A stretch of DNA of 64,000 nt from a virus: positions 1 through 64,000 of the IMG/VR virus record IMGVR_UViG_3300030107_006644. One strand, 5' to 3'. Within the stretch, counting starts at the first letter, position 1; each line of letters begins with the position of its first letter. The position numbers and the translations under genes are program-made. Of the stretch, positions 1 to 64,000 are shown piece by piece. The notes under the pieces are model-generated. The model did no database searches. It worked only from the letters and a program-made list of their open reading frames with translations, and was not told the origin of the DNA.

Positions 1-69
1 GATCGTGGCAATTTGAAGGCAACAAGCCCCGCACTTTATCAAAAAATACAACAACTAATGGACATTTAA
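1..69 (+). CDS. 3' end of an upstream gene (partial, unrecognised)
   Basis: Frame 1 is open from the first base to a TAA at 67-69 and encodes 22 residues ending LYQKIQQLMDI. It looks like the C-terminal helix of a normal protein, and it stops 16 bp before the next start. Frame 3 is also open and would end in a TGA overlapping the next ATG, so the choice of frame is a judgement. Too little remains to name a function. Confidence 0.35.
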   Translation, partial: DRGNLKATSPALYQKIQQLMDI

Positions 70-85
70 CAATAATAGGTGAAAA

Positions 86-859
86 ATGACACATATTTCA
101 TTTTCTGAGCTAAAAAATTGGAATTTTTGCCCATTTTACCATAAATTGGTGAATTTGGACAAGATTTCCGGGTTTAAAGGCAACGAATACACGGCTTTTG
201 GTACCGCAATCCACGATGTTTGCGAAAAAGTGGCGTTAAAAGAGGAAATTGACCCCGAATCGCACTTTATTGAGCGATTCGAAGCAGAATTGGCCGATTT
301 GGACGAAGATGTTGAAATTCGACCACAATTGGTCGAATCTATGCGTTTTCAAGGCCGTCAACTGGCTCCTGAAGCGGTTCCGGCCCTTTTTGAGACCTTT
401 GGGTCGTGGGAGTTAGTAGAAGCCGAGGAAAAGCTGTATGAAGACATCAAAGATCACGACGATTACATGTTTAAGGGGTTCATTGACTTAGTAATCAAGT
501 CAGAGGATGGAAAATACCATATTATCGATTGGAAAACGTGTTCTTGGGGCTGGGACCACCGGCGCAAGGCCGATCCGATGACTACTTATCAGCTAACACT
601 GTATAAGCATTTCTGGTGCGCCAAACACGGCGTAGATCCCGAATTAGTTGAAACTCACTTTGCTTTGCTAAAGAGAACTGCAAAAAACAATCGAGTCGAG
701 ATTTTTAGAGTTACAAGCGGTGCTAAAAAAACAAATAATGCTCTTAACTTGCTAAACAAAGCGCTGCATAATATTAAAAGCAAAACTTGCATCAAAAATA
801 GATTATCATGCACATCTGGTTATGGTTGCGAGTTTTACAAGACAGAGCATTGCCCATAA
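86..859 (+). CDS. PD-(D/E)XK (RecB/Cas4-like) nuclease with probable Fe-S cysteines
   Basis: This 257-residue protein has the RecB-type PD-(D/E)XK nuclease layout: His-43 in an early helix (GTAIHD), Asp-134 in GFIDLV, then Asp-148 and Lys-150 in IIDWKT, and a following YQ pair at 168-169. One cysteine near the N-terminus (Cys-15) and four at the C-terminus (235, 242, 248, 256) match the one-plus-three arrangement that holds a 4Fe-4S cluster in Cas4/AddB-type nucleases. The expected role is DNA end processing during phage replication or recombination. There are no cas genes or CRISPR array nearby, so a phage exonuclease is more likely than an adaptation protein. A GGTG element precedes the ATG, and the glycosyltransferase block begins 10 bp downstream. 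Confidence 0.8.
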   Translation: MTHISFSELKNWNFCPFYHKLVNLDKISGFKGNEYTAFGTAIHDVCEKVALKEEIDPESHFIERFEAELADLDEDVEIRPQLVESMRFQGRQLAPEAVPALFETFGSWELVEAEEKLYEDIKDHDDYMFKGFIDLVIKSEDGKYHIIDWKTCSWGWDHRRKADPMTTYQLTLYKHFWCAKHGVDPELVETHFALLKRTAKNNRVEIFRVTSGAKKTNNALNLLNKALHNIKSKTCIKNRLSCTSGYGCEFYKTEHCP

Positions 860-868
860 GGATTATAA

Positions 869-2146
869 ATGACAACAGAGAAAAAAATTAAGATATTAAC
901 AATATCTGACCACCCATTATCTTCTTCTGGCGTGGGGATTCAAACGAACAACATGATTTCCGGTCTTTTGGAAACCGGAAAGTATCAAATTATAAGCGTC
1001 GGCGGAGCTATAAAGCATGAAAATTATGAGCCGCAAAAGACTGATAAATATGGAGATGACTGGATTATATACCCAGTTGATGGATACGGTACCCAAGATA
1101 TGATTCGTTCTATCGTTCAAAACGAAAAGCCGGATATTTTGTGGTTTATGACAGACCCGCGCTTTTTTGAGTGGTTGTGGATGATTGATAATGAAATAAG
1201 ACAACATGTTCCGATGGTTTATTATCATGTGTGGGACAATTACCCATATCCACACTTTAATAAAAAGTTCTACGATTCTAATGATGTTATCGTCACAATC
1301 TCGAAGGTTACAGATGATATCGTTCGGAACGTTTCACCAGATGTTGAGTGTATTAGATTACCCCATTCGGTAGATACTGAACACTATAAACTTATAGATG
1401 AAGCCGAGGTAGATAAGTTTGTTAAAACAAATCCAGCCCTCTCACTGCATCGTGAAAAGGATAAGGTGTTGTTTTTCTGGAATAATAGAAATGCGCGCCG
1501 AAAGCAGAGTGGAAGCTTGTTATGGTGGTTCAAGGAATTTTTAGATGAAGTAGGCGAAGATAACGCGGCGCTTTTGATGCATACAGATCCCAAGGATCCA
1601 AATGGGCAAGACTTGGAGGCGATTCTGCAAGAGCTAGACGCACTGAACGGTCAAATAATGTTGTCGCCGGCTAAGATAGGCAGCGACGATTTAGCGCGAA
1701 TCTATAATGCTGTAGATTGCACAATTAATATCTCCGATGCAGAAGGATTTGGTTTGTCTACTTTTGAGTCACTGATGTGTGGCACTCCAATTATAGCAAA
1801 CATGACCGGAGGTCTACAAGAACAGGTAACCGATGGTAAAGAGTTTTTTGGAGTCGGTATCGAGCCTAGCTCCAAAGCTGTTATAGGTTCTCAGCAGGTA
1901 CCTTATATCTACGAAGATCGAATTAGCAAGGAAGATTTTATAAGCGCCTTGAAGAAGGTCTATAATATGACCAAGGAAGAGCGAAAAGCTCTCGGCGCCA
2001 AGGGCCGTGATTATCTCATGAAAAACTATGGGTTTAAGCAGTATCAGGAAAAGTGGGATGAAGTTCTAACAGATGTGCACAACAAGCATGGTTCTTGGGA
2101 TACTCGAAAAAATTATACAAATTGGACACTTACGGAGGTTGTATGA
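869..2146 (+). CDS. Glycosyltransferase family 4 (GT-B fold)
   Basis: This 425-residue protein is a retaining GT-B glycosyltransferase of the GT4 type. The N-terminal Rossmann half has a glycine-bearing loop (SSSGVGIQT) that typically contacts the acceptor. The C-terminal half carries the donor-binding E-x7-E motif in DAEGFGLSTFE (Glu-292 and Glu-300), followed by the usual CGTPII strand. Sugar donor and acceptor cannot be read from sequence. It opens the glycan cassette, and its stop codon overlaps the start of the next glycosyltransferase (ATGA at 2143), implying coupled translation. Confidence 0.85.
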   Translation: MTTEKKIKILTISDHPLSSSGVGIQTNNMISGLLETGKYQIISVGGAIKHENYEPQKTDKYGDDWIIYPVDGYGTQDMIRSIVQNEKPDILWFMTDPRFFEWLWMIDNEIRQHVPMVYYHVWDNYPYPHFNKKFYDSNDVIVTISKVTDDIVRNVSPDVECIRLPHSVDTEHYKLIDEAEVDKFVKTNPALSLHREKDKVLFFWNNRNARRKQSGSLLWWFKEFLDEVGEDNAALLMHTDPKDPNGQDLEAILQELDALNGQIMLSPAKIGSDDLARIYNAVDCTINISDAEGFGLSTFESLMCGTPIIANMTGGLQEQVTDGKEFFGVGIEPSSKAVIGSQQVPYIYEDRISKEDFISALKKVYNMTKEERKALGAKGRDYLMKNYGFKQYQEKWDEVLTDVHNKHGSWDTRKNYTNWTLTEVV

Positions 2147-4101
2147 GTAAGAAAATTTTAGTAAGAGGCCCCGCAATGTCTCTTTCCGGCTACGGAGAAC
2201 AGTGCAGGTTTGCGCTCAGATCTCTAAGGGCTCATGAGGAACATTTTGATATTTACTTAGCTAACACTGGCTGGGGCAATACAGGGTTTATTATCGAAAA
2301 CGATGAAGAACGACAGTGGATTGATGAAATTTTAAAGAAGACAATTGAATACACTCATGCCGGCGGAACCTTTGACATGTCGCTACAGGTAACGATTCCG
2401 AATGAATGGGAACAGATAGCTCCAATTAATGTTGGTTATACAGCCGGTATTGAAACTACAAAAGTGGCGCCCCAGTGGATAGAGAAGGCTGCAATAATGG
2501 ATCGGATTATTGTTGTGTCGAACCATGCGAAAGAGGTATATGAAAATACCACATATCAAGCTCAGCATCCGCAAACCGGAGAGTCAGTTGAGGTTGGCTG
2601 CACTGCGCCAATTCATGTCGTGAATTATCCTGTGATGCCGCACACTCCAACTGAAATGCCGCTAGAGCTAGAGCATGATTTTAACTTTCTAACGATAGCT
2701 CAATGGGGCCCCCGAAAGAATTTGGACAACACCATTCGCTGGTTTGTAGAAGAATTTATCGATCAGCCTGTGGGGTTGGTGGTTAAAACCTTTTTGCAGG
2801 CCAACTCGACCATTGATCAACACTATACAGAGGCAAGATTGGCGGCCTTATTGAAAGAATACCCAGATAGAAAATGTAAGGTGTATTTGTTGCACGGCTC
2901 GCTGACAAACGAACAGATGTCCGGTCTTTATCAGAATGAAAAGATTAAGGCGTTGGTAAATCTTTCTCACGGAGAGGGATTCGGCCTATCTATGTTTGAA
3001 GCTGCTACTTATGGAAAGCCTGTGGTGTCGCCGAACTGGAGTGGTCAAAATGACTACTTATATGCGCCTGTTACAAATCGAAAAACGAAAAAGTCAAAAA
3101 TTCGACCTTTATTCGCTAAGGTTGATTTCACGATGGGCCGTGTTTTCCCACAAGCAGTTTGGGAAGGGGTAATCCAGCCAGATTCTCAGTGGTGCTATCC
3201 CGACCCGGGAAGCTATAAGATGACTTTGCGAAAAGTATACAAACAGTACAACAAGTATGTGGGAATGGCAAACAAGCTGAAGAAGCATGTACATGAAACA
3301 TTCTCCAAAGAGTCTCAATATAAGCTGTTTGCAGAGGCAACTTTAGGAACAGAGATCCAAACTGTCGACAGAGAAGATCTGCCGAAAATATCCGTAATTA
3401 CTTCTGTTTATAATGGAGATGACTACATTAAGCCGTTTTTAGAAGATATGGTTAACCAAACGATCTTTGATAAGTGCGAACTTATCCTTGTTAACGCTAA
3501 TTCGCCGGGTTCGGAAGAAGAGGTTATTCGTGAATATATGGACAAGCATGACAACATTATCTATAAAAAGCTCGACGAAGACCCGGGAATTTATGGAACT
3601 TGGAACGAGGCGATTAAGCTTTGTACTGGTGAATATATTACTAATGCTAACTTAGACGACCGTAAAGCACCAGATTCTGTTGAGCGCCACGCTAAAGAGC
3701 TTTATTTGAACCCTGATGTCGACTTGGTATATTCTGATTCCTTTATCACGGATCAGCCAAACGAGACATTCAACTCTAACTCGGCTGCCGGCAGAAGATA
3801 TAACTTTTTGCCGTTTAGTTTTGAAAATCTAAAAACAGTAAATATGCCGCACAATAATCCAATGTGGCGCGCCGATATTCATGAAAAGTGCGGAGAGTTT
3901 GATGATAAGTATCGCTCGGCAGGTGACTGGGAGTTTTGGCTCCGTGCAGCATCGCAAGGAAGCAAATTTAAAAAGATTAATGATATCTTAGGGCTGTACT
4001 ACTTTAATCCTGAAGGCGTTTCCACAAACCCTGATAATTTTGAGTGGAAGATGCAGGAGGAACAAGAAGTATACAACAAATATAAGGATCTAACACTGTG
4101 A
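2143..4101 (+). CDS. Two-domain glycosyltransferase: GT4 fused to GT2
   Basis: The start is set at ATG 2143, which overlaps the upstream TGA and follows GGAGG; an in-frame ATG at 2095 lies inside the previous gene and is not favoured. The 652-residue product joins two enzymes. Residues 1 to about 410 form a GT4-like GT-B domain with E-x7-E in EGFGLSMFE (Glu-278, Glu-286). From residue 414 a GT2 (GT-A) domain begins with the typical KISVITSVYN strand, followed by a metal-binding acidic pair in NLDD (Asp-505/506) and an SAGDWEFWLRA helix that fits the usual ED/W region. Such fusions let one polypeptide add two successive sugars. The substrates are unknown. Confidence 0.85.
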   Translation: MSKKILVRGPAMSLSGYGEQCRFALRSLRAHEEHFDIYLANTGWGNTGFIIENDEERQWIDEILKKTIEYTHAGGTFDMSLQVTIPNEWEQIAPINVGYTAGIETTKVAPQWIEKAAIMDRIIVVSNHAKEVYENTTYQAQHPQTGESVEVGCTAPIHVVNYPVMPHTPTEMPLELEHDFNFLTIAQWGPRKNLDNTIRWFVEEFIDQPVGLVVKTFLQANSTIDQHYTEARLAALLKEYPDRKCKVYLLHGSLTNEQMSGLYQNEKIKALVNLSHGEGFGLSMFEAATYGKPVVSPNWSGQNDYLYAPVTNRKTKKSKIRPLFAKVDFTMGRVFPQAVWEGVIQPDSQWCYPDPGSYKMTLRKVYKQYNKYVGMANKLKKHVHETFSKESQYKLFAEATLGTEIQTVDREDLPKISVITSVYNGDDYIKPFLEDMVNQTIFDKCELILVNANSPGSEEEVIREYMDKHDNIIYKKLDEDPGIYGTWNEAIKLCTGEYITNANLDDRKAPDSVERHAKELYLNPDVDLVYSDSFITDQPNETFNSNSAAGRRYNFLPFSFENLKTVNMPHNNPMWRADIHEKCGEFDDKYRSAGDWEFWLRAASQGSKFKKINDILGLYYFNPEGVSTNPDNFEWKMQEEQEVYNKYKDLTL

Positions 4102-4733
4102 AGGTTTATACGTTCTACACGGAATCGCATAAGCGATTTTTAGATGATTATTTTTTGCCTTCATTTGAATCGGTAGGAGAGTATGAATTAGAGCTTCAAG
4201 AGTTTGAGCAAGAATGTCAATCTGGAGAGTTCATGCAGGAAGGCTGGAATAGAACGATGAGGCGTAAAGTTGAATATATAATCCGGGCATGCGAAGAGAC
4301 CATGGGAGGATACTTTATCCACGCAGACATCGACATTCAATTTTTAAGGCCCAGTAAAAACTTGTTACTAAAAGAACTTATGGGCTATGAGATGGTTTTT
4401 CAGAACGATCTAAACATGATGTGTGCGGGGTTTTTTGCTTGCAAATCTAGCAATAAAACACTAGATTTCTTTAATGGCGTTCTTGATGACTTACCAAATC
4501 ATGGAAACGATCAAATAGCTATCAACAACCATCTTCTTCGAGGCGATATTAGTTTTAAGCCGCTACCAAATCAGTTTTATACTGTGGCAATGTCCTTGCA
4601 AGGTCGAGAGTGGGATGGCGATGAATCGTTCGATGTACCCGATGATATTGTATTACATCACGCAAATTACACAAGAGGTATAGACAACAAGTTTAAGCTT
4701 TTAGATTTAGTCAAACAGCAAACGGGGCTATAG
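4098..4733 (+). CDS. Putative nucleotide-diphospho-sugar transferase (DxD type)
   Basis: This 211-residue protein starts at a GTG that overlaps the previous stop. It has the features of GT-A type nucleotide-diphospho-sugar transferases of the PF03407-like kind: a DxD metal site in HADIDIQF (Asp-77, Asp-79), a central MMCAGFFACK strand, an NDQIAIN helix and a late LHHANYT motif. No membrane segment is visible, so it should act in the cytoplasm. Its position between a GT4-GT2 fusion and an exostosin-like enzyme supports a role in assembling the same glycan. The family assignment rests on motif recall only. Confidence 0.65.
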   Translation: MKVYTFYTESHKRFLDDYFLPSFESVGEYELELQEFEQECQSGEFMQEGWNRTMRRKVEYIIRACEETMGGYFIHADIDIQFLRPSKNLLLKELMGYEMVFQNDLNMMCAGFFACKSSNKTLDFFNGVLDDLPNHGNDQIAINNHLLRGDISFKPLPNQFYTVAMSLQGREWDGDESFDVPDDIVLHHANYTRGIDNKFKLLDLVKQQTGL

Positions 4734-5581
4734 TGAGCTACCAAGAAGAAATATATGAAAGGTTTTCAGACTTCCGAAAGCCGGCAGAATTTCCAGTATA
4801 TCCTCCCTATCATGAGGGCCCGTATTTAGAAGAGTATTTTAGCAACAGATTTTTGGAGGACTCTCCTGAAACTGATAAGATCTTTATTCCCGTATATTGG
4901 ACTCATTGCTATAATGATGGATATGACTCAAAGGAACTAAAACAGGCTATAAGCGAGTTAGACTCTTCCCGTTCATATTTCGCCGTCATGACTCACGATG
5001 ACGCACCAAAAGAGCTATTACCCAAAGGTACCACATGCTTTTCGGCCGGCGGCTTAAATGGAGACGTGCCAATTCCGTTGGTGTGTTCGGGATTTAAGGA
5101 TGTAAAGTCGCGACAAAGGGATATTTTTTGCTCTTTTGTTGGCTCTATAACTCATCCGATTCGCTCTATGATGTGCCATTCCTTGCCACTAGACTCTCCC
5201 AAGTATCACATATATATTAAAGGCTGGACGCCCAATATCACGAAAGAGGCGGAAACTGGTTTTAGACAAGTAATGGAAGAATCTGTTTTCTCTTTGTGTC
5301 CTAGGGGGTATGGGCCTACGAGCTTTAGGCTATACGAGGCGATGCAACTTGGATCGATTCCGGTGTATATTTACGACAGAATGTGGCTTCCATGGCAAGA
5401 TGATTTAAACTGGGCAGAGATATCCATCCCAGTGCACCTAAGCAGGTTGCCTGAATTAGATTTAATCCTTTCTTCGATTTCGCAAGAGAGGATTGAGACA
5501 ATGCAGCAAAGTATAGCATCCGTGTATGACGACAATTTTACGTTTGATGCCACATATAGGAAAATATTGGAAAGACTGTGA
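4733..5581 (+). CDS. Exostosin-like glycosyltransferase (GT47-like)
   Basis: This 282-residue protein starts at GTG 4733, overlapping the upstream TAG. The C-terminal half carries the exostosin/GT47 signature: FSLCPRGYGPTSFRLYEAM followed by GSIPVYI and a downstream acidic/aromatic stretch, roughly residues 185-235. The N-terminal half holds FIPVYWTHCYNDGY, resembling the acceptor-side region of the same family. Eukaryotic members build heparan chains; bacterial and phage members are usually uncharacterised glycan polymerising or decorating enzymes. The stop overlaps the GTG of the cupin gene, so the two are likely co-translated. Confidence 0.7.
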   Translation: MSYQEEIYERFSDFRKPAEFPVYPPYHEGPYLEEYFSNRFLEDSPETDKIFIPVYWTHCYNDGYDSKELKQAISELDSSRSYFAVMTHDDAPKELLPKGTTCFSAGGLNGDVPIPLVCSGFKDVKSRQRDIFCSFVGSITHPIRSMMCHSLPLDSPKYHIYIKGWTPNITKEAETGFRQVMEESVFSLCPRGYGPTSFRLYEAMQLGSIPVYIYDRMWLPWQDDLNWAEISIPVHLSRLPELDLILSSISQERIETMQQSIASVYDDNFTFDATYRKILERL

Positions 5582-5919
5582 ATTATAAAGAAGAGCGCCC
5601 ATGGGGAACATTCGAAAATCTATTAGAAGAGAAATATTGCAAGGTAAAACAGATAGTTGTAAAGCCCGGTCATAGACTTAGCTATCAATACCACCATAGG
5701 CGTTCTGAACACTGGGTAATTGTGTGCGGTCAAGCAGTAGTGACTTTAAATGGTGAACAATCTTATCTTACCCCGGGCGAGCATATACATATACCCGTTA
5801 CAAGCAAACATCGAATTCACAACATAGGTAAAAGTGATTTGGTTTTTGTAGAGGTGCAGTGTGGTGATAACTTTGATGAGGAAGATATAGTGAGATTAGA
5901 AGATGATTATTCGCGGTAG
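5578..5919 (+). CDS. Mannose-6-phosphate isomerase type II-like cupin
   Basis: This 113-residue single-domain cupin matches the C-terminal phosphomannose-isomerase half of bifunctional ManC/WbpW-type enzymes. Visible features are RPWGTFE near the N-terminus, VKPGHRLSYQYHH with metal-ligand candidates His-39, His-40, Glu-44 and His-45, and the IHIPVTSKHRIHN strand with His-78 and His-81. The expected reaction is interconversion of fructose-6-phosphate and mannose-6-phosphate, the entry to GDP-mannose. Gmd and Fcl further down the cassette use GDP-mannose, which fits this role. A standalone cupin could instead be a different sugar isomerase or epimerase. Confidence 0.75.
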   Translation: MNYKEERPWGTFENLLEEKYCKVKQIVVKPGHRLSYQYHHRRSEHWVIVCGQAVVTLNGEQSYLTPGEHIHIPVTSKHRIHNIGKSDLVFVEVQCGDNFDEEDIVRLEDDYSR

Positions 5920-5925
5920 GCAGAA

Positions 5926-7818
5926 ATGAATATTATAATTCCTCTAAACGGCTCAGGCCAACGCTTTATAGATGAAGGCTATCAAGAACCAAAGCCGCTG
6001 ATTAAGATACAGGGCAGGCCTATGATTTACTGGGTCGTGGAGAGCCTAGACTTGGATGCTGACGATCAGGTTGTCATCGTTTATAATAGCATGCTGGATT
6101 CCTATGATTTCTGCTCTGCTATTCAAAATCAATTCAGAGAGCTGAACTTTAAGTTTATCCCACTTAAGTATCAGACAAGAGGGGCCGCAGAGACAATATT
6201 GTGCGGCTTAAATAACCTACCATCGGATGATCTGAAGATGTCGTGTATGTTGGTTGATTGCGATACAATATACATGGACAATATAGTGGCAAAGTATAGA
6301 CAAAAGAAGGGAAATGCAATATTTTATTTTGAAGATACAGAGGATAAGCCAATATACTCATATATTGCCATGAATCAAGATAATGAGATATCAGATATCA
6401 AGGAAAAAGAAAAGATATCAAACAATGCAAATACCGGCGCTTATTGTTTTAGCAGTGGGGAACTGTTGAAGCAGTATTGTCAAAAGTTATTGAATTCCGG
6501 AGATAGAAGTAAGAACGAATTCTATATTTCTGGGGTTTATAAAAAGATGATAGAAGACGGTTTAAAGATTACCGGACATCTGGTTGACAGCTTTTATTGT
6601 GTTGGGACGCCGATACAGCTTCAGTGGTTTGCTTCTGCGATAGAGCATGGAGGCAAACAAAGAATTTGTTTTGATATTGACAACACTCTGTTAACTTATC
6701 CCAAAGTTGAAGGTGATTATTCGACATGTGAACCAATACCGGAGCCAATACGTTTTCTTAAATTTCTCAAAAACATGGGACATGAAATAATTTTATACAC
6801 TGCTCGACGTATGAGGACTCACAACGGAAACGTGGGAAAAGTTGTATCTGATATTGGAGACGTAACGATTGCATCTTTGAAGAAGCATGGAATTCCGTAT
6901 GATGAAATATATTTTGGCAAACCTTATGCTAGCTGCTATATTGACGATTTGGCGATAAATCCAAAATTATCTCTGGAAAAGCAGTTGGGGTTCTACAAAA
7001 CTGAGATTAAGCCCCGCGAATTTCACAACATAGAACAAACAAGAGACATGGTTACCAAGCGTGGTGATCTTGCAGGAGAAGCTTACTGGTATAAACACTT
7101 GCCATCAGAATTAGCCGGTTTGGTGCCAAAGATGTATAGCGTGGAAAAAGAGCAACTAATTATGGAGCGGATAAATGGAATATCACTTTCTTATCTGTAT
7201 ATTAACAACTCGTTAACAATTCACAATTTAGAAAACCTTCTTACGGCTCTCGACACGCTTCATGGGTTTGATACAGAGCCGGCGGCAGCTTTTAAGGCGC
7301 GCCAAGGTTTATACGACAATTACGACTTAAAACTATCAAAAAGGTATTGCGAATATGACTACAGTAAGTTTTCAGATTCATATCAAACATACAAAAAGAT
7401 ACACACGAAGTTGTCAGAGTATCGACGACGAGATCTTGCTATTCCGGGCATAATACATGGTGATCCGGTTTTTACAAATGCGCTTCTTGATACGACAAAC
7501 AGTATAAAATTGATAGATCCGCGAGGAAAGCTTGGGGATAAAGAAACCATATATGGAGATATATTTTACGATTATGCAAAGATATACCAGTCCTTGATAG
7601 GTTACGATTTTATATTGCTGGAAAAAGATTTTAATGAACGATATATGTGTGAAATGGTAAAATATTTTGAAGAACACGTAAAAGACAAGTATGGAGTTAA
7701 ACGTTTGGCAGCTGTAAAATTAATAACAGCTAGCATGCTGTTTTCACTAATCCCACTGCATGACAATGATAAGTGTGACAAGTACTACAACTTGATTAGC
7801 GAAAGAGAGCTTCTATGA
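5926..7818 (+). CDS. Tri-domain enzyme: sugar nucleotidyltransferase, HAD phosphatase and APH/choline-kinase-like kinase
   Basis: This 630-residue protein joins three domains. Residues 1 to about 235 are an NTP-transferase domain, with a nucleotide loop (PLNGSGQRF, then EPKPLIKIQGRPM) and metal-binding Asp-111/Asp-113 in LVDCDT. Residues about 245-350 are a HAD phosphatase of the capsule-biosynthesis type, with motif I FDIDNT (Asp-250, Asp-252) and a C-terminal GKPYASCYIDD (Lys-332, Asp-340/341). Residues about 375-630 are a kinase of the aminoglycoside/choline phosphotransferase fold, with Brenner motif HGDPVFTN (511-518) and the metal site IDPRG (Asp-531). It could phosphorylate, nucleotidylate and trim a sugar or small alcohol for transfer to the glycan. 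The NTP-transferase domain may supply GDP-mannose, but the base and substrate specificity are unknown. Confidence 0.8.
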   Translation: MNIIIPLNGSGQRFIDEGYQEPKPLIKIQGRPMIYWVVESLDLDADDQVVIVYNSMLDSYDFCSAIQNQFRELNFKFIPLKYQTRGAAETILCGLNNLPSDDLKMSCMLVDCDTIYMDNIVAKYRQKKGNAIFYFEDTEDKPIYSYIAMNQDNEISDIKEKEKISNNANTGAYCFSSGELLKQYCQKLLNSGDRSKNEFYISGVYKKMIEDGLKITGHLVDSFYCVGTPIQLQWFASAIEHGGKQRICFDIDNTLLTYPKVEGDYSTCEPIPEPIRFLKFLKNMGHEIILYTARRMRTHNGNVGKVVSDIGDVTIASLKKHGIPYDEIYFGKPYASCYIDDLAINPKLSLEKQLGFYKTEIKPREFHNIEQTRDMVTKRGDLAGEAYWYKHLPSELAGLVPKMYSVEKEQLIMERINGISLSYLYINNSLTIHNLENLLTALDTLHGFDTEPAAAFKARQGLYDNYDLKLSKRYCEYDYSKFSDSYQTYKKIHTKLSEYRRRDLAIPGIIHGDPVFTNALLDTTNSIKLIDPRGKLGDKETIYGDIFYDYAKIYQSLIGYDFILLEKDFNERYMCEMVKYFEEHVKDKYGVKRLAAVKLITASMLFSLIPLHDNDKCDKYYNLISERELL

Positions 7819-8507
7819 AAATCGCCCTATGTGTTTCCGGCAAGCCTACGGGCTACGATATAACATTTCCCTTTCTACGTGAAAACATCATAAAAGATCG
7901 AGATGTTGATATCTTTTTGCATTGCTGGGATGAAGGAGGGGCAGAGAAGAAAAAGATACTCTCCCTTTACAGGCCGGTAGCTTATGAATTTGAAAATATA
8001 GCGGTTCAAGATGCATGGCCAACTCAGCATAATTTATCTTCATACACCAATCAACTTCCGGGCGTTAATCCAATAAATGTATTTGGACAAATGTATACGA
8101 TTTATAAGGCTAATGAGTTAAAGCGAAAGCATGAAAAGCACAACAAGGTAAAATACGATGCAGTTATCAAGTATAGATTTGATTTAGCGATAGAACAAAG
8201 GTTGCCAATAGAAGAAATGGATCTTGAGTATTGCTGGTTTAGTCCTCATGGCCCGCGCGGCATGCCAAGAGACTTCTTTTGTATAGCGTCTTCGGAGAAT
8301 ATGGATAAATACGCTTCAACGTTTACACATTTAAAAGATTATTATTTCGCACACAATGTACCTATTTGTGGTGAAGAAATGATATTTCACAACGCGAGGC
8401 AAAAGGGTTTAATACCTAGAACCGTGCTGATTCGTAATGGCCTATACCGACCCCCGGGCCATCATCAAGGCGATGGGGTTATCGTACACTTTCCGCCAAT
8501 ACTGTGA
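7815..8507 (+). CDS. Putative sugar transferase-like protein (unrecognised family)
   Basis: This 230-residue protein starts at ATG 7815, overlapping the upstream TGA. It begins with MKIALCVSGKP, typical of a Rossmann-like first strand, and contains YDAVIKYRFDL, a pattern I associate with phage and capsule-locus glycosyltransferases of unknown type, in which an arginine/aspartate pair follows a hydrophobic strand. No classical DxD or E-x7-E motif is seen. The cassette context supports a glycan role, but activity is inferred from position. Confidence 0.45.
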   Translation: MKIALCVSGKPTGYDITFPFLRENIIKDRDVDIFLHCWDEGGAEKKKILSLYRPVAYEFENIAVQDAWPTQHNLSSYTNQLPGVNPINVFGQMYTIYKANELKRKHEKHNKVKYDAVIKYRFDLAIEQRLPIEEMDLEYCWFSPHGPRGMPRDFFCIASSENMDKYASTFTHLKDYYFAHNVPICGEEMIFHNARQKGLIPRTVLIRNGLYRPPGHHQGDGVIVHFPPIL

Positions 8508-8513
8508 GTAATT

Positions 8514-9518
8514 ATGATTTTATATATTGATACATTCGTGACCAACATGCCGCTTTCTGCACATCATGATGGTCGTTCGCCATGGGGATTGCTTAGGCAC
8601 TCCGATTGTTCTTATCGTTGGCGTCCTCGTTTAGAGATTTTCAAGTATACGCTAACCAGCTACGCGGAATATAACTGGTCCAATGTTTATGTTAGGTATC
8701 AACTAGAAGATCCAAACCTGTATGAAGAGGTCAATAAATTTATTAAAGATCTATTTCCAGACGCTTTGATTGAGAATGAACGCAGTGATCGTCAGCCCCA
8801 CTTCATCAAAGCGTATCGAACGCTTCAATCGATGGGTGATAGGTGGATTTTCTATGCGCCAAACAACGATCATCCCATTGTTGCATCGGAATTAAGTATG
8901 CTGGATAAGCTTGTAGATAAGGGCAACGAATTGGAGGGTCGAAATCGCAATTTGATTGGAATGTTTTATTCTCATTTTGATGAGTTCGTACACCTACCTT
9001 ATCCCGGGAACTGGTTCAGCAACATGTACAACAGCGCGGAACAACCCAGAACTATAATTGACGAGGATGACGATACAGTAACAATCTGTAGTAAGTTTGG
9101 CGACAACACAGGCATTCAAATTGTACACATTGATCTGTTTCGCCACTGGTTTATGTCATGGAATTTGGGAGAACACAGGATTATAAGACCTGAGTGTTTA
9201 CGAAATCACTTTTTAACACATGACCAAATAAGCGTGATGCCAAAGAGGGAGATTTGCGCACATTACGATGGTCAGCCATCGTTGAGACCTGAAACGCACC
9301 CGCCCTTGTTTGTACCAGAAGGCTTCTTTGATAACAATGTAAAGGTGAGGTATGGATTTGATGATTACGTTTCAGGCTATGTAAACGTTAATCCAGATGC
9401 AAAAAAATATAGCTTTGAAGATAATAATACCGGTACCGATATTAAAAAGCAAATAGAAGAACTGCCGCTTTTTTGGCAGGATCGAATTAGTGAGGTGAAG
9501 AAAAATGAATCAAAATGA
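8514..9518 (+). CDS. Unrecognised glycan-cassette protein, 334 aa
   Basis: I do not recognise a family. The protein is rich in aromatic residues and histidine and carries a strand-like MILYIDTF start. It contains a WIFYAPNNDHP segment after a predicted helix; this could be the metal-binding end of a GT-A strand, with N-D in place of D-x-D. There is no signal peptide or membrane segment. Its stop lies inside the start region of the fcl gene (14-bp overlap), so it is firmly part of the cassette. A glycosyltransferase is the most natural guess; an acceptor-modifying enzyme is equally possible. Confidence 0.45.
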   Translation: MILYIDTFVTNMPLSAHHDGRSPWGLLRHSDCSYRWRPRLEIFKYTLTSYAEYNWSNVYVRYQLEDPNLYEEVNKFIKDLFPDALIENERSDRQPHFIKAYRTLQSMGDRWIFYAPNNDHPIVASELSMLDKLVDKGNELEGRNRNLIGMFYSHFDEFVHLPYPGNWFSNMYNSAEQPRTIIDEDDDTVTICSKFGDNTGIQIVHIDLFRHWFMSWNLGEHRIIRPECLRNHFLTHDQISVMPKREICAHYDGQPSLRPETHPPLFVPEGFFDNNVKVRYGFDDYVSGYVNVNPDAKKYSFEDNNTGTDIKKQIEELPLFWQDRISEVKKNESK

Positions 9519-10452
9519 AATTTTAGTTACTGGCGGAAGCGGGATGGTTGGCCATGCCTTAAAGCGGGTCATTCCGGAAGCAATATTTGTCTCTTCTAAG
9601 GATTATGACCTTAGAAGCCATTTTGAGGCCGAGATAATGTTTGCCACTCACGCGCCAAAATATGTTATTCACTTGGCTGCTAAAGTTGGCGGAATTAAGG
9701 CTAATATGGAAAAGCTAGGTGACTTTTATAGAGACAATGCATTAATAAATACGAATGTTCTTGAAAGCGCCCGAAGGTTTCGGGTAAGAAAGGTGGTCTC
9801 TTTGCTGAGTACATGCATCTATCCTAATGAGGTTATTTATCCTTTGACAGAGGACCAAATTCATAATGGCCCACCTCATCAATCAAATTATGCTTATGCA
9901 TATGCGAAACGAATGCTGGATATCCAGTCACGCGCGTACAGAGAACAATATGGGTGTAATTTTGTTACAGCCGTGCCAAACAACTTGTTTGGGGAAAATG
10001 ACAATTATGATTTAAACGATTCTCACGTAATACCAGCGATAATGCATAAGATGTATTTGGCTAAACAAAATGGTCAACGCGTGGTATTATGGGGTGATGG
10101 AAGTCCGTTGAGGGAGTTTACCTATTCATTGGATCTCGCAAACATCTTATTATTTCTTATGGAACACTACGACAAGCCAGAACCAATTAATATTGGAAAC
10201 ACCGGAGAATATGCTATTCTTGATATCGCACAGCTGATTGCCTCAAGACTTGGTTATAACGGAGAAATTGTTTGGGATACGACAAAGCCCGCAGGACAAC
10301 TTAGAAAGCCGTCTGATAATTCAAGACTTCACAGCTTGGGATGGAGACCGGAAATGTATACTGATTTTAAGGGCTCTTTGTCATCTGCATGCGATTGGTT
10401 TGTGGAAAACTATGGCACAGCAAGGGGGACCGAAAATGCGAACACGGAATAA
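9505..10452 (+). CDS. fcl: GDP-L-fucose synthase (epimerase/reductase)
   Basis: This 315-residue short-chain dehydrogenase has the NAD(P)-binding GxxGxxG motif at Gly-10, Gly-13 and Gly-16, a catalytic Ser-102 in LLSTCIYP, and Tyr-131/Lys-135 in YAYAK. The HLAAKVGGI segment and the [13 protein letters not shown] loop are typical of GDP-4-keto-6-deoxy-mannose 3,5-epimerase/4-reductase (Fcl/WcaG). It would convert the Gmd product to GDP-L-fucose using NADPH. Length matches the family (about 310-320 residues). It overlaps the gmd start by 17 bp. The order fcl then gmd is the reverse of the common bacterial gmd-fcl order. Confidence 0.9.
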
Positions 10453-11464
10453 TAAGACAGCTTTAATTACTGGCGTTACGGGCCAAGATGGTTCTTATCT
10501 AGCAGAACTGTTATTAAACAAGGGTTATCGAGTAATCGGGCTGAAGCGAAGAACTTCTTTAATTTCCACAGATCGAATAAACCACATTTATAATCATCCG
10601 GGATTTGAACTACATTACTCTAGCATGCTCGACGCCGGCTCGATGTATCGCGTTATAATGCAGGAGGAGCCAGATGAAATTTACAACCTTGCCGCACAGT
10701 CTCATGTGCGAGTGTCATTCGAAACGCCGGAAGAAACGGCACAAATTGTAGGCATGGGCACATTGCGTATATTGGAGGCAATTTTAAATATAAACCCTGA
10801 TATTAAACTTTACCAAGCTTCGTCATCAGAGATGTTCGGAGATAATCCCGCTGCTCCGCAAAGCGAAGATACGCAATTTATGCCAGCTTCTCCCTATGCG
10901 TGCTCTAAGGTTTTCGCCCACAACTTAGTACGAAACTATAGGAAGAGCTATGGTATTCATGCATCATGTGGAATTTTATTTAATCATGAGTCTCCCAGAC
11001 GAGGGGAAACCTTTGTGACGCGTAAAATTACAATGGCAGCCGCTAGAATTAAGCTGGGCCTTCAGGACAAGTTGTATTTGGGCAATCTAGATGCTAAACG
11101 CGACTGGGGCTTCGCCGGAGATTACGTGGAAGCTATGTGGAGAATGGTGCAGCAAGATACTCCTGATGACTATGTAATCGCTACAGGCGAAACACGCACG
11201 GTTAGAGAGTTTCTAGAAGCAGTGTTCAACCATGCGGACTTACAGGTCCACAAATATGTTGATATAGATAAGCGTCTTTTCCGCCCCCATGAGGTACCTC
11301 TCTTGTTGGGAGATCCCAGCAAAGCGGAAAGACAACTAAACTGGAGGCCTACAGTTACATTTAATAAATTGGCCAAAATGATGTATGAGGCAGATTTACA
11401 GCTTGTAAAAGAGCAAATTAATGGAAAGAAAGGAGTAAAAAATGACAACATACAAATTAAGTGA
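10436..11464 (+). CDS. gmd: GDP-mannose 4,6-dehydratase
   Basis: The start is chosen at ATG 10436, preceded by AAGGGGG; an in-frame ATG at 10238 lies deep in fcl. The 342-residue product has the extended SDR pattern of Gmd: [12 protein letters not shown] at the N-terminus (Gly-13, Gly-16, Gly-19), [20 protein letters not shown] (Ser-130/131, Glu-132) and the catalytic Tyr-154/Lys-158 in SPYACSK. The [15 protein letters not shown] region, diagnostic of Gmd, is present. The reaction is GDP-mannose to GDP-4-keto-6-deoxy-mannose, the first committed step to GDP-fucose, and it needs bound NADP. Paired with fcl, it indicates that the phage makes its own deoxysugar donor. Confidence 0.93.
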
Positions 11465-11642
11465 TCAAGCACTTGGAGCCGTAATGATGGCACTTCAAAA
11501 GTCTCTATTAGAGCAATCAGATATCGTGCCTGTCTTGAAAGGCTTTGAGCTTACGCCAACAGACGGAAAGGAGACCGAACTATTAGTTACGAACCCTCCA
11601 ACGTTTGAAGTAGACGTTCAGGAAGCTACAGCTGATGCCTAA
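11442..11642 (+). CDS. Small hypothetical protein, 66 aa
   Basis: A strong AAAGGAG precedes the ATG. The 66-residue acidic product begins [19 protein letters not shown], predicted as one amphipathic helix, followed by a short hydrophilic tail. I recall very similar small proteins next to late regulatory genes in marine T4-like phages, but no function is known. It overlaps gmd by 23 bp and the zinc-ribbon gene by 8 bp, so it sits at the seam between the glycan cassette and the regulatory genes. Confidence 0.75.
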
Positions 11643-11913
11643 ATATCGTTATCGATGTCAGTCTTGCAATTATATGTTTGAGATTGTTCATTCGATAACG
11701 GAGCGTTTGGCTGACTGCGATACGTGCGAGGTAAGCGGTTCTCTGCAAAGGGAGCAGTTTACCCCCACTGTAAATATCGGCAGAAGCACTGGCAAGCCAG
11801 ATGGTAGCACTGTACGCGAAAGAGTAGAGGGCTTTATAGAGCAGAGTAGGGATGACTTGAGAGAACAGAAAAGAGAAGTAGAGAAAGAACTTTACAAAGA
11901 GGATAAAAAGTGA
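11635..11913 (+). CDS. FmdB-like zinc-ribbon protein
   Basis: This 92-residue protein starts [16 protein letters not shown], the hallmark of FmdB-family putative regulators. Cys-8/Cys-11 and Cys-28/Cys-31 form the two knuckles of a zinc ribbon. The C-terminal half is a highly charged helix (many Glu, Lys, Arg). FmdB-like ribbons in phages are thought to act in transcription or protein contacts; no DNA target can be inferred. It lies just upstream of the late sigma factor and could belong to the same regulatory step. Confidence 0.8.
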   Translation: MPKYRYRCQSCNYMFEIVHSITERLADCDTCEVSGSLQREQFTPTVNIGRSTGKPDGSTVRERVEGFIEQSRDDLREQKREVEKELYKEDKK

Positions 11914-12266
11914 AATTAATTGTAGTATTAAGTATTATAAGTATATTGACAACTCTTACGACCGGCTTGTTAGTGTGGTATCTGAGGGGCGTGTTAAGTA
12001 AGTTATTATACGTGTCAGAAAGCATGGGAGATTTCCTAGTTGTAATAGACAACTATGCGTCACATTTAAATAGTGTGTATGAAATGGAGATGTTTTATGG
12101 TGATGAAACGCTGGAAAGTTTAATGAAGCACACTCAGGCTGTAGTAGATGAGGTGGAACAGTTTAGCAGCATTTATTCTCTAACTACTGATTTATCAGAA
12201 CAAGAAGAAGGAGATGAACTTGACGAAGACACCGAAGAGTACGAAGAAGAACTCGCCGCCAACTAA
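11910..12266 (+). CDS. Small membrane protein with acidic tail
   Basis: This 118-residue protein starts at GTG 11910, overlapping the upstream TGA. The N-terminus (residues about 2-26) is one hydrophobic transmembrane helix without a signal-peptidase site. The rest is soluble, probably helical and ends in a strongly acidic tail (about residues 98-115). Its gene overlaps the sigma factor by 53 bp. Topology should be N-out or N-in with a single pass; the function is unknown. Similar small membrane proteins near gp55 genes occur in T4-like marine phages as far as I recall. Confidence 0.7.
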   Translation: MKLIVVLSIISILTTLTTGLLVWYLRGVLSKLLYVSESMGDFLVVIDNYASHLNSVYEMEMFYGDETLESLMKHTQAVVDEVEQFSSIYSLTTDLSEQEEGDELDEDTEEYEEELAAN

Positions 12267-12984
12267 GCCGGCGCCAAAAAAAAGACGCCGCCGTGGTCGC
12301 AAGCAGGGTAGGCACTACTTTACGAAAGACCACGAAAATGCAATTATTAGATATTGCAAAACGAACAGTATGCAGGAGAGAGAAGACCTATATAGAGAAT
12401 TTATAGGGCCCGCATTTAATGAAATGGTTGACAAGATCGTGTTTACATACAAATTCACGACATTGCCGAATATCGATGATTTGAGAGCTGAATGCAAAGT
12501 GTGGTTAACCACTATTCTTGATAAATATGATCCGAATAAGGGCTCTAAGGCTTTTTCATATTTTTCTGTTATTACTAAAAACTGGTTTATCCACAAGGTT
12601 AAGAAGTCTTCCAAGAGGTTGGCGACCGAAATCAATATAGATGATGTTATTTATAGTGAGGCCTATCTTGATGCAAACGAAACTTTGGTAACGCAGCATG
12701 AATATTATCAGCAAAGAAGAGAGAAGGAATTTTGGGAACACTTGTGGAGCGAGATAGATTCGTGGGATACCGGCAATCTGAAAGAAAATGAAAAAAAGGT
12801 TTTGGAGGCCATAAAAATACTGCTGTCTAGCTCTGATGATATAGAAATTTTTAACAAGAAGGCTATTTATTTATACTTGCGAGAAATTACTGGATTGAAC
12901 ACTAAACAAGTGGTCAATAACCTAAATAAGCTAAGAACAAAATATAAGATTTTTAAAACTAAGTGGAACAAAGGTGAAATATGA
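12214..12984 (+). CDS. Late-transcription sigma factor, T4 gp55-like
   Basis: The 256-residue product has a basic N-terminus (KKRRRRGRKQGR) followed by a helical sigma-like core. The segment YDPNKGSKAFSYFSVITKN with WFIHKVKK after it (about residues 109-135) matches the region-2 core of T4 gp55 and its cyanophage relatives, which replace sigma70 on RNA polymerase to recognise late promoters. The C-terminal 60 residues look like a second helical domain (LREITGLNTKQVVNNL). The ATG at 12214 sits directly behind AAGGAG with almost no spacing; a TTG two codons on (12220) has better spacing and may be the real start. This is the likely driver of the virion block downstream. Confidence 0.75.
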   Translation: MNLTKTPKSTKKNSPPTKPAPKKRRRRGRKQGRHYFTKDHENAIIRYCKTNSMQEREDLYREFIGPAFNEMVDKIVFTYKFTTLPNIDDLRAECKVWLTTILDKYDPNKGSKAFSYFSVITKNWFIHKVKKSSKRLATEINIDDVIYSEAYLDANETLVTQHEYYQQRREKEFWEHLWSEIDSWDTGNLKENEKKVLEAIKILLSSSDDIEIFNKKAIYLYLREITGLNTKQVVNNLNKLRTKYKIFKTKWNKGEI

Positions 12985-13274
12985 AGAGCTTGGAAGAACT
13001 GCTAAAGGAAGCAGTCGACAACATCCAGCAAGATAGAAGCGTTACTAAAGAGCTGTTAGATGATGTAATAACATATTTGAGTAAAAACGAAGCAAACCAC
13101 CGAGAGGTAGGCCCAGTTGCTGCGAAATATGTGGAAACCCTACAAAGATCTAACGAGCAGCTGGTAAAAATATCTGCGCTTCTACAAAAAAGAGAAACAC
13201 AAGAGGGAAGCTTTAAAATAGATAACGAACAAATGTTTGATTTGATACAGCAGGACGATAAGGAGAAAGAGTAG
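12981..13274 (+). CDS. Small coiled-coil protein, 97 aa
   Basis: I do not recognise this protein. It is predicted to be almost wholly helical, with heptad-like hydrophobics in YVETLQRSNEQLVKISALLQ (about residues 50-70) and an acidic C-terminus. It overlaps the sigma factor (ATGA) and the next gene (GTG at 13274). Its place between gp55 and the first baseplate gene would suit a small late co-activator or an assembly chaperone, but nothing in the sequence proves either. Confidence 0.7.
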   Translation: MKSLEELLKEAVDNIQQDRSVTKELLDDVITYLSKNEANHREVGPVAAKYVETLQRSNEQLVKISALLQKRETQEGSFKIDNEQMFDLIQQDDKEKE

Positions 13275-14035
13275 TGTCAGACGATTATAACGATATTCCG
13301 ACTAATACAGATTCGCTTTATCCACCCGGTACGCTAAATCCAGATTTGTGGAATAAGGGAGAGGGGGCAATCCAATCCCCGGGATTGGTGCGCCGCGCCG
13401 AGGGAATCCTCTCCGGAGGCCGCTACGGCGCTCTAGAAGCTCGATTAGAGCAGGTAATTGACTTTATCGAGGGAATGGGTTGGAATCCGTCTCGCGAGGG
13501 CCCGTTTAACGCACAAGTGCTAGCGCCTTATGTGTCGTCTAATGGCGTGCCCGGATACATTACGATAGAGGAGTTACGAAATATGGGATGTGTGCCACTT
13601 ACCAATTGGTTATCAAGACTTACTAGTCAGGCACAGGTTCCAGATCTCTTACCGGCAGTTTGGGCTATCATACCAGAATTAGATGTTGGAAGGCCAACTC
13701 CTCAAGCATATAATGGGGGCCCCGCATTGGGTGTCGACGGTGACGCCTTATCTATTGAGACATATCGAATATATGTTGGCAACTACGAGGATCCGCCCTC
13801 GTTGCCGGCAGTTGGCTCTGTTATAAAGGTAGACTTTTTTGATAAGAACCCAAATCTAAGATTTGGAATTTATGAATCAATTGTGGTAGAGCACGATTGG
13901 CATGAGGCATACGATTACAACAATGGCACCTCCGAAGATTCAGCACAGGCTGCTTTCGGCGGAAGTGGTTTGGGAGCAGACGGCCAACCCACAACTACAT
14001 TAGGTGAAATGCCCGAAGGAGACGAAACAGCATGA
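13274..14035 (+). CDS. Putative baseplate protein with OB-fold-like segment
   Basis: The start is GTG 13274, overlapping the preceding TAG. The 253-residue protein is acidic and Gly/Pro rich. A segment around residues 175-205 (VGSVIKVDFFDKNPNLRFGIY) resembles the strand pattern of OB-fold domains in tail-spike and baseplate-hub proteins. A likely wall-turnover or LysM domain is not seen. It begins the tail block and overlaps the next, also structural, gene. A baseplate hub or spike role is inferred mainly from position. Confidence 0.5.
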   Translation: MSDDYNDIPTNTDSLYPPGTLNPDLWNKGEGAIQSPGLVRRAEGILSGGRYGALEARLEQVIDFIEGMGWNPSREGPFNAQVLAPYVSSNGVPGYITIEELRNMGCVPLTNWLSRLTSQAQVPDLLPAVWAIIPELDVGRPTPQAYNGGPALGVDGDALSIETYRIYVGNYEDPPSLPAVGSVIKVDFFDKNPNLRFGIYESIVVEHDWHEAYDYNNGTSEDSAQAAFGGSGLGADGQPTTTLGEMPEGDETA

Positions 14036-15084
14036 GCAGTGGTACCGACGATACTGGAGCGCAAGGTCAAGCGCCTGAAACGGGGTTTGAAGATATCGAT
14101 ATAAACTCGGAAGAAGTCAGCCAACCAGAGACGAAAGGTCGAGGTAGAGGCAGGGGCTATAGACCTCAAGCTGTGCCTCCGTATCCCGTAAAGGATCATC
14201 AAAAGATCCTCTTTAAAAGACATGCTCAAAGACACAACTGTTGGATTGTTTTGGGCCGCGACACTGCTGGTCCTGACGGAGGCAAAGGTGATTTAGGGCA
14301 GACAAATTGCGGCGCCATTGATATAGTTGTCGGACGCGGCTCTTTTCTGAAAGAGAAAAAAGCTACGACATTAACACACCCTATGTTTGCTGGCGGAGAT
14401 GCTGCAAGAATCTATATTAGCGAACGCGCCGATGTGGATCGATATTTTAAACTGAGAGAGCCCGACCACGCCAAGGGGTGGCCGCTAAATTTAGCCATGC
14501 CCGCAGCGAATGTCGGAATCCCCACAGGTCCAAATTGGCGCGACCTACAGGTGTTAAATACCATGGGAGTGATTAGATCGGTCGACCGTTCTTGTGTCGG
14601 CATTTCTGCGGATGCAGTGAGGATCATTGGCCAAGAAGGCGTAAAGATAGTGACAAAAGCTGGAACGCAGAACAATTCTCATGGTGAAGAGATCGAGGGT
14701 ATACCGGGGATACATCTTATAGCGGGAGATGCCCCAGATTCACTACAACCCATGCTGTTGGGCAAAAACACTGTTGATTTACTTCATGAACTTATCTTTT
14801 TGCAGTCGCATACAATAAAGGCTGTCCGCGCTCTCCAAACTGTGGTTAGAAACACCAACTCAAGCGTCATGCAACACACGCATGCAACCGTTGGCCTTGG
14901 AGGAGGTACCGCACTGGCTCCAAATAGTGGTACCGGCAGACAATTAAAAAATATATTGGATGGATTTCAAAAAACCTGTCTAGAGGCCAACAACGTTATG
15001 ACGCGCTTGAATAATTTGCCGGCCGTGTATCTTCAACTAGCTGGTGAAAGGCACATTATGAGTCAATATTGTAAGGTAAACTAA
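14032..15084 (+). CDS. Putative baseplate hub/spike-associated virion protein
   Basis: This 350-residue protein has a basic, glycine-rich N-terminal stretch (KGRGRGRGYRP) and a middle region with beta-rich repeats. The segment SCVGISADAVRIIGQEGVKI resembles the OB and beta-helix part of gp5/Gp138-like spike proteins, in which V-x-I-x-G spacing builds the prism. The C-terminal 100 residues are helical. No lysozyme domain is present, unlike T4 gp5. It lies directly before the 2792-residue virion protein, and the two probably join in the baseplate centre. Confidence 0.5.
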   Translation: MSSGTDDTGAQGQAPETGFEDIDINSEEVSQPETKGRGRGRGYRPQAVPPYPVKDHQKILFKRHAQRHNCWIVLGRDTAGPDGGKGDLGQTNCGAIDIVVGRGSFLKEKKATTLTHPMFAGGDAARIYISERADVDRYFKLREPDHAKGWPLNLAMPAANVGIPTGPNWRDLQVLNTMGVIRSVDRSCVGISADAVRIIGQEGVKIVTKAGTQNNSHGEEIEGIPGIHLIAGDAPDSLQPMLLGKNTVDLLHELIFLQSHTIKAVRALQTVVRNTNSSVMQHTHATVGLGGGTALAPNSGTGRQLKNILDGFQKTCLEANNVMTRLNNLPAVYLQLAGERHIMSQYCKVN

Positions 15085-15086
15085 AT

Positions 15087-18000
15087 ATGTCCGGACCAAA
15101 GGGAAACAAACTTAGAGAATTAATTGAAGAAACCATGACGGAGGAGTACGTTGCGGAAGAAGAAGCTGAAGAAACTGACACTGGTCTCGAACCTCAAGAA
15201 GGAACACTTGGTGAAGATGGAGAGGCTGAAGAGGAAGAAGAACTCACCGCTGCAGATATATTCGCTCCGATTTCCTGTACGGTAGAAGAAGAAGGGTGTA
15301 AGGAAGTAGACCTCACGGGCCTTTGTTCGGAGACGTGCACTCCGGATCCGTGCGCACATGTACCTGATTGGAAGTATGCTAGAGATCCTTACTTAAATAA
15401 GCAAAACTGTCACTATTGCGTAACCGTATTTACCGATGCATCAGACACTCAGGGTTCTGAAGAGGTTTTGCAGGAGATAAAGCTTGAGGCGATACGTAAA
15501 GGTGTTGCAAAGTTGCTCCATAAATATAATAAAAGTTTAACCTTTACTGGGTTTTGGGATCCTGAAGCCTGTGAAGATTCTGTCGAACAGCCGAGAATGG
15601 GCGGCTGCGCATGGTCTTCCGATGATCGCGTTGAGGATGTTGCATCTGAAGCCTCAGATGGTAGTTCTGCTGAGTCTGCGGGCGAAAGCACTATGCCTGA
15701 TGAAGCCTCTGAGGGGGTAGACTCTGACGACCCTGCTGAAGCGGGAGAGAGTGACTACTATGAAGATACTGCAGCCGACGATACAGATTCAGAATCCACC
15801 TCTTCGGAAGAAGGAGTTCCAGAACCCTCAGAAGAAGAGAGTGAACCAGTCCCCGTTGAAGGCGAGAGCAAGACGGCGGACGGAGAGACAGTTTATTGGT
15901 CCGAAGTTGAAGGCGAATGGATTGCAGAAGATAACTATTTTTCTGGCCCTGCATGGTACCCCGGCGATGTTTATGACGTTGTATATACTAGTCCGACAGG
16001 CGAATATTATTTGTTAGCTGCAGATGGCACGTATTGCAAATACGACGAAAATATAGCATTTAGAGAAACGCATGGGATTGCTTATGGTGTCGAGGCCGGC
16101 TATATTGCTCGGGCCAACACTATGATACAGACGGCATTTCAAATTTCAATGGAAGACGGAAACCTGTTCGGGCTAGAGTTTGCACTTTTGGGTTCGGCGA
16201 GTGACGGTCGATTTGAATCGTATATTTATGATGAAGACGAAGGAGTCTGCTATCAGGTGCAGACTAGTTCTGAGGCTTCCGAGGAGGAAGTTGATCTGCT
16301 TTCGGATGAAGATGATGACGAGCCGAGGTTTTATACCCCCGGCCCCGGAGGTTATGAGGGCGAGGAAGGCTCAGATGACAATCCGTGGGAGTCCGGCTCA
16401 GGCTCAGGCACAGGCAAAACAAAGGACGACGACGGTATAGATTCTGATGAGCCCTATTTGGATGATCACGGCCACCCGGGCTCGGGAGGCTCTGGTGGCG
16501 GCACCTACGCCGACGAAGATACTAGCGATAAGGGGTTTAATCGCGACACTTCGTGGAAAACTGCTTCCTTTACTGATACGTGGAAGTATCTGTGTGGAGG
16601 TTCGATAGACTGGGACTTCGAAACAGCATCAGGCACTACTGAAGACGATGTAACCAAATATGTCGATGGTCATGCTCTCGCTGCAGATTATTTCTTGAGA
16701 GCAGATACGAGGTTGAGGGTGAATGTTTGCATCCCTGCTAATATATTTGACAACATTCCAGAAAGAACAGATACATCTGCATATAGCCCCATGGCATCTA
16801 CGTGGGCGACAGGCACTGCTGACAAGTCCGCTTGGAAAGTAACATTAACGTCTGAAGATATAGGTTCTCAAATATCTCGCGTTAGGTGGATCCTAAAGCA
16901 CTACGGCGAAAAAAGATATCCTATGTCGTTCAAGGATACAAACCTCGTTATGGGCGAGACCTACAACGGAATGACTCAAGACGAGTGGAACGCCCAACAG
17001 GAAGAGTTCTGGGGTACGGATGCTGTAAGGTTATCTCATGTGTGGACGGCAGACACTTTCCTTGAACAGAGAACCAACTTAGAAGAGTTTCAAACAAGTT
17101 TATTAAATTTTCTAGATAGAAACATGGCCCACACAGAGACTGGCACATATAGAGTTAGAAACTTTTGGAGCGAAAACATTAAAGCCGGCGGAATCGAAAA
17201 CATGTTATTGGAATTCGATTCAAATTTGCATCTTAAAGCGATAACGGTTACAAGAAGAGGCTGTCCGCCCTTTACTTTAATGTCTGCAGCCGATGCAGCT
17301 GCGATTGAAGAAGAGAAGAGTCGAGTACGTGCTCTGATGCTGGTAGAGGACGCTATAGAAGAGGGAGAAACGACAGCAGAGGAAGAGATTACCAGCGACT
17401 ACAATGTTACAGACTACTTTTATAATTTAGGTTATTCGATAGGAGGCGACGAAGTTACGGAAGGATCGCTCGATCTACAGCAAGAGTTGGACGATCTTAC
17501 TGATGACGATAGAAAGATGGCCATGGCCAACCCGTTTCAAAATCCTGAAATAATAGCCGCAAACCAATGGGAGGAATTTGCAGAATCCTACCCATGCACA
17601 GATCCCAGAACAATGGCGTATGTTGCCTCGCTGCCCTATATGGACAACAGCTTGCAGGCAGACACACCATTAGCGTGGCAAGACTTCATGATGCTATATA
17701 CGTATCCTACGATTGCGTTTGAAAACTTTGATGAAATGCGAGACAACGATCCTCCTTGCAATTCTATATCTAGCGCTGCAGAGAACATATTAGATAGCAC
17801 GTTTGATATATTTATGGAAACCTTGCTGGGGCAATATAATAAAAACCTGTGCCAAACATGGGAGGGCTTCAACGCTGACCGGGAAGATCGTTGGAGTTCT
17901 GCGATTGAGGATGGTTGGAAAGGGGGCTTGAGAGACATAGCCGGCCAAGATCCGTTTATAAAGGCGGTCATGGAACACATCGATCATGTTGGCAGTCTTG

Positions 18001-21000
18001 ATGGACTTTGGGTTAGCATGTTCAGCCGGTTAAGTAAATGTGGCTGGCTCTCTTTATTAGAATCGTGGATGAAGTGTTGGTTAGCCGGCATGACGTTCGA
18101 TCAAATTCTACAGACAGTGATCAACAGTGCTCTAGAAAATATGGATTTCGAAGGATTGGGGCAACTTCTGACGATTGGGTTGACAGAACAACAGCGAAAC
18201 GAGATTATGGATATGGTCGCCGAAGCTGCTCCGGAGCTAGCACAGTATCGCCCGTGGGAAAACACAGACATGCTGGTGGAAAGAGATAAGTATGCATTAA
18301 CCAAGGCAGAGACATACGCGGGGTTTCAGACCACCGAAGGTCAAGCTTCCCTCGCCGCCCTGAATGAAGCCAATCGAACGCAGGCTGAGGCTAACGACGA
18401 GGCCTACGAAGACATAACGGCCTCAGCAGCAGCACGAACTTATGCGGAAGCTCAAGCAACTGCAGGCTTTCCAAATCTCAGTAGCGAACAGGCTGCCATT
18501 GCCAGCCGTCGAGAGACAGAGTACATACAAGCTACAGCAGAGACTAAAACGCTGGGTGCGATATTGGTTGATTCTGGAGCAGTCGCCGCACTAAAGGATG
18601 CCTATGTGGAGGCGCTCATGGAGTTATTAACTCCAGCAGAGTTGCTGGAAATTATGCAAAATAGCTTAAACATTCCTTTGGGATGGCTCTCTGAACTTGG
18701 CGAAGTGTTTGCTTGTCCAAACTATGCTATCTTTGATCCCCCGTTTGATTCGTGGTTTAGACAGTTTATGGAGACCCTATCTCAATGGGACTGGAAATGG
18801 TGGTGCAAAGCAGGAGAAAACCTCTCTTGGCCAGAACTATGGTTTAAGTGGCCTCCCTTAACTTTTGATTGGGTTCTTGAATTTATTAAGATCCTGTTGG
18901 ATGCTTTGGAAGCTGCATTGGTTGAGGCACTCAAGACCTTGATAAAAATGCTCATCCAGATGCTTTATGACGCGCTCTGTAATCTCATGGGTTCCATTGG
19001 AGCAGCAGCGCTGACCGGCGTGGGACTAATGTCTGAAACCGAACATATGGATTGGCTGAAGGAAAATCTTTGCGGCTCTAATGCAACAGATGCAGAACTT
19101 CAATCTGCTCTTGCTGTTGCCGCCCGTGCAATGGGTATCGCCAACATGGAAATGACTGAGGTTGAGCTAGAAGAATATGGAAGATCAGCTGTAGAGGTTA
19201 TGGGTTCTGCTGCGAAGTCAATGCCGGCACACGTAACACTTAATCTTCTGACTGGTAACGCCAGTCGCGAACAAATGATTGATGCTTGCGATTATTTTGG
19301 CTCGACGGATACCGCTATTGGAGACTCGCTCTCTAATCCGCAAAACTGTGAAAAATTCTATAAGACTCTTGGCGGCGTTTTCATTGGTCAAGAGGCAATT
19401 GAAAAGGTACGCGATAATTTCATAGCAAAAATGAAGTGTGCAGATGGCTATAGCTTGTGCGGAATTGATGATCTCGAAGGACACAAACAAGATCTTGCAA
19501 AGTCCCTGTTGGCCACAAAGCAGCTGACAATGGATCAGGTTGAGAAAATTATTAATGACGAGGTGGGAAGTAGAATAGAAAACTTCTCAAAGGTAGCAGG
19601 AGCGTATACGAATGGCGGCATGCCAACACAGACAGGGTTTGGAACTTGCGCGGCAAAAGTTGACGCTTCTGGTCAACCCGTCGCCGCCACGGGCTCATGT
19701 CCGGAGACCGCAAATGCATTCCTCTTAAGGGAAAATCCAGAAACACTATCAGAAGCGCGCGGAGTAGCGGGTGCAATATTTGAAGCTTGTCAGGTTGAGT
19801 ACGAAAAAGAGTTATCAGGCATAGGCGGCCTCTTTGATCGAATATTATCGAACAAAGATGGGGAAGGCAAGCAAATGCATGACCGAAACTTGGTTGAAAA
19901 TCTAGAAAACGGAATACACAACCCCTACACGATTGGTAAGTATTTGCAAGGTGTCCTCGCCGGAGATACGAGCGAATATACATATTTTACGGGGGATAGT
20001 CGCAAAACACAATCGTTTACGTTGAGCAGGTTTAATTCAAGCGCAGGCATATCGGATCATCATGTAGCTGACGCAGAGGGAGAAATAACCTGCTTTACAA
20101 AAGCTACGCAAAGAAACATAAAACAATATATTTGGTCTTTTGACAAGGTTTGGTTAAACGATTATATCTATGGGATAGACTATCACACAGATAGCAGTTA
20201 CCGTGATTCTGATCACGAAGGTGGTTGGGATATTTGGACACACCAAGACTCATTAGACGAAAGAATTCCCGGTAACAGCAAGACGGTCAACGATCTACAC
20301 GAAGAAGGGGTTGAATCTAATTTTCAAGCCGGAGAGGAATGGAAAGTTTATTCAATTTATAGAAAATATAGATATAAAAGAAAGGGAGTTGTTGACTATC
20401 CAAATCCGACTTGTGTTATGGAGTATAATAGCACCGATCCGTTTAAGGGCGAGGAGGATGATAAAGGCCAGCCACACTATGTAATTCACTATTGGCATGA
20501 CGAGAGGGCCGTTAGAGATAAAACTACTAACTACTATTCTTCTGCCGAAGATGAGCTGATTAGGGATACTGCCAAACTGCATTTATTCTGGGTCCTACCA
20601 GAGTCCGAACAAGAAGGTGAGGGAGAATTTACAATCGACTACGCAGAGAGCCCCCTCTCGCGGGATGCGAAGGAACAGGCGGGTAACATCATGTCCTTGC
20701 ACAACGGCATGGGCGCCCGATCTCAAACTTCCCGGGCTAATGGAGCGCTAAATCCGATCATACGCGTTGTTTCGGACATACCTTCTGGCACTCTTGAACA
20801 AATACAGAACATAGATATTACCGGAATGGTTTCCGATTCTGAAGAATGGGCCAACGACGGCTCCAGATCTTACCAAAAGCCGGCAGTGTTTGCCAAGCAC
20901 ATTAGAAATATAATAGCAGAAGCATCAACTACAGAGGAAGACGCCGACGCTGATGCTAGTTTAGACAATGTACTTGAATCCATGACAGAAATACTTCGAA

Positions 21001-23465
21001 CTGATGAGTACGATCTGTTTTGCAATTCGTTTATTGAGCAATACGCTAAACAAATCGCCGATCAAGACAGTGCGTGGAAATCAGGATTGTTTAATTTCAT
21101 ACTTCAAGAAATTCCTACGGATGACGATGCGCCTGATGACTGGGAAGATGAGACGGTACAAAGTTTAGGCATTGTAGACGGCGATGGTGAGGCAATATTG
21201 AATAGTGGAAAGCACAGAGACAAGGAGGGAGATCAGTACGGTACACCGTTCGACACAGGCTGGTACCGTCCGGAAGAAGATGAAAGAATTAAAGGCCTGT
21301 CGGAAAATGTAAACCTACCAGAAGACGAGTATGGTACTGCTGCATATTATGTGCATAACCAGTATCAATATGGGTGGGCTAGACTGGCTGATGAGTGGCT
21401 ACCGGGCCCAGCAAATCCTTGCGAAGAGCAAGTCGGCGCCGACTTATTCGGATGGTCCGATCTCGAATCATACTGGTACGACAGATATCTTAATATTGCG
21501 GACGATCAGCGAGTTTCTTATAACCCATCCTGTACGTGGGATCCTCCATATGATCGTGTGAATACGCGCACCAACAAGGCTACTATGGAGGCCGTCATCA
21601 AGGCGACAATGAGGGTGACGATATTTGAGTTCGCTATTAAGGGTATGGCTGCCTTATCTAAATTTGATGCTTCTGCCGGCGTCTTTGGGGATCTTTTACC
21701 AGCATATATTTATGCCAACTTTAGGCAATTCTTGCACGAATGGTCGAAAACGTTTTGGGGAAGAATACAAAAGGGACATCAAAAATACGATCACGCCTTC
21801 TTGGAGCAGTGTGTGACCATGTACGCGCGCGGGATGGCAGATGGTCGATATCCTACGGAACAGGTAGTATTAGAGGCCATTGATCGCATTGACGAAGCAA
21901 TTAACAAATACTACCACCAACCTCAGTCGGATTGGTTTCATGCAACAAGAAATGGTACCCGTCGTAAAGTTTGGGAGAAAACAGAAACTGATGCATCCTT
22001 TATTGCGATGAAACTGTTCAAGGCAGAGTTTGAAGAAGCAATGGAAAAGATATCTAATTTTGTTTGCGGAGGCGAAGGACTGGTTGACGATTTGCAGATG
22101 CACTTTTTGAACGGCCACATGAATCTCGCCGGCGCACCAACCACAGTTTTGGGCACCAATGTGGTTAGCGATCTAGGAACACAAAGAAGGGCAGAACTCA
22201 CAGAGGTTCCAATAGAAAATCTTTCAGGTGTTGCAGTATCTGTGCTTAAAATTAAACCTGAGTATGAATATTTGAAAAGTGGAGGCTTCCTGCTTGAGCG
22301 CTACATTTATGTTGAGGACAAGGAAGAAGAGGACGAAGAGGTCAGCGACCGCGCTGATTCATTAAAGAAAGTTATCAACCTAGACGACTGGAAGTCGTAT
22401 GTTGAATCGAAGGGTTGGGATGATGAGGAATCGCAAGTTAGAGTGGGAGACCATTTTGATAATTGGAAATTTGGCTTAAGACTATCATATGTTCCAGCCA
22501 CAGAAGATCTTAGAGCGGCTGAAAATTTTGCTCATATCTCAGATGCTACAGCATTGGAGCAAAAGGCGTTCAAGATCGAAGAGCCGGATATTGTTGCAAG
22601 CATTACCCGTAGTGGCACCGGCGCCGGAGTGTGGGATTATACTATGGACGAGCTTGAGAGCGCAACAGAACTACTTGAACGTTTTGCGGGATTAGCACAA
22701 GATGCAATGAATCAAACTGCAGCTGCTGAAGCCGGCGAAGATGGAGAATACGAGGAGATAGAAATTGACGTCTCGGGAGTGTTTGATGCCATTGAAGCAA
22801 CCGATCCATTGCGGCTGATACCGCTAGTCTCTTATGAGCTTGAGATTCCGTCTGAAATGCTGATAAGAAACTTTGATGTTGTCGAAGACTACGACATTGA
22901 CTGTATGACTCAGCAATTGAGAAACGACGATACTTTTAAGGCTCTCTTTGAGTACTCCTTGCCTTTAAATAAGTTTTTGAGTCTGCCAACGATATATACA
23001 ATGCAGTCCTTCCTAGATTCTATTGGACTACAGGATGAGTGGTACCAAAAGGGCACAGAAGACGATGAGGGGGTTGACTATCCAGATCCATATCCGGGAG
23101 TATTTGGGATGTGGGCTAGAAGGCTACAGCACAGTTATGGCCCGGGCCTTATGACTGGAGACTGGTGGAAATCAGTTTTTGGATTCTTTAAGGTAAGAAA
23201 AAGTTATCGAGGCTGGGATAAGAGGTGCTTTGTAGAGACTCGCGAACTCTTGTTTGACTTGTTTGTTAATTCTTACGACTATAGCGGCAACGGAGGCTGG
23301 CGTTGGCCAAAGTTCAAGTTAAATTTCAGGTTGAACTTAAAGATTCCACCTTTTGCCTTTTTCTGGTTACCCAGATGGAGGATGAACAGGCAGCTGCCCG
23401 GACCCGACTGCGACGATGACGAAGCGGCATCAGCCGCAGAACGCGCTGCGTACAATAAGTCGTGA
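15087..23465 (+). CDS. Giant virion protein, 2792 aa (baseplate/tail centre)
   Basis: The N-terminal 100 residues are strongly acidic, then cysteine rich (CTVEEEGC, CSETCTPDPC, CHYC). Residues about 190-270 and 395-475 are low-complexity Glu/Asp/Ser/Gly stretches that probably act as flexible linkers. Around residues 1255-1315 a long hydrophobic helical run (WVLEFIKILLDALEAALVEA onwards) could be a membrane-interacting or buried segment. The C-terminus is rich in Trp, Arg and Pro and ends in an acidic tail. No enzyme motif was recognised. Its place between spike-like and gp25-like genes suggests a baseplate or tail-tube role, or a tape-measure-like protein that enters the host envelope. It is one continuous frame of 8.4 kb. 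Confidence 0.7.
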   Translation: MSGPKGNKLRELIEETMTEEYVAEEEAEETDTGLEPQEGTLGEDGEAEEEEELTAADIFAPISCTVEEEGCKEVDLTGLCSETCTPDPCAHVPDWKYARDPYLNKQNCHYCVTVFTDASDTQGSEEVLQEIKLEAIRKGVAKLLHKYNKSLTFTGFWDPEACEDSVEQPRMGGCAWSSDDRVEDVASEASDGSSAESAGESTMPDEASEGVDSDDPAEAGESDYYEDTAADDTDSESTSSEEGVPEPSEEESEPVPVEGESKTADGETVYWSEVEGEWIAEDNYFSGPAWYPGDVYDVVYTSPTGEYYLLAADGTYCKYDENIAFRETHGIAYGVEAGYIARANTMIQTAFQISMEDGNLFGLEFALLGSASDGRFESYIYDEDEGVCYQVQTSSEASEEEVDLLSDEDDDEPRFYTPGPGGYEGEEGSDDNPWESGSGSGTGKTKDDDGIDSDEPYLDDHGHPGSGGSGGGTYADEDTSDKGFNRDTSWKTASFTDTWKYLCGGSIDWDFETASGTTEDDVTKYVDGHALAADYFLRADTRLRVNVCIPANIFDNIPERTDTSAYSPMASTWATGTADKSAWKVTLTSEDIGSQISRVRWILKHYGEKRYPMSFKDTNLVMGETYNGMTQDEWNAQQEEFWGTDAVRLSHVWTADTFLEQRTNLEEFQTSLLNFLDRNMAHTETGTYRVRNFWSENIKAGGIENMLLEFDSNLHLKAITVTRRGCPPFTLMSAADAAAIEEEKSRVRALMLVEDAIEEGETTAEEEITSDYNVTDYFYNLGYSIGGDEVTEGSLDLQQELDDLTDDDRKMAMANPFQNPEIIAANQWEEFAESYPCTDPRTMAYVASLPYMDNSLQADTPLAWQDFMMLYTYPTIAFENFDEMRDNDPPCNSISSAAENILDSTFDIFMETLLGQYNKNLCQTWEGFNADREDRWSSAIEDGWKGGLRDIAGQDPFIKAVMEHIDHVGSLDGLWVSMFSRLSKCGWLSLLESWMKCWLAGMTFDQILQTVINSALENMDFEGLGQLLTIGLTEQQRNEIMDMVAEAAPELAQYRPWENTDMLVERDKYALTKAETYAGFQTTEGQASLAALNEANRTQAEANDEAYEDITASAAARTYAEAQATAGFPNLSSEQAAIASRRETEYIQATAETKTLGAILVDSGAVAALKDAYVEALMELLTPAELLEIMQNSLNIPLGWLSELGEVFACPNYAIFDPPFDSWFRQFMETLSQWDWKWWCKAGENLSWPELWFKWPPLTFDWVLEFIKILLDALEAALVEALKTLIKMLIQMLYDALCNLMGSIGAAALTGVGLMSETEHMDWLKENLCGSNATDAELQSALAVAARAMGIANMEMTEVELEEYGRSAVEVMGSAAKSMPAHVTLNLLTGNASREQMIDACDYFGSTDTAIGDSLSNPQNCEKFYKTLGGVFIGQEAIEKVRDNFIAKMKCADGYSLCGIDDLEGHKQDLAKSLLATKQLTMDQVEKIINDEVGSRIENFSKVAGAYTNGGMPTQTGFGTCAAKVDASGQPVAATGSCPETANAFLLRENPETLSEARGVAGAIFEACQVEYEKELSGIGGLFDRILSNKDGEGKQMHDRNLVENLENGIHNPYTIGKYLQGVLAGDTSEYTYFTGDSRKTQSFTLSRFNSSAGISDHHVADAEGEITCFTKATQRNIKQYIWSFDKVWLNDYIYGIDYHTDSSYRDSDHEGGWDIWTHQDSLDERIPGNSKTVNDLHEEGVESNFQAGEEWKVYSIYRKYRYKRKGVVDYPNPTCVMEYNSTDPFKGEEDDKGQPHYVIHYWHDERAVRDKTTNYYSSAEDELIRDTAKLHLFWVLPESEQEGEGEFTIDYAESPLSRDAKEQAGNIMSLHNGMGARSQTSRANGALNPIIRVVSDIPSGTLEQIQNIDITGMVSDSEEWANDGSRSYQKPAVFAKHIRNIIAEASTTEEDADADASLDNVLESMTEILRTDEYDLFCNSFIEQYAKQIADQDSAWKSGLFNFILQEIPTDDDAPDDWEDETVQSLGIVDGDGEAILNSGKHRDKEGDQYGTPFDTGWYRPEEDERIKGLSENVNLPEDEYGTAAYYVHNQYQYGWARLADEWLPGPANPCEEQVGADLFGWSDLESYWYDRYLNIADDQRVSYNPSCTWDPPYDRVNTRTNKATMEAVIKATMRVTIFEFAIKGMAALSKFDASAGVFGDLLPAYIYANFRQFLHEWSKTFWGRIQKGHQKYDHAFLEQCVTMYARGMADGRYPTEQVVLEAIDRIDEAINKYYHQPQSDWFHATRNGTRRKVWEKTETDASFIAMKLFKAEFEEAMEKISNFVCGGEGLVDDLQMHFLNGHMNLAGAPTTVLGTNVVSDLGTQRRAELTEVPIENLSGVAVSVLKIKPEYEYLKSGGFLLERYIYVEDKEEEDEEVSDRADSLKKVINLDDWKSYVESKGWDDEESQVRVGDHFDNWKFGLRLSYVPATEDLRAAENFAHISDATALEQKAFKIEEPDIVASITRSGTGAGVWDYTMDELESATELLERFAGLAQDAMNQTAAAEAGEDGEYEEIEIDVSGVFDAIEATDPLRLIPLVSYELEIPSEMLIRNFDVVEDYDIDCMTQQLRNDDTFKALFEYSLPLNKFLSLPTIYTMQSFLDSIGLQDEWYQKGTEDDEGVDYPDPYPGVFGMWARRLQHSYGPGLMTGDWWKSVFGFFKVRKSYRGWDKRCFVETRELLFDLFVNSYDYSGNGGWRWPKFKLNFRLNLKIPPFAFFWLPRWRMNRQLPGPDCDDDEAASAAERAAYNKS

Positions 23466-23520
23466 AATATACTTATTATAAACTATTTATTGTATACTTA
23501 TTGAAGAGAGGAAACCCTCA
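23466..23520 (+). promoter_or_regulatory. AT-rich intergenic region with direct repeat; candidate late promoter
   Basis: This 55-bp gap is one of the longest in the window. It holds a perfect 10-bp direct repeat, TATACTTATT, at 23468-23477 and 23493-23502 (25-bp period). Between the copies lies TATAAACTATTTAT (23477-23490), which partly resembles the T4 late -10 box TATAAATA. A GAGAGG ribosome site follows, and GAGG/CCTC could fold a 4-bp stem over it. It precedes the gp25-like gene and may start a late baseplate transcript. Confidence 0.35.
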
Positions 23521-24240
23521 ATGTCCGATACGGTAAAAATTCCAGCTACAGTTGCCGGCCGTTTGATGGCCGCCGGCGGCTACTCTCCGGATGTAATGCC
23601 ATACGTGCAGGATAACACGACAGCTTTTTCGCAAAACCTTACTGTAAGAAGTTTAGCACTGCAGAACTTCATCAATTTACTTCTGTGTGTGCCGGGTGAA
23701 AGGATAATGGATATTAATTTTGGAGTTGGTTTAAAAACATACTTGTTTCGAATGAATGATATGACAACAAGGGAAGACTTAAGGAGCAATATTTTATCAC
23801 AAACAAGCACTTATTTGCCCTATATTACAATTAACGATATGCAAATAACCACACCAGAAGGTGAGGCAAACGCGATACATCTGGAGATTGTGTTTACAAT
23901 AACAACAACTGGCGAATCTATGTATCTTATAATTAAGGATGGAGCAGCTACACTTCTCTCTTCGCAATTGCTCACAACGGACGAGGCCGGCCGAGTCTGT
24001 TCTAGCGAAAAGGTCGCAGCTTCTATTGGTGTTGATCCTGATTCGGACAAAATGTATGTTTGGGATCCCGTGGAAGCTCAAGCAATATACGAATCGTGCG
24101 AAGAAATGGGATATAGTTCTAGTGAAGGGGAGTCTGGCACCACGGGAATTCCAATATCGGACGGATACGAGGTGGTTGTTGATCTCGAAACCGTTAGAGA
24201 GCACCTCGAAGAAATTCTGGGAGAAGGAGTAGAACCATGA
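23521..24240 (+). CDS. Baseplate wedge protein, T4 gp25-like (extended)
   Basis: The first 130 or so residues match the gp25/GPW family: LALQNFINLLLCVPGERIMD, then FGVGLKTYLFRM and REDLRSNILSQTSTYLPYI. In T4 this protein sits at the inner wedge and contacts the tube and sheath. The family is usually about 130 residues; here 239, with a C-terminal extension rich in Ser, Glu and Gly (about residues 160-239) that has no recognised fold. It is followed 19 bp later by the gp6-like wedge gene, the expected partner. Confidence 0.85.
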   Translation: MSDTVKIPATVAGRLMAAGGYSPDVMPYVQDNTTAFSQNLTVRSLALQNFINLLLCVPGERIMDINFGVGLKTYLFRMNDMTTREDLRSNILSQTSTYLPYITINDMQITTPEGEANAIHLEIVFTITTTGESMYLIIKDGAATLLSSQLLTTDEAGRVCSSEKVAASIGVDPDSDKMYVWDPVEAQAIYESCEEMGYSSSEGESGTTGIPISDGYEVVVDLETVREHLEEILGEGVEP

Positions 24241-24259
24241 AATTAAGAGGGGTATATAA

Positions 24260-26068
24260 ATGGCTAGCAAAATAATACCGATTAAGTATACGAGCAGAGA
24301 TTTTAATTCGATTAAAGCCGATTTGGTTGAATATGCAAGGCGGTACTATCCTGACACATTCAAGGATTTTAACGAAGCCAGCTTCGGCGCACTAATGCTT
24401 GATACTGTTGCCTACGTGGGCGATGTGTTGTCGTTCTATATGGACTACCAGATTAATGAGTCTTTTATTGACACTGCGGTAGAGTATAGCAATGTGTTGC
24501 GACTGGCAAGACAACAGGGTTACAAGATTCCGGGTGCAGCATCAAGCTTTGGAGAAGTCTCCTTATATATTCTGATTCCAGCAAACAGCACAGGGCTAGG
24601 CCCCGATCCAGACTTTATACCAACATTGATGGAGGGTTCTACATTTTCTGCTCAAGGTGGAACCACCTTTTCGTTACTGGAAGACATAGATTTTTCAAAT
24701 CCAGATAATGAGGTTGTGGCCGCTAAAATAAATGAAGCGACCGGCGTGCCAACACATTATGCGATTAAAGCATACGGCAAGGTGGTGTCAGGCAGGGTTA
24801 CCTATAAGGATTACACTGTGGGCACCTTTAAGAGATTTAGAAAAATAAGAATTGGCCCGCGAAGTGTGGGAGAGGTTTTATCTGTAACGGATTCAGAAGG
24901 AAATCGCTATTATGAGGTTGGCCACTTATCACAAAACATGGTTTATGCACCGGTCGCAAACGTGTCAGACGACAGAACTACTGTGCCGAATATCATAAAG
25001 CCGCTAATAGTGCCTAGGAGGTATGTTGTTGAACGCAATGGTTCTGACTGCTTCATCCAGTTTGGACACGGCTCAGAGTCTGAATTAAATAGTCCAAGTA
25101 TTGAGGATCCGCGCTCCGTAGCAATACAAGTGCATGCTAAAAAATACACTACAGATAGAGAGTTTGACCCGAATAAATTGTTGTTTACCGATACGATGGG
25201 TATTGGTCCACAAAATACAACGATAAGAGTGACGTATAGAACCAACGGCACAGGCCGCACAGGCGCCGCAGTTAACGGGATCACCCGAGTTCAGACTCCG
25301 ATTTTTAACTTCAAGACAACCAAATCAAGCGTACTGGCTGATGCTCGATTGGGCTCTGTTAAGAAGTCGCTGGAGCTAACCAACGAAAGTGTTATTCCTT
25401 CGGCCAGTGGCAGAATCTCGACAACAGAGCTTAAGAAGAGAGTTGCAGGACATTACGCTGCGCAAAATAGAGCAGTGACAAAAGAGGATTATCTAACTTT
25501 GGTGTATACAATGCCGGCCAAATTCGGCTCAGTAAAGCGGGCGAATATATTGCGAGATCCCGACTCTTTTAAGAGAAATTTGAATCTATACATTATATCA
25601 GAAACTAATAGGGGGCACCTAACCCAATCCACCACAACGTTAAAGCAGAATATAAAAACTTGGCTAAACCAACATAGAATGCTTAGCGATACTATCGACA
25701 TTTTAGATGCGAAAATAATAAACTTTGGTATTGAATTTGAAGTCAAGGCAATGCCAAATGTAGATAAGACGGCGGTATATACTTCTTGCCGGAATATGCT
25801 GCGTGATGAACTATCAGGCCCTACTCGTATCAAGGATATTGGAGAGCCACTTTCTTTGTCGCGACTTTACACAAGGCTAAATAACATCAGAGGAGTTATG
25901 GACGTAAAAACGATTAAAGTATTGCAGAGAAGCGGTACACCATATTCTCAAGTTGTGTACGACATTAAGAGCAACATGACGGCTGACGGACAATACCTAA
26001 AGGTTCCCGACAACTGCGTAATAGAATTAAAATACCCATCTAGAGATATACAAGGAACGGTTAGATAA
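24260..26068 (+). CDS. Baseplate wedge protein, T4 gp6/J-like
   Basis: This 602-residue protein matches the gp6 (baseplate J-like) family. The N-terminus reads IPIKYTSRDFNSIKADLVEY, followed by FNEASFGALMLDTVAYVGDV and LSFYMDYQINESFIDTA, the conserved helical start of gp6 homologues. The middle is beta-rich, with an LRLARQQGYK segment, and the C-terminal part (about residues 385-560, VTKEDYLTLVYTMPAKFG) matches the J-like fold. gp6 forms the iris ring that holds wedges together in contractile tails. A GAGGGG site precedes the ATG. Size and order with gp25 agree with T4-like phages. Confidence 0.88.
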   Translation: MASKIIPIKYTSRDFNSIKADLVEYARRYYPDTFKDFNEASFGALMLDTVAYVGDVLSFYMDYQINESFIDTAVEYSNVLRLARQQGYKIPGAASSFGEVSLYILIPANSTGLGPDPDFIPTLMEGSTFSAQGGTTFSLLEDIDFSNPDNEVVAAKINEATGVPTHYAIKAYGKVVSGRVTYKDYTVGTFKRFRKIRIGPRSVGEVLSVTDSEGNRYYEVGHLSQNMVYAPVANVSDDRTTVPNIIKPLIVPRRYVVERNGSDCFIQFGHGSESELNSPSIEDPRSVAIQVHAKKYTTDREFDPNKLLFTDTMGIGPQNTTIRVTYRTNGTGRTGAAVNGITRVQTPIFNFKTTKSSVLADARLGSVKKSLELTNESVIPSASGRISTTELKKRVAGHYAAQNRAVTKEDYLTLVYTMPAKFGSVKRANILRDPDSFKRNLNLYIISETNRGHLTQSTTTLKQNIKTWLNQHRMLSDTIDILDAKIINFGIEFEVKAMPNVDKTAVYTSCRNMLRDELSGPTRIKDIGEPLSLSRLYTRLNNIRGVMDVKTIKVLQRSGTPYSQVVYDIKSNMTADGQYLKVPDNCVIELKYPSRDIQGTVR

Positions 26069-27543
26069 TGGCTATTAAGAGATACCAAGCTGATGCTGAT
26101 ACAACCATAACGAACGCCTATCAGGATAATATGGAAACTCGCGGCACGGGCTCCAACATGGGAGGCGCAGACGTTTTAGAGACGTTTGTGATTTATGCTC
26201 AACAGAGCAGAACAAGTGTTGAATTGCAAAGAATTCTTGTGAAATTTCCTGTAGCCACGATGAGCAGCGACCGATCCTCGGGAGCGATCCCGGCTTCTGG
26301 CAGTGTTAACTTCTATTTAAAAATGTACAACGCACCACACGCCAGAACACTACCAAGCCAATATGAATTGTGGGTTTCCTCGATTTCTACAGAATGGGAC
26401 GAGGGTGTTGGCTTAGATCTAGAGACATATGAAGATCGCGGGTATGCAAACTGGATAGTTGCGAGATCGGGCTCCTCGGGAACAGGTAGCTGGACTGCAG
26501 CCGGCGGAGATTATCATAATGATGCGAAGTCTTCTTTTACTGCATCTTTTGATCTTGGAAACGAGGATATAGAATTAGACATTACCACTCTTGTTGAGCA
26601 GTGGATTAATAGTGATGGAAATGTTTTAGGCTCTAAATCGAACTACGGAGTTGGAATCAAGTTTTCGCCCACATCCGAACAAGCCGTGTCTTCTTCTTAT
26701 ACAAAAAGGTTTTTTTCAAGAAGTTCGGAATTTTTCTACAAGCGCCCGGTTATCGAAGCGCGCTGGGATTCGGCAATAAAAGATGATCGAGGCGGTTTTT
26801 ACATTAGCAGTTCCCTCGCCGGCGAAGAAAATATTAATGATATCTTCTTACACAACTACATTAGAGGCAAGCTTAGGTCGATTCCCTCATCCGAGTCTTT
26901 AATAGTTAGAATCTATTCTGGTTCCTCCGGCCCATCTGGTTTGCCGCTAGATATTAAAAATGTTAACAACAACGCAGCGACCGCTGTCTCAGCGAACGAA
27001 ATAAGTACCGGAGTGTACAAAGCGCGCCTACAGGTTACTAGTTCAATTAGTTCAACCGAATCACTATATGATGTGTGGGTTCTAGGCTCAGAAGAGGTGC
27101 ATACAGGATCCGCTATCACTCCTAAAAAATTCGATAAGGGATTTGCTTATACGGCAGCACCGTCTCCACAATATGTTGTGGCGCCAATGAATTTAAAAAG
27201 TGTTTACAGTAACGAGGAAGTTGCTAGATTTAGATTTTTTGTGCGAGAGAAGAATTGGAGCCCAACTATTTACAGCAAGGCTACGGCAACTCAGCCGTCC
27301 GCTGTTTTGGATAGTGGCTCTTTTAAGATTTTTAGGATAAGAGATGGAACAGAAGCAATTCCTTACGGTACCGGCAGTACAATGCATACTCAAATGTCGC
27401 ACGATGTTTCAGGAAGCTATTTTGATTTAGACATGGCTATGATGGAGCCGGGCTATTCGTATGGAATCCAAATTGCTTACTACAATGATATGCAGTCTAG
27501 CTGGACCGAGATACCAGACATTTATAAATTTAGAGTAGAATAA
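26068..27543 (+). CDS. Baseplate/tail protein with DNRLRE-like domain
   Basis: The N-terminal half of this 491-residue protein (about residues 1-215) resembles DNRLRE/carbohydrate-binding beta-sandwich domains. It has an early AIKRYQADADTTITNAYQDN segment, ELQRILVKFPVA on a strand, then VNFYLKMYNAPHARTLPSQY and ITTLVEQWI. Such domains in other proteins bind polymers or act as structural modules. The C-terminal half is beta-rich with no recognised motif. The gene starts in the stop of the gp6 gene (ATGG) and ends 8 bp before the 4092-residue protein. A wedge-adapter or fibre-anchor role is inferred. Confidence 0.6.
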   Translation: MAIKRYQADADTTITNAYQDNMETRGTGSNMGGADVLETFVIYAQQSRTSVELQRILVKFPVATMSSDRSSGAIPASGSVNFYLKMYNAPHARTLPSQYELWVSSISTEWDEGVGLDLETYEDRGYANWIVARSGSSGTGSWTAAGGDYHNDAKSSFTASFDLGNEDIELDITTLVEQWINSDGNVLGSKSNYGVGIKFSPTSEQAVSSSYTKRFFSRSSEFFYKRPVIEARWDSAIKDDRGGFYISSSLAGEENINDIFLHNYIRGKLRSIPSSESLIVRIYSGSSGPSGLPLDIKNVNNNAATAVSANEISTGVYKARLQVTSSISSTESLYDVWVLGSEEVHTGSAITPKKFDKGFAYTAAPSPQYVVAPMNLKSVYSNEEVARFRFFVREKNWSPTIYSKATATQPSAVLDSGSFKIFRIRDGTEAIPYGTGSTMHTQMSHDVSGSYFDLDMAMMEPGYSYGIQIAYYNDMQSSWTEIPDIYKFRVE

Positions 27544-27551
27544 TAAACGTT

Positions 27552-30500
27552 ATGAGCGTAAAGAAACTTTTTGATAAAGCGAAAAAAACAAGACCGGTTG
27601 TTAAGAAACCGAACAAGCGTCTGCACGTTGATGTAGAGTCGGAAGACTTTATGGAGGCTAAGGCCGCAACGCAGGAAAGATACGACCCGCATGTAATCTA
27701 TGGCACCACGCCAATAGAAATGAAGAACTTTGTAAGATACGGCTCTGCAAAGCGGTATTTTGAAGACGCGTTCTCAAGAATCTATACAACTTATCCGTAT
27801 GACGGTTCGCTAAAAGAAAAAGAGGAATGGTCACAAACCTCAACGCCTCTTGACCGCTATATCTTCGACAATGTATATCCTAGAACAAATGGCTATATAC
27901 GAATTTCTTCTGCTGGTTGGGGCGCCCTAGGCGCTAATGGAATCACTGTTGGGTACGGACACCCAAGCACTTTAGAGTATGTTACGTTTTATGGAGGTCC
28001 TACAACGGGGTCCGCCACTAACCTGATGAAACATTTCGATCTTCAAGATCGCGGTGTTGGATCCAACATTTATGAAAGCTATAGTGAACTTTCTTCGTCG
28101 ACCGGCGGAGAGGTCGGATTAGGGACAAGAGAATCCAACCTTAAGTTTGACGTGGAAGATTTTGGTGTTACTGTAGAATTTTGGCTTAAAAAGACGGCAT
28201 TCACTACGGCTAAAACAGAGAAAGAAGTTATTTTCGACCTTTGGAACGGAGAGACCCCGGCTACTGATGGCTACGGGCGCTTAAGAATTGAGATAGATGG
28301 TACGGCAACAGGATCTCCATTTTTGGTCTCCTGCCAATCAGGATCGTCAGCCGGCTTCTCCAATGAGGTTGTCGGAACGGGCCTTACCACAACAACTCTG
28401 CAAGATTGGTCTCACTATGCGGTATCGTTAAAGGCGGACACTTCCACTAATAAAATTCGTACACGTCTGTATGTCAACGGCGTTTTGAATCAGGAACAGT
28501 CTTTAGGCACAGCGATGGGCGAAGTTACTGGCTCGCTGATTGCTAATATTGGTGCTCTCCGAGGTGCCACAACGTCTGCTACTGTTGGCACGGTAGCTGA
28601 AGGGTACGGAAAGCTTTCGGGCTCTTTGGATGAGTTTAGATATTGGAAGGCCGAGCGTGGCATTAAGGAAGTTGGTCGCCACTGGTTCAAGCAGTATGCC
28701 GGAGGCACCAACACTGATTTGTCCAACACTACGCTTGGTGTATATTATAAGTTTAACGAAGGCTGCACCGGAACGGCCTCCGTAGATCAGACAGTACTCG
28801 ATTATTCAGGCCGCCTAACAAACGGACACTGGGTTGGGTATCCGGGTTGCACAGCGCGCTGTGTTGATTCCGCTATGGTCCTCGCTGGAGCCGCAGAGCG
28901 GGAATTTAAAGATCCGATTCTGTATTCTTTTCATTCTGACGTTGCGACAAAAAAAGAGACCATTTCAAAAAATGCAAAAGCGTATGATGATAACAACAGC
29001 AGTTCGATTTATTCAACGATACCGAACTGGATTTTGGAGTTTCAAGAGAACAACACAGCCAACGATCTAGAATATCTCACTCAGATAATGGCTTCCGAGT
29101 TTGACAAGCTACATCAGCAAATTTCGGCCCTCAGCCGAGTGCGAGATAGCAGCTATCTATCTTCGACGCAAACATCGATACCGTTTACAGATAAGATGCT
29201 TACAGAGCGCGGCATGCCCGCTGCAGATATTTTTGAAAATGCAGATCTGCTAGCAAAAATTATGGGTAGATCCGAAAGTCAAGAATATGAATCAGATATT
29301 GTTGATATTAAAAATAGAATCTATCACAGCATTTATAATAATCTCAGCAACATTTTTAAATCCAAAGGCACAGAAAAGGCGTTTAGAAACCTTATACGAT
29401 GCTTTGGTGTGGACGAAAAACTATTAAAGTTAAATATCTATGGCGATAATGCGACATATAAACTAACAGATAACGCTAAAATAGTTGCCAAGAAAAGAAG
29501 GTATGCAAACTTCTACTCAAGCGGATCTGATGATGCAACAGTGGTGCAGCAGACAGCTAGCTCTAATGCCAATTCGGTTTCCTACATAACGGGTTCTAAC
29601 AACAGCTTGTACGAGCCTTATTCCGGTATGACTGTTGAAGCAGAGGTCCACTTTCCCAAGAAAAAATCAGCTTCCGATGAGGGATATTTCGCAGTCACAT
29701 ATCATACCGCATCCCTTTTCGGAATGCACACGGTTGGCGACGATCCGGCAGACTTTACATTTTTAACAGATGATTATGCAAACCTCCAAGTTTATGCGCT
29801 AAGGGATGCATCAGACAACAAGTCAGCTAGATTTATGTTAACGTCTTCATCTCCTTTCCCAATTCCAGAGATAATAACTGATTTATATAAAGATGTGTAT
29901 GAAGACCAGACATGGAACCTGTCTGTACGACTACGCCCCTCGAAGTATCCGATTTCTGACATGGTTCACGGAGCAGAAGCTGTGGCGGCTACAGCGACTA
30001 TCACCACAGTTGCCGAAGCATCAATTAATGATACTAAAGATTTTACACTAACAGACGCTGCCGGCACAACAACGACATACAACTTCTCTACAGGGCTGGC
30101 AACCACCGATAATAACGTTGCTTATACTCCGGGCGGTCAAGACGGCCGTGGACCAGCGGGCACCATTACAATTGGTGTACTCGGAACTACAACGGCCGCC
30201 GATATCCGAGATGAAATTATCACAAGGATTAATGCGGGAACCTCTATAGGTTTTGCCGCATCGGCGTCTGGTGACAATGTTCTTGTTACGCAAAATACTG
30301 CTGGCACTGCCGGAAATACATCAATTACGGAGCCAGCAGGTGCTACCGGCTTAACTCTACCGTCAACTTTTACTGGTGGGTTGGGTGCAGCCCACCCCTT
30401 TAAAGTAGAATTCCATGGCCTGCGCTTAATTGCGGGAGAAGTGATCGACGAGTTTTTGTTGACATCTTCTGCAACGCACGCGAGCGGGTCCCTATTCCTC

Positions 30501-33500
30501 CAGTCGTCAAAAAGACTTTATATGGGCGCGCATTTAACAAATTACACTGGCTCGGTAATCCAACGTTCAGATACCAGATCTTCGGGTCTGCGCTATTGGC
30601 CAATCTATTTGGGCCCCGGAGAAGATCCGTCCGTACTTTCAAGAACCAAGGATGAGTTTAAAAACAGAGTTAAAGATATCGATAATTACGGCACGTCCTA
30701 TGTTTACAGGAACGCAGGATTTTTACAAGATTCTCTGAAAGATATAGAAGTTCCGTTTGTTGAAACTCTAGCTTTAAATTGGAACTTTAGTGAGCTATCG
30801 TCCTCCAACGCCGCCGGCGAATTCACAGTCGAAGACGAATCTTCGGGTTCTTCCGATCTGTTGAATCGTTACAAATGGGTGTCGAACTTGGTAGAAAGGC
30901 AGCATACCGGTCGAGGATACAAGTTTGCTGCGTCATCTACAGACGTAATAGACATCATGTACGTCAACTCATATGCGCCGCAGCTACCCGAGACAATTTC
31001 AAGCTCGGATATGGTTAATATTTTAACGCAAGATGACGACATTTTTACGAGAGAGCATCGTCCTGTAAACTATTATTTTGCTATTGAAAAGAGCATGTAC
31101 CAAACAATATCTGAAGAGATATTAAACATGTTTGCATCAATTGTTGACTTCAATAATTTAATTGGCGATCCCGTCAATCGATATAGGCAGGAATACAAAG
31201 ATTTAGGAAAGTTGAGACAGCTGTTCTTCGAAAGAATCGGCAACACACCTGAACTAGACAAATATGTTGAATTTTACAAATGGATTGATAGCGGCATTAA
31301 TGAAATGCTAGAAGCTTTAATTCCAGCTTCGGTAAACTCCAGTGATGGTGCCAGAACAATGGTTGAAAGTCACGTTTTAGAGAGAAATAAGTATTGGAAC
31401 AAGTTCCCGACAATAGAGATGGTCGGGGATCCGCCTGCAGTTGGACTTCGCGGAATAACGGAAATGCTTTATCCGTGGAAATTTGGCCACGCTAATCCGG
31501 GAGATGTTGATTCAACCGTTGCAACCATAGAAAATGAACGTTGCTTCTGGTGGCGCGAAAGAGCAGAACGCACAACGCCGGCAAACACCAGCGGAGATTC
31601 TACAATAGACACGCAGAGAGAAGGTATAAGAGATGTTGTTGGTAAACATCGGGATGAAAGCAGGACCCTATCGCACAACGCCGGCACAACATACGCCGGA
31701 CAAACATATGCACTTAATCGGTTTAGTCGACCTTACAGGTTTGATGTAGACGAGGTTAAGGAGATTCACGGAGGCGTAAATTATCGCAAGGGTAAGGATT
31801 TAGATTTCTCAAGAACAGCAACGCATCACCACGGTGAGGATAATCCCGTAGGCTTTCCTGTTAATGTAATACTTTATGAAGATTCGAACGCTAGCGTTTT
31901 AGAAAAACAGTCAAAAGATCCGTGGTTTGATATGGCCGGCAACACAGAAGGCCGTCAGGCGACCTGCACCGATCAGGAAGATGAGTGGCCAAGATCGAAG
32001 AACAAGGTTAGCTATCATGCGTTTATTTTGAAGAATCAAGAATATTCGCCACCTCCATGGCCGCCATCGATGCCAAAAGAAGATGATGGTAATACGTATT
32101 TTTCATCGCTCAAGGGTGATTGGGCCTCACCGTTCAGCCTATACGAGACTACAGAAGAAGTTGCAGCTACAGGATATCACAAGGATATCAACGACAGATT
32201 CAGGGCAAAGACAACCATTACAAACCTGCATGAAGATTCTTACGGAGATAACGAGAGACCGGTTCAGGGTCCGTTTACCGATGCTCATGTTGGTGGTCGC
32301 CAAAATCGACACATAATTTTGAACAAGGGTGAAGACACCTACGTGGATCGGCCAGAAGCGTGGAAGTTATTAATGGGCCCCGATCTTGCTTCCTGCGGAC
32401 ACCCCTTTATATCGCCCACAGACGCCTACAAGCTTGGATTGGTCGGTCCGGACTATCCGCACCCGCTTCCGTACTCCCCGGGCGTGAAGCCCTCTACATG
32501 GCGCCCTAGAGCCAACTATTTAAGAGACGGTACAGCTAAGCGCCCCGTTAACATCCAGAACATCAAGCATGATACTGGTTCGTCAATTTTAGGCAACTAT
32601 GATAAAGACTACCAAGTGGTTAGTATCCCCGGTAGACAAATAAACAATCGTGCTTTAATCAAGTCAGGAGGATTCGAACCGATAATCGAGGATTCGTTCT
32701 ATTTTGCAGAAACTTTAAGCGAATACAGAAAGCCAGAAAGATTGAGATCCGAACATGTCTTTGTAACAAGATTCAGCGCCCCGGGAGCCCCCGAGGCCGC
32801 CGGCGACCATCGTGGCGGTTTCGGATTAGATTATAATTCTGGTGAATTCTCCTCCTATAGTTCTATGAACTATCGAAATCTTATTCTCCGTGGAGGAGGC
32901 CGATGGCCCGATGGCATCCGCGAGCTATTAACAAATCACACTAGACAGTTTGGATACTTTAGCGATCAGATGAACTTATCAAACGGCGCCGCAGCAGCAG
33001 CTGTGGCAGCTACAGCGACTATCACTACAGTTGTCGAAGCGTCAATTAATGATACTAAAGATTTTACGCTAACAGACGCTGCCGGCACAACAACGACTTA
33101 CAACTTCTCTACAGGGCTGGCAACCACCGATAATAACGTTGCTTATATCCCCGGAGGTTCAGATGGTCGCGGTCCATCAGGTACTATTACGATTGGCCTG
33201 CTCGGAACTACAACGGCCGCAGATGTCCGGGATGAAATTATCACAAGGATTAACGCCGGCACTTCTATAGGTTTTACTGCGTCTGCGTCTGGAGACAATG
33301 TTCTTGTCACGCAAAATACTGTCGGCCCTGCCGGAAATACATCAATTACAGAACCAGCAGGCGCCACCGGCTTAACTCTGCCGTCAGCTTTTACTGGCGG
33401 ATGGGGGATGTCTAGAGCATCAAGCGTTAATGCTTTTGATTATAGCGGCCAACCGAATTACCACAAGACTAATAGAAATACTGGCTATAGATTGAACAAC

Positions 33501-36500
33501 ATGCTTTCGTGTTCGAACGAGACTAGAAACTGGAACAACTGGTGTCTATATTTCCACTATGACGACGAACGCAATACTGGCGATGTTGAATCAAATTATG
33601 ATCAATGGGTGACAATTCCCGGCCGCCGGGGCCTTGGCGGGTCTCAAGGGACGTTCGACAACTTGCTCAACGGAATGCAGCCATTTGCTTTTTCTACATG
33701 GCTTAAACCCCTTGGCTCTAAATACAACTACACAGTTCCCGGCTCCAGCCCGGCGGTTAACGTACCGCACAGCAACAAGAAAAGGGTGATCTTAAACTTA
33801 GGCGACGCTTCTCAAACCGCAATCGCGCGAACCGCAACTCAGGGCGACCGTACTGATTTTGTCGGTGCCACGCTTGCAACTCAGGACGCTGAACGTATAT
33901 TCAACTTTCAAATTCACCTTGAGCCTGCCGATAACAAGGTTGCGATTATTGCTCCGTTTAGTATGGGGTATGGCCACTGGACTGTTACAGGAACCTCTAC
34001 AGATCACAGAATTAAAGATAACGAGTGGACACACTTGGTGGTTGTGTACGTACCAGATTCTTCATTAGCTGATGTTGCGCTCGATCCTACCGAAGCCAAA
34101 CTTGACACTTATACGGGTACGACATCAGGGGTCACTGATAGAACACAACAGCCAGAAGACACACTTCAGATTGGCGACGATCCGATATCGTGGGGAGCAA
34201 GCTCTATCGATAAGAGCAGTGATACACCTACGGCGCATACTAACTTGATGGCCGGAACATCTGGACAAGGATCGGTAGATGCACAAGAAGAACAAGAGAT
34301 ACGTTCAATGGGCTGGAAGGGTGACACTAAGCTGTCGACCTTCTACAAAGGAATGGCGGCTATCGACGTCGCCGTAGACAAGATGCAAAAAGTTGAAAGT
34401 CGAGCACTTGAAGGGGCCACTCCGCTTATCAAAGTATACATGAACGGCGTTTTGGTAGCCAGCTTGGATCTGGCCACCGGCGTCAATACTGGATTTTTCT
34501 TAAACAGGATGCCTTATGGTACATCGATTCCGACAGTGGGATCGGCATTTTTAGGACGAGGCCCGACCGCAATCCGTGACCTTACGCCATGGCCCGAGGA
34601 CCACCCAGATTATGTTCAACTTGGTGTCCAAGGCCAAGCGGCCCCGACAGAATGGAGCTATTACGGCCTTATGGATGAAACATCTTTTTGGGTTAAAGGG
34701 AGAGCAACAGATGCATCTATTGAACCCCTTATGCAGCAAGATGTAACTCAGATTTATCAAAATGCAGACGGCAGTAGGGGCCCCAATAACCTAAATGCTT
34801 TCCGTCCGAAAAGTAGGGGCGCCCTCATATCGTGGTACCGCTTCCACGATCAGGAGCCGCCACACGTTTCTCGTTTCGATAGGATTACCGGTTATGGCCA
34901 ACTCAATCATTTGCCCAACCAAATTAATGATAATAAAGATTGGGGACTCTCTCGCTTTCACGCCTATACCTCCCCAACTTATCCTAATGCCGCCGTTCAC
35001 CGGCCAATTCGTGGAGGGTTTTCCGCTTCTACGGATCTCCCGGGAGAACAATACATCAATGAGTACTGCACACCAGTCACGTCCGCATATTACGACAATT
35101 GGTATGTAACACATGAAATACCCAGATCTACTGCACAGTATACTTGGATTTCACAATCTTGCGAGAGAGATGCATCAGGCTCCGCATTAGACGAGCTAGG
35201 AAACGCCGTTTGGCATCATCCTCCGCCGCATGGTAAGGTGCATGTGCACGACCCAACTTCAGAAGATTACCTAAAGCAATATAATGCCATATCTTTCACC
35301 ATAGAGAGTCATGTTGGATCGGCTTATTCTACCGCGACTGGCAAACGCCACTGGAACGATAGCGCAGGAAATGGCTCGCACACCCGCGAATCCGTGGCCG
35401 CCGTAGCTGCCTTGCGAGATTTTATTCCACAATCGTTCGCTCAACTCAACACAAACCTCTACGAATCGTTGAATGTTTCGACACAAGCGTTAGGTCTAAA
35501 CCAAGATGAATCTGATTTTATAAATGATGATGTCGTCAACTTTGGTGCTAATGATAGTGGCGGTTCGGCCGTTCTAAACGGGTTGGTGTTGAAGCGTCAA
35601 GGTCCGTATGGCTGGCCGTCTTGGAAACAAATTAGAGGTTCGGAACACCCAGTGGTCCGAAGACACCTTAAAAATAGCAGCGTGCTATCGATAGTGCAGC
35701 CACCAGAAGAAAAATATTTATATTCTGGTTCCGCCGTCATTGGTTCGTATTTTGGCCTTCCACGCGGCGATAACTTTGTTCAATATACGGAACCGGCAAT
35801 TGCATACAAAAAGCCAATGGTGCACGTCCTTCAAGACTCTATTGTGCTTATGCATGCTTATTCTAACGCTATCGATAAATTTTCAAATCAAAATATAAAC
35901 AATTTTCTAAATCTTAGAACCGATGAGCCATGCGCATATACAAACTTAGTCGAGGAATATACAGGCGAAGATCCAACTCTTAAGTTTAATTACTTGAGAT
36001 ATCACGAGCCGGTGTATCCAAAGCAAGTCAACCGATATAGAAATATTATTAGAAGTAGACCAAACTACGCAACCAGTTTCTATCAGTCAGGTCGTTCCAA
36101 CCGTAAGCCAATATTATGGGCACCAGAAGATCCCATGGGCCAACTTGACTGGAAGATACGGAATACAGAAACGCCTGTTTTGGTAGACACGATTATTAAT
36201 GTTACCAATTCTCAAGGGTATACAATGATTCACGCTGCTAAATGGGCTACCAATATAGGGGGAGCCGCAGCTACTGTTGGTCATATGGCTGGGTATATCA
36301 CGGGAAGCATCGGAGCCCACAGTATTTGGCCAATGGACGCGAGAGGAGACTTTCACACCATCACCAACGTGCTGGGTGAATCTTCCGTGCCTGATTTAGC
36401 TGTTCGAGAAGCCGGATATCCAATTAGGGAATATGTTGGATGCACCTCTGCCAACACCACCCCGGGGAACTACCCGCTTTGGTCTGGCTCTTGTGATTCT

Positions 36501-39500
36501 GATGCCTTTACTAAGAGCCACTATATAAGCGAACTATGCGGCGAGCTTCAGGCATACTTTGTGCAGGCTAGAGGCGCATCGACCACATATTATAATTGCG
36601 TAGATGGAGCTACACCGCCCGGCACCGATACAAATGGTGAACCGACCTTCGAGCCGCTAATTCCGCATGCACAATATCACCGTAGACACACAACAAGACT
36701 ATCTTCGTCCTTTCACTCGCTTTCGGGGTACAAGCATGGCATTTCCTCCAATCAGTGGAACTCGGGTTCGCACCCAAGAGGAATCTGGACGCGCGACTCA
36801 ATTGCTGACGCATCCGAATGGCAAACTAGATACGGGCTTGTTGCTGGCTCCTATATGAGCGGAGCCCTTCCATGGCACTTTGTTGATCGTATTGATTCAG
36901 GAATACGGGGACAGTGGCTCTACGGAGGCCAAACCATGTGGGAGGCCGATATACAATCCGGCAAACGACCCGCTTACGATAGTTATGAACAGTTTGCATA
37001 TGAGGATATTAGACTAAAAGGTCAGGAATATTCTACAGTACCAGAGTTTAAAATTAGTGATCATATCGCAAAGTATGTTAGTTTAAGAAATTCTGACTTC
37101 CTATCAGACAACGACACACTGTTTTCGCTTTCCGGCTCAAGTATTCGGGATAGCAGCGAAGACGGGTTTTATACCACCTATAGTCATAGTGATTTTATGA
37201 AGCATTTTGAGGTTATAGCTGGAGATCACGCTGATGTCACTGAAGGCCCATCTGAGTTAAAACTTCGTTGCACTGGAATAAAGAAATTTTTACCATATGA
37301 CGGAGTTTACCCAATGCAGAGAAGCTTGCAGTTGGCAACGCTGTTCTCTAGATCTTATGCAGACAATGTTTATCTCGTAGAGGGCTCGGGCTCTTCACAA
37401 ATTGATTTCGGTGCAGGCTACAGATCGAGCATACATGGTGGTGCCGGCACCGCTGCAGACTACTATGATGAGGATGCAATCAAGCAGGGAGCTTGGTCGG
37501 TATACATGAGGCCTTTCTTCGCCCCCGGTATTTTGTATAACACAGTGAAATCAGGAGTAGCAGTAGACTTTCCAGTTATGACTGGTTCGTTTCATATGAC
37601 TTCTTCTACGCCGTTAGCAATTAGTGGAAAACACGATGGAAGTTCCGGCTCGCCCTCTCACAATTGGGATAGTTACGATATTGACGAGAAAGAAATTTTT
37701 ACAGTCACAACGGATATCATAGCTGAGCCAAGATTTCATGATAGAATACCTTTTGAGGCGATTATCGAGCCCGACAAGCACGTTGTCGGTATGCCAATTG
37801 TTAATATGGAAACTCACGTCTCGGGCGCCGGAAACGTCTATGGACAAGTGAATGGTTGTGCGGAAAACATGGGATCGTATAATCGCACGCTGTCCATTAC
37901 TGCCTCGCTGGCCGCCCCCGGTGGCAATCTTTATAAAATGGCATCAAATAACTTTTTTGCAGAAAGTATCGACTTTTTCCTTCAAGATCGGCGTCTTTCA
38001 GCAATATCCTCTTTGCCTGAAAGCGATCCAAACTTTGGTGTAGTGTCTGAGGCTGATGCTGAGAAAAAGTTTATGGCCTTGGTTAAGATTCGCAAAAGCG
38101 TCGAACGCCAACAGAATTTCAACCCTCTTACTGGTGCTCTCGTCTCTACTGCAGATGGCAAGACATACCCTTATATAAATATGCCTTTGATGACGGATAC
38201 TCCAATCCCGCATCCGTGGACATTATCTAAGGAGACCATCACGATGTATAGCCGTCCTAGCGCTTTCGGCCCGCCGTCCATGGGAATGTGGAGTTCTATT
38301 AGTGGGTACAACATGCCTTATACTCCGCCATATTACGACGGTGCAGCTTGGGCAATTTTAACCTTTAGTCCGGGCGAATACTCCGGCGCTAAAAAATATA
38401 CACTGGACGAGATTCTGGCCGCCACCACAATTGAATATACTAGAACTGGAAAAGTTTATGTAGAGCATGGACCTGATGCATCCGGTAAGGCATTTGGAGC
38501 AACCACTGTTAGCAACTGGCCTTGGTCGCTTCCATGTTCGTATCCGCATGCCCGCGCAACCTTCTCTCTAAGTCACATAACTAACCTACTTGATACCAAT
38601 AGCTCTGGACGGTTTAAGGACTTTGTGGAGATGGTTGATCCTTATCCGCAAGGAAGGACTTTTATAGACGATAATGCAATGCAGATTAGCGCCTCTGTTA
38701 ATCTAATGCAAAAATCTCGCCTTAAAGCGGCAGAGTATAATGCGCTTACAGGAAGAAAGGTTCTGGTGACAGATTCGCCAAACGCAGAACTAGCTACATG
38801 GGTTATCCAAACAAAGTACGAGACTCCAATATTAAACTTTGGAGATGCGGACAAGACCGAAACAAAAACTGTAGCAGGCGATGCGACTAATCTTTGGGGT
38901 AATGAACTTTCCGCCAAGGGCATGTGGCATCAGTACGGAGTTTTACCATCAAGCGATGAGGACGGTATCTTCTTAGAAATTCAAGATGTTCCGAAAAAGT
39001 ATCTTAGAAAAGGAATGGGAATTGAGCCGAACGAGGTAAAATCTTTATGTGATTTGGTAGGATTCTCTACCGAGCCTGTAAAGATTGGTCAGCCGGCCGT
39101 AAGTAGGACCATCTCTGAAGCAGTGGTGGCCGTACCGTTCGTTGAAAAGGATGGAGAAAGGCAGTTCTTTAATGTTCCGCGAAGAACTATCGACTTGGCA
39201 GCTGGTTTGGATGATGTGACGGATGAGGATAGAGAATCCAATACGGTACCGGGAGACAGCATAGTCGACATGGTTGATAAGATGAACAAGTTTGTATTTC
39301 CTCCGACTATGAATTTCTTACTATATGACTCCATTGAGCCCTTCGCGATGTATATTTTTGAATTTACGCACGAGCTTTCCCAAATGGATCTTACCGACAT
39401 GTGGCAAAATCTCATGCCAGAAATTGGTCGTACCTTTGAAGAGCAAACTGTAGAGGTATCACATCCGTTGTTCTCTAACGAGGTTATGGGGTGTGAAGCG

Positions 39501-39830
39501 CTACTGAGCGGCCAAAAGGTTCAAAAAGAACTTCAATGGATGGTCTTCAAGGTCAAACAAAAGGCAAAGACAAACTATTACGAAAAGGTAATTGGTTCTG
39601 ATCTTGAAAAATATGACTTCCTGCAGATAAAACCGGGAGTGTTGAGTAAGCGCAACAATTCTTCATCTGGCTATAGTTATAACTGGCCGTATGACTATTT
39701 CTCACTAGTCGAGTTGGTCAAGATAGATTCGGAAGTTACGTTTGGGGCGATTCCGGAACCAGACGCGGTAAAGGAAAGTATAAAGGTGCGGGATTTAGCA
39801 GAATTGGTAAAATTAGAAGAGGATGAATAG
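27552..39830 (+). CDS. Giant virion protein, 4092 aa, with LamG-like domains and an internal duplication
   Basis: This single 12.3-kb frame encodes 4092 residues. Parts that can be seen: an N-terminal segment with IYGTTPIEMKNFVRYGSAKR; a LamG/concanavalin-like domain at about residues 190-380 (VTVEFWLKK); a helical region with KGTEKAFRNLIRCFGVDEK near 610-640, like tail wedge proteins of marine phages; two copies of a Thr/Ala-rich beta domain at about 811-944 and 1818-1951; a second LamG-like domain at about 2045-2440 (FAFSTWLKPLG, EWTHLVVVYVP); and a C-terminal region (LQWMVFKVKQKAK) that recurs in marine phage tail proteins. Most likely it is an elongated baseplate or fibre protein that binds glycans. 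It has no enzyme motif I recognise. Confidence 0.75.
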   Translation: MSVKKLFDKAKKTRPVVKKPNKRLHVDVESEDFMEAKAATQERYDPHVIYGTTPIEMKNFVRYGSAKRYFEDAFSRIYTTYPYDGSLKEKEEWSQTSTPLDRYIFDNVYPRTNGYIRISSAGWGALGANGITVGYGHPSTLEYVTFYGGPTTGSATNLMKHFDLQDRGVGSNIYESYSELSSSTGGEVGLGTRESNLKFDVEDFGVTVEFWLKKTAFTTAKTEKEVIFDLWNGETPATDGYGRLRIEIDGTATGSPFLVSCQSGSSAGFSNEVVGTGLTTTTLQDWSHYAVSLKADTSTNKIRTRLYVNGVLNQEQSLGTAMGEVTGSLIANIGALRGATTSATVGTVAEGYGKLSGSLDEFRYWKAERGIKEVGRHWFKQYAGGTNTDLSNTTLGVYYKFNEGCTGTASVDQTVLDYSGRLTNGHWVGYPGCTARCVDSAMVLAGAAEREFKDPILYSFHSDVATKKETISKNAKAYDDNNSSSIYSTIPNWILEFQENNTANDLEYLTQIMASEFDKLHQQISALSRVRDSSYLSSTQTSIPFTDKMLTERGMPAADIFENADLLAKIMGRSESQEYESDIVDIKNRIYHSIYNNLSNIFKSKGTEKAFRNLIRCFGVDEKLLKLNIYGDNATYKLTDNAKIVAKKRRYANFYSSGSDDATVVQQTASSNANSVSYITGSNNSLYEPYSGMTVEAEVHFPKKKSASDEGYFAVTYHTASLFGMHTVGDDPADFTFLTDDYANLQVYALRDASDNKSARFMLTSSSPFPIPEIITDLYKDVYEDQTWNLSVRLRPSKYPISDMVHGAEAVAATATITTVAEASINDTKDFTLTDAAGTTTTYNFSTGLATTDNNVAYTPGGQDGRGPAGTITIGVLGTTTAADIRDEIITRINAGTSIGFAASASGDNVLVTQNTAGTAGNTSITEPAGATGLTLPSTFTGGLGAAHPFKVEFHGLRLIAGEVIDEFLLTSSATHASGSLFLQSSKRLYMGAHLTNYTGSVIQRSDTRSSGLRYWPIYLGPGEDPSVLSRTKDEFKNRVKDIDNYGTSYVYRNAGFLQDSLKDIEVPFVETLALNWNFSELSSSNAAGEFTVEDESSGSSDLLNRYKWVSNLVERQHTGRGYKFAASSTDVIDIMYVNSYAPQLPETISSSDMVNILTQDDDIFTREHRPVNYYFAIEKSMYQTISEEILNMFASIVDFNNLIGDPVNRYRQEYKDLGKLRQLFFERIGNTPELDKYVEFYKWIDSGINEMLEALIPASVNSSDGARTMVESHVLERNKYWNKFPTIEMVGDPPAVGLRGITEMLYPWKFGHANPGDVDSTVATIENERCFWWRERAERTTPANTSGDSTIDTQREGIRDVVGKHRDESRTLSHNAGTTYAGQTYALNRFSRPYRFDVDEVKEIHGGVNYRKGKDLDFSRTATHHHGEDNPVGFPVNVILYEDSNASVLEKQSKDPWFDMAGNTEGRQATCTDQEDEWPRSKNKVSYHAFILKNQEYSPPPWPPSMPKEDDGNTYFSSLKGDWASPFSLYETTEEVAATGYHKDINDRFRAKTTITNLHEDSYGDNERPVQGPFTDAHVGGRQNRHIILNKGEDTYVDRPEAWKLLMGPDLASCGHPFISPTDAYKLGLVGPDYPHPLPYSPGVKPSTWRPRANYLRDGTAKRPVNIQNIKHDTGSSILGNYDKDYQVVSIPGRQINNRALIKSGGFEPIIEDSFYFAETLSEYRKPERLRSEHVFVTRFSAPGAPEAAGDHRGGFGLDYNSGEFSSYSSMNYRNLILRGGGRWPDGIRELLTNHTRQFGYFSDQMNLSNGAAAAAVAATATITTVVEASINDTKDFTLTDAAGTTTTYNFSTGLATTDNNVAYIPGGSDGRGPSGTITIGLLGTTTAADVRDEIITRINAGTSIGFTASASGDNVLVTQNTVGPAGNTSITEPAGATGLTLPSAFTGGWGMSRASSVNAFDYSGQPNYHKTNRNTGYRLNNMLSCSNETRNWNNWCLYFHYDDERNTGDVESNYDQWVTIPGRRGLGGSQGTFDNLLNGMQPFAFSTWLKPLGSKYNYTVPGSSPAVNVPHSNKKRVILNLGDASQTAIARTATQGDRTDFVGATLATQDAERIFNFQIHLEPADNKVAIIAPFSMGYGHWTVTGTSTDHRIKDNEWTHLVVVYVPDSSLADVALDPTEAKLDTYTGTTSGVTDRTQQPEDTLQIGDDPISWGASSIDKSSDTPTAHTNLMAGTSGQGSVDAQEEQEIRSMGWKGDTKLSTFYKGMAAIDVAVDKMQKVESRALEGATPLIKVYMNGVLVASLDLATGVNTGFFLNRMPYGTSIPTVGSAFLGRGPTAIRDLTPWPEDHPDYVQLGVQGQAAPTEWSYYGLMDETSFWVKGRATDASIEPLMQQDVTQIYQNADGSRGPNNLNAFRPKSRGALISWYRFHDQEPPHVSRFDRITGYGQLNHLPNQINDNKDWGLSRFHAYTSPTYPNAAVHRPIRGGFSASTDLPGEQYINEYCTPVTSAYYDNWYVTHEIPRSTAQYTWISQSCERDASGSALDELGNAVWHHPPPHGKVHVHDPTSEDYLKQYNAISFTIESHVGSAYSTATGKRHWNDSAGNGSHTRESVAAVAALRDFIPQSFAQLNTNLYESLNVSTQALGLNQDESDFINDDVVNFGANDSGGSAVLNGLVLKRQGPYGWPSWKQIRGSEHPVVRRHLKNSSVLSIVQPPEEKYLYSGSAVIGSYFGLPRGDNFVQYTEPAIAYKKPMVHVLQDSIVLMHAYSNAIDKFSNQNINNFLNLRTDEPCAYTNLVEEYTGEDPTLKFNYLRYHEPVYPKQVNRYRNIIRSRPNYATSFYQSGRSNRKPILWAPEDPMGQLDWKIRNTETPVLVDTIINVTNSQGYTMIHAAKWATNIGGAAATVGHMAGYITGSIGAHSIWPMDARGDFHTITNVLGESSVPDLAVREAGYPIREYVGCTSANTTPGNYPLWSGSCDSDAFTKSHYISELCGELQAYFVQARGASTTYYNCVDGATPPGTDTNGEPTFEPLIPHAQYHRRHTTRLSSSFHSLSGYKHGISSNQWNSGSHPRGIWTRDSIADASEWQTRYGLVAGSYMSGALPWHFVDRIDSGIRGQWLYGGQTMWEADIQSGKRPAYDSYEQFAYEDIRLKGQEYSTVPEFKISDHIAKYVSLRNSDFLSDNDTLFSLSGSSIRDSSEDGFYTTYSHSDFMKHFEVIAGDHADVTEGPSELKLRCTGIKKFLPYDGVYPMQRSLQLATLFSRSYADNVYLVEGSGSSQIDFGAGYRSSIHGGAGTAADYYDEDAIKQGAWSVYMRPFFAPGILYNTVKSGVAVDFPVMTGSFHMTSSTPLAISGKHDGSSGSPSHNWDSYDIDEKEIFTVTTDIIAEPRFHDRIPFEAIIEPDKHVVGMPIVNMETHVSGAGNVYGQVNGCAENMGSYNRTLSITASLAAPGGNLYKMASNNFFAESIDFFLQDRRLSAISSLPESDPNFGVVSEADAEKKFMALVKIRKSVERQQNFNPLTGALVSTADGKTYPYINMPLMTDTPIPHPWTLSKETITMYSRPSAFGPPSMGMWSSISGYNMPYTPPYYDGAAWAILTFSPGEYSGAKKYTLDEILAATTIEYTRTGKVYVEHGPDASGKAFGATTVSNWPWSLPCSYPHARATFSLSHITNLLDTNSSGRFKDFVEMVDPYPQGRTFIDDNAMQISASVNLMQKSRLKAAEYNALTGRKVLVTDSPNAELATWVIQTKYETPILNFGDADKTETKTVAGDATNLWGNELSAKGMWHQYGVLPSSDEDGIFLEIQDVPKKYLRKGMGIEPNEVKSLCDLVGFSTEPVKIGQPAVSRTISEAVVAVPFVEKDGERQFFNVPRRTIDLAAGLDDVTDEDRESNTVPGDSIVDMVDKMNKFVFPPTMNFLLYDSIEPFAMYIFEFTHELSQMDLTDMWQNLMPEIGRTFEEQTVEVSHPLFSNEVMGCEALLSGQKVQKELQWMVFKVKQKAKTNYYEKVIGSDLEKYDFLQIKPGVLSKRNNSSSGYSYNWPYDYFSLVELVKIDSEVTFGAIPEPDAVKESIKVRDLAELVKLEEDE
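29981..30383 (+). repeat. Intragenic duplicated domain, copy 1
   Basis: About 403 bp of the giant gene recur 3021 bp downstream (exactly 1007 codons, so in frame) with only scattered, mostly silent changes. The encoded domain begins ATATITTV, contains DTKDFTLTDAAGTTTTYNFS and VLVTQNTAGTAGNTSI, and ends GLTLPSTFTGG. It matches a beta-rich module common in phage structural proteins. Confidence 0.9.
33002..33404 (+). repeat. Intragenic duplicated domain, copy 2
   Basis: Second copy of the domain at 29981-30383. Differences include IPGGSDGRGPSG versus TPGGQDGRGPAG and NTVGPAGNT versus NTAGTAGNT. The high nucleotide similarity points to a recent duplication or gene conversion rather than ancient divergence. 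Confidence 0.9.
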
Positions 39831-39832
39831 CG

Positions 39833-40855
39833 ATGACCTATTTTAATAAAAAAGAGGACGTAATACAAATTAAACTTACGCAATACGGCAAGCATCTTCT
39901 CTCTAAGGGCAAGTTCAAGCCTGTTTATTATGCCTTTTACGACGATTCGGTGCTTTATGATTCGGATTATGCCGGCTTTACAGAGGTGCAAAGTGAAATA
40001 GAGCCGAGAATTCAAGAAGATACCCCTGCTCTGAAAGTGCAGCACGTAGCTGCCGGAATTGAAACTAATTTTAAAAAACTGACAGCCCCAGAAAACTTTC
40101 TATCAAATTATGAAAAAGATTTGCCTTACCCACAGCCAGTAGATGATAAATACTATTTGTTTTCTTCACCCCCGCTTGGAACAACCTATTTGAGCGTTGA
40201 CGATGCACCGGCGTTTAAAGTCTTTGCAATAGATGGTTTAATGAAGACAACTACAAACGAGGATACAGCCTCACACAAGATTTTACACATTCCTCAGCTA
40301 CACTTCGATGTTGAATACAAAACTTCATACGGAAATGAAGATACTCACAGCACTATCGCGGAGGACTATCGAGGTTCGATAAAGCTAGGTGGCGTCTACA
40401 ATGACGGCTCCTTAATAAAGGTTGAGCAAGATCAATTGTTAATTCAGATAAGCGAAGACAATGTGCCGTTTTCTAATGAACACTTTGATGTAGAAGTATT
40501 CCTGATAGAAGAAGATGAGTCCGAATTGGTTAACAATCCCGGATTCGGGAAACCAAAGGTTAAGGAAAATTTAAAGCTTTTAAAATTTGTACGCCCTCCG
40601 GAGGTGATAAGGGATAATCTATTGTTAGATCCGCAAGAGGAGCAGCCTGTAAATGTTGAACTAGATCCTAATTATATTGGGTATTATTTTGATCTATATG
40701 TGGATCACGAAATAGATCCTGAAGTTTTTTGTAGTGTAAAGAGGGTCGATGAAATTGAAGATATATTTGACGATCCGATATTTGAGTGTCCAGATCTGGC
40801 AGACGTGTCTGCAAATTCGATTGAAAGAAATCACAGTATTGAGGAGTGCGACTAG
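39833..40855 (+). CDS. Tail/baseplate structural protein, 340 aa
   Basis: The N-terminal segment VIQIKLTQYGKHLLSKGKFK followed by PVYYAFYDDSVLYDSDY has the same layout as the start of the 310-residue protein at 47323 (LT..G...L..G.FK.V.FA..DD...Y). This short module is common at the N-terminus of marine T4-like virion proteins and probably forms an attachment domain. The remainder is acidic and beta-rich, ending with a Glu/Asp-rich tail. It follows the giant protein by 2 bp and overlaps the next gene by 1 base at the preferred start (TAGTG). Confidence 0.65.
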   Translation: MTYFNKKEDVIQIKLTQYGKHLLSKGKFKPVYYAFYDDSVLYDSDYAGFTEVQSEIEPRIQEDTPALKVQHVAAGIETNFKKLTAPENFLSNYEKDLPYPQPVDDKYYLFSSPPLGTTYLSVDDAPAFKVFAIDGLMKTTTNEDTASHKILHIPQLHFDVEYKTSYGNEDTHSTIAEDYRGSIKLGGVYNDGSLIKVEQDQLLIQISEDNVPFSNEHFDVEVFLIEEDESELVNNPGFGKPKVKENLKLLKFVRPPEVIRDNLLLDPQEEQPVNVELDPNYIGYYFDLYVDHEIDPEVFCSVKRVDEIEDIFDDPIFECPDLADVSANSIERNHSIEECD

Positions 40856-43800
40856 TGGCTAACTACAACGAAGAACAGAAGACATCAGTTGTTGAGAGCA
40901 AGCGAAAAAGAAAACCAAACGCCAATCGACAACTTAGAGATATTGAAGGCATGGTCGATTATAATGTTGATATTGCCTCCTTGTTTGCGATGGACTCGTT
41001 GCCAAACGTGGCAATTTCTAAGATTACATTAAGCGAGGGTCTTTCTGAAGATGCATTGCGAGAGATGTATGATAAGGACCCGCACATAGAGGAAGCTTCG
41101 GCGAAAGCACCAATAAAAGACAGGTACGGTAAAGAGAAGTTCCCAACTCCACGAAAAGAAGTAGATAGAAAAAACGTAGAGCAAAGTGTTTTATCCATTG
41201 ACGTCAAACTTACGATGAAAGAAATCATAGATGCTTCTGGTTATGGTGCGTGGTATGACAATCCGGATTTTCTAAAATATCTTAAAATTAGAGTTGTAAT
41301 GAGCACTAGCCGCTCTCTAACGGATCAGATTGTTAGGGGCGGAATGTTTCTGGATCCCTTGTATATCTCGAAATCTAGATATAAAAAGTATGCAAAGCAG
41401 AAAGAGTTGTCCGTAGAGGGCGAGATCAGCAAGGATATGAGTAAATACTTGTATTTTAAAACCCAAGATGGAAAGCATAAAATTTATGATATCCCCGTAC
41501 ACGTCAACTTTTTAACACAAGAGGCGAAACCAAAGCACGTTTCGGTATTTGCTGTGACTTATATAGATTCTGATCAGTTGGCAGCCGATTTCGGATGCGC
41601 AGCTGGCAACTTTTTAGCCACCGGCGCAAAAACTAAATATGGTATGATTGTTGGGGAAAACATCATAGATAAAGGGCGAACAAATAAAGTTTCTATTGCA
41701 TTTACAACCCCCGAAGGTAAAGTGTGGATGGGTCCAACATCTTATCGGCAAAACAGCAAAACGTATGCGACGAGCCGCTCTCGAAGTGCAAAAAAGCTGA
41801 AACACCAGCAATTGCCAAATGCTAAAATTGTAGACTTGAGAGATGCTTTAACTCCAGAAAAGGCACAGGCTGAGTTTACGATTATAGAGAACGAGGTGTT
41901 GAACTTGAATTTCGCATACTTGCAGCCAACAGTTATGGATCCTACAAGGATCAAAGAATACTTTACCGATCTGTTCCCGACCAAAGACAGATATGGAAAC
42001 TTTAGGGCAACATTCGGGTTTAATTACCAGAAGTTCTTAAAAGAGAACACAGAGTTTGGAAAGTTCTTTGATAATAAGAATCTCCCAATTTTACAAAATC
42101 TTTTTGAGTTGTGCGAGATAACGCAGATTCGCATCCTTCGAGAAAGAGTAAAAGATTTGCAGACGATCAATTCTTTAAATGTAGGTTTAGAAGGTCGTGT
42201 GTTATTTAGTCACCAACACCCTCACTTCATCAAGCAAGTGGTATCATACAGTGGTGATCGAAAGGGCGGAGAACTAAGCCCCGCGCGTATCATTGTCGAT
42301 GGGACCGAAAAGAGTGTTTCCGCCGGAGAACCACAATCTGAAATTGTTGGAGAGTTGGGGGTCAGAGGAAGTATTCAGCAGATTTCGGTTTTCCCTGAAA
42401 CATCAAATAAGATACGACATTTTTCGTTTGCAGATAAAGACATCTCTAAGGCTACTGATGGGCTGTATCGATATGGTGTTGAGATAGCTATATCTGATGG
42501 TACGCGAAAATATGTTGACAAGATAAAGCAAGATCTGCTAGTTGCAAAACAGCAACTTGAGGTTTATTACAATGAAGCTACAGCCAGAAAAGAAAATCAG
42601 CAAAACTATAACGACTTTAATAGAGGGTATACGAAAGAGTTCATCAGGTCCAAGTACGAACAGTATCCCCTACCCATTGATGGCGCAATAGCTTCAAATA
42701 CCTTTGTTACCGCTATGCCGTGGTCGGAGAACGCTGCTGCTCCCGTGGCACTACATGAGCATAAAATAATTATGGACTCGCAAGGAAACGGCAGAACCTC
42801 AACGAAAGATGGACATTATCACGTTATAACGGGGTTCGAGATAGGGAATGCAGTGGTGGACGGTAAGCCTGTGCCAAACTCACACACGCACCTTACAAAA
42901 ACAGTTGGAACAGTTTATGAATCACCATGGGTTCGACCCGTTCTTGCATATCTTGATTCTTTGGTTACGATTCTTGCTGGTACTCAAAAAATAAATGTAC
43001 AAAAAATATCTAAAGTCCTGTATTACATGCTAAGTCCAGAAACCGGAAATCCACATAATATCTTAAGGGTAATTAAACTGGTTGATAACCTTTACACGCA
43101 GCTGCAAAAAATAGGCTCTCCGCCAAAAAGATTAGATACTTGGGGAATTCGCAAGGTCGGCATCGATTCGGCTAGAAACTTAAGAGTGCATAAGTTTTTT
43201 GACTACATCTACGATACTAATTTTGAAAAACTGACCGGTTTTGATTATTTGAATAATATAGATTATATTGATGCTGGTCTTAAAATGATATCTGGCAAAG
43301 ATTTTATAAACCGCGCAGAAGCAGAGACCGGCAGATTTTTCTCGTCGACTTCTGCAAAAGATTTAAACATCAAGGGCAAATCAAGAACTTATGTAACGAA
43401 CGATACGTTAGTTAACACTGAGTTATCATTTTTATCGCCCGCTTCCGCTGCAATTGCTGGTTCGCAAATTTCGCTTTTAAAAGACGCTAGTTCGGTAGAG
43501 AACTCCGATTTGTTGCGTCAGGCCGAATCAAAAGTTTTGGAGCACAATTTTGCACCAGCCTTTAAGAGATCGAACGAGGGTTCAAGTAGAAACATTTCAG
43601 TATCAGATACGAGCAATAGCTTGTCAAAAGTGTTCGATAACTTAAACATAAAAGCAGAAACCCTTTTATCTAGAGCCGGCAATAATTTATTGTATTCTGG
43701 AGTTCTAAAGATGGATTGCTTAACGCCGGCCAGAAAATATTTAGGAGACTCTTCTAAGGCAATAAAGGAGGGCCTGCTTGTTGAGAGTTTGGTTGATGAT

Positions 43801-44649
43801 GAGCAACTTTTTACAGAAAGCGTTCTTGAAAACATTATGATGGCAACAAACGAGGTAATGCTGACAGTGCTAGAGCCAGTAAAAAATAGCATTGAAGATC
43901 CTTTTTCGTCGTATAATAATCCGTTTCGTTCTGCAGCTAGTTCGATGATTGACCACGCCGAAAACTTTAATCTTGAATCGCCGTTTAACTTTTTGACAGC
44001 TAAGGGGGTTTCCAACGCAGAGTTTAAAACGCTTCCTAACCAAATTAAAGCTTTGTTTACAAACGGATCCGTAAAAACGAATCTTTTGGCTCCAACCACG
44101 TCTACACTCAGCAAGCAGTCTAGACGATCATCGATGAGGTTCGGATATGACTTTATTAAAGCTGTAGAAGTTTTTGCTGGATATAAGGCATCCAAGACTG
44201 ATGCTAATCTAATCAAGGAAGCGATTTGGGAACCCCTGTCTTATGATATCTACAACAAAAGTTCCGGAAAGATTCTGTTGTGCCGTTTGCGAAGTTACGA
44301 AAATACTAAGGTTAACATTAGATACAAGCACGCATCTGCTCTTCCAACTTACGATGAGCACTTCTTTTTGAGACCGGGCGCCCCAGTCAATGTTAAGTTT
44401 ACTGTAGCAAACTCTGAAAGGTTGGTGAGTTATAGCAATAAGATATCAAAAAATGAGAAGACAGTTAGAGAAACCGTGCTTCAAAGTCTTGAATTAGCAC
44501 AAACTAAAGACACGAATATCTTGGGTTCCAATATGCCGATTACCCAGCCATCACAACGAGTGCGTTCGGGTAATTTTAAATCCAAACAAAAAGCTACTGG
44601 CGCCGCTGAATCGCGTTCTGCCGCCGCACCAACCATGGGAGATTACTGA
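40855..44649 (+). CDS. Large virion protein, 1264 aa
   Basis: The start is placed at GTG 40855 (MANYNEEQ), 8 bp after GAGGAG and overlapping the preceding TAG; a GTG at 40846 would overlap that ribosome site and is less likely. No family is recognised. The protein is basic at the N-terminus (KRKRKPNANRQ), helical and beta-rich throughout. It has a histidine-rich stretch near residues 632-682 (LHEHK, DGHYHV, NSHTHL) that could bind metal. The C-terminus is Ser/Ala rich. It is long for a wedge protein and is likely a baseplate or fibre-connector component. Confidence 0.65.
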   Translation: MANYNEEQKTSVVESKRKRKPNANRQLRDIEGMVDYNVDIASLFAMDSLPNVAISKITLSEGLSEDALREMYDKDPHIEEASAKAPIKDRYGKEKFPTPRKEVDRKNVEQSVLSIDVKLTMKEIIDASGYGAWYDNPDFLKYLKIRVVMSTSRSLTDQIVRGGMFLDPLYISKSRYKKYAKQKELSVEGEISKDMSKYLYFKTQDGKHKIYDIPVHVNFLTQEAKPKHVSVFAVTYIDSDQLAADFGCAAGNFLATGAKTKYGMIVGENIIDKGRTNKVSIAFTTPEGKVWMGPTSYRQNSKTYATSRSRSAKKLKHQQLPNAKIVDLRDALTPEKAQAEFTIIENEVLNLNFAYLQPTVMDPTRIKEYFTDLFPTKDRYGNFRATFGFNYQKFLKENTEFGKFFDNKNLPILQNLFELCEITQIRILRERVKDLQTINSLNVGLEGRVLFSHQHPHFIKQVVSYSGDRKGGELSPARIIVDGTEKSVSAGEPQSEIVGELGVRGSIQQISVFPETSNKIRHFSFADKDISKATDGLYRYGVEIAISDGTRKYVDKIKQDLLVAKQQLEVYYNEATARKENQQNYNDFNRGYTKEFIRSKYEQYPLPIDGAIASNTFVTAMPWSENAAAPVALHEHKIIMDSQGNGRTSTKDGHYHVITGFEIGNAVVDGKPVPNSHTHLTKTVGTVYESPWVRPVLAYLDSLVTILAGTQKINVQKISKVLYYMLSPETGNPHNILRVIKLVDNLYTQLQKIGSPPKRLDTWGIRKVGIDSARNLRVHKFFDYIYDTNFEKLTGFDYLNNIDYIDAGLKMISGKDFINRAEAETGRFFSSTSAKDLNIKGKSRTYVTNDTLVNTELSFLSPASAAIAGSQISLLKDASSVENSDLLRQAESKVLEHNFAPAFKRSNEGSSRNISVSDTSNSLSKVFDNLNIKAETLLSRAGNNLLYSGVLKMDCLTPARKYLGDSSKAIKEGLLVESLVDDEQLFTESVLENIMMATNEVMLTVLEPVKNSIEDPFSSYNNPFRSAASSMIDHAENFNLESPFNFLTAKGVSNAEFKTLPNQIKALFTNGSVKTNLLAPTTSTLSKQSRRSSMRFGYDFIKAVEVFAGYKASKTDANLIKEAIWEPLSYDIYNKSSGKILLCRLRSYENTKVNIRYKHASALPTYDEHFFLRPGAPVNVKFTVANSERLVSYSNKISKNEKTVRETVLQSLELAQTKDTNILGSNMPITQPSQRVRSGNFKSKQKATGAAESRSAAAPTMGDY

Positions 44650-47261
44650 TGTCGATATCAAAAGCAAAGACAATTGTAAATATAGAAAACTTTGAACAAT
44701 CGGCAGATTCGGCAAGACAAGTGACGAACAAGTATTGGACTACCGACAAAAATAGAGCGTTTCCGTATTTTAAAAAAGATGATCTAGATTCCGATGAGTC
44801 GGTCGAGGTGCCTGTCGAGATACAGATTGTAAAAGAACCAAAGTGGAATGCTTCTCACCCATTTTATGAAATAGAGCAGGAAATTTCATTTCGAGCTTCT
44901 TCAGCCCTTCTTGTCGATAGTGAAGATCCGGCAACCGATTGGGTCACCTTTGTAACTCAGGAGTTGTTCCCAGACTATTCAGAAACTAGCGATATCGCCT
45001 CTAAAATATATCACGATTACGTTTTCGACGTAAAAGTTCCATATGGTGAGCGAGAGATGAAGGATTTAAGTCTTGTGCAAAACGCATATTTTGCCGATGT
45101 AAAATCGGTTTACAACTTTTATGTAGAAAAATATGAAAAAGCGATGATCGAAACAGATCTGGCAGAACAACTGATGCCGAATCTTTATTCAATCAAATTA
45201 GACGCTCAAGTAAAACGAAAGAACGTAAAAGATCACAAAACCAAAGCTGTCGAGACCGATATGTCTACGCTAAACACGCTCATGGGCGAAATGCCGGAAA
45301 ACTATATAAACATCTTTCAACAAAAGAGAGACAGAACTCCGGACACCTATTTCGAACAAAAGGCCAATAATCAGAAGTACTTTGAAAATATTTTAAAATT
45401 TGCCAAAGCGGCCAAAGAAAATGATCCCGAAGGTGTAAAAAATGTGATAAGCAAGTTCTCAAAAATGGGACTAACGGCCGGGATGGTCGATCAGTTAGCT
45501 GAGTTTAACGAGCGTTCGAGCCTATACATGCTTCCAATGTATGCGTCGATTGACTTTAAAACAGATGGTTCTACGGTATTCGCCGAGGTTTTCAGAGAAA
45601 GCGACTTACAGACTTCTCTAATGAAGTATATGATGCGTTCTGACTCCGCAGGTGCAATGAAGCCTATGCAGGTTCATGAATCAGAGGAAAAGATAGTACA
45701 GCACTTAAAAACTTCGAATAAGAAATATGAAACCAAGCCTCGCCGTGCCCTTCTTCACAAAGAGCGTTCCCGACCATCAATAGATGTTTTAAGCTGGTGG
45801 GTCAGTCATCAGCAAGGCACAACATCGGCCGACTCTTTGCCGCTTAAAGAGGGGGTAATTTTGGATGAAGCAGAGCATGTTTCGACGTCCAATAATCCTT
45901 ATCGAACCAATTTGGAGAAACAAATCTCTAATATGGTTTTCCATAACAAATTTAGAAAACTTATAACCGGATACTCTAGAGATTATGAAGACCTGCTCAA
46001 CGGAGCCCGGGCATATTCTGAGACTCTTATGTATAAGATACAAAAGTTTGTTGGCAATCCTAGGGGCGCCCCAATCCAGACTTACTATTTGTGCAACTCG
46101 GAAAACACAGACATAGTAAACTTTATTGACACACAGGTCAAGTACGACAACGTGTATACTTATGTAATTAGCGCATATCAGATTGTGCTGGGCACTCAAT
46201 ACTATTATAAGAATGTAAAGTACGGTGTAACTTTGTCAAATACAGGTAGAGAAGTAGAAGAAGAGCTGTCCGACGTGGACAAATACGACTACTATGCGTC
46301 TGCAGTAGCTGTTGTGAGGCCTTCCGTTAAAATCGTAGAAGTGCCAATTTTCGCAGAAACGCAGAGAATTGTAGATACACCACCAGTCGCGCCGAATATT
46401 GATATCGTACCATACCGCGCGGTTAACGATAGGCTCTTGTTTAATCTCAACGCTGGGTTCGATGATTATAATATAATGCCACCAATCCTTAACAAACAAG
46501 ATCAAAGGATGTATGATAAGATCAGGATGAATCAAAAGCTTCATCATGATGAACCTATACGGTTTAAAAGTGATGATCCTTCATCTGCGTTCGAAGTATT
46601 CAGAATCACCAGAAAGCCAAAGTCTTATCTAGACTTTCGTGGAGCACTTCGCGCAACCGTACATACAGATGTTTCTGCCGAGACGATACAAAAGGCCTCA
46701 GCAGCATCATATATTGAGAGGCTGAAGCCTAACGTCAAGTATTATTATATGTTCCGCGCTATCGACATTCATGGCTATCTATCTAATCCTACGCCAGTAT
46801 ACGAGGTAGAATTGGTCGATAATGCCGGGAATACCTTTCCGATAGTCAAAGCAATCGAATTTGAGCCTATGATACCATACACGAATAACAAGAAAATGAA
46901 AAAATACCTACACATCATGCCGACAATATTGCAATCAGCACTGAATGAAGAGAGGACTGGCTTAATAGATGATGCGGGTGAAAGGGCGGAGACAGCACAC
47001 GTTGCAGGGAACAACATATTTATTGGAAAAGCAGAGGAAGACGTGTGGAACAAGAGATTTAAAATTCGACTTACATCTAGACAGACAGGAAGAAAAATTG
47101 ACCTTAATGTAGGCTTCAGCTATAAGCATGTTGCTGACGAAGAGCAGTACAAAAATGAGGTAGAGATAGCTCAATATTTGCAAGAGAGGCAAAAAAACTC
47201 TCAACTAGTCATAGATATATCGGAGCTAACATCAGATACTCTTGAGTTATATGATAGATAG
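44649..47261 (+). CDS. Large virion protein with a possible fibronectin-type-III-like segment, 870 aa
   Basis: The ATG at 44649 overlaps the upstream TGA. The 870-residue protein is mixed helix and strand. A region near residues 670-730 (KPNVKYYYMFRAIDIHGYLS then NPTPVYEVELVD) has the strand pattern of a fibronectin-III-like domain, common in tail fibres and baseplates. The N-terminal 150 residues, including SHPFYEIEQEISFRA, are unrecognised. It continues the structural block and is separated from the next gene by a 61-bp gap. Confidence 0.6.
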   Translation: MSISKAKTIVNIENFEQSADSARQVTNKYWTTDKNRAFPYFKKDDLDSDESVEVPVEIQIVKEPKWNASHPFYEIEQEISFRASSALLVDSEDPATDWVTFVTQELFPDYSETSDIASKIYHDYVFDVKVPYGEREMKDLSLVQNAYFADVKSVYNFYVEKYEKAMIETDLAEQLMPNLYSIKLDAQVKRKNVKDHKTKAVETDMSTLNTLMGEMPENYINIFQQKRDRTPDTYFEQKANNQKYFENILKFAKAAKENDPEGVKNVISKFSKMGLTAGMVDQLAEFNERSSLYMLPMYASIDFKTDGSTVFAEVFRESDLQTSLMKYMMRSDSAGAMKPMQVHESEEKIVQHLKTSNKKYETKPRRALLHKERSRPSIDVLSWWVSHQQGTTSADSLPLKEGVILDEAEHVSTSNNPYRTNLEKQISNMVFHNKFRKLITGYSRDYEDLLNGARAYSETLMYKIQKFVGNPRGAPIQTYYLCNSENTDIVNFIDTQVKYDNVYTYVISAYQIVLGTQYYYKNVKYGVTLSNTGREVEEELSDVDKYDYYASAVAVVRPSVKIVEVPIFAETQRIVDTPPVAPNIDIVPYRAVNDRLLFNLNAGFDDYNIMPPILNKQDQRMYDKIRMNQKLHHDEPIRFKSDDPSSAFEVFRITRKPKSYLDFRGALRATVHTDVSAETIQKASAASYIERLKPNVKYYYMFRAIDIHGYLSNPTPVYEVELVDNAGNTFPIVKAIEFEPMIPYTNNKKMKKYLHIMPTILQSALNEERTGLIDDAGERAETAHVAGNNIFIGKAEEDVWNKRFKIRLTSRQTGRKIDLNVGFSYKHVADEEQYKNEVEIAQYLQERQKNSQLVIDISELTSDTLELYDR

Positions 47262-47322
47262 GATAAAAAAATAAGACATTTGTAGAGAGAAATACTAATT
47301 ATTTAGCAGGGAGAAACAATAG
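47262..47322 (+). promoter_or_regulatory. 61-bp AT-rich intergenic region, possible late promoter
   Basis: This gap is AT rich and contains AATACTAATTATTTAGC followed by a GGGAG ribosome site. It breaks the otherwise overlapping tail block and precedes a gene with its own strong site. No -35 TTGACA is visible. A late start point is plausible but unproven; there is no hairpin with a T-run, so it does not look like an intrinsic terminator. Confidence 0.25.
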
Positions 47323-48255
47323 ATGGCATTTTTAGACAATTCAGGCGATATCATTTTGGACGCAGTTCTAACCGACACGGGAAGGATGAGATTGGCCCGT
47401 GGAGATGGTTCGTTTAAAATAGTGAAGTTCGCATTGGGAGATGACGAAATTAACTATGAAAATTACAACTCCACACACGAAAACGGTTCAGCATATTACG
47501 ATTTAGAGATTATGCAGACGCCGATTTTAGAAGCATTTACCAACAATGCATCGTCTATGAAATCTAAACTCATGTCGATTTCCAGAAACGATCTGCTTTA
47601 TATGCCGATTCTAAAGCTCAACTCGCTTGCTGCTGCAACCGCGCAAACCACTTCTGGTGGCTTTTATGTGGCTGTCGACACAGATACGGAGAATGTTTTA
47701 GTTGGCGGATCCTCACGAATTGATGGAATTCTTTCTGGCGTATCCAGAGGCGGAAACTTCGTTCACGTTGATCAGGGAATCGACGGTCAGGATGACAGCG
47801 GAAATCCAGTAATCTCACCCGCACAAGCACTAGATGCTGACTTGGTAGAGACGCAATATGCTATTGAAATTGACAACAGGCTTGGTTCTATTAAGTCTGT
47901 AAATGATAATCTAGCATCAGTTTCGTTCATTGATGATGATAACATTGCTAGCTACTACCTTGCACTGGGTTCAGATACCGAATATGTAGTCGAAAACAAG
48001 AACAGAGAGGTTTCAAACAAAGAGGTAATTGTTGGTCCGCGTGGAACAACGCTCAAGCTAGCCATTCAGGCTTCGTTAGAGTTGAACACTAGTACATACT
48101 TGTTTTCGAGATTAGGCAGCACCTTCACGATGACGGGAAATGACGGCACTACCAGTTATACTTTTTATTACATTGATTCAACTGTTCGTGTGGTGGGAGC
48201 AACAACGGGACACTCAATTGACATTCCCGTTAGATTCGTTAAGAAATATTCATAA
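47323..48255 (+). CDS. Tail structural protein, 310 aa
   Basis: The protein begins AFLDNSGDIILDAVLTDTGR, then RLARGDGSFKIVKFALGDDE, a module I recall from many marine T4-like phage virion proteins and which is shared in outline with the protein at 39833. The remaining 220 residues are beta-rich, with a Thr/Gly-rich C-terminus (DGTTSYTFYYIDS) typical of tail or sheath-associated proteins. It is followed by two further structural genes, probably as one set. Confidence 0.65.
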   Translation: MAFLDNSGDIILDAVLTDTGRMRLARGDGSFKIVKFALGDDEINYENYNSTHENGSAYYDLEIMQTPILEAFTNNASSMKSKLMSISRNDLLYMPILKLNSLAAATAQTTSGGFYVAVDTDTENVLVGGSSRIDGILSGVSRGGNFVHVDQGIDGQDDSGNPVISPAQALDADLVETQYAIEIDNRLGSIKSVNDNLASVSFIDDDNIASYYLALGSDTEYVVENKNREVSNKEVIVGPRGTTLKLAIQASLELNTSTYLFSRLGSTFTMTGNDGTTSYTFYYIDSTVRVVGATTGHSIDIPVRFVKKYS

Positions 48256-48277
48256 GAGCTAAAATAGGAATTTTAAA

Positions 48278-49396
48278 ATGGCAACAGTATATAAATCACT
48301 TTTAAACAGCGACATAGTGTCAACAAGGACGTTATTGCACGAAGCAATTCCGATTACGGGCTCGATAGTATCTGGCACGTATATCGAGGGAGCCGCAGCT
48401 AGTCAGGTTGAGGTCAACGTCAAAAATTACGCACACGGCATGTTTCAGTCCGTGTATGACTATCCATATCTTAGCTCGTCCGCAAACCACATATTAGATA
48501 TTACAGCAGGGTATGCGGCCTCGTCGGGCCTGTCTTCTTCGACAAATATCCAAAATAGCAAAAAGATTAACGTTTATAGTCAGATGGCTCAAGTTCTAAT
48601 GGGTTATGACTATACCGGTTCAATTCAGCCGTTCGATGAAGATATGGACTTGGTTGCCGGCGGAACAAAGCTGAATGAGTGTTACTTCCTCAACTTCTCC
48701 AGACTATTGGTCAAAGATGAAATCAAGAAAGGGTCTTTCAAGCTGGATCTGGGGGTCACAAACGCCTACAATGCCCCATTCTCTAATGTATTGACCGTTC
48801 ATGATATATCGGCGTCCAATTCCTTTAGAACGTCTCACAACGGCGAAGTGGGAATCTTAGAGGCTATAGATAAAATTGGAACATGTCTGCAAACTCAGAA
48901 TGTAAAATGCGGACTTATCTTTTATCAGGCCGGAGTTGTGGTACTTAGCTCGTCTATCTTTCAGAGTACAACCCATGGAGGTCTTCTCGCCACTGGCGCC
49001 GGCAATACCGCTCAGTTGCGATATTGGTATGATGGATCGTCGTGGCAGCATCAGCTTCCCAAAGCCGCATTTACAGGCTCTTCAGTTTCCGGATCTGCAG
49101 ACGGAGTTCGAAACCGTATTTACAACATTCACTTTAATAACACTACTGAACTTAATTCTACAGTGTATTTCTGCCGAGTCAACCACAATGACTACAACTA
49201 TAGTTCAAATCCGACCTATCTCAAGAATAGCAAGATCCGCGTTAAGAACACTCGTTCAGATAGTCCAACCTCTTACATTACCACTGTGGGTCTATATTCG
49301 GCAGACAACGAACTGTTGGCTGTGGCCAAGCTGTCAGAGCCGCTGAAGAAGGATCCAACAACCGAGCTAACGCTACGTGTTCGTTTGGATTATTAA
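48278..49396 (+). CDS. Tail/fibre structural protein, 372 aa (paralogue A)
   Basis: This beta-rich 372-residue protein has no motif outside the family. Its C-terminal 60 residues parallel those of the next gene: NPTYLKNSKIRVKNTR, ITTVGLYSADNELLAVAKLS and a terminal LRVRLDY align with the neighbour's NSSIKLVNTL, ITKIGIYDEDKNLIAVANLA and LKLKLDF. The two are therefore tandem paralogues. They probably form related fibre or collar components, or a heteromeric pair. The N-terminus (SLLNSDIVSTRTLLHEAIPI) differs between them. Confidence 0.65.
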   Translation: MATVYKSLLNSDIVSTRTLLHEAIPITGSIVSGTYIEGAAASQVEVNVKNYAHGMFQSVYDYPYLSSSANHILDITAGYAASSGLSSSTNIQNSKKINVYSQMAQVLMGYDYTGSIQPFDEDMDLVAGGTKLNECYFLNFSRLLVKDEIKKGSFKLDLGVTNAYNAPFSNVLTVHDISASNSFRTSHNGEVGILEAIDKIGTCLQTQNVKCGLIFYQAGVVVLSSSIFQSTTHGGLLATGAGNTAQLRYWYDGSSWQHQLPKAAFTGSSVSGSADGVRNRIYNIHFNNTTELNSTVYFCRVNHNDYNYSSNPTYLKNSKIRVKNTRSDSPTSYITTVGLYSADNELLAVAKLSEPLKKDPTTELTLRVRLDY

Positions 49397-49453
49397 AGTA
49401 GGCTTTATTACGACAGCATTTACAAAATCATAATAGAAAGCTAATTAAAGCAA
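49397..49453 (+). promoter_or_regulatory. 57-bp AT-rich intergenic region between paralogues
   Basis: The gap contains AT-rich sequence with CATAATAGAAAGCTAATTAAAG before the ATG and no good Shine-Dalgarno site. No clear promoter, hairpin or terminator was seen. It may hold a late start point, because the preceding 61-bp gap is similar in base content. Confidence 0.2.
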
Positions 49454-50662
49454 ATGTCGTTTTACAAGTTCAAACAAAAAGATATATTAAGAAGTACGAT
49501 CAAGGCTCACCCACTATGTGAGTTTACGATCTATAGTGGAAGCATATATCACAATCGTCGGCACCAAATTTCCGGTGCCTTTGTGCCGTCAGTTCCAAAC
49601 TGCTTGCCGGGCGAGCTTAGTTTGTACGAATTAAACGTTGATAGAACAGCGGCTGAAACGGGAATGATATACCCGTTCATTACCAAAGACGGGTCGCTAA
49701 GCTCGTTTAAGACAGTTTCAGCAACAAGTTTTCATACTACGTTTGGCTATGGAGACGAAATAACTGGCAGCTATCCGATGACAGCCAGTATTTCAAGAGA
49801 ATACTTTGATGTTGATAACGTCTCGACAGCCAGAAAGCACATTCAGGCTTTAAAGAGTACGTTTGAACATTATAGACTTTTAAGCCCGCATTTTGAATAC
49901 TCTTCTAGCTTGGGCGATAAAGACACTCAAGAACTGGCGCTTATCAGTATTCCATCTATTTTTTATGGCTCTAGGATAAAGAAGGGAACAGTTAACTTAA
50001 GGTATTATATAACCGGCACTTTAGTGGCTCAGGCAAACGATGAGAAGCAAAACGGCGAACTAATTCAAGTTGGACCAGTAGGCTCAAATGGTTCTGGATC
50101 GGTCGCTGGACAAGTCTTATATAACGAGGGTTTTTTACTTATGACAGGCTCTTGGCAAGTTGAGAAAGACGCATCGATAACTAGAGACTATATTGATAAC
50201 CCTGCAGATTTGAAAAAGTCTGCTTGGGTATATTTTGGAACAGCAGCAGGAAACGACGGCTTCAGCGGCACGGGCACAAATAGCCCACTGGTTTCGGCTA
50301 GCTATTCTATAGAATTCGAGGGCACCTCTTATATTCCAACTTTGATGATGTTAGCTCATGCAGAAGAGGGAGAACTTAACTACTCCAATAACCCAACATT
50401 TGTAACTTATGGACAACTTGGATCGAAATCGGCCGCAACAGGCTCACACAGATATGTTCAGAATTCAAGTATAAAGCTGGTTAACACCCTTTCCTCTTCA
50501 TATAAGGGTTACGAAGAGGAGGAGTATGAAAGGCAGACATTTATTACAAAAATCGGCATTTATGACGAGGACAAGAATTTAATTGCCGTGGCCAATTTGG
50601 CGACTCCGGTAAAGAAACCGGAAGGACAAGGATACACATTTAAGCTAAAGCTTGATTTTTAA
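49454..50662 (+). CDS. Tail/fibre structural protein, 402 aa (paralogue B)
   Basis: Tandem paralogue of the 372-residue protein upstream, with the same C-terminal fold (FITKIGIYDEDKNLIAVANL). The N-terminus reads FYKFKQKDILRSTIKAHPLC and is close in layout to paralogue A's start. It is about 30 residues longer, with an inserted acidic loop (YKGYEEEEYERQ) ahead of the shared strands. No enzymatic motif is visible. It ends the virion block, since RuvC begins next. Confidence 0.65.
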   Translation: MSFYKFKQKDILRSTIKAHPLCEFTIYSGSIYHNRRHQISGAFVPSVPNCLPGELSLYELNVDRTAAETGMIYPFITKDGSLSSFKTVSATSFHTTFGYGDEITGSYPMTASISREYFDVDNVSTARKHIQALKSTFEHYRLLSPHFEYSSSLGDKDTQELALISIPSIFYGSRIKKGTVNLRYYITGTLVAQANDEKQNGELIQVGPVGSNGSGSVAGQVLYNEGFLLMTGSWQVEKDASITRDYIDNPADLKKSAWVYFGTAAGNDGFSGTGTNSPLVSASYSIEFEGTSYIPTLMMLAHAEEGELNYSNNPTFVTYGQLGSKSAATGSHRYVQNSSIKLVNTLSSSYKGYEEEEYERQTFITKIGIYDEDKNLIAVANLATPVKKPEGQGYTFKLKLDF

Positions 50663-50663
50663 T

Positions 50664-51185
50664 ATGATACTAGGACTTGATATAAGTTCTTCAAGAGTCG
50701 GAATAGCCTTAATGGATGGTGAAAAGATAATCATCAACGAGGTTATGAAGTTTAAGAGCGGTATGTCTCTTGAGGAACGCGCCCAGAAATTCGAACAACG
50801 TATGGTTGAAATTGAAGGCCATTACGTACCGTATGAATTATACATAGAAAAGCCGGCGACAATGTTCAAGGGCGGTAAAACAACAGCGCACACAATGGCC
50901 ATACTGCAAAGGTTTAATGGCATGTGTAGTTATATCGCCTATAAAGTGTTCGATCTGGAGCCGGTAATGGTAAATCCACGCTCTGCCCGTTCCAAGCTGG
51001 GAATTAAGGTTCCACCTCGAACACCTAGCAAGGAAATGAAAAAGATGATTATCGAGCATATTTCTACGAGGTTCCCAAAACAGTTTAAATATGAGCTAAC
51101 CGTGCATGGCAATCCCCGCCCGGGTACAGATGATCGAGCCGATGCGATAGTTGTAGCTTTGGCCGGCCCACTGCTTGACAACTGA
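50664..51185 (+). CDS. RuvC-type Holliday junction resolvase
   Basis: The start is ATG 50664, two bases after the upstream stop, because MILGLDISSS is the conserved start of the RNase H-like fold; a TTG at 50652 is possible. The 173-residue product has the four acidic RuvC ligands in order: Asp-6 (GLDIS), Glu-62 (YIEKP), Asp-157 and Asp-160 (GTDDRADA). Basic helices in the middle (SKEMKKM) fit DNA contacts. The role is cleavage of four-way junctions in replicating or recombining phage DNA before packaging. In T4 this job is done by the unrelated gp49. Confidence 0.88.
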   Translation: MILGLDISSSRVGIALMDGEKIIINEVMKFKSGMSLEERAQKFEQRMVEIEGHYVPYELYIEKPATMFKGGKTTAHTMAILQRFNGMCSYIAYKVFDLEPVMVNPRSARSKLGIKVPPRTPSKEMKKMIIEHISTRFPKQFKYELTVHGNPRPGTDDRADAIVVALAGPLLDN

Positions 51186-51203
51186 TAAAGCCTGTGTTAT
51201 ATT
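51175..51203 (+). promoter_or_regulatory. Near-consensus sigma70-type promoter for the primase
   Basis: TTGACA at 51175-51180 and TATATT at 51198-51203 are separated by exactly 17 bp, a strong match to the sigma70 consensus. The -35 lies inside the last codons of ruvC. The predicted start point falls about 51210, at or just before the primase ATG, so the mRNA could be leaderless or nearly so. The promoter at 60839 shares TTGACAACT and GTGTTAyATT with it, suggesting a common early class. Confidence 0.6.
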
Positions 51204-51209
51204 GATAGC

Positions 51210-52142
51210 ATGATGAAAAAATTAAAAATTATTGAGCAGGTTTTAGGACAGTCAAGAAAGGTGAATGACGAGCAATTGTTCTTTTGCCCATACTGCTCTC
51301 ATCCTAAAAGAAAGCTCTCGGTAAACGTAGAGAAGAATGTTTTCAAATGTTGGGTTTGCGATTCGCATGGCCGAGACATTAGAAGGATGATTCGCAAATT
51401 TGGCACAATCAGCCAGCGAGAGGCTTGGGACGAGCTTACAAACCGCGTAGATATAACGGACTTTTCCAGCATTTTCGATGAGAAGCTTGAGGAACCCGAA
51501 GCCGTGACTGGGTTGCCGCAAGAGTTTAGATCCTTAGCAAACAAATCCACTCCGATTAGTGCGCTTCATGCAATACGGTATTTGCGGGAAAGAGATATCA
51601 CAAAAGAAGATATAGTTTTTTGGAAGATCGGTTATTGTAATAGTGGTGAGTATGGAGAGCGTATCGTAATACCCAGTTTTAATAACTCTGGCTATGTAAA
51701 CTATTTTGTAGCCAGAAGTTATACAAAGTATCAGGCAAGATACAAGAATCCGCCAGTATCAAGGGATATCTGTTTTAATGAGCTTTATATCGACTGGGAT
51801 AAAGACTTGGTTATCACGGAAGGGATCTTTGATGCGATTAAAGCTGGCCCAAACTCCGTACCGCTTTTAGGCTCAACACTTAGAGAAAATTCAAAGTTGT
51901 TCCAAAAAATTGTTACTCGCGATACTCCCGTATATATGGCTCTAGACGCAGACGCCAGCAAGAAAGAGAGTAGGATTATTAACCTTTTTCTTAAATACGA
52001 TATTGAAGTTTATAAGATAGACACATCAGGGGTCGACGATGTTGGTTCCATGACTCGCGAGCAGTTCCAGAGGAGAAAAGAAAAAGCAACCTTTATCCCT
52101 TCAGGCGACTATTTATTGAAGACGGCGTTATATAATTTATAA
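51210..52142 (+). CDS. DnaG/T4 gp61-like DNA primase
   Basis: This 310-residue protein has an N-terminal zinc-binding domain (Cys-26, Cys-29, Cys-47, Cys-50 in FCPYCSHP and FKCWVCDSHG). A TOPRIM-type catalytic core follows, with Glu-204 in LVITEGIFDAIKAG and Asp-246/Asp-248 in ALDADAS. This is the layout of phage primases, shorter than bacterial DnaG. It would make RNA primers for lagging-strand synthesis. A promoter (51175-51203) lies immediately upstream, and the start is one of two adjacent ATGs (51210, 51213) with no leader space for a Shine-Dalgarno site. Confidence 0.85.
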   Translation: MMKKLKIIEQVLGQSRKVNDEQLFFCPYCSHPKRKLSVNVEKNVFKCWVCDSHGRDIRRMIRKFGTISQREAWDELTNRVDITDFSSIFDEKLEEPEAVTGLPQEFRSLANKSTPISALHAIRYLRERDITKEDIVFWKIGYCNSGEYGERIVIPSFNNSGYVNYFVARSYTKYQARYKNPPVSRDICFNELYIDWDKDLVITEGIFDAIKAGPNSVPLLGSTLRENSKLFQKIVTRDTPVYMALDADASKKESRIINLFLKYDIEVYKIDTSGVDDVGSMTREQFQRRKEKATFIPSGDYLLKTALYNL

Positions 52143-52162
52143 TCGGCTACTGGAGGCTTGTT

Positions 52163-54220
52163 ATGTCAAGGTGGGGCAAACCAACCAAAAACAAAAGAAG
52201 AACTGATCCCCGATATCACTTAGAAGAAACTGTCGAAAAAGATGACAAGCGGGAGATTTTGCAAGAGCAACCCTCCGGCCTGCGAACTATGGGCAATGTA
52301 GACTCTTCTCAGTTTGTCGGTCCAACTCCGGGCGATCTGATTGATTTCGCCCAGCCACTTGCCGGCCCAGCCAATATGCAAACCGGAGAAGGCATGGCGT
52401 CTCAATACTTATACAATCCGATTTATGATATTGTGAGCAGTACGCCATTCGCCGGGCGCCAACACGCCCTCCAACGCCAAGCAGCCGCAGCGGCCGCCTT
52501 AGATCCTACAAACGTGCCCCCTATGCCAAGAAACGTGAGGACACATCCACCTCCAGCCCAAGCCCCTAACCGCTGGTATTCATCCAACAAGCTGCTCAAC
52601 CCCCGCTCAACGGGCCAAGCCATTGGCAGCCGTCTTCTGAGATGGGGAGGTCCAGCTGTTGGATACCTGCCTCAAGGCGTGATGTTGGCCGGCCAGTATC
52701 AAGGGATGGGAGCCGCAGAGGATGAAATGCATCGACTCGGCCTGCAGAGTAGTTTTATACAACACGGCGGCTATCAGCGACAAATTGATGCGAACCGTGA
52801 CGCACTCGCCGGCATGCCAACTGATACCGAAGAACAGAGGCAAGCGAGGGCAAGACAGGCCGGAATCGTCCAACAACAGCAGAATGCGCTCGACGCAAGA
52901 AATGCAGCAATTGAAGATCTGGCGTGGACCGGTGCATCTGTCGGCGCCACCGGCTACGGTATCGGCGTAGGTCAAGGCCCGCTTGCTAGGGGTGGCCAAA
53001 CAATTGCCAATCGAGGCTATTCTACAGCACTCGGCCGCGTATTTTCGGGAGGAGGAAATCCAGCCTTCAGAACCGGCGCCCAGCGCGCTCTGCCATGGCT
53101 CGGCCGCGCTGCTACCCGTGTAGCACTCCCGCTTGCTGCTGCCCAAGGCTTTGTAGATCTTGGACGAGCCGGCTACGAAGCCGGCGCCGCTTATGGAGCA
53201 CCTTGGGGAGACAGCAGCGAAGCCATCGGCTGGACAAATCCGGGGCAAATGGCCCAAGAAACAATTCTCCACAGCACCCTCGGCGGTGAGGATATATTAG
53301 ATAGAGATCCACGAGACGATAATGAAGCCCTTGCTAGAATTCGAGCCGCAGAAACAGAAGCCGGCCTTAGCACCGGCGACCACATTCGAAATTGGCGTCA
53401 ACACCAGTCAGAATATGAGCGCGATCACGGCGCCATGCCTGAGTACGAATTTGTGCCCGATCCGGAGACGCAAAGGCTTGTTCCTACTGCCGATTCCCGC
53501 AGAGCCCGCCACGATGCGCAGAGAAATGTCTATGCCAGACAGCACGGCTTTAATGATTGGGAGCAGGCAGCTGAAAGCGACACGGCGATGGGTAGACAAA
53601 TTAGGAGAACACGCGCAAGAGCTTCTCAGATGCGAGGCGAGGATCATGATTCTGGAGCACTCACGGGTGATATTGGATTTGATCGCGCCGGCGAACTCGG
53701 CTCACTAAACTTAGATGAGGGCAAAAGTAGAAAGGAGCAAAGATTGCTAATGGAAAATCAATATTCTAAAATGCAAAGATTAGCGGGGATCAAAAAGAAA
53801 AAGCCTCGCCTTAATGAGGATTTGCTAGGCCTTGTCTTATTCGCAGCTGCAAACGCTGCAGCTATCTATGCTGCGGTTGGCCGCCACAATTTGGCCATGG
53901 GCGAACTCGGTGCCGGTGAACCCCCATTGGCAAAAAAATGGGAAGAAACAAAGAGAGAAGCAGAGCAGAGTAATGCTCCTCTGCACGATATGCTTAAGGG
54001 AATCGAAGATATGGCAGAAAGTCAATCCGGACAGCTAACTCCACAACAGTATCAGCAGTTAGCTCAAGCTTTCGGAAATGATCCGGTTCTTATCGACATG
54101 CTAGATCAGTTTGATCGCGAGCAACTATATCCCGATGAAGCTAAACAATTGATTGATCAGATGGATCGTTACGTGCGATCTAAAATACAAGAATTACCCG
54201 ATGAGGGAGAAGAGGTTTAA
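52163..54220 (+). CDS. Unrecognised Ala/Gly-rich protein, 685 aa (candidate internal protein)
   Basis: I do not recognise a fold. The first 60 residues are charged (KKRRTDPRYHLEE-like). Residues about 150-370 are Ala/Gly/Arg-rich with many aromatic residues and a stretch of weakly hydrophobic helices (LPWLGRAATRVALPLAAAQ), resembling ejected or internal virion proteins. Near residue 530 the sequence reads MENQYSKMQRLAGIKKKKPR followed by LNEDLL, a pattern (LAGI, then LNE) that recurs in this cassette and includes a hydrophobic-X-Glu site. The last 120 residues are helical. An in-frame ATG at 53750 follows AAAGGAG by 12 bp and could start a shorter C-terminal product. Confidence 0.55.
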   Translation: MSRWGKPTKNKRRTDPRYHLEETVEKDDKREILQEQPSGLRTMGNVDSSQFVGPTPGDLIDFAQPLAGPANMQTGEGMASQYLYNPIYDIVSSTPFAGRQHALQRQAAAAAALDPTNVPPMPRNVRTHPPPAQAPNRWYSSNKLLNPRSTGQAIGSRLLRWGGPAVGYLPQGVMLAGQYQGMGAAEDEMHRLGLQSSFIQHGGYQRQIDANRDALAGMPTDTEEQRQARARQAGIVQQQQNALDARNAAIEDLAWTGASVGATGYGIGVGQGPLARGGQTIANRGYSTALGRVFSGGGNPAFRTGAQRALPWLGRAATRVALPLAAAQGFVDLGRAGYEAGAAYGAPWGDSSEAIGWTNPGQMAQETILHSTLGGEDILDRDPRDDNEALARIRAAETEAGLSTGDHIRNWRQHQSEYERDHGAMPEYEFVPDPETQRLVPTADSRRARHDAQRNVYARQHGFNDWEQAAESDTAMGRQIRRTRARASQMRGEDHDSGALTGDIGFDRAGELGSLNLDEGKSRKEQRLLMENQYSKMQRLAGIKKKKPRLNEDLLGLVLFAAANAAAIYAAVGRHNLAMGELGAGEPPLAKKWEETKREAEQSNAPLHDMLKGIEDMAESQSGQLTPQQYQQLAQAFGNDPVLIDMLDQFDREQLYPDEAKQLIDQMDRYVRSKIQELPDEGEEV

Positions 54221-54221
54221 T

Positions 54222-55265
54222 ATGAGTGATTTTGATTTTATAGACCATTATGCGGAAGAAGAAGAAGCGGTAAATGAAAATATGCTGCCTGAAAACAGCG
54301 TTGTTTCTTCTTTGAATTGCGCAGTAATTGGTGTGGGAGGTGGAGGCGGAAAAATGGCCAAAGCCTTCCTTGAATTAGGGTTTAACAAGACCTTATTGGT
54401 GAATACTACATCCAAGGACATTCCTGAAGGAGTTGACGAACAACATGTTGTGTTGATTCCTGAAGCAGATGGTATTGGAAAGGATGTCGATCTTGGAAAA
54501 GCCGTATTTGAGGCAAATAGTGCCGTTGTCGAAGACGCCCTTAGAACGAAGCTGGGCCGCGTTGACTGGTTGTTTGTATGTGCAGGCGGAGGAGGAGGTA
54601 CAGGAAGCGCTGTGGCGTCCTTAAACGATGTTTTTGACCGCTATTTAAGCTCGGTACAAGCTGAAGGCCGCGTAATCTATGTGGTTTCTTGGCCAACGGC
54701 TCAAGAATGTCTCAACCCGACAATTAGCAAGAACGCATTATCTTTGGTGAATGATGTTTCGGAGCTTCCGCACGTTGTTTTGGATAATGAGAGGCAAGTT
54801 AAACTTCTGAGAGGAAAGGTTGGCATGCTAGGTATGTATCCTTTGGCCAATTCGTCTTTTGCAAAATTGTTAAGTCAAGTATTAAAGCTTTCATCCGAAC
54901 AATCTCCAATCCAATCGTTTGATTCAAAGGATCTGGAAAGGTGTCTCCGAACTGAAAAGAGAATGTTCGTGGGTTCGACCATGATTCAGAATCCAGCAAC
55001 ACCTAACTTGGGCTCGATGATTCTTCAGAATTGCCTGAAGCGTTCCCCGTGCCCTGCGCCACAAGGAAAACCATCGACTGGCTCGCTATTACTAGTTGTA
55101 AATTCGCAGATGGCAGGCGATCCTGAGATCAGCGCGCACCTAGACGCAGCAATTTCTTACGTCGGAGGAAGAACAGATACACTTTTTTCTGGAGTTTATA
55201 TAAATGAAAGTGTCCCCGGGCTAGTTGCGATACTACTTATGAATGGGTTGGAGAGTGGTCAATAA
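54222..55265 (+). CDS. FtsZ/tubulin-like GTPase
   Basis: The start is ATG 54222, one base after the upstream TAA and behind GAGGGAGAAGAGG. The 347-residue product has both FtsZ/tubulin domains. The GTPase domain shows the T1 loop VIGVGGGGGK (residues 35-44), T3 NTTSKD (61-66), the tubulin signature GGGGGTGS (122-129) and the T6-like VVLDNERQV. A T7-like region contains QSFDSKDLERC (231-241), where FtsZ has NxDFAD. The C-terminal domain has SLLLVVNSQMAGDPEISAHL and TLFSGVYINE, matching FtsZ's VNITG...E and IFG...DE. It lacks the long C-terminal tail that binds FtsA/ZipA. It probably forms filaments, perhaps to position capsids or DNA; FtsZ interference is the alternative. Confidence 0.85.
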   Translation: MSDFDFIDHYAEEEEAVNENMLPENSVVSSLNCAVIGVGGGGGKMAKAFLELGFNKTLLVNTTSKDIPEGVDEQHVVLIPEADGIGKDVDLGKAVFEANSAVVEDALRTKLGRVDWLFVCAGGGGGTGSAVASLNDVFDRYLSSVQAEGRVIYVVSWPTAQECLNPTISKNALSLVNDVSELPHVVLDNERQVKLLRGKVGMLGMYPLANSSFAKLLSQVLKLSSEQSPIQSFDSKDLERCLRTEKRMFVGSTMIQNPATPNLGSMILQNCLKRSPCPAPQGKPSTGSLLLVVNSQMAGDPEISAHLDAAISYVGGRTDTLFSGVYINESVPGLVAILLMNGLESGQ

Positions 55266-55266
55266 A

Positions 55267-55623
55267 ATGAAAGAGAAAACGCTTGAACAAATAATCAGAG
55301 AAGAGCTTGGTAAATTCACAGAAGCAATCAGGTTTGGCTCTAGAGGAGAAGCTGAGGCTTATGGAGGCGACCAAACTGTCGTCCATGAGCCGGGAGACGA
55401 CGAGGGTGGATCCGCTGATCCGTCCGCTGGTCTAAGTGTTGATCGCAGTCCTGCAGAAGAGGCTGTCGAAGACAAGATCTATGATTTAGTTGATGCAATC
55501 AAGCAAATGGGTAAATCAAACCCAGACATGACAGACACCTATATTTACTTATTTAGAGCCCTGCAGCAAGCGGGAGTTAACGTTAGCAGTGTTGCAGTGT
55601 TAGCAGAAGGGAGAAGAAAATGA
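55267..55623 (+). CDS. Tagged acidic protein, 118 aa (capsid-targeting-like N-terminus)
   Basis: The start is ATG 55267, right after the FtsZ-like gene's TAA. The N-terminus MKEKTLEQIIREELGKF is an amphipathic helix ending in I-R-E-E, the pattern shared by most proteins of this cassette (see findings). The body is acidic and Gly/Ser/Asp-rich up to about residue 68, followed by a helical C-terminal half (EDKIYDLVDAIKQ). No known domain. It sits between the tubulin-like gene and the cysteine microprotein and overlaps the latter (ATGA). Confidence 0.65.
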   Translation: MKEKTLEQIIREELGKFTEAIRFGSRGEAEAYGGDQTVVHEPGDDEGGSADPSAGLSVDRSPAEEAVEDKIYDLVDAIKQMGKSNPDMTDTYIYLFRALQQAGVNVSSVAVLAEGRRK

Positions 55624-55724
55624 AGAAAGTATTACACAAATTAGCAAACCTATTTAATAGTGACCATTGTTGTTGCTGCTGCGGTTGTTGTAGTTGCGAC
55701 AACTGTTCGGGAGCATGTAAATGA
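55620..55724 (+). CDS. Cysteine-rich microprotein, 34 aa
   Basis: A 34-codon gene, easily missed by length filters. It starts at ATG 55620 inside the upstream stop (ATGA) and its own TGA overlaps the next ATG (55721), with AAGGGAG 6 bp before the start. The peptide has a helical basic N-terminus (MKKVLHKLANLFNSDH) followed by an 18-residue tail containing ten cysteines (17-21, 23, 24, 26, 29, 33). No stable fold is expected without metal or disulfide. Metal binding (metallothionein-like), membrane or protein attachment through thiols, or a redox role are possible. The double overlap argues that it is a real, translated gene. Confidence 0.7.
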   Translation: MKKVLHKLANLFNSDHCCCCCGCCSCDNCSGACK

Positions 55725-57235
55725 AATTAACCAGAAAACAACTTGAACAACAGGTTAGAGAGGCTCTTAAAAAGAGAACTCTTAATGAGAACGAACCACC
55801 CGCTGGGGAAGAGTCCGGTGCAGGATCCAGCCTCTTCGGTGATGGCAATACCTTCTTGGGCATGGAGCCCGATGAAGTGGCCACTGACATGGGCACCCCG
55901 GATGCCACCTTTAATGTTCAGGGCCTAGGGCAAGAACAGGGAGAATTCTTCACCGGCGCCACAGAGCCCAATCCCGCCGGCGGAGGATCATCGGGATTCG
56001 TCCGGACCTTCGATGATCGCGACCTAGCCGCGCAAGCACCAGCCGGTAATCTTAATCAACGCGCAAGAGCAGCCAGACGGTCTGGCGAATTGGTCAGTTA
56101 TGACGAACTGCCGATCAGCACTTCCGCGTATCGAACAGATCCGGAAACTGGCGATATTCGCGTTACGCGCGGGAAGTTCAGGGGCGCCCGTGTTGATCCT
56201 GCCACGATGCCGGGTAATGTGGCCCCGACTGTGCGAGTGACACCACAGGCGCAGGCCAGAAGAGATGCGGCTCGCCGCATTGCCCACGGTAGTTATCAGA
56301 CGCAACAAGGTTCTGGCCGCATTAATGAGGATAATGAGGATGACTACATGTCGCAAAAGACCTTTCCGGCGTTCTCGGCCCTCCCGGGAGAACAAAAACT
56401 CCCCGGCGAGAGCATTGTGGATCCACAAACAGGCGCCACATGGAGCACCGGGAATATCGGAGGAATCGAGCAGTGGATCGGCGGTGAAGGAAACACGGAC
56501 GAGGAAAAGGCTCAGTGGGAAAGGGAGAGGACATCAGATGCATCAGACGAGGCACTCTATCCGACCTCGCCCGCAAAAGTAGAAGATTCGAAACCAAGAC
56601 GCACCAGCCTCGCAGACAAGATTATGAACCCAGATCCCTTGGGCCACTTGCAAGAACGAAGAGAGGCCATGCAACGCAGACGAAGCCGCGTATCTCTTCC
56701 TCCTAAAACTCCCGCTATGCAGGCTATATACGAGAGGGCTGCAATGGGAGATCATCGCCTTAGATTCATGTTTGAGCATGCAGTCGCCGGAAACGCAAAG
56801 GCGCAGCAGTTTCTTAACGCTTTGGCTGAAACTCTTACCAAGAGTCAAATTCTAAAGGAGCAAGAAGCAGCACCTGAACCACCTCACGATTCCGGCCCTC
56901 CAAAAACCGACGAAGGTCTCAATATTGACGCGCTGGTTGAAGAATTGGAGTCGGTGGATGAGGGCATTGGCGCGTGGGCAATGAATAAAGCCGGCCTGAT
57001 TAGCGACGAGGATTACGCAAATCTTACCGCCGAATGGGGCAGACAACGCGCCGCCAAGCGAACGTTAGGAACCAGCGGGTCTGATATAAAGCTGGGCACT
57101 GGCAGAAAAAGCCAGATGGATCAAATCGACTGGAACCCGAAGCGAAAAGACGAGCTTAACGAATCCCAAGATCCCCTTAAGAGAATGCGAGATCTTGCAT
57201 TAAAATCATACGGGAGCTACAAGTATGAAGATTGA
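55721..57235 (+). CDS. Tagged low-complexity protein, 504 aa
   Basis: The N-terminus MKLTRKQLEQQVREALKKR is the shared amphipathic tag, ending V-R-E-A, followed by LNENE. The body (about residues 20-320) is Gly/Pro/Arg/Asp-rich, disordered and without a recognised domain. Residues about 320-385 form helices (LQERREAMQRRRSRVSLPPK and FMFEHAVAGNAKAQQFLN). The C-terminus is helical and ends LKSYGSYKYED. High charge and disorder are typical of scaffolding or internal proteins. It is preceded by CGGGAG inside the microprotein gene and overlaps the next gene by 11 bp. Confidence 0.6.
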   Translation: MKLTRKQLEQQVREALKKRTLNENEPPAGEESGAGSSLFGDGNTFLGMEPDEVATDMGTPDATFNVQGLGQEQGEFFTGATEPNPAGGGSSGFVRTFDDRDLAAQAPAGNLNQRARAARRSGELVSYDELPISTSAYRTDPETGDIRVTRGKFRGARVDPATMPGNVAPTVRVTPQAQARRDAARRIAHGSYQTQQGSGRINEDNEDDYMSQKTFPAFSALPGEQKLPGESIVDPQTGATWSTGNIGGIEQWIGGEGNTDEEKAQWERERTSDASDEALYPTSPAKVEDSKPRRTSLADKIMNPDPLGHLQERREAMQRRRSRVSLPPKTPAMQAIYERAAMGDHRLRFMFEHAVAGNAKAQQFLNALAETLTKSQILKEQEAAPEPPHDSGPPKTDEGLNIDALVEELESVDEGIGAWAMNKAGLISDEDYANLTAEWGRQRAAKRTLGTSGSDIKLGTGRKSQMDQIDWNPKRKDELNESQDPLKRMRDLALKSYGSYKYED

Positions 57236-57485
57236 TAGGAAGACATTGATGCGGATCCTTAGAGAAGAGCTATCTACCCACTATTCGCAAGATCTTAAAG
57301 AAGAGACGGATGCGAGCGGCATGTCAAAGAAAATGCACGATGCCTTAGAAGATGCTTCTGGTACAGCAAACATGGACACCGACATGGATACATCAGGCCT
57401 TCAATCAGACGGCGTTAGTTTGGATGAAGGACTCACAAGATTAATTCAATTAGCTGGCATAAGGAGCGCAAAAGATGAAGGTTAG
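57225..57485 (+). CDS. Tagged small acidic protein, 86 aa
   Basis: The tag MKIDRKTLMRILREELSTHY ends I-L-R-E-E. The middle is Met/Asp/Ser/Thr-rich (MDTDMDTSG), and the last 20 residues hold a helix, LTRLIQLAGI, whose LAGI motif also appears in the 685-residue protein. It overlaps the preceding gene by 11 bp and the next by 11 bp. No function is recognised. Confidence 0.6.
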   Translation: MKIDRKTLMRILREELSTHYSQDLKEETDASGMSKKMHDALEDASGTANMDTDMDTSGLQSDGVSLDEGLTRLIQLAGIRSAKDEG

Positions 57486-57879
57486 CAAAAAGCAATTTAA
57501 AGGTTTAGTTGCCGAAGCGTTAAAGACCGTTTTGGAGATTGAAGAGCCGCCATTTAGAACGGGGCTGAGCAAGGCCGACTGGGAAGGCCCGGGCGATCCC
57601 CGTGGTGCCGGCGCAGATCTTGATGTTTTCCCGGAAACTGAAGCTGAGAAGCTGGGAGATCGGATCGCCGCAGCTATGGAAGCTGGAATTAGAAATGTTT
57701 TAATGAGCCACTTGGGCGACCAAGAAGGCTTAACAGTATACGATAAGTATTTAGCCGATGTCGATGATGATATTCTGAGTATTGCTATGCACATGCGCGA
57801 TGCCGCGATGGACATGGTAGGAGAACCAGAAGGAATCACTGGCGACGAAGAAGACGAAGATTTACAGGAGGAATGGTAA
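57475..57879 (+). CDS. Tagged helical protein, 134 aa
   Basis: The N-terminus MKVSKKQFKGLVAEALKTVL carries the tag pattern with the V-A-E-A end. The rest consists of an acidic linker with an EEPPFR segment, then a helical domain (residues about 60-115: EKLGDRIAAAMEAGIRNVL, later DDILSIAMHMRDAAMDM) and a very acidic tail. It overlaps the next gene by one base at the preferred start. The function is unknown. Confidence 0.6.
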   Translation: MKVSKKQFKGLVAEALKTVLEIEEPPFRTGLSKADWEGPGDPRGAGADLDVFPETEAEKLGDRIAAAMEAGIRNVLMSHLGDQEGLTVYDKYLADVDDDILSIAMHMRDAAMDMVGEPEGITGDEEDEDLQEEW

Positions 57880-58247
57880 TGCAAATAACCATCAAAAGAC
57901 TAAAAGAGATCATTAAAGAAGAGGTGGATTATTTCAACCAACTTCTCACAGAGCAGGGTCCGCCCCCCGGCGGCGGTATGCCGCCCGGAGCACCCCCTGT
58001 TGGAGGCCCTCCCCCCGGGATGGGTCCACCCCCCGGAGGCCCGCCTCCCGGCATGGGAGCCGCACCCGGAGGTCCGCCTCCCGGTGGAATGCCCCCCGGA
58101 GGCCCACCCTCCGGACCACCCGGCGGAGATCCCATTCAGGGTGCTATCGCAGCCCTTGAGGGTGGTGACGCCGCTTCAGCCCTTCAGATCCTTAAGTCGT
58201 TAGCTGGCCCACCCGCCGGCGGCGGTATGCCACCCGGCATGGGATAA
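57879..58247 (+). CDS. Tagged Pro-Gly repeat protein, 122 aa
   Basis: The start is taken as ATG 57879, 7 bp after AGGAGG; a second ATG at 57873 is too close to that site. The tag MQITIKRLKEIIKEEVDYF ends I-I-K-E-E. It is followed by about 65 residues of PPGGG/PPGGM-type repeats (residues about 29-85), giving a flexible, collagen-like segment, then a short helical end. The repeat is GC rich and reads as Pro/Gly on both strands, so the overlapping minus-strand frame is an artefact. Flexible linkers of this type occur in internal and scaffolding proteins. Confidence 0.65.
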   Translation: MQITIKRLKEIIKEEVDYFNQLLTEQGPPPGGGMPPGAPPVGGPPPGMGPPPGGPPPGMGAAPGGPPPGGMPPGGPPSGPPGGDPIQGAIAALEGGDAASALQILKSLAGPPAGGGMPPGMG

Positions 58248-58251
58248 ACAT

Positions 58252-58266
58252 AGAGCATGAAGCTCT
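58252..58266 (+). promoter_or_regulatory. Small hairpin presenting the start codon
   Basis: AGAGC (58252-58256) and GCTCT (58262-58266) form a 5-bp stem with ATGAA as the loop, placing the ATG of the next gene (58257) in the loop. No T-tract follows, so it is not an intrinsic terminator. It may aid or restrict ribosome access, since the upstream region has no strong Shine-Dalgarno site. A 5-bp stem can arise by chance. Confidence 0.3.
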
Positions 58267-58886
58267 TATTTGAAAACTGGCGTAAATTCCTAAAAGAAGA
58301 AAAATGGGAAGATTTCGACACCAATAAGGGCGAGTGGACTAATCTTTCTGCTAGCGATATTGAAGCTGCTAAAGATCCGGCAAATGTAGATATTACAGAC
58401 GAATTGCTGGCCCTAATAGACAATGCTTATAAAGATATTGGTGGAAATTTCGACTTCAGAAACCCCGGCGATATCCCCGGAGATGCTGATTTTTGGCTAG
58501 CGGTTGATTTGGACGACGATCCAGAGCCCGATGCAGTCAGGGTGGGCAAAACTAAGCCTGCAGGGCTTAAATTATCTGCTTCTGGTCATGATGGCTCTAG
58601 ACCGGCAATTGAGGCATTCAAGCAAAAGACCTCAGAATTATTAAGTACGCCCGGGCACTATGGTGAGATGTCAAAAGCCGCCGCACATGTGATGATTAAA
58701 TATTTTCAAGTGCCATTTGTCGCAGATCCAGAAATCGTGCAGAAAGTGCTGGGGCCCTCTAAACCTATTAAGTGGCTCGGACCACATCCAGAGGGTAAAT
58801 ATCCCGGATATGATGGTTGGTATACGAGAACCATTTCAGGTCACGAAGATGAAATGAAAATTATGCTGGGTACCCCCAACGCATAA
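58257..58886 (+). CDS. Tagged protein with conserved phage domain (possibly GNAT-like), 209 aa
   Basis: The N-terminus MKLLFENWRKFLKEEKWE closely parallels the T4 capsid-targeting leader (MKTYQEFIAE) and ends in F-L-K-E-E. The body contains DITDELLALIDNAYKDIGG, DADFWLAVDLDDDPEPDAVR, a SGHDGSRPA loop and GWYTRTISGHEDEMKIM. I recall this block as a conserved domain of T4-like phages with a possible acetyltransferase-like fold, but the annotation is a recollection and not shown by motif. It may be an internal enzyme delivered with DNA. Confidence 0.6.
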   Translation: MKLLFENWRKFLKEEKWEDFDTNKGEWTNLSASDIEAAKDPANVDITDELLALIDNAYKDIGGNFDFRNPGDIPGDADFWLAVDLDDDPEPDAVRVGKTKPAGLKLSASGHDGSRPAIEAFKQKTSELLSTPGHYGEMSKAAAHVMIKYFQVPFVADPEIVQKVLGPSKPIKWLGPHPEGKYPGYDGWYTRTISGHEDEMKIMLGTPNA

Positions 58887-58891
58887 TTTAC

Positions 58892-58920
58892 TTGCTTTCT
58901 CTATCCAAGTAGGTTATACT
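58892..58920 (+). promoter_or_regulatory. Sigma70-type promoter with overlapping dyad
   Basis: TTGCTT (58892-58897) and TATACT (58915-58920) are separated by 17 bp. The -10 overlaps a short inverted repeat, TATAC-N5-GTATA (58915-58929), which could bind a dimeric regulator. A good AGGAG site (58928-58932) precedes the ATG at 58939. This fits an early or middle promoter driving the hydrolase gene. Confidence 0.5.
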
Positions 58921-58938
58921 AATGGTATAGGAGTTAAC

Positions 58939-59400
58939 ATGAAAATAATGTTTTTGCACGGCTTAGAATCTAAACCCGGTGGTTCAAAGCCAACATATCT
59001 ATCATATCACGGGCACACAGTTCTAAACCCTTCACTGCCGAAAGACAGTTGGGATGACAGTGTAAAAATTGCCAGAGCCTTATTCGAACAGGAGCTACCA
59101 GATGTGGTTGTGGGCTCCTCAAGGGGAGGAGCAGTGGCAATAGCGGCTCGCTTGTCTGTGCCTAAGCTCGTGTTGGTCGCACCAGCTTGGGCCAAATATT
59201 GTCCGTGGGGAACAATTCCTTCTACGGCGACAATTTTACACTCTAAAAGCGATGATATTGTTCCGTACTCTGATAGCGAGCTTTTAGCCCACACGTTTGG
59301 CGCCGAACTAATTGAGACCGGCGCCGACCATCGCATGAATGATGAGTTCGCATTAGAAAAAATGCTTGAGGTAATAAATAGAGGTCAAAATTTGTCATAA
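58939..59400 (+). CDS. Alpha/beta hydrolase, YqiA-like
   Basis: This 153-residue protein has the compact alpha/beta-hydrolase layout: FLHGLESKPGG near the N-terminus (oxyanion region), the nucleophile elbow G-S-S-R-G with Ser-61, a probable acid in SKSDDIVP (Asp-105 or 106) and His-131 in GADHRMND. Size and motifs resemble the YqiA/UPF0227 esterase group, which has no lid domain. The substrate is unknown. Its own promoter and ribosome site, and the lack of a tag, separate it from the internal-protein-like neighbours. Confidence 0.78.
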   Translation: MKIMFLHGLESKPGGSKPTYLSYHGHTVLNPSLPKDSWDDSVKIARALFEQELPDVVVGSSRGGAVAIAARLSVPKLVLVAPAWAKYCPWGTIPSTATILHSKSDDIVPYSDSELLAHTFGAELIETGADHRMNDEFALEKMLEVINRGQNLS

Positions 59401-59438
59401 AGGTTTATTTCTATCTATTTATAAGGTGAGGAATAAAA

Positions 59439-60197
59439 ATGCCGTTTGAATCGGAAAAGCAGCGAAGATGGATGCATGCCAATGAGCCAGAAATGGCCAA
59501 AAGGTGGGAAAAGAAGGAAGAAGCTCTCAAGCAAGAGGGGGGTGGACCAACTGCTGCCACTATTCGCATGCCGGCCGAAAAAATTACCGCTACAGGATCC
59601 GGCACTCCAGATTGGGAACAGGCATTTTTAGAGTACGAGTCTGCAGAACAGGATACGCGCCAATTTCCCGACCCCGGGCTTTTGCAACGCCTAGAAGATG
59701 TTGTTGGTGAAGACTGGCGAGAAGATTACGATGAGTGGAAAGAGCATCCTCACCGCGCTGAGCCGCTGAAACCAAGCCAGCCCGGCCCATTAATATCAGA
59801 GGAGGACAGTGGGATGAAAATTAAAGGTTTAGAACTTAAGCAAATGGTAAAAGAGGCCCTTTTGAGTGAAATGGGTTGCGGAGGCGGTCACCATGGCCAC
59901 GGCCATGAACAACCCTCTATGGGAGGAATGAATGATCTCCTTGCACTTGGCGGAGGCCAAAGTCAAACGCCTCTTATTATTATTCAGACATCTGAAGAAG
60001 AGCAGGAAGGACCAGCGGTAACTCACCCAACTCACATTAGGCACAAGCAGCAAGCACCAGAAGTAAGCGGCCTTGAACAACTTATTCCGATGCTCCTTCA
60101 GCTTGAAGGGCAGGTAGTGTCCTTTTCAAGCAGAGAGTTGGAATCGCACGTTAAGCGCAGTTTAAAAAGGATCTTAAGAGAGAGAAAACGCAGATGA
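59439..60197 (+). CDS. Two-part protein: small phage domain plus tagged segment with internal start
   Basis: The first 60 or so residues (MPFESEKQRRWMHANEPEMA onwards) match a small, free-standing protein often seen in phages. From Met-126 the sequence continues MKIKGLELKQMVKEALLSEM, the same amphipathic tag (ending V-K-E-A) as its neighbours, then a His/Gly-rich stretch (CGGGHHGHGHE), a short Ile-rich strand and a basic C-terminus (LKRILRERKRR). At 59798-59804 AGAGGAGG lies 9 bp before that ATG (59814), so a second product of 127 residues could be made. This gene may encode both a full-length and a tagged shorter protein. Confidence 0.65.
   Translation: MPFESEKQRRWMHANEPEMAKRWEKKEEALKQEGGGPTAATIRMPAEKITATGSGTPDWEQAFLEYESAEQDTRQFPDPGLLQRLEDVVGEDWREDYDEWKEHPHRAEPLKPSQPGPLISEEDSGMKIKGLELKQMVKEALLSEMGCGGGHHGHGHEQPSMGGMNDLLALGGGQSQTPLIIIQTSEEEQEGPAVTHPTHIRHKQQAPEVSGLEQLIPMLLQLEGQVVSFSSRELESHVKRSLKRILRERKRR
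59798..59816 (+). promoter_or_regulatory. Internal ribosome-binding site and in-frame start
   Basis: AGAGGAGG followed by 9 bp and ATG 59814, in frame with the 252-residue gene. The context is as strong as that of most annotated starts in the window, and translation from here would begin exactly at the tag MKIKGLELKQMVKEALL. Confidence 0.5.
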
Positions 60198-60835
60198 AGT
60201 TGTTGCTTGAAAAGTGGAAGCAGTACGCAGAAGCAGTGCGTGATGGGTTTACAATGGGTAGCCAAGCCGGCAGTATACCCGCTTCTACTGGAATGGGCAT
60301 CATGAAGAAGGAAGATGACGAGGATGATAAAATAGAAGAAGGCTGGGAAGATTATGTCACCGATATAGCCATGGCCGCCCCTGATATCGCAGGCTCAGTT
60401 TACGACAGTTATATTGCCAAACCAATCAATACTGCTTCCCGCCATTACACCGGTCAAAATGTCGCGCCCGTATATGCCGGCGGTGCTAGGGAACCGATAG
60501 AGGCTGCCTACGAAGGCGGACTTGACTTGGCCACTCAAGCGGCCACAGCCCCCCTGCGCGCGGCCAGTACAGTGACGGACTGGGCGAGCAATCTTGTGAA
60601 CGAACATAACGATGAAATGTACGATCTAACAAAAGGTGAACGACCTCCTCCTCATTCTACAGGCGATGTTACCAGAAAGGATCCCGATGCGGACACAGAA
60701 GCAAGCATGACTCCCAACTATGAAGTTGAGGTCGAGCAGCTTGTTTTCGATATGTTGATGTCCGGAATGTCCGAGCAAGAAATCATGAGTATGATTGAAG
60801 AATATGTGCAAGACGCCGCATCATATGCAAAATAA
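60194..60835 (+). CDS. Tagged acidic protein, 213 aa
   Basis: The N-terminus MKLLLEKWKQYAEAVRDGF is the second form of the tag (MKLL-x-E-x-W), sharing MKLL and the Trp position with the 209-residue protein upstream, and ends Y-A-E-A. The body is Ala/Gly/Thr-rich with many acidic residues and an amphipathic helix near the end (EQLVFDMLMSGMSEQEIMSM). The start overlaps the preceding TGA (ATGA). No known domain. It is the last gene of the tagged cassette. Confidence 0.6.
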   Translation: MKLLLEKWKQYAEAVRDGFTMGSQAGSIPASTGMGIMKKEDDEDDKIEEGWEDYVTDIAMAAPDIAGSVYDSYIAKPINTASRHYTGQNVAPVYAGGAREPIEAAYEGGLDLATQAATAPLRAASTVTDWASNLVNEHNDEMYDLTKGERPPPHSTGDVTRKDPDADTEASMTPNYEVEVEQLVFDMLMSGMSEQEIMSMIEEYVQDAASYAK

Positions 60836-60838
60836 GTC

Positions 60839-60867
60839 TTGACAACTTTACAACAGTGTGTTACATT
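60839..60867 (+). promoter_or_regulatory. Sigma70-type promoter upstream of the membrane protein and Mre11-Rad50 genes
   Basis: TTGACA at 60839-60844 and TACATT at 60862-60867, 17 bp apart, closely match sigma70. It shares TTGACAACT and GTGTTAyATT with the primase promoter. AAGGTGA lies 3 bp before the likely TTG start at 60884. Confidence 0.55.
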
Positions 60868-60883
60868 TAGTATAAGGTGAAGT

Positions 60884-61090
60884 TTGAGTGCTATTGAAGC
60901 CATGCCTCCAAGTTTGTTATTTGCCGCAATATGCAGCTATTTAGCGGTTTATTTGTTCGGTATGTTCACCGGATTTATGATGGTTGAACGTAACAAAATG
61001 ACCAGACAAATTCGAGAGTACCAACGCGCCCGAGAGAGAGAGTTAAACCAACAGTGGTCCAATAACGATTGGGATCACCCCGTATACTAG
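60884..61090 (+). CDS. Small single-pass membrane protein, 68 aa
   Basis: The start is a TTG at 60884 behind AAGGTGA; an ATG at 60902 (codon 7) is the alternative. Residues about 10-33 form one hydrophobic helix (LLFAAICSYLAVYLFGMF). The remaining C-terminal tail is basic then acidic and hydrophilic (NKMTRQIREYQRARERELNQ) and is likely helical and cytoplasmic. The function is unknown; its position directly before Mre11-Rad50, behind a sigma70 promoter, suggests an early gene. It resembles small phage inner-membrane proteins in design. Confidence 0.65.
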   Translation: MSAIEAMPPSLLFAAICSYLAVYLFGMFTGFMMVERNKMTRQIREYQRARERELNQQWSNNDWDHPVY

Positions 61091-61096
61091 GAATGT

Positions 61097-64000
61097 ATGA
61101 TGAAGTTTGCGCATATTGCGGATACGCATATTAAAAATTTAAAATACCACCACGAATATAAGGAAGTGTTCGCACAACTGTATGAAACACTAAGAGACGA
61201 ACAGGTTGATTGCATCGTTCATTGTGGCGATATTGCACACACAAAAACACAAATCTCACCAGAGTTTGTAGAAATGTGTTCTGACTTTTTTCGAAACTTG
61301 GCAACCATCGCGCCGACATATATTATTCTAGGCAATCACGATGGCAATCTAAAGAACAGCAGTCGACAGGATGCTCTGACTCCTATCGCAGACGCTTTGG
61401 ACTTACAAAACTTACATCTGTTGAAAGATTCAGGCGAGGCTGTTTTAAATGACAAATTCTGCTTAAATGTTTTGTCGGTTTTTGATGAGGAGAATTGGTG
61501 CGATCCCACTGATGAGGACAAGATCAACATCGCCCTCTATCATGGTTCGATCTCGGGAGTAAAAACAGACCTTGGCTGGGTTATGGAGCATGGAGAACAT
61601 GATATTAGTATTTTTGATAATTTTGACTTTGCTTTTCTTGGAGATATCCACAAGACAAATCAAAAGTTAGACACAGAAGGTCGGATCCGATATTCCGGCA
61701 GCACGATTCAGCAGAATCATGGTGAAACAAACGACAAAGGGCTGTTGCTGTGGGATATCCAAGATAAAGATAATTTTAGTTGCAAGCACATTGCATTTAA
61801 AAACCCGAAGCCATTTGTTACTATTGAATTAACACCAAAGGGTAGGATCCCGAAAGGAACAGCCGTGCCCAAGGGCGCCCGCCTGCGTTTGGTATCCAAC
61901 AATAACCTTCCTCTAACTCGCTTGAAGAGAGCTGTTGACATTGCAAAGCATAGATTTAAGCCGGAAGCAATCACTTTCTTAAATCGAGCTTTGGGACAGA
62001 GAGGAAGTGTTGATTCGTTAACAAACACGATTATTAAGGAAAATCTTAGAGACACCGCTGTGCAAGAAAGGCTTATGCGCGAGTATCTTAAGGATTACGA
62101 GATTGATGATACTATGATGGAGCGAGTGTTGACGCTGAACTCAAAGTACAACCAGATGGCCGAGCAAGAAGAGGAAGTTAGCAGAAATATCAACTGGAAG
62201 CTAAATTCGGTAAAGTTTGATAATCTGTTTAATTATGGCGAAGGCAATTCTATTGACTTTACAAACCTTGCTGGCGTAGTTGGTATTTTTGGGAAGAATT
62301 ATAGCGGTAAAAGCAGTATTATCGACTCTATTTTATACACTATGTTCAACTCAACGTCAAAGAATGAGAGAAAGAACTTAAACGTTATCAATCAAAACAA
62401 GGAGTTTTGTGCCGGCACTGTTGATATTTCGATTGGCGAGCGTTCTTACGAAATTAGCAGAACTTCAGAAAAGTACGTCAAAAGGCTGAAGGGCGAAGAG
62501 ACCTTGGAGGCAAAAACCGACCTAAACTTTGAACAAAGAGATGCGGTCACCAACACCACACGCAGTTTGAATGGTCTTACGAGAATAGAAACAGACAAGC
62601 AAATACGAAAGATGTTTGGAACACTTGACGATTTCTTGCTGACCTCTATGGCTAGCCAACTTGACTCGCTAACCTTCATCAATGAGGGCTCAACGAGGCG
62701 AAAAGAGATTTTGGCCAAGTTCTTAGATTTGGAGATATTCGAAAAGAAATACAGGCTAGCCAAGGAGGATGCTAGTGACCTTCGCGGAGCACTCAAAAGG
62801 CTCGAAAATAGAGAATTTGAGCAAGATATCGCTGCAGCAGCGCTTGAGTTGTGTGAGAGCGAAGATAAGATTGAAAAGCACAAGAGTCGGTGTGAAAAGT
62901 ATCAAGTATCGATAGACAAGATAGGCGAAAAGATACAGGATTTAGAGGAGAAAGTGGGCTCTGTGCCGGTTGAACTGATCGATGTGGCGAACACTAGAGC
63001 CGAGATCGAAAAGCTCACAGTACAAGAGCAGTCACTGCAGTCGAAACTTGAGGAAGAGAGTAAGGATTTGAAGATTCGAACGGAACTTTACGAGAAGATT
63101 ATTAACTTTCTGGACACCATGGATATCGAGGAGTTGAGAGAAAAGAAGGAAAAGGTAGAATCACTAAACTCTACAGTGCTTGAGGTTGAATCTATGCTTC
63201 AAAACATAGATCAAAAGGCAAAATTACTCGACGGAATCCCGTGTGGAGATACATATCCCACCTGTAAGTTTATCAGAGATGCCAATGTGGCAGTAGCTAA
63301 CCGCCACCACTCCGTAAAGGAGCTAAAAACAGCCCAAAGCCGACTTGAGGAGCTTGATAGTGTGACTGTTACCGATCACATAGGCAAGTATAACAGCGTA
63401 CTTCAGAGAAAAAACCAAGTTTCTACTGGAATTGCCGAACTTAACCTGTCTATTGAGCGAAATTCTAATACGCTAGAGAAAACTATAGACAAAATACAGG
63501 TTTTAAACGAAAAGGTGGAAGAATACAACAAAAACAAGGACACAATTGACAATTTGGAGGCAATGATGTCGAAATTGTCAAAGATGCGGAACAACGTTGT
63601 GTCCTATAGGGAACAGAAGGCGCAATGTGAGGAGAGTTTGACCTCGCTGTATGTTGAGCACGGCTCTTTAGAGCAAAAATTGCGCAACTTGGAGAGCCAA
63701 AAGCAAGAACTACAAGATTTGCATGAGCAATACTCGTCTTTTGACCTGTATATGCGTTGTATGCATTCTAATGGAATTGCATATGATATCATCAAGAGAA
63801 AACTTCCGATTATTAACGAAGAAATCGCCAAAACTTTGGCAAATATTGTCAACTTTAACGTTTACTTCGAGGATGATGGAAAAAGGCTCAATATCTTTAT
63901 TAAGCACCCCAAACACGATCCGCGACCTATTGGTATGGGCTCTGGTGCCGAGAAAACAATAGCAGCAATGGCTATCAGACTGGCCTTGTTGTCTATATCA
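61097..64000 (+). CDS. Mre11-Rad50 (SbcD-SbcC, T4 gp47-gp46) fused in one frame, 3' end outside window
   Basis: The frame is open from ATG 61097 (or 61100) to the end of the window, 968 codons, without a stop. Mre11 motifs: D-T-H (Asp-9, His-11), GD (Asp-45), GNHD (79-82), His-149 and GDIH (His-185). Rad50 motifs: Walker A GKNYSGKSS (399-407), a Q-loop region SQLDSLTFINEGST, a coiled coil with a zinc-hook pair Cys-716/Cys-723 in CGDTYPTC, and a signature MGSGAEKT (947-954). The Walker B and D-loop lie beyond 64000. The two proteins are separate in T4. Together they process double-strand ends for recombination-dependent replication. The junction lies at about residues 340-365, and I followed the frame codon by codon across it. 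Confidence 0.9.
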   Translation, partial: MMKFAHIADTHIKNLKYHHEYKEVFAQLYETLRDEQVDCIVHCGDIAHTKTQISPEFVEMCSDFFRNLATIAPTYIILGNHDGNLKNSSRQDALTPIADALDLQNLHLLKDSGEAVLNDKFCLNVLSVFDEENWCDPTDEDKINIALYHGSISGVKTDLGWVMEHGEHDISIFDNFDFAFLGDIHKTNQKLDTEGRIRYSGSTIQQNHGETNDKGLLLWDIQDKDNFSCKHIAFKNPKPFVTIELTPKGRIPKGTAVPKGARLRLVSNNNLPLTRLKRAVDIAKHRFKPEAITFLNRALGQRGSVDSLTNTIIKENLRDTAVQERLMREYLKDYEIDDTMMERVLTLNSKYNQMAEQEEEVSRNINWKLNSVKFDNLFNYGEGNSIDFTNLAGVVGIFGKNYSGKSSIIDSILYTMFNSTSKNERKNLNVINQNKEFCAGTVDISIGERSYEISRTSEKYVKRLKGEETLEAKTDLNFEQRDAVTNTTRSLNGLTRIETDKQIRKMFGTLDDFLLTSMASQLDSLTFINEGSTRRKEILAKFLDLEIFEKKYRLAKEDASDLRGALKRLENREFEQDIAAAALELCESEDKIEKHKSRCEKYQVSIDKIGEKIQDLEEKVGSVPVELIDVANTRAEIEKLTVQEQSLQSKLEEESKDLKIRTELYEKIINFLDTMDIEELREKKEKVESLNSTVLEVESMLQNIDQKAKLLDGIPCGDTYPTCKFIRDANVAVANRHHSVKELKTAQSRLEELDSVTVTDHIGKYNSVLQRKNQVSTGIAELNLSIERNSNTLEKTIDKIQVLNEKVEEYNKNKDTIDNLEAMMSKLSKMRNNVVSYREQKAQCEESLTSLYVEHGSLEQKLRNLESQKQELQDLHEQYSSFDLYMRCMHSNGIAYDIIKRKLPIINEEIAKTLANIVNFNVYFEDDGKRLNIFIKHPKHDPRPIGMGSGAEKTIAAMAIRLALLSIS

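Follow-up and report, generated by a model that had tools for sequence, protein, structure and literature searches.

Introduction

The closest described counterparts of the genes reported here are the phage T4 internal proteins IPI, IPII and IPIII together with Alt, which resemble them in having a short N-terminal propeptide ending in L/I-x-Glu and a gp21-type protease (PMC9026906). In T4, propeptides of 10-19 residues target the internal proteins to the core, and gp21 cleaves after L/I-X-E (PMC9026906). There, as here, the mature proteins are unrelated to one another; packaging at the prohead stage is described for T4 (PMC9026906) and inferred for the present proteins.

Many head proteins of the phiKZ-like giants (SPN3US, phiKZ, 201phi2-1) are cut after Glu by a prohead protease and packed in the head together with the DNA (PMC9026906, PMC10052503). 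Their propeptides are mostly 111-254 residues long with the motif S/A-x-E, whereas the tags described below are short and common to unrelated proteins. Our phage falls outside this second group, having a Gp23 capsid, a gp21-type protease and tags of 13-22 residues with a hydrophobic P3.

The nearest cultured relative by capsid protein in the collection searched is Flavobacterium phage vB_FspM_immuto (45% identity). It has a gp21-type protease, the site IVSE↓A in its capsid protein (arrows mark processing points or exchange junctions throughout) and several proteins with MKKSQLRQIIKEAL- or MENFDLKKFLVENKLT-like beginnings. The immuto tags are related to ours, not identical, and the proteins are annotated as hypothetical; literature searches found no proteomics for this phage.

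Here we report that a marine T4-like phage carries two new tag sequences at the starts of many unrelated proteins. Their likeness to the propeptides of T4 internal proteins is judged from the general pattern. Unlike those, they are at least 14 residues long, interchangeable and in some cases located at internal starts. Carriers number about 14-19 here and as many as 28 in one relative, in place of T4's about four, with a cargo rich in enzymes.

Data and Methods

The window, the 64,000-nucleotide stretch under analysis, opens a 205,517-base IMG/VR virus record, of which it covers the first 64 kb; gene calling over the whole record yielded 217 genes. Genes are referred to by position. The record belongs to a T4-like myovirus and encodes baseplate wedge proteins, a large terminase, a T4-type portal, a gp21-type head protease and Gp23.

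Because circularity was to be avoided, the scoring matrices for tags were built solely from the tags of other phages; matches were accepted at a tag-A matrix score of at least 10 and a tag-B score of at least 12. The strict class-B profile proved too narrow for the variants in this genome, and a matrix with pseudocounts was therefore adopted for class-B scoring. Phage records searched at the DNA level with the region as query, and by tblastn with the tubulin as query, returned nothing, while tblastn with a 20-residue tag gave chance hits only. No paper containing the tag strings was found in literature searches.

Results and Discussion

Tagged genes of the window

The tags fall into two sequence classes, A (MKLLxENWRxFLxE) and B (MKITxxxLxxIIxEE). 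The latter formula is the commonest class-B form elsewhere, and class B is more varied in this genome. The features of the window are as follows.

52108..52116, + strand: late-type promoter-like element ACTATTTAT
52163..54220, + strand: late gene without N-terminal tag; late-type promoter at 52108
54222-55265: tubulin/FtsZ-like gene, adjoining the tagged cluster
55232..55240, + strand: late-type promoter-like element ACTACTTAT, ahead of the tagged cluster
55267..55623, + strand: tagged gene, 118 aa, disordered/acidic body; promoter ACTACTTAT at 55232
55267-55302, + strand: its N-terminal tag MKEKTLEQIIRE, next residue E; predicted cut before E13; tag-B profile 7.5 bits
55721..57235, + strand: class-B tagged gene, 504 aa, low-complexity body; tag-B score 19.5, reached in 0/200 shuffled proteomes
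55721-55762, + strand: its tag MKLTRKQLEQQVRE, next residue A
57225..57485, + strand: class-B tagged gene, 86 aa; tag-B score 22.1
57225-57266, + strand: its tag MKIDRKTLMRILRE, next residue E
57475..57879, + strand: class-B tagged gene, 134 aa; tag-B score 12.4
57475-57516, + strand: its tag MKVSKKQFKGLVAE, next residue A
57879..58247, + strand: class-B tagged gene, Gly/Pro-rich body (61% G+P); tag-B score 30.4
57879-57920, + strand: its tag MQITIKRLKEIIKE, next residue E; second possible site LLTE↓Q
58257..58886, + strand: class-A tagged gene, 209 aa, folded domain; tag-A score 43.4
58257-58298, + strand: its tag MKLLFENWRKFLKE, next residue E
59414..59421, + strand: late-type promoter-like element CTATTTAT, ahead of 59439
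59439..60197, + strand: gene carrying its class-B tag internally; tag-B scores inside the gene 16.6 and 11.8
59814-59855, + strand: its internal tag MKIKGLELKQMVKE, next residue A, behind a GAGGAGG ribosome site
60194..60835, + strand: class-A tagged gene, 213 aa; tag-A score 22.7
60194-60232, + strand: its tag MKLLLEKWKQYAE, next residue A; tag common to 118988

All eight segments proposed in the preliminary description are present on the + strand, each ending in hydrophobic-x-Glu. The internal start assigned there to the 59439 gene is likewise supported, the ribosome site lying at the proper distance from the tag at 59814; a second tag-like helix occurs at the C-terminus of this gene. The range originally given for the family, 52163-60835, is apt for the eight tags and too wide at its first gene, 52163, which has no N-terminal tag. 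Residues 514-675 of the 52163 product are homologous to the C-terminal module of the tagged 118988 protein, and it is possibly a companion of the tagged proteins. A homologue of the 57475 protein, L303, bears a MKITTDRLRQIIKEEL tag.

Tags across the genome

The tagged set is larger than the eight members first described, with more at 115-123, 145-154, 177 and 188 kb. Class A comprises 58257, 60194, 115009, 118354, 118988, 120372, 121453 and 145682, and in weaker form 122424, 150907 and 152942; class B comprises 55721, 57225, 57475, 57879, 59814 and 177451, and in weaker form 55267 and 187973. In total, at least 14 and about 14-19 genes of the 205-kb record are tagged, against ~0 in shuffles.

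The matrix scan over the N-termini of the 217 called genes found seven tag-A matches at 10 or more and five tag-B matches at 12 or more. Shuffled N-termini gave ~0, and the possibility that such segments occur at random, which would have refuted the preliminary description, is not borne out. The first 13 residues are strongly amphipathic, with a mean helical moment of 0.53 in tagged against 0.27 in other proteins (p = 9e-9). Taken alone, hydrophobic-hydrophobic-x-Glu close to the N-terminus shows no more than mild enrichment (39 genes vs 23.2 +/- 4.5 shuffled), and the strength of the signal therefore resides in the whole 14-residue tag. Class-B tags often contain a second L-x-Glu site near residue 22, which leaves their exact cut position uncertain.

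Head protease and capsid processing site

Capsid targeting of the T4 kind calls attention to the prohead protease and its site in the capsid gene, both of which were located. The protease gene (72634-73254) matches phrog_207 at 8e-51, and its catalytic motifs GELDHP and GISSRG align with GELNHP and GVSSRG of T4 gp21. At the aligned processing point of Gp23, LLRE↓A in our phage corresponds to FLTE↓A in T4 and to IVSE↓A in immuto, and every one of the 80 relatives fetched retains LL[RK]E at this site. The capsid propeptide MARLLENQAKELLRE scores 7.1 on the class-A matrix, a hint, though no proof, that class A mimics the way this propeptide ends.

We consider it likely, with good though incomplete confidence, that the tags of this T4-like phage serve as N-terminal propeptides for capsid targeting; packaging, cleavage, ejection and the binding partner are inferred. 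On this model an amphipathic helix of 14 residues (sometimes ~22 in class B) would carry the attached protein into the prohead, and we presume, as an inference, that it does so by binding either the scaffold core or the propeptides of the capsid protein. The gp21-type protease would then cut after the Glu of hydrophobic-hydrophobic-x-Glu, as is predicted for the capsid protein, and so free the mature protein within the head, from which it should leave together with the DNA. No virion proteomics, cleavage or packaging experiments were found for this phage or any relative; judged from sequence alone, the tagged proteins are probably pre-packed in the virus head.

A shared late-type promoter

On the coding strand there are 55 copies of the late-type element ACTA[TC]TTA or CTATTTAT, compared with 5 on the opposite strand. 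Going upstream, this element is the first promoter encountered for 19/19 tagged genes and for all head and tail genes checked, whereas seven of the eight metabolism genes checked lie behind TTGACA-type promoters (Fisher p = 0.0016). This test is weakened by the sharing of promoters between adjacent genes. The T4 late promoter TATAAATA was also considered and is unused on the coding strand (3 vs 18), ACTA[TC]TTA being found instead.

Distribution in other phages

Degenerate DNA patterns retrieved at least 120 stretches of IMG/VR for tag A and at least 120 for tag B; class-A codons in scrambled order retrieved 5 stretches, against at least 120 for the true pattern. Among the matches listed, 157 class-A tags have Glu14 in 133/157 and Asn7 in 128/157, both positions having been left free by the search pattern, and L or I at position 12 in 134/157. 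Four large relatives yielded 10, 28, 17 and 9 matrix matches, compared with ~0.1-0.2 in shuffles. The two tags occur in this phage and hundreds of relatives.

Among 28 large tagged contigs, Gp23 was matched in 20 and the protease in 19. The eight without a Gp23 match are each no longer than 125 kb and three of them have a T4-type portal, for which reasons fragmentation of the contigs is a likely, if unproven, cause of the absence. Neither tag pattern was found in 21 random contigs. Nine contigs picked by capsid similarity contained 15 tags in five, with no exact pattern match in the other four. Six of the random contigs have Gp23, in most cases at much higher scores, and carried no tag. The tagless members of both sets indicate that the exact tags characterise a subgroup within the T4-like phages.

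These genomes also bear on the proposal that the tag sends proteins to another phage compartment, either the tubulin-like filament, as the preliminary description had offered by way of alternative, or a phage nucleus. The tubulin/FtsZ-like gene at 54222-55265 does adjoin the cluster, and tubulin is present in 10/18 tag-bearing genomes. The remaining 8/18 have no tubulin match, one of them despite 28 tag matches, which weakens the alternative and makes filament targeting unlikely; furthermore, the Glu motif that closes the tag is also that of the capsid processing site, and the capsid is Gp23-type, unlike those of known nucleus-forming phages. We give this proposal very little credence.

Tags as exchangeable modules

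Among the matches listed, 150 tag-A proteins form 91 body clusters and 171 tag-B proteins form 151, such that the tags sit on about 240 unrelated bodies; when 84 class-A proteins were aligned, consensus was confined to the tag. Nine body clusters hold both tag-A and tag-B members, and 43 hold matrix-tagged plus untagged members. By these comparisons, the tag behaves as a swappable module on many unrelated proteins.

In the clearest cases the exchange junction coincides with the predicted scissile Glu. One is MKLLLENWRKFLNE↓GGNVF (KFLNE↓GGNVF) as against M↓GGNVF in immuto, the other KYMKE↓NIDLDIKVGD as against RRIIAE↓AIDLDIEKGD. The boundary is not always sharp, since the alignments of other pairs enter the tag or begin later. 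Over 22 tag exchanges the Glu is kept in 16/22, whereas most other tag positions are retained in about one third; in 2/22 more, a start Met stands in place of the tag. Within the tags of the 58257 family, which in seven sequences has three tag kinds, only Arg9 and Glu14 are invariant. The AlphaFold2 model of 58257 has a helix at residues 2-17 at low pLDDT and a separate folded domain from about residue 20.

Such exchange might conceivably reflect DNA-level repeats, or a translation-start cassette spread by recombination, with no function in the protein. In runs of small genes the tags do coincide exactly with the gene starts, and codon identity in the tags exceeds expectation in some relatives. 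Within this genome, synonymous codon identity inside the tags is 0.59 vs 0.61 expected and 0.62 vs 0.63, and this nearly independent variation of codons points to selection on the peptide and not to a DNA repeat. That Arg9 and Glu14 are retained when the remaining tag is replaced, and that class-B tags are also internal, tells further against repeats. On the strength of codon choice the explanation was rejected, and we accord it the least weight of any discussed here.

Cargo or scaffold

The bodies had been characterised beforehand as unrelated and as disordered or Gly/Pro-rich. The former holds; that they are only disordered does not, given the folded enzymes represented by 58257 and by much of the relatives' cargo. 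Tagged proteins of this record include NUDIX domain, protein kinase-like, nucleotidyltransferase-like and M23 peptidase-containing proteins, and Foldseek assigned 58257 a weak GNAT-like fold; the predicted structure of the kinase was of too poor a quality for use. Among the 84 class-A proteins of relatives, single members matched zeta-toxin/AAA kinases, RNase T, GDSL hydrolase, HD, LigT, tRNA-ligase phosphodiesterase, SAM lyase, GNAT and nucleotidase families, and class-A proteins of relatives also match polynucleotide kinase and DNA methyltransferase families. We infer, from family matches many of which are weak, that such cargo would be consistent with enzymes brought in on infection to take over the host or counter its defences.

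Alternatively, some or all tagged proteins could belong to a prohead core, or scaffold, like T4 gp22, gp67 and gp68, and be degraded and lost instead of delivered. A number of the bodies are short and acidic and look disordered. In scaffold candidate 86327, the Pro-rich part resembles the Gly/Pro-rich body of 57879, and the C-terminus resembles the end of 57225, LIQLAGI, with the LAGI motif in common. The N-terminus of the small protein encoded after the protease (73251) looks like a tag, and T4 gp67 contains a similar DLIKEEKIAIARNFLIEGEE stretch. Against this, the tagged proteins of this record and its relatives include many folded enzymes (NUDIX, protein kinase, nucleotidase, GNAT-like), which would be unexpected in a scaffold, and the about 240 unrelated bodies among the matches listed are too many for a core. 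As a general account we therefore think it unlikely, although less so than filament targeting, and some of the window's disordered or low-complexity members may belong to the scaffold core and not to the cargo.

Conclusions

The reading of the tagged proteins as capsid cargo passes each check that sequence permits (protease, Gp23 site, junctions, promoter and distribution). With all features testable in this way met, the system appears to work like the T4-type capsid-targeted internal proteins; presence in the virion, cleavage and sufficiency of the tag remain inferences.

More broadly, and with a confidence only a little better than even, we suggest that a group of mainly marine T4-like phages uses interchangeable capsid tags as a general delivery system. 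Each lineage would thereby deliver dozens of takeover or counter-defence enzymes (RNA-repair-like, SAM lyase-like, methyltransferase-like, zeta-type kinase, protein kinase, GNAT and NUDIX), the tags moving freely between genes and phages.

If the proteins are packaged, a large, swappable set of enzymes would be delivered along with the DNA. With a recognisable tag, a simple N-terminal search would suffice to predict as virion cargo many phage genes that are now hypothetical, and which enzymes a phage delivers at infection, prior to transcription, would become testable. The tag would also point to possible anti-defence proteins in abundant marine phages, and interchangeable tags are candidate signals with which to load foreign proteins into phage heads.

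Tag-like N-termini in large proteins

N-termini resembling those of tag class A, one of two classes of short segment that end in hydrophobic-x-Glu and are read as capsid-targeting propeptides, are carried by two large late proteins (whole-record coordinates):

115009-117645, large late protein with a tag-A-like N-terminus
145682-150910, large late protein with a tag-A-like N-terminus and an M23 peptidase domain

Common to both is a Cys/His-containing region (DILRMSD...SCH...CAVAEAxGHG), and 29 fetched loci hold relatives of the former, many of which start MLxDEQIL. Two giant proteins occur in the window:

15087-23465, 2,792 residues
27552-39830, 4,092 residues

The first, for which Pfam and PHROG gave no match, starts with a weak tag-like helix (KLRELIEETM).

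The tagged cluster and its relatives

Two other genes of the window are:

54222-55265, + strand, FtsZ/tubulin-like GTPase (Pfam Tubulin)
58939-59400, + strand, alpha/beta hydrolase without a tag, within the tagged cluster (Abhydrolase_6, UPF0227)

The Tubulin match (1.8e-7, from a longer frame starting at 54153) falls slightly short of the curated cut-off; such matches were found in 10 of the 18 tag-bearing genomes. Loci of relatives (L269:1832-2503, L318:4265-4930 and L423) feature additional tag types, likewise ending in hydrophobic-x-Glu, which are MRLLREYIREMLTE-like or, in the cultured Flavobacterium phage immuto, MENFDLKKFLVENKLT-like.

Record-wide features

In place of the T4 late promoter TATAAATA, a late-type element, ACTA[TC]TTA(T), recurs across the whole record (55 occurrences on the coding strand versus 5 on the other), including the window:

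23482, 52108, 55232 and 59414, late-type promoter element

At 156-167 kb of the record (G000:C1), approximately 15 small proteins lie in a string, with M(K/Q)VGDLV or similar at the N-terminus, often NESR or NASR at the C-terminus and, upstream of several, a GCTATATTAT element. Their function is unassigned; they are an expanded family.
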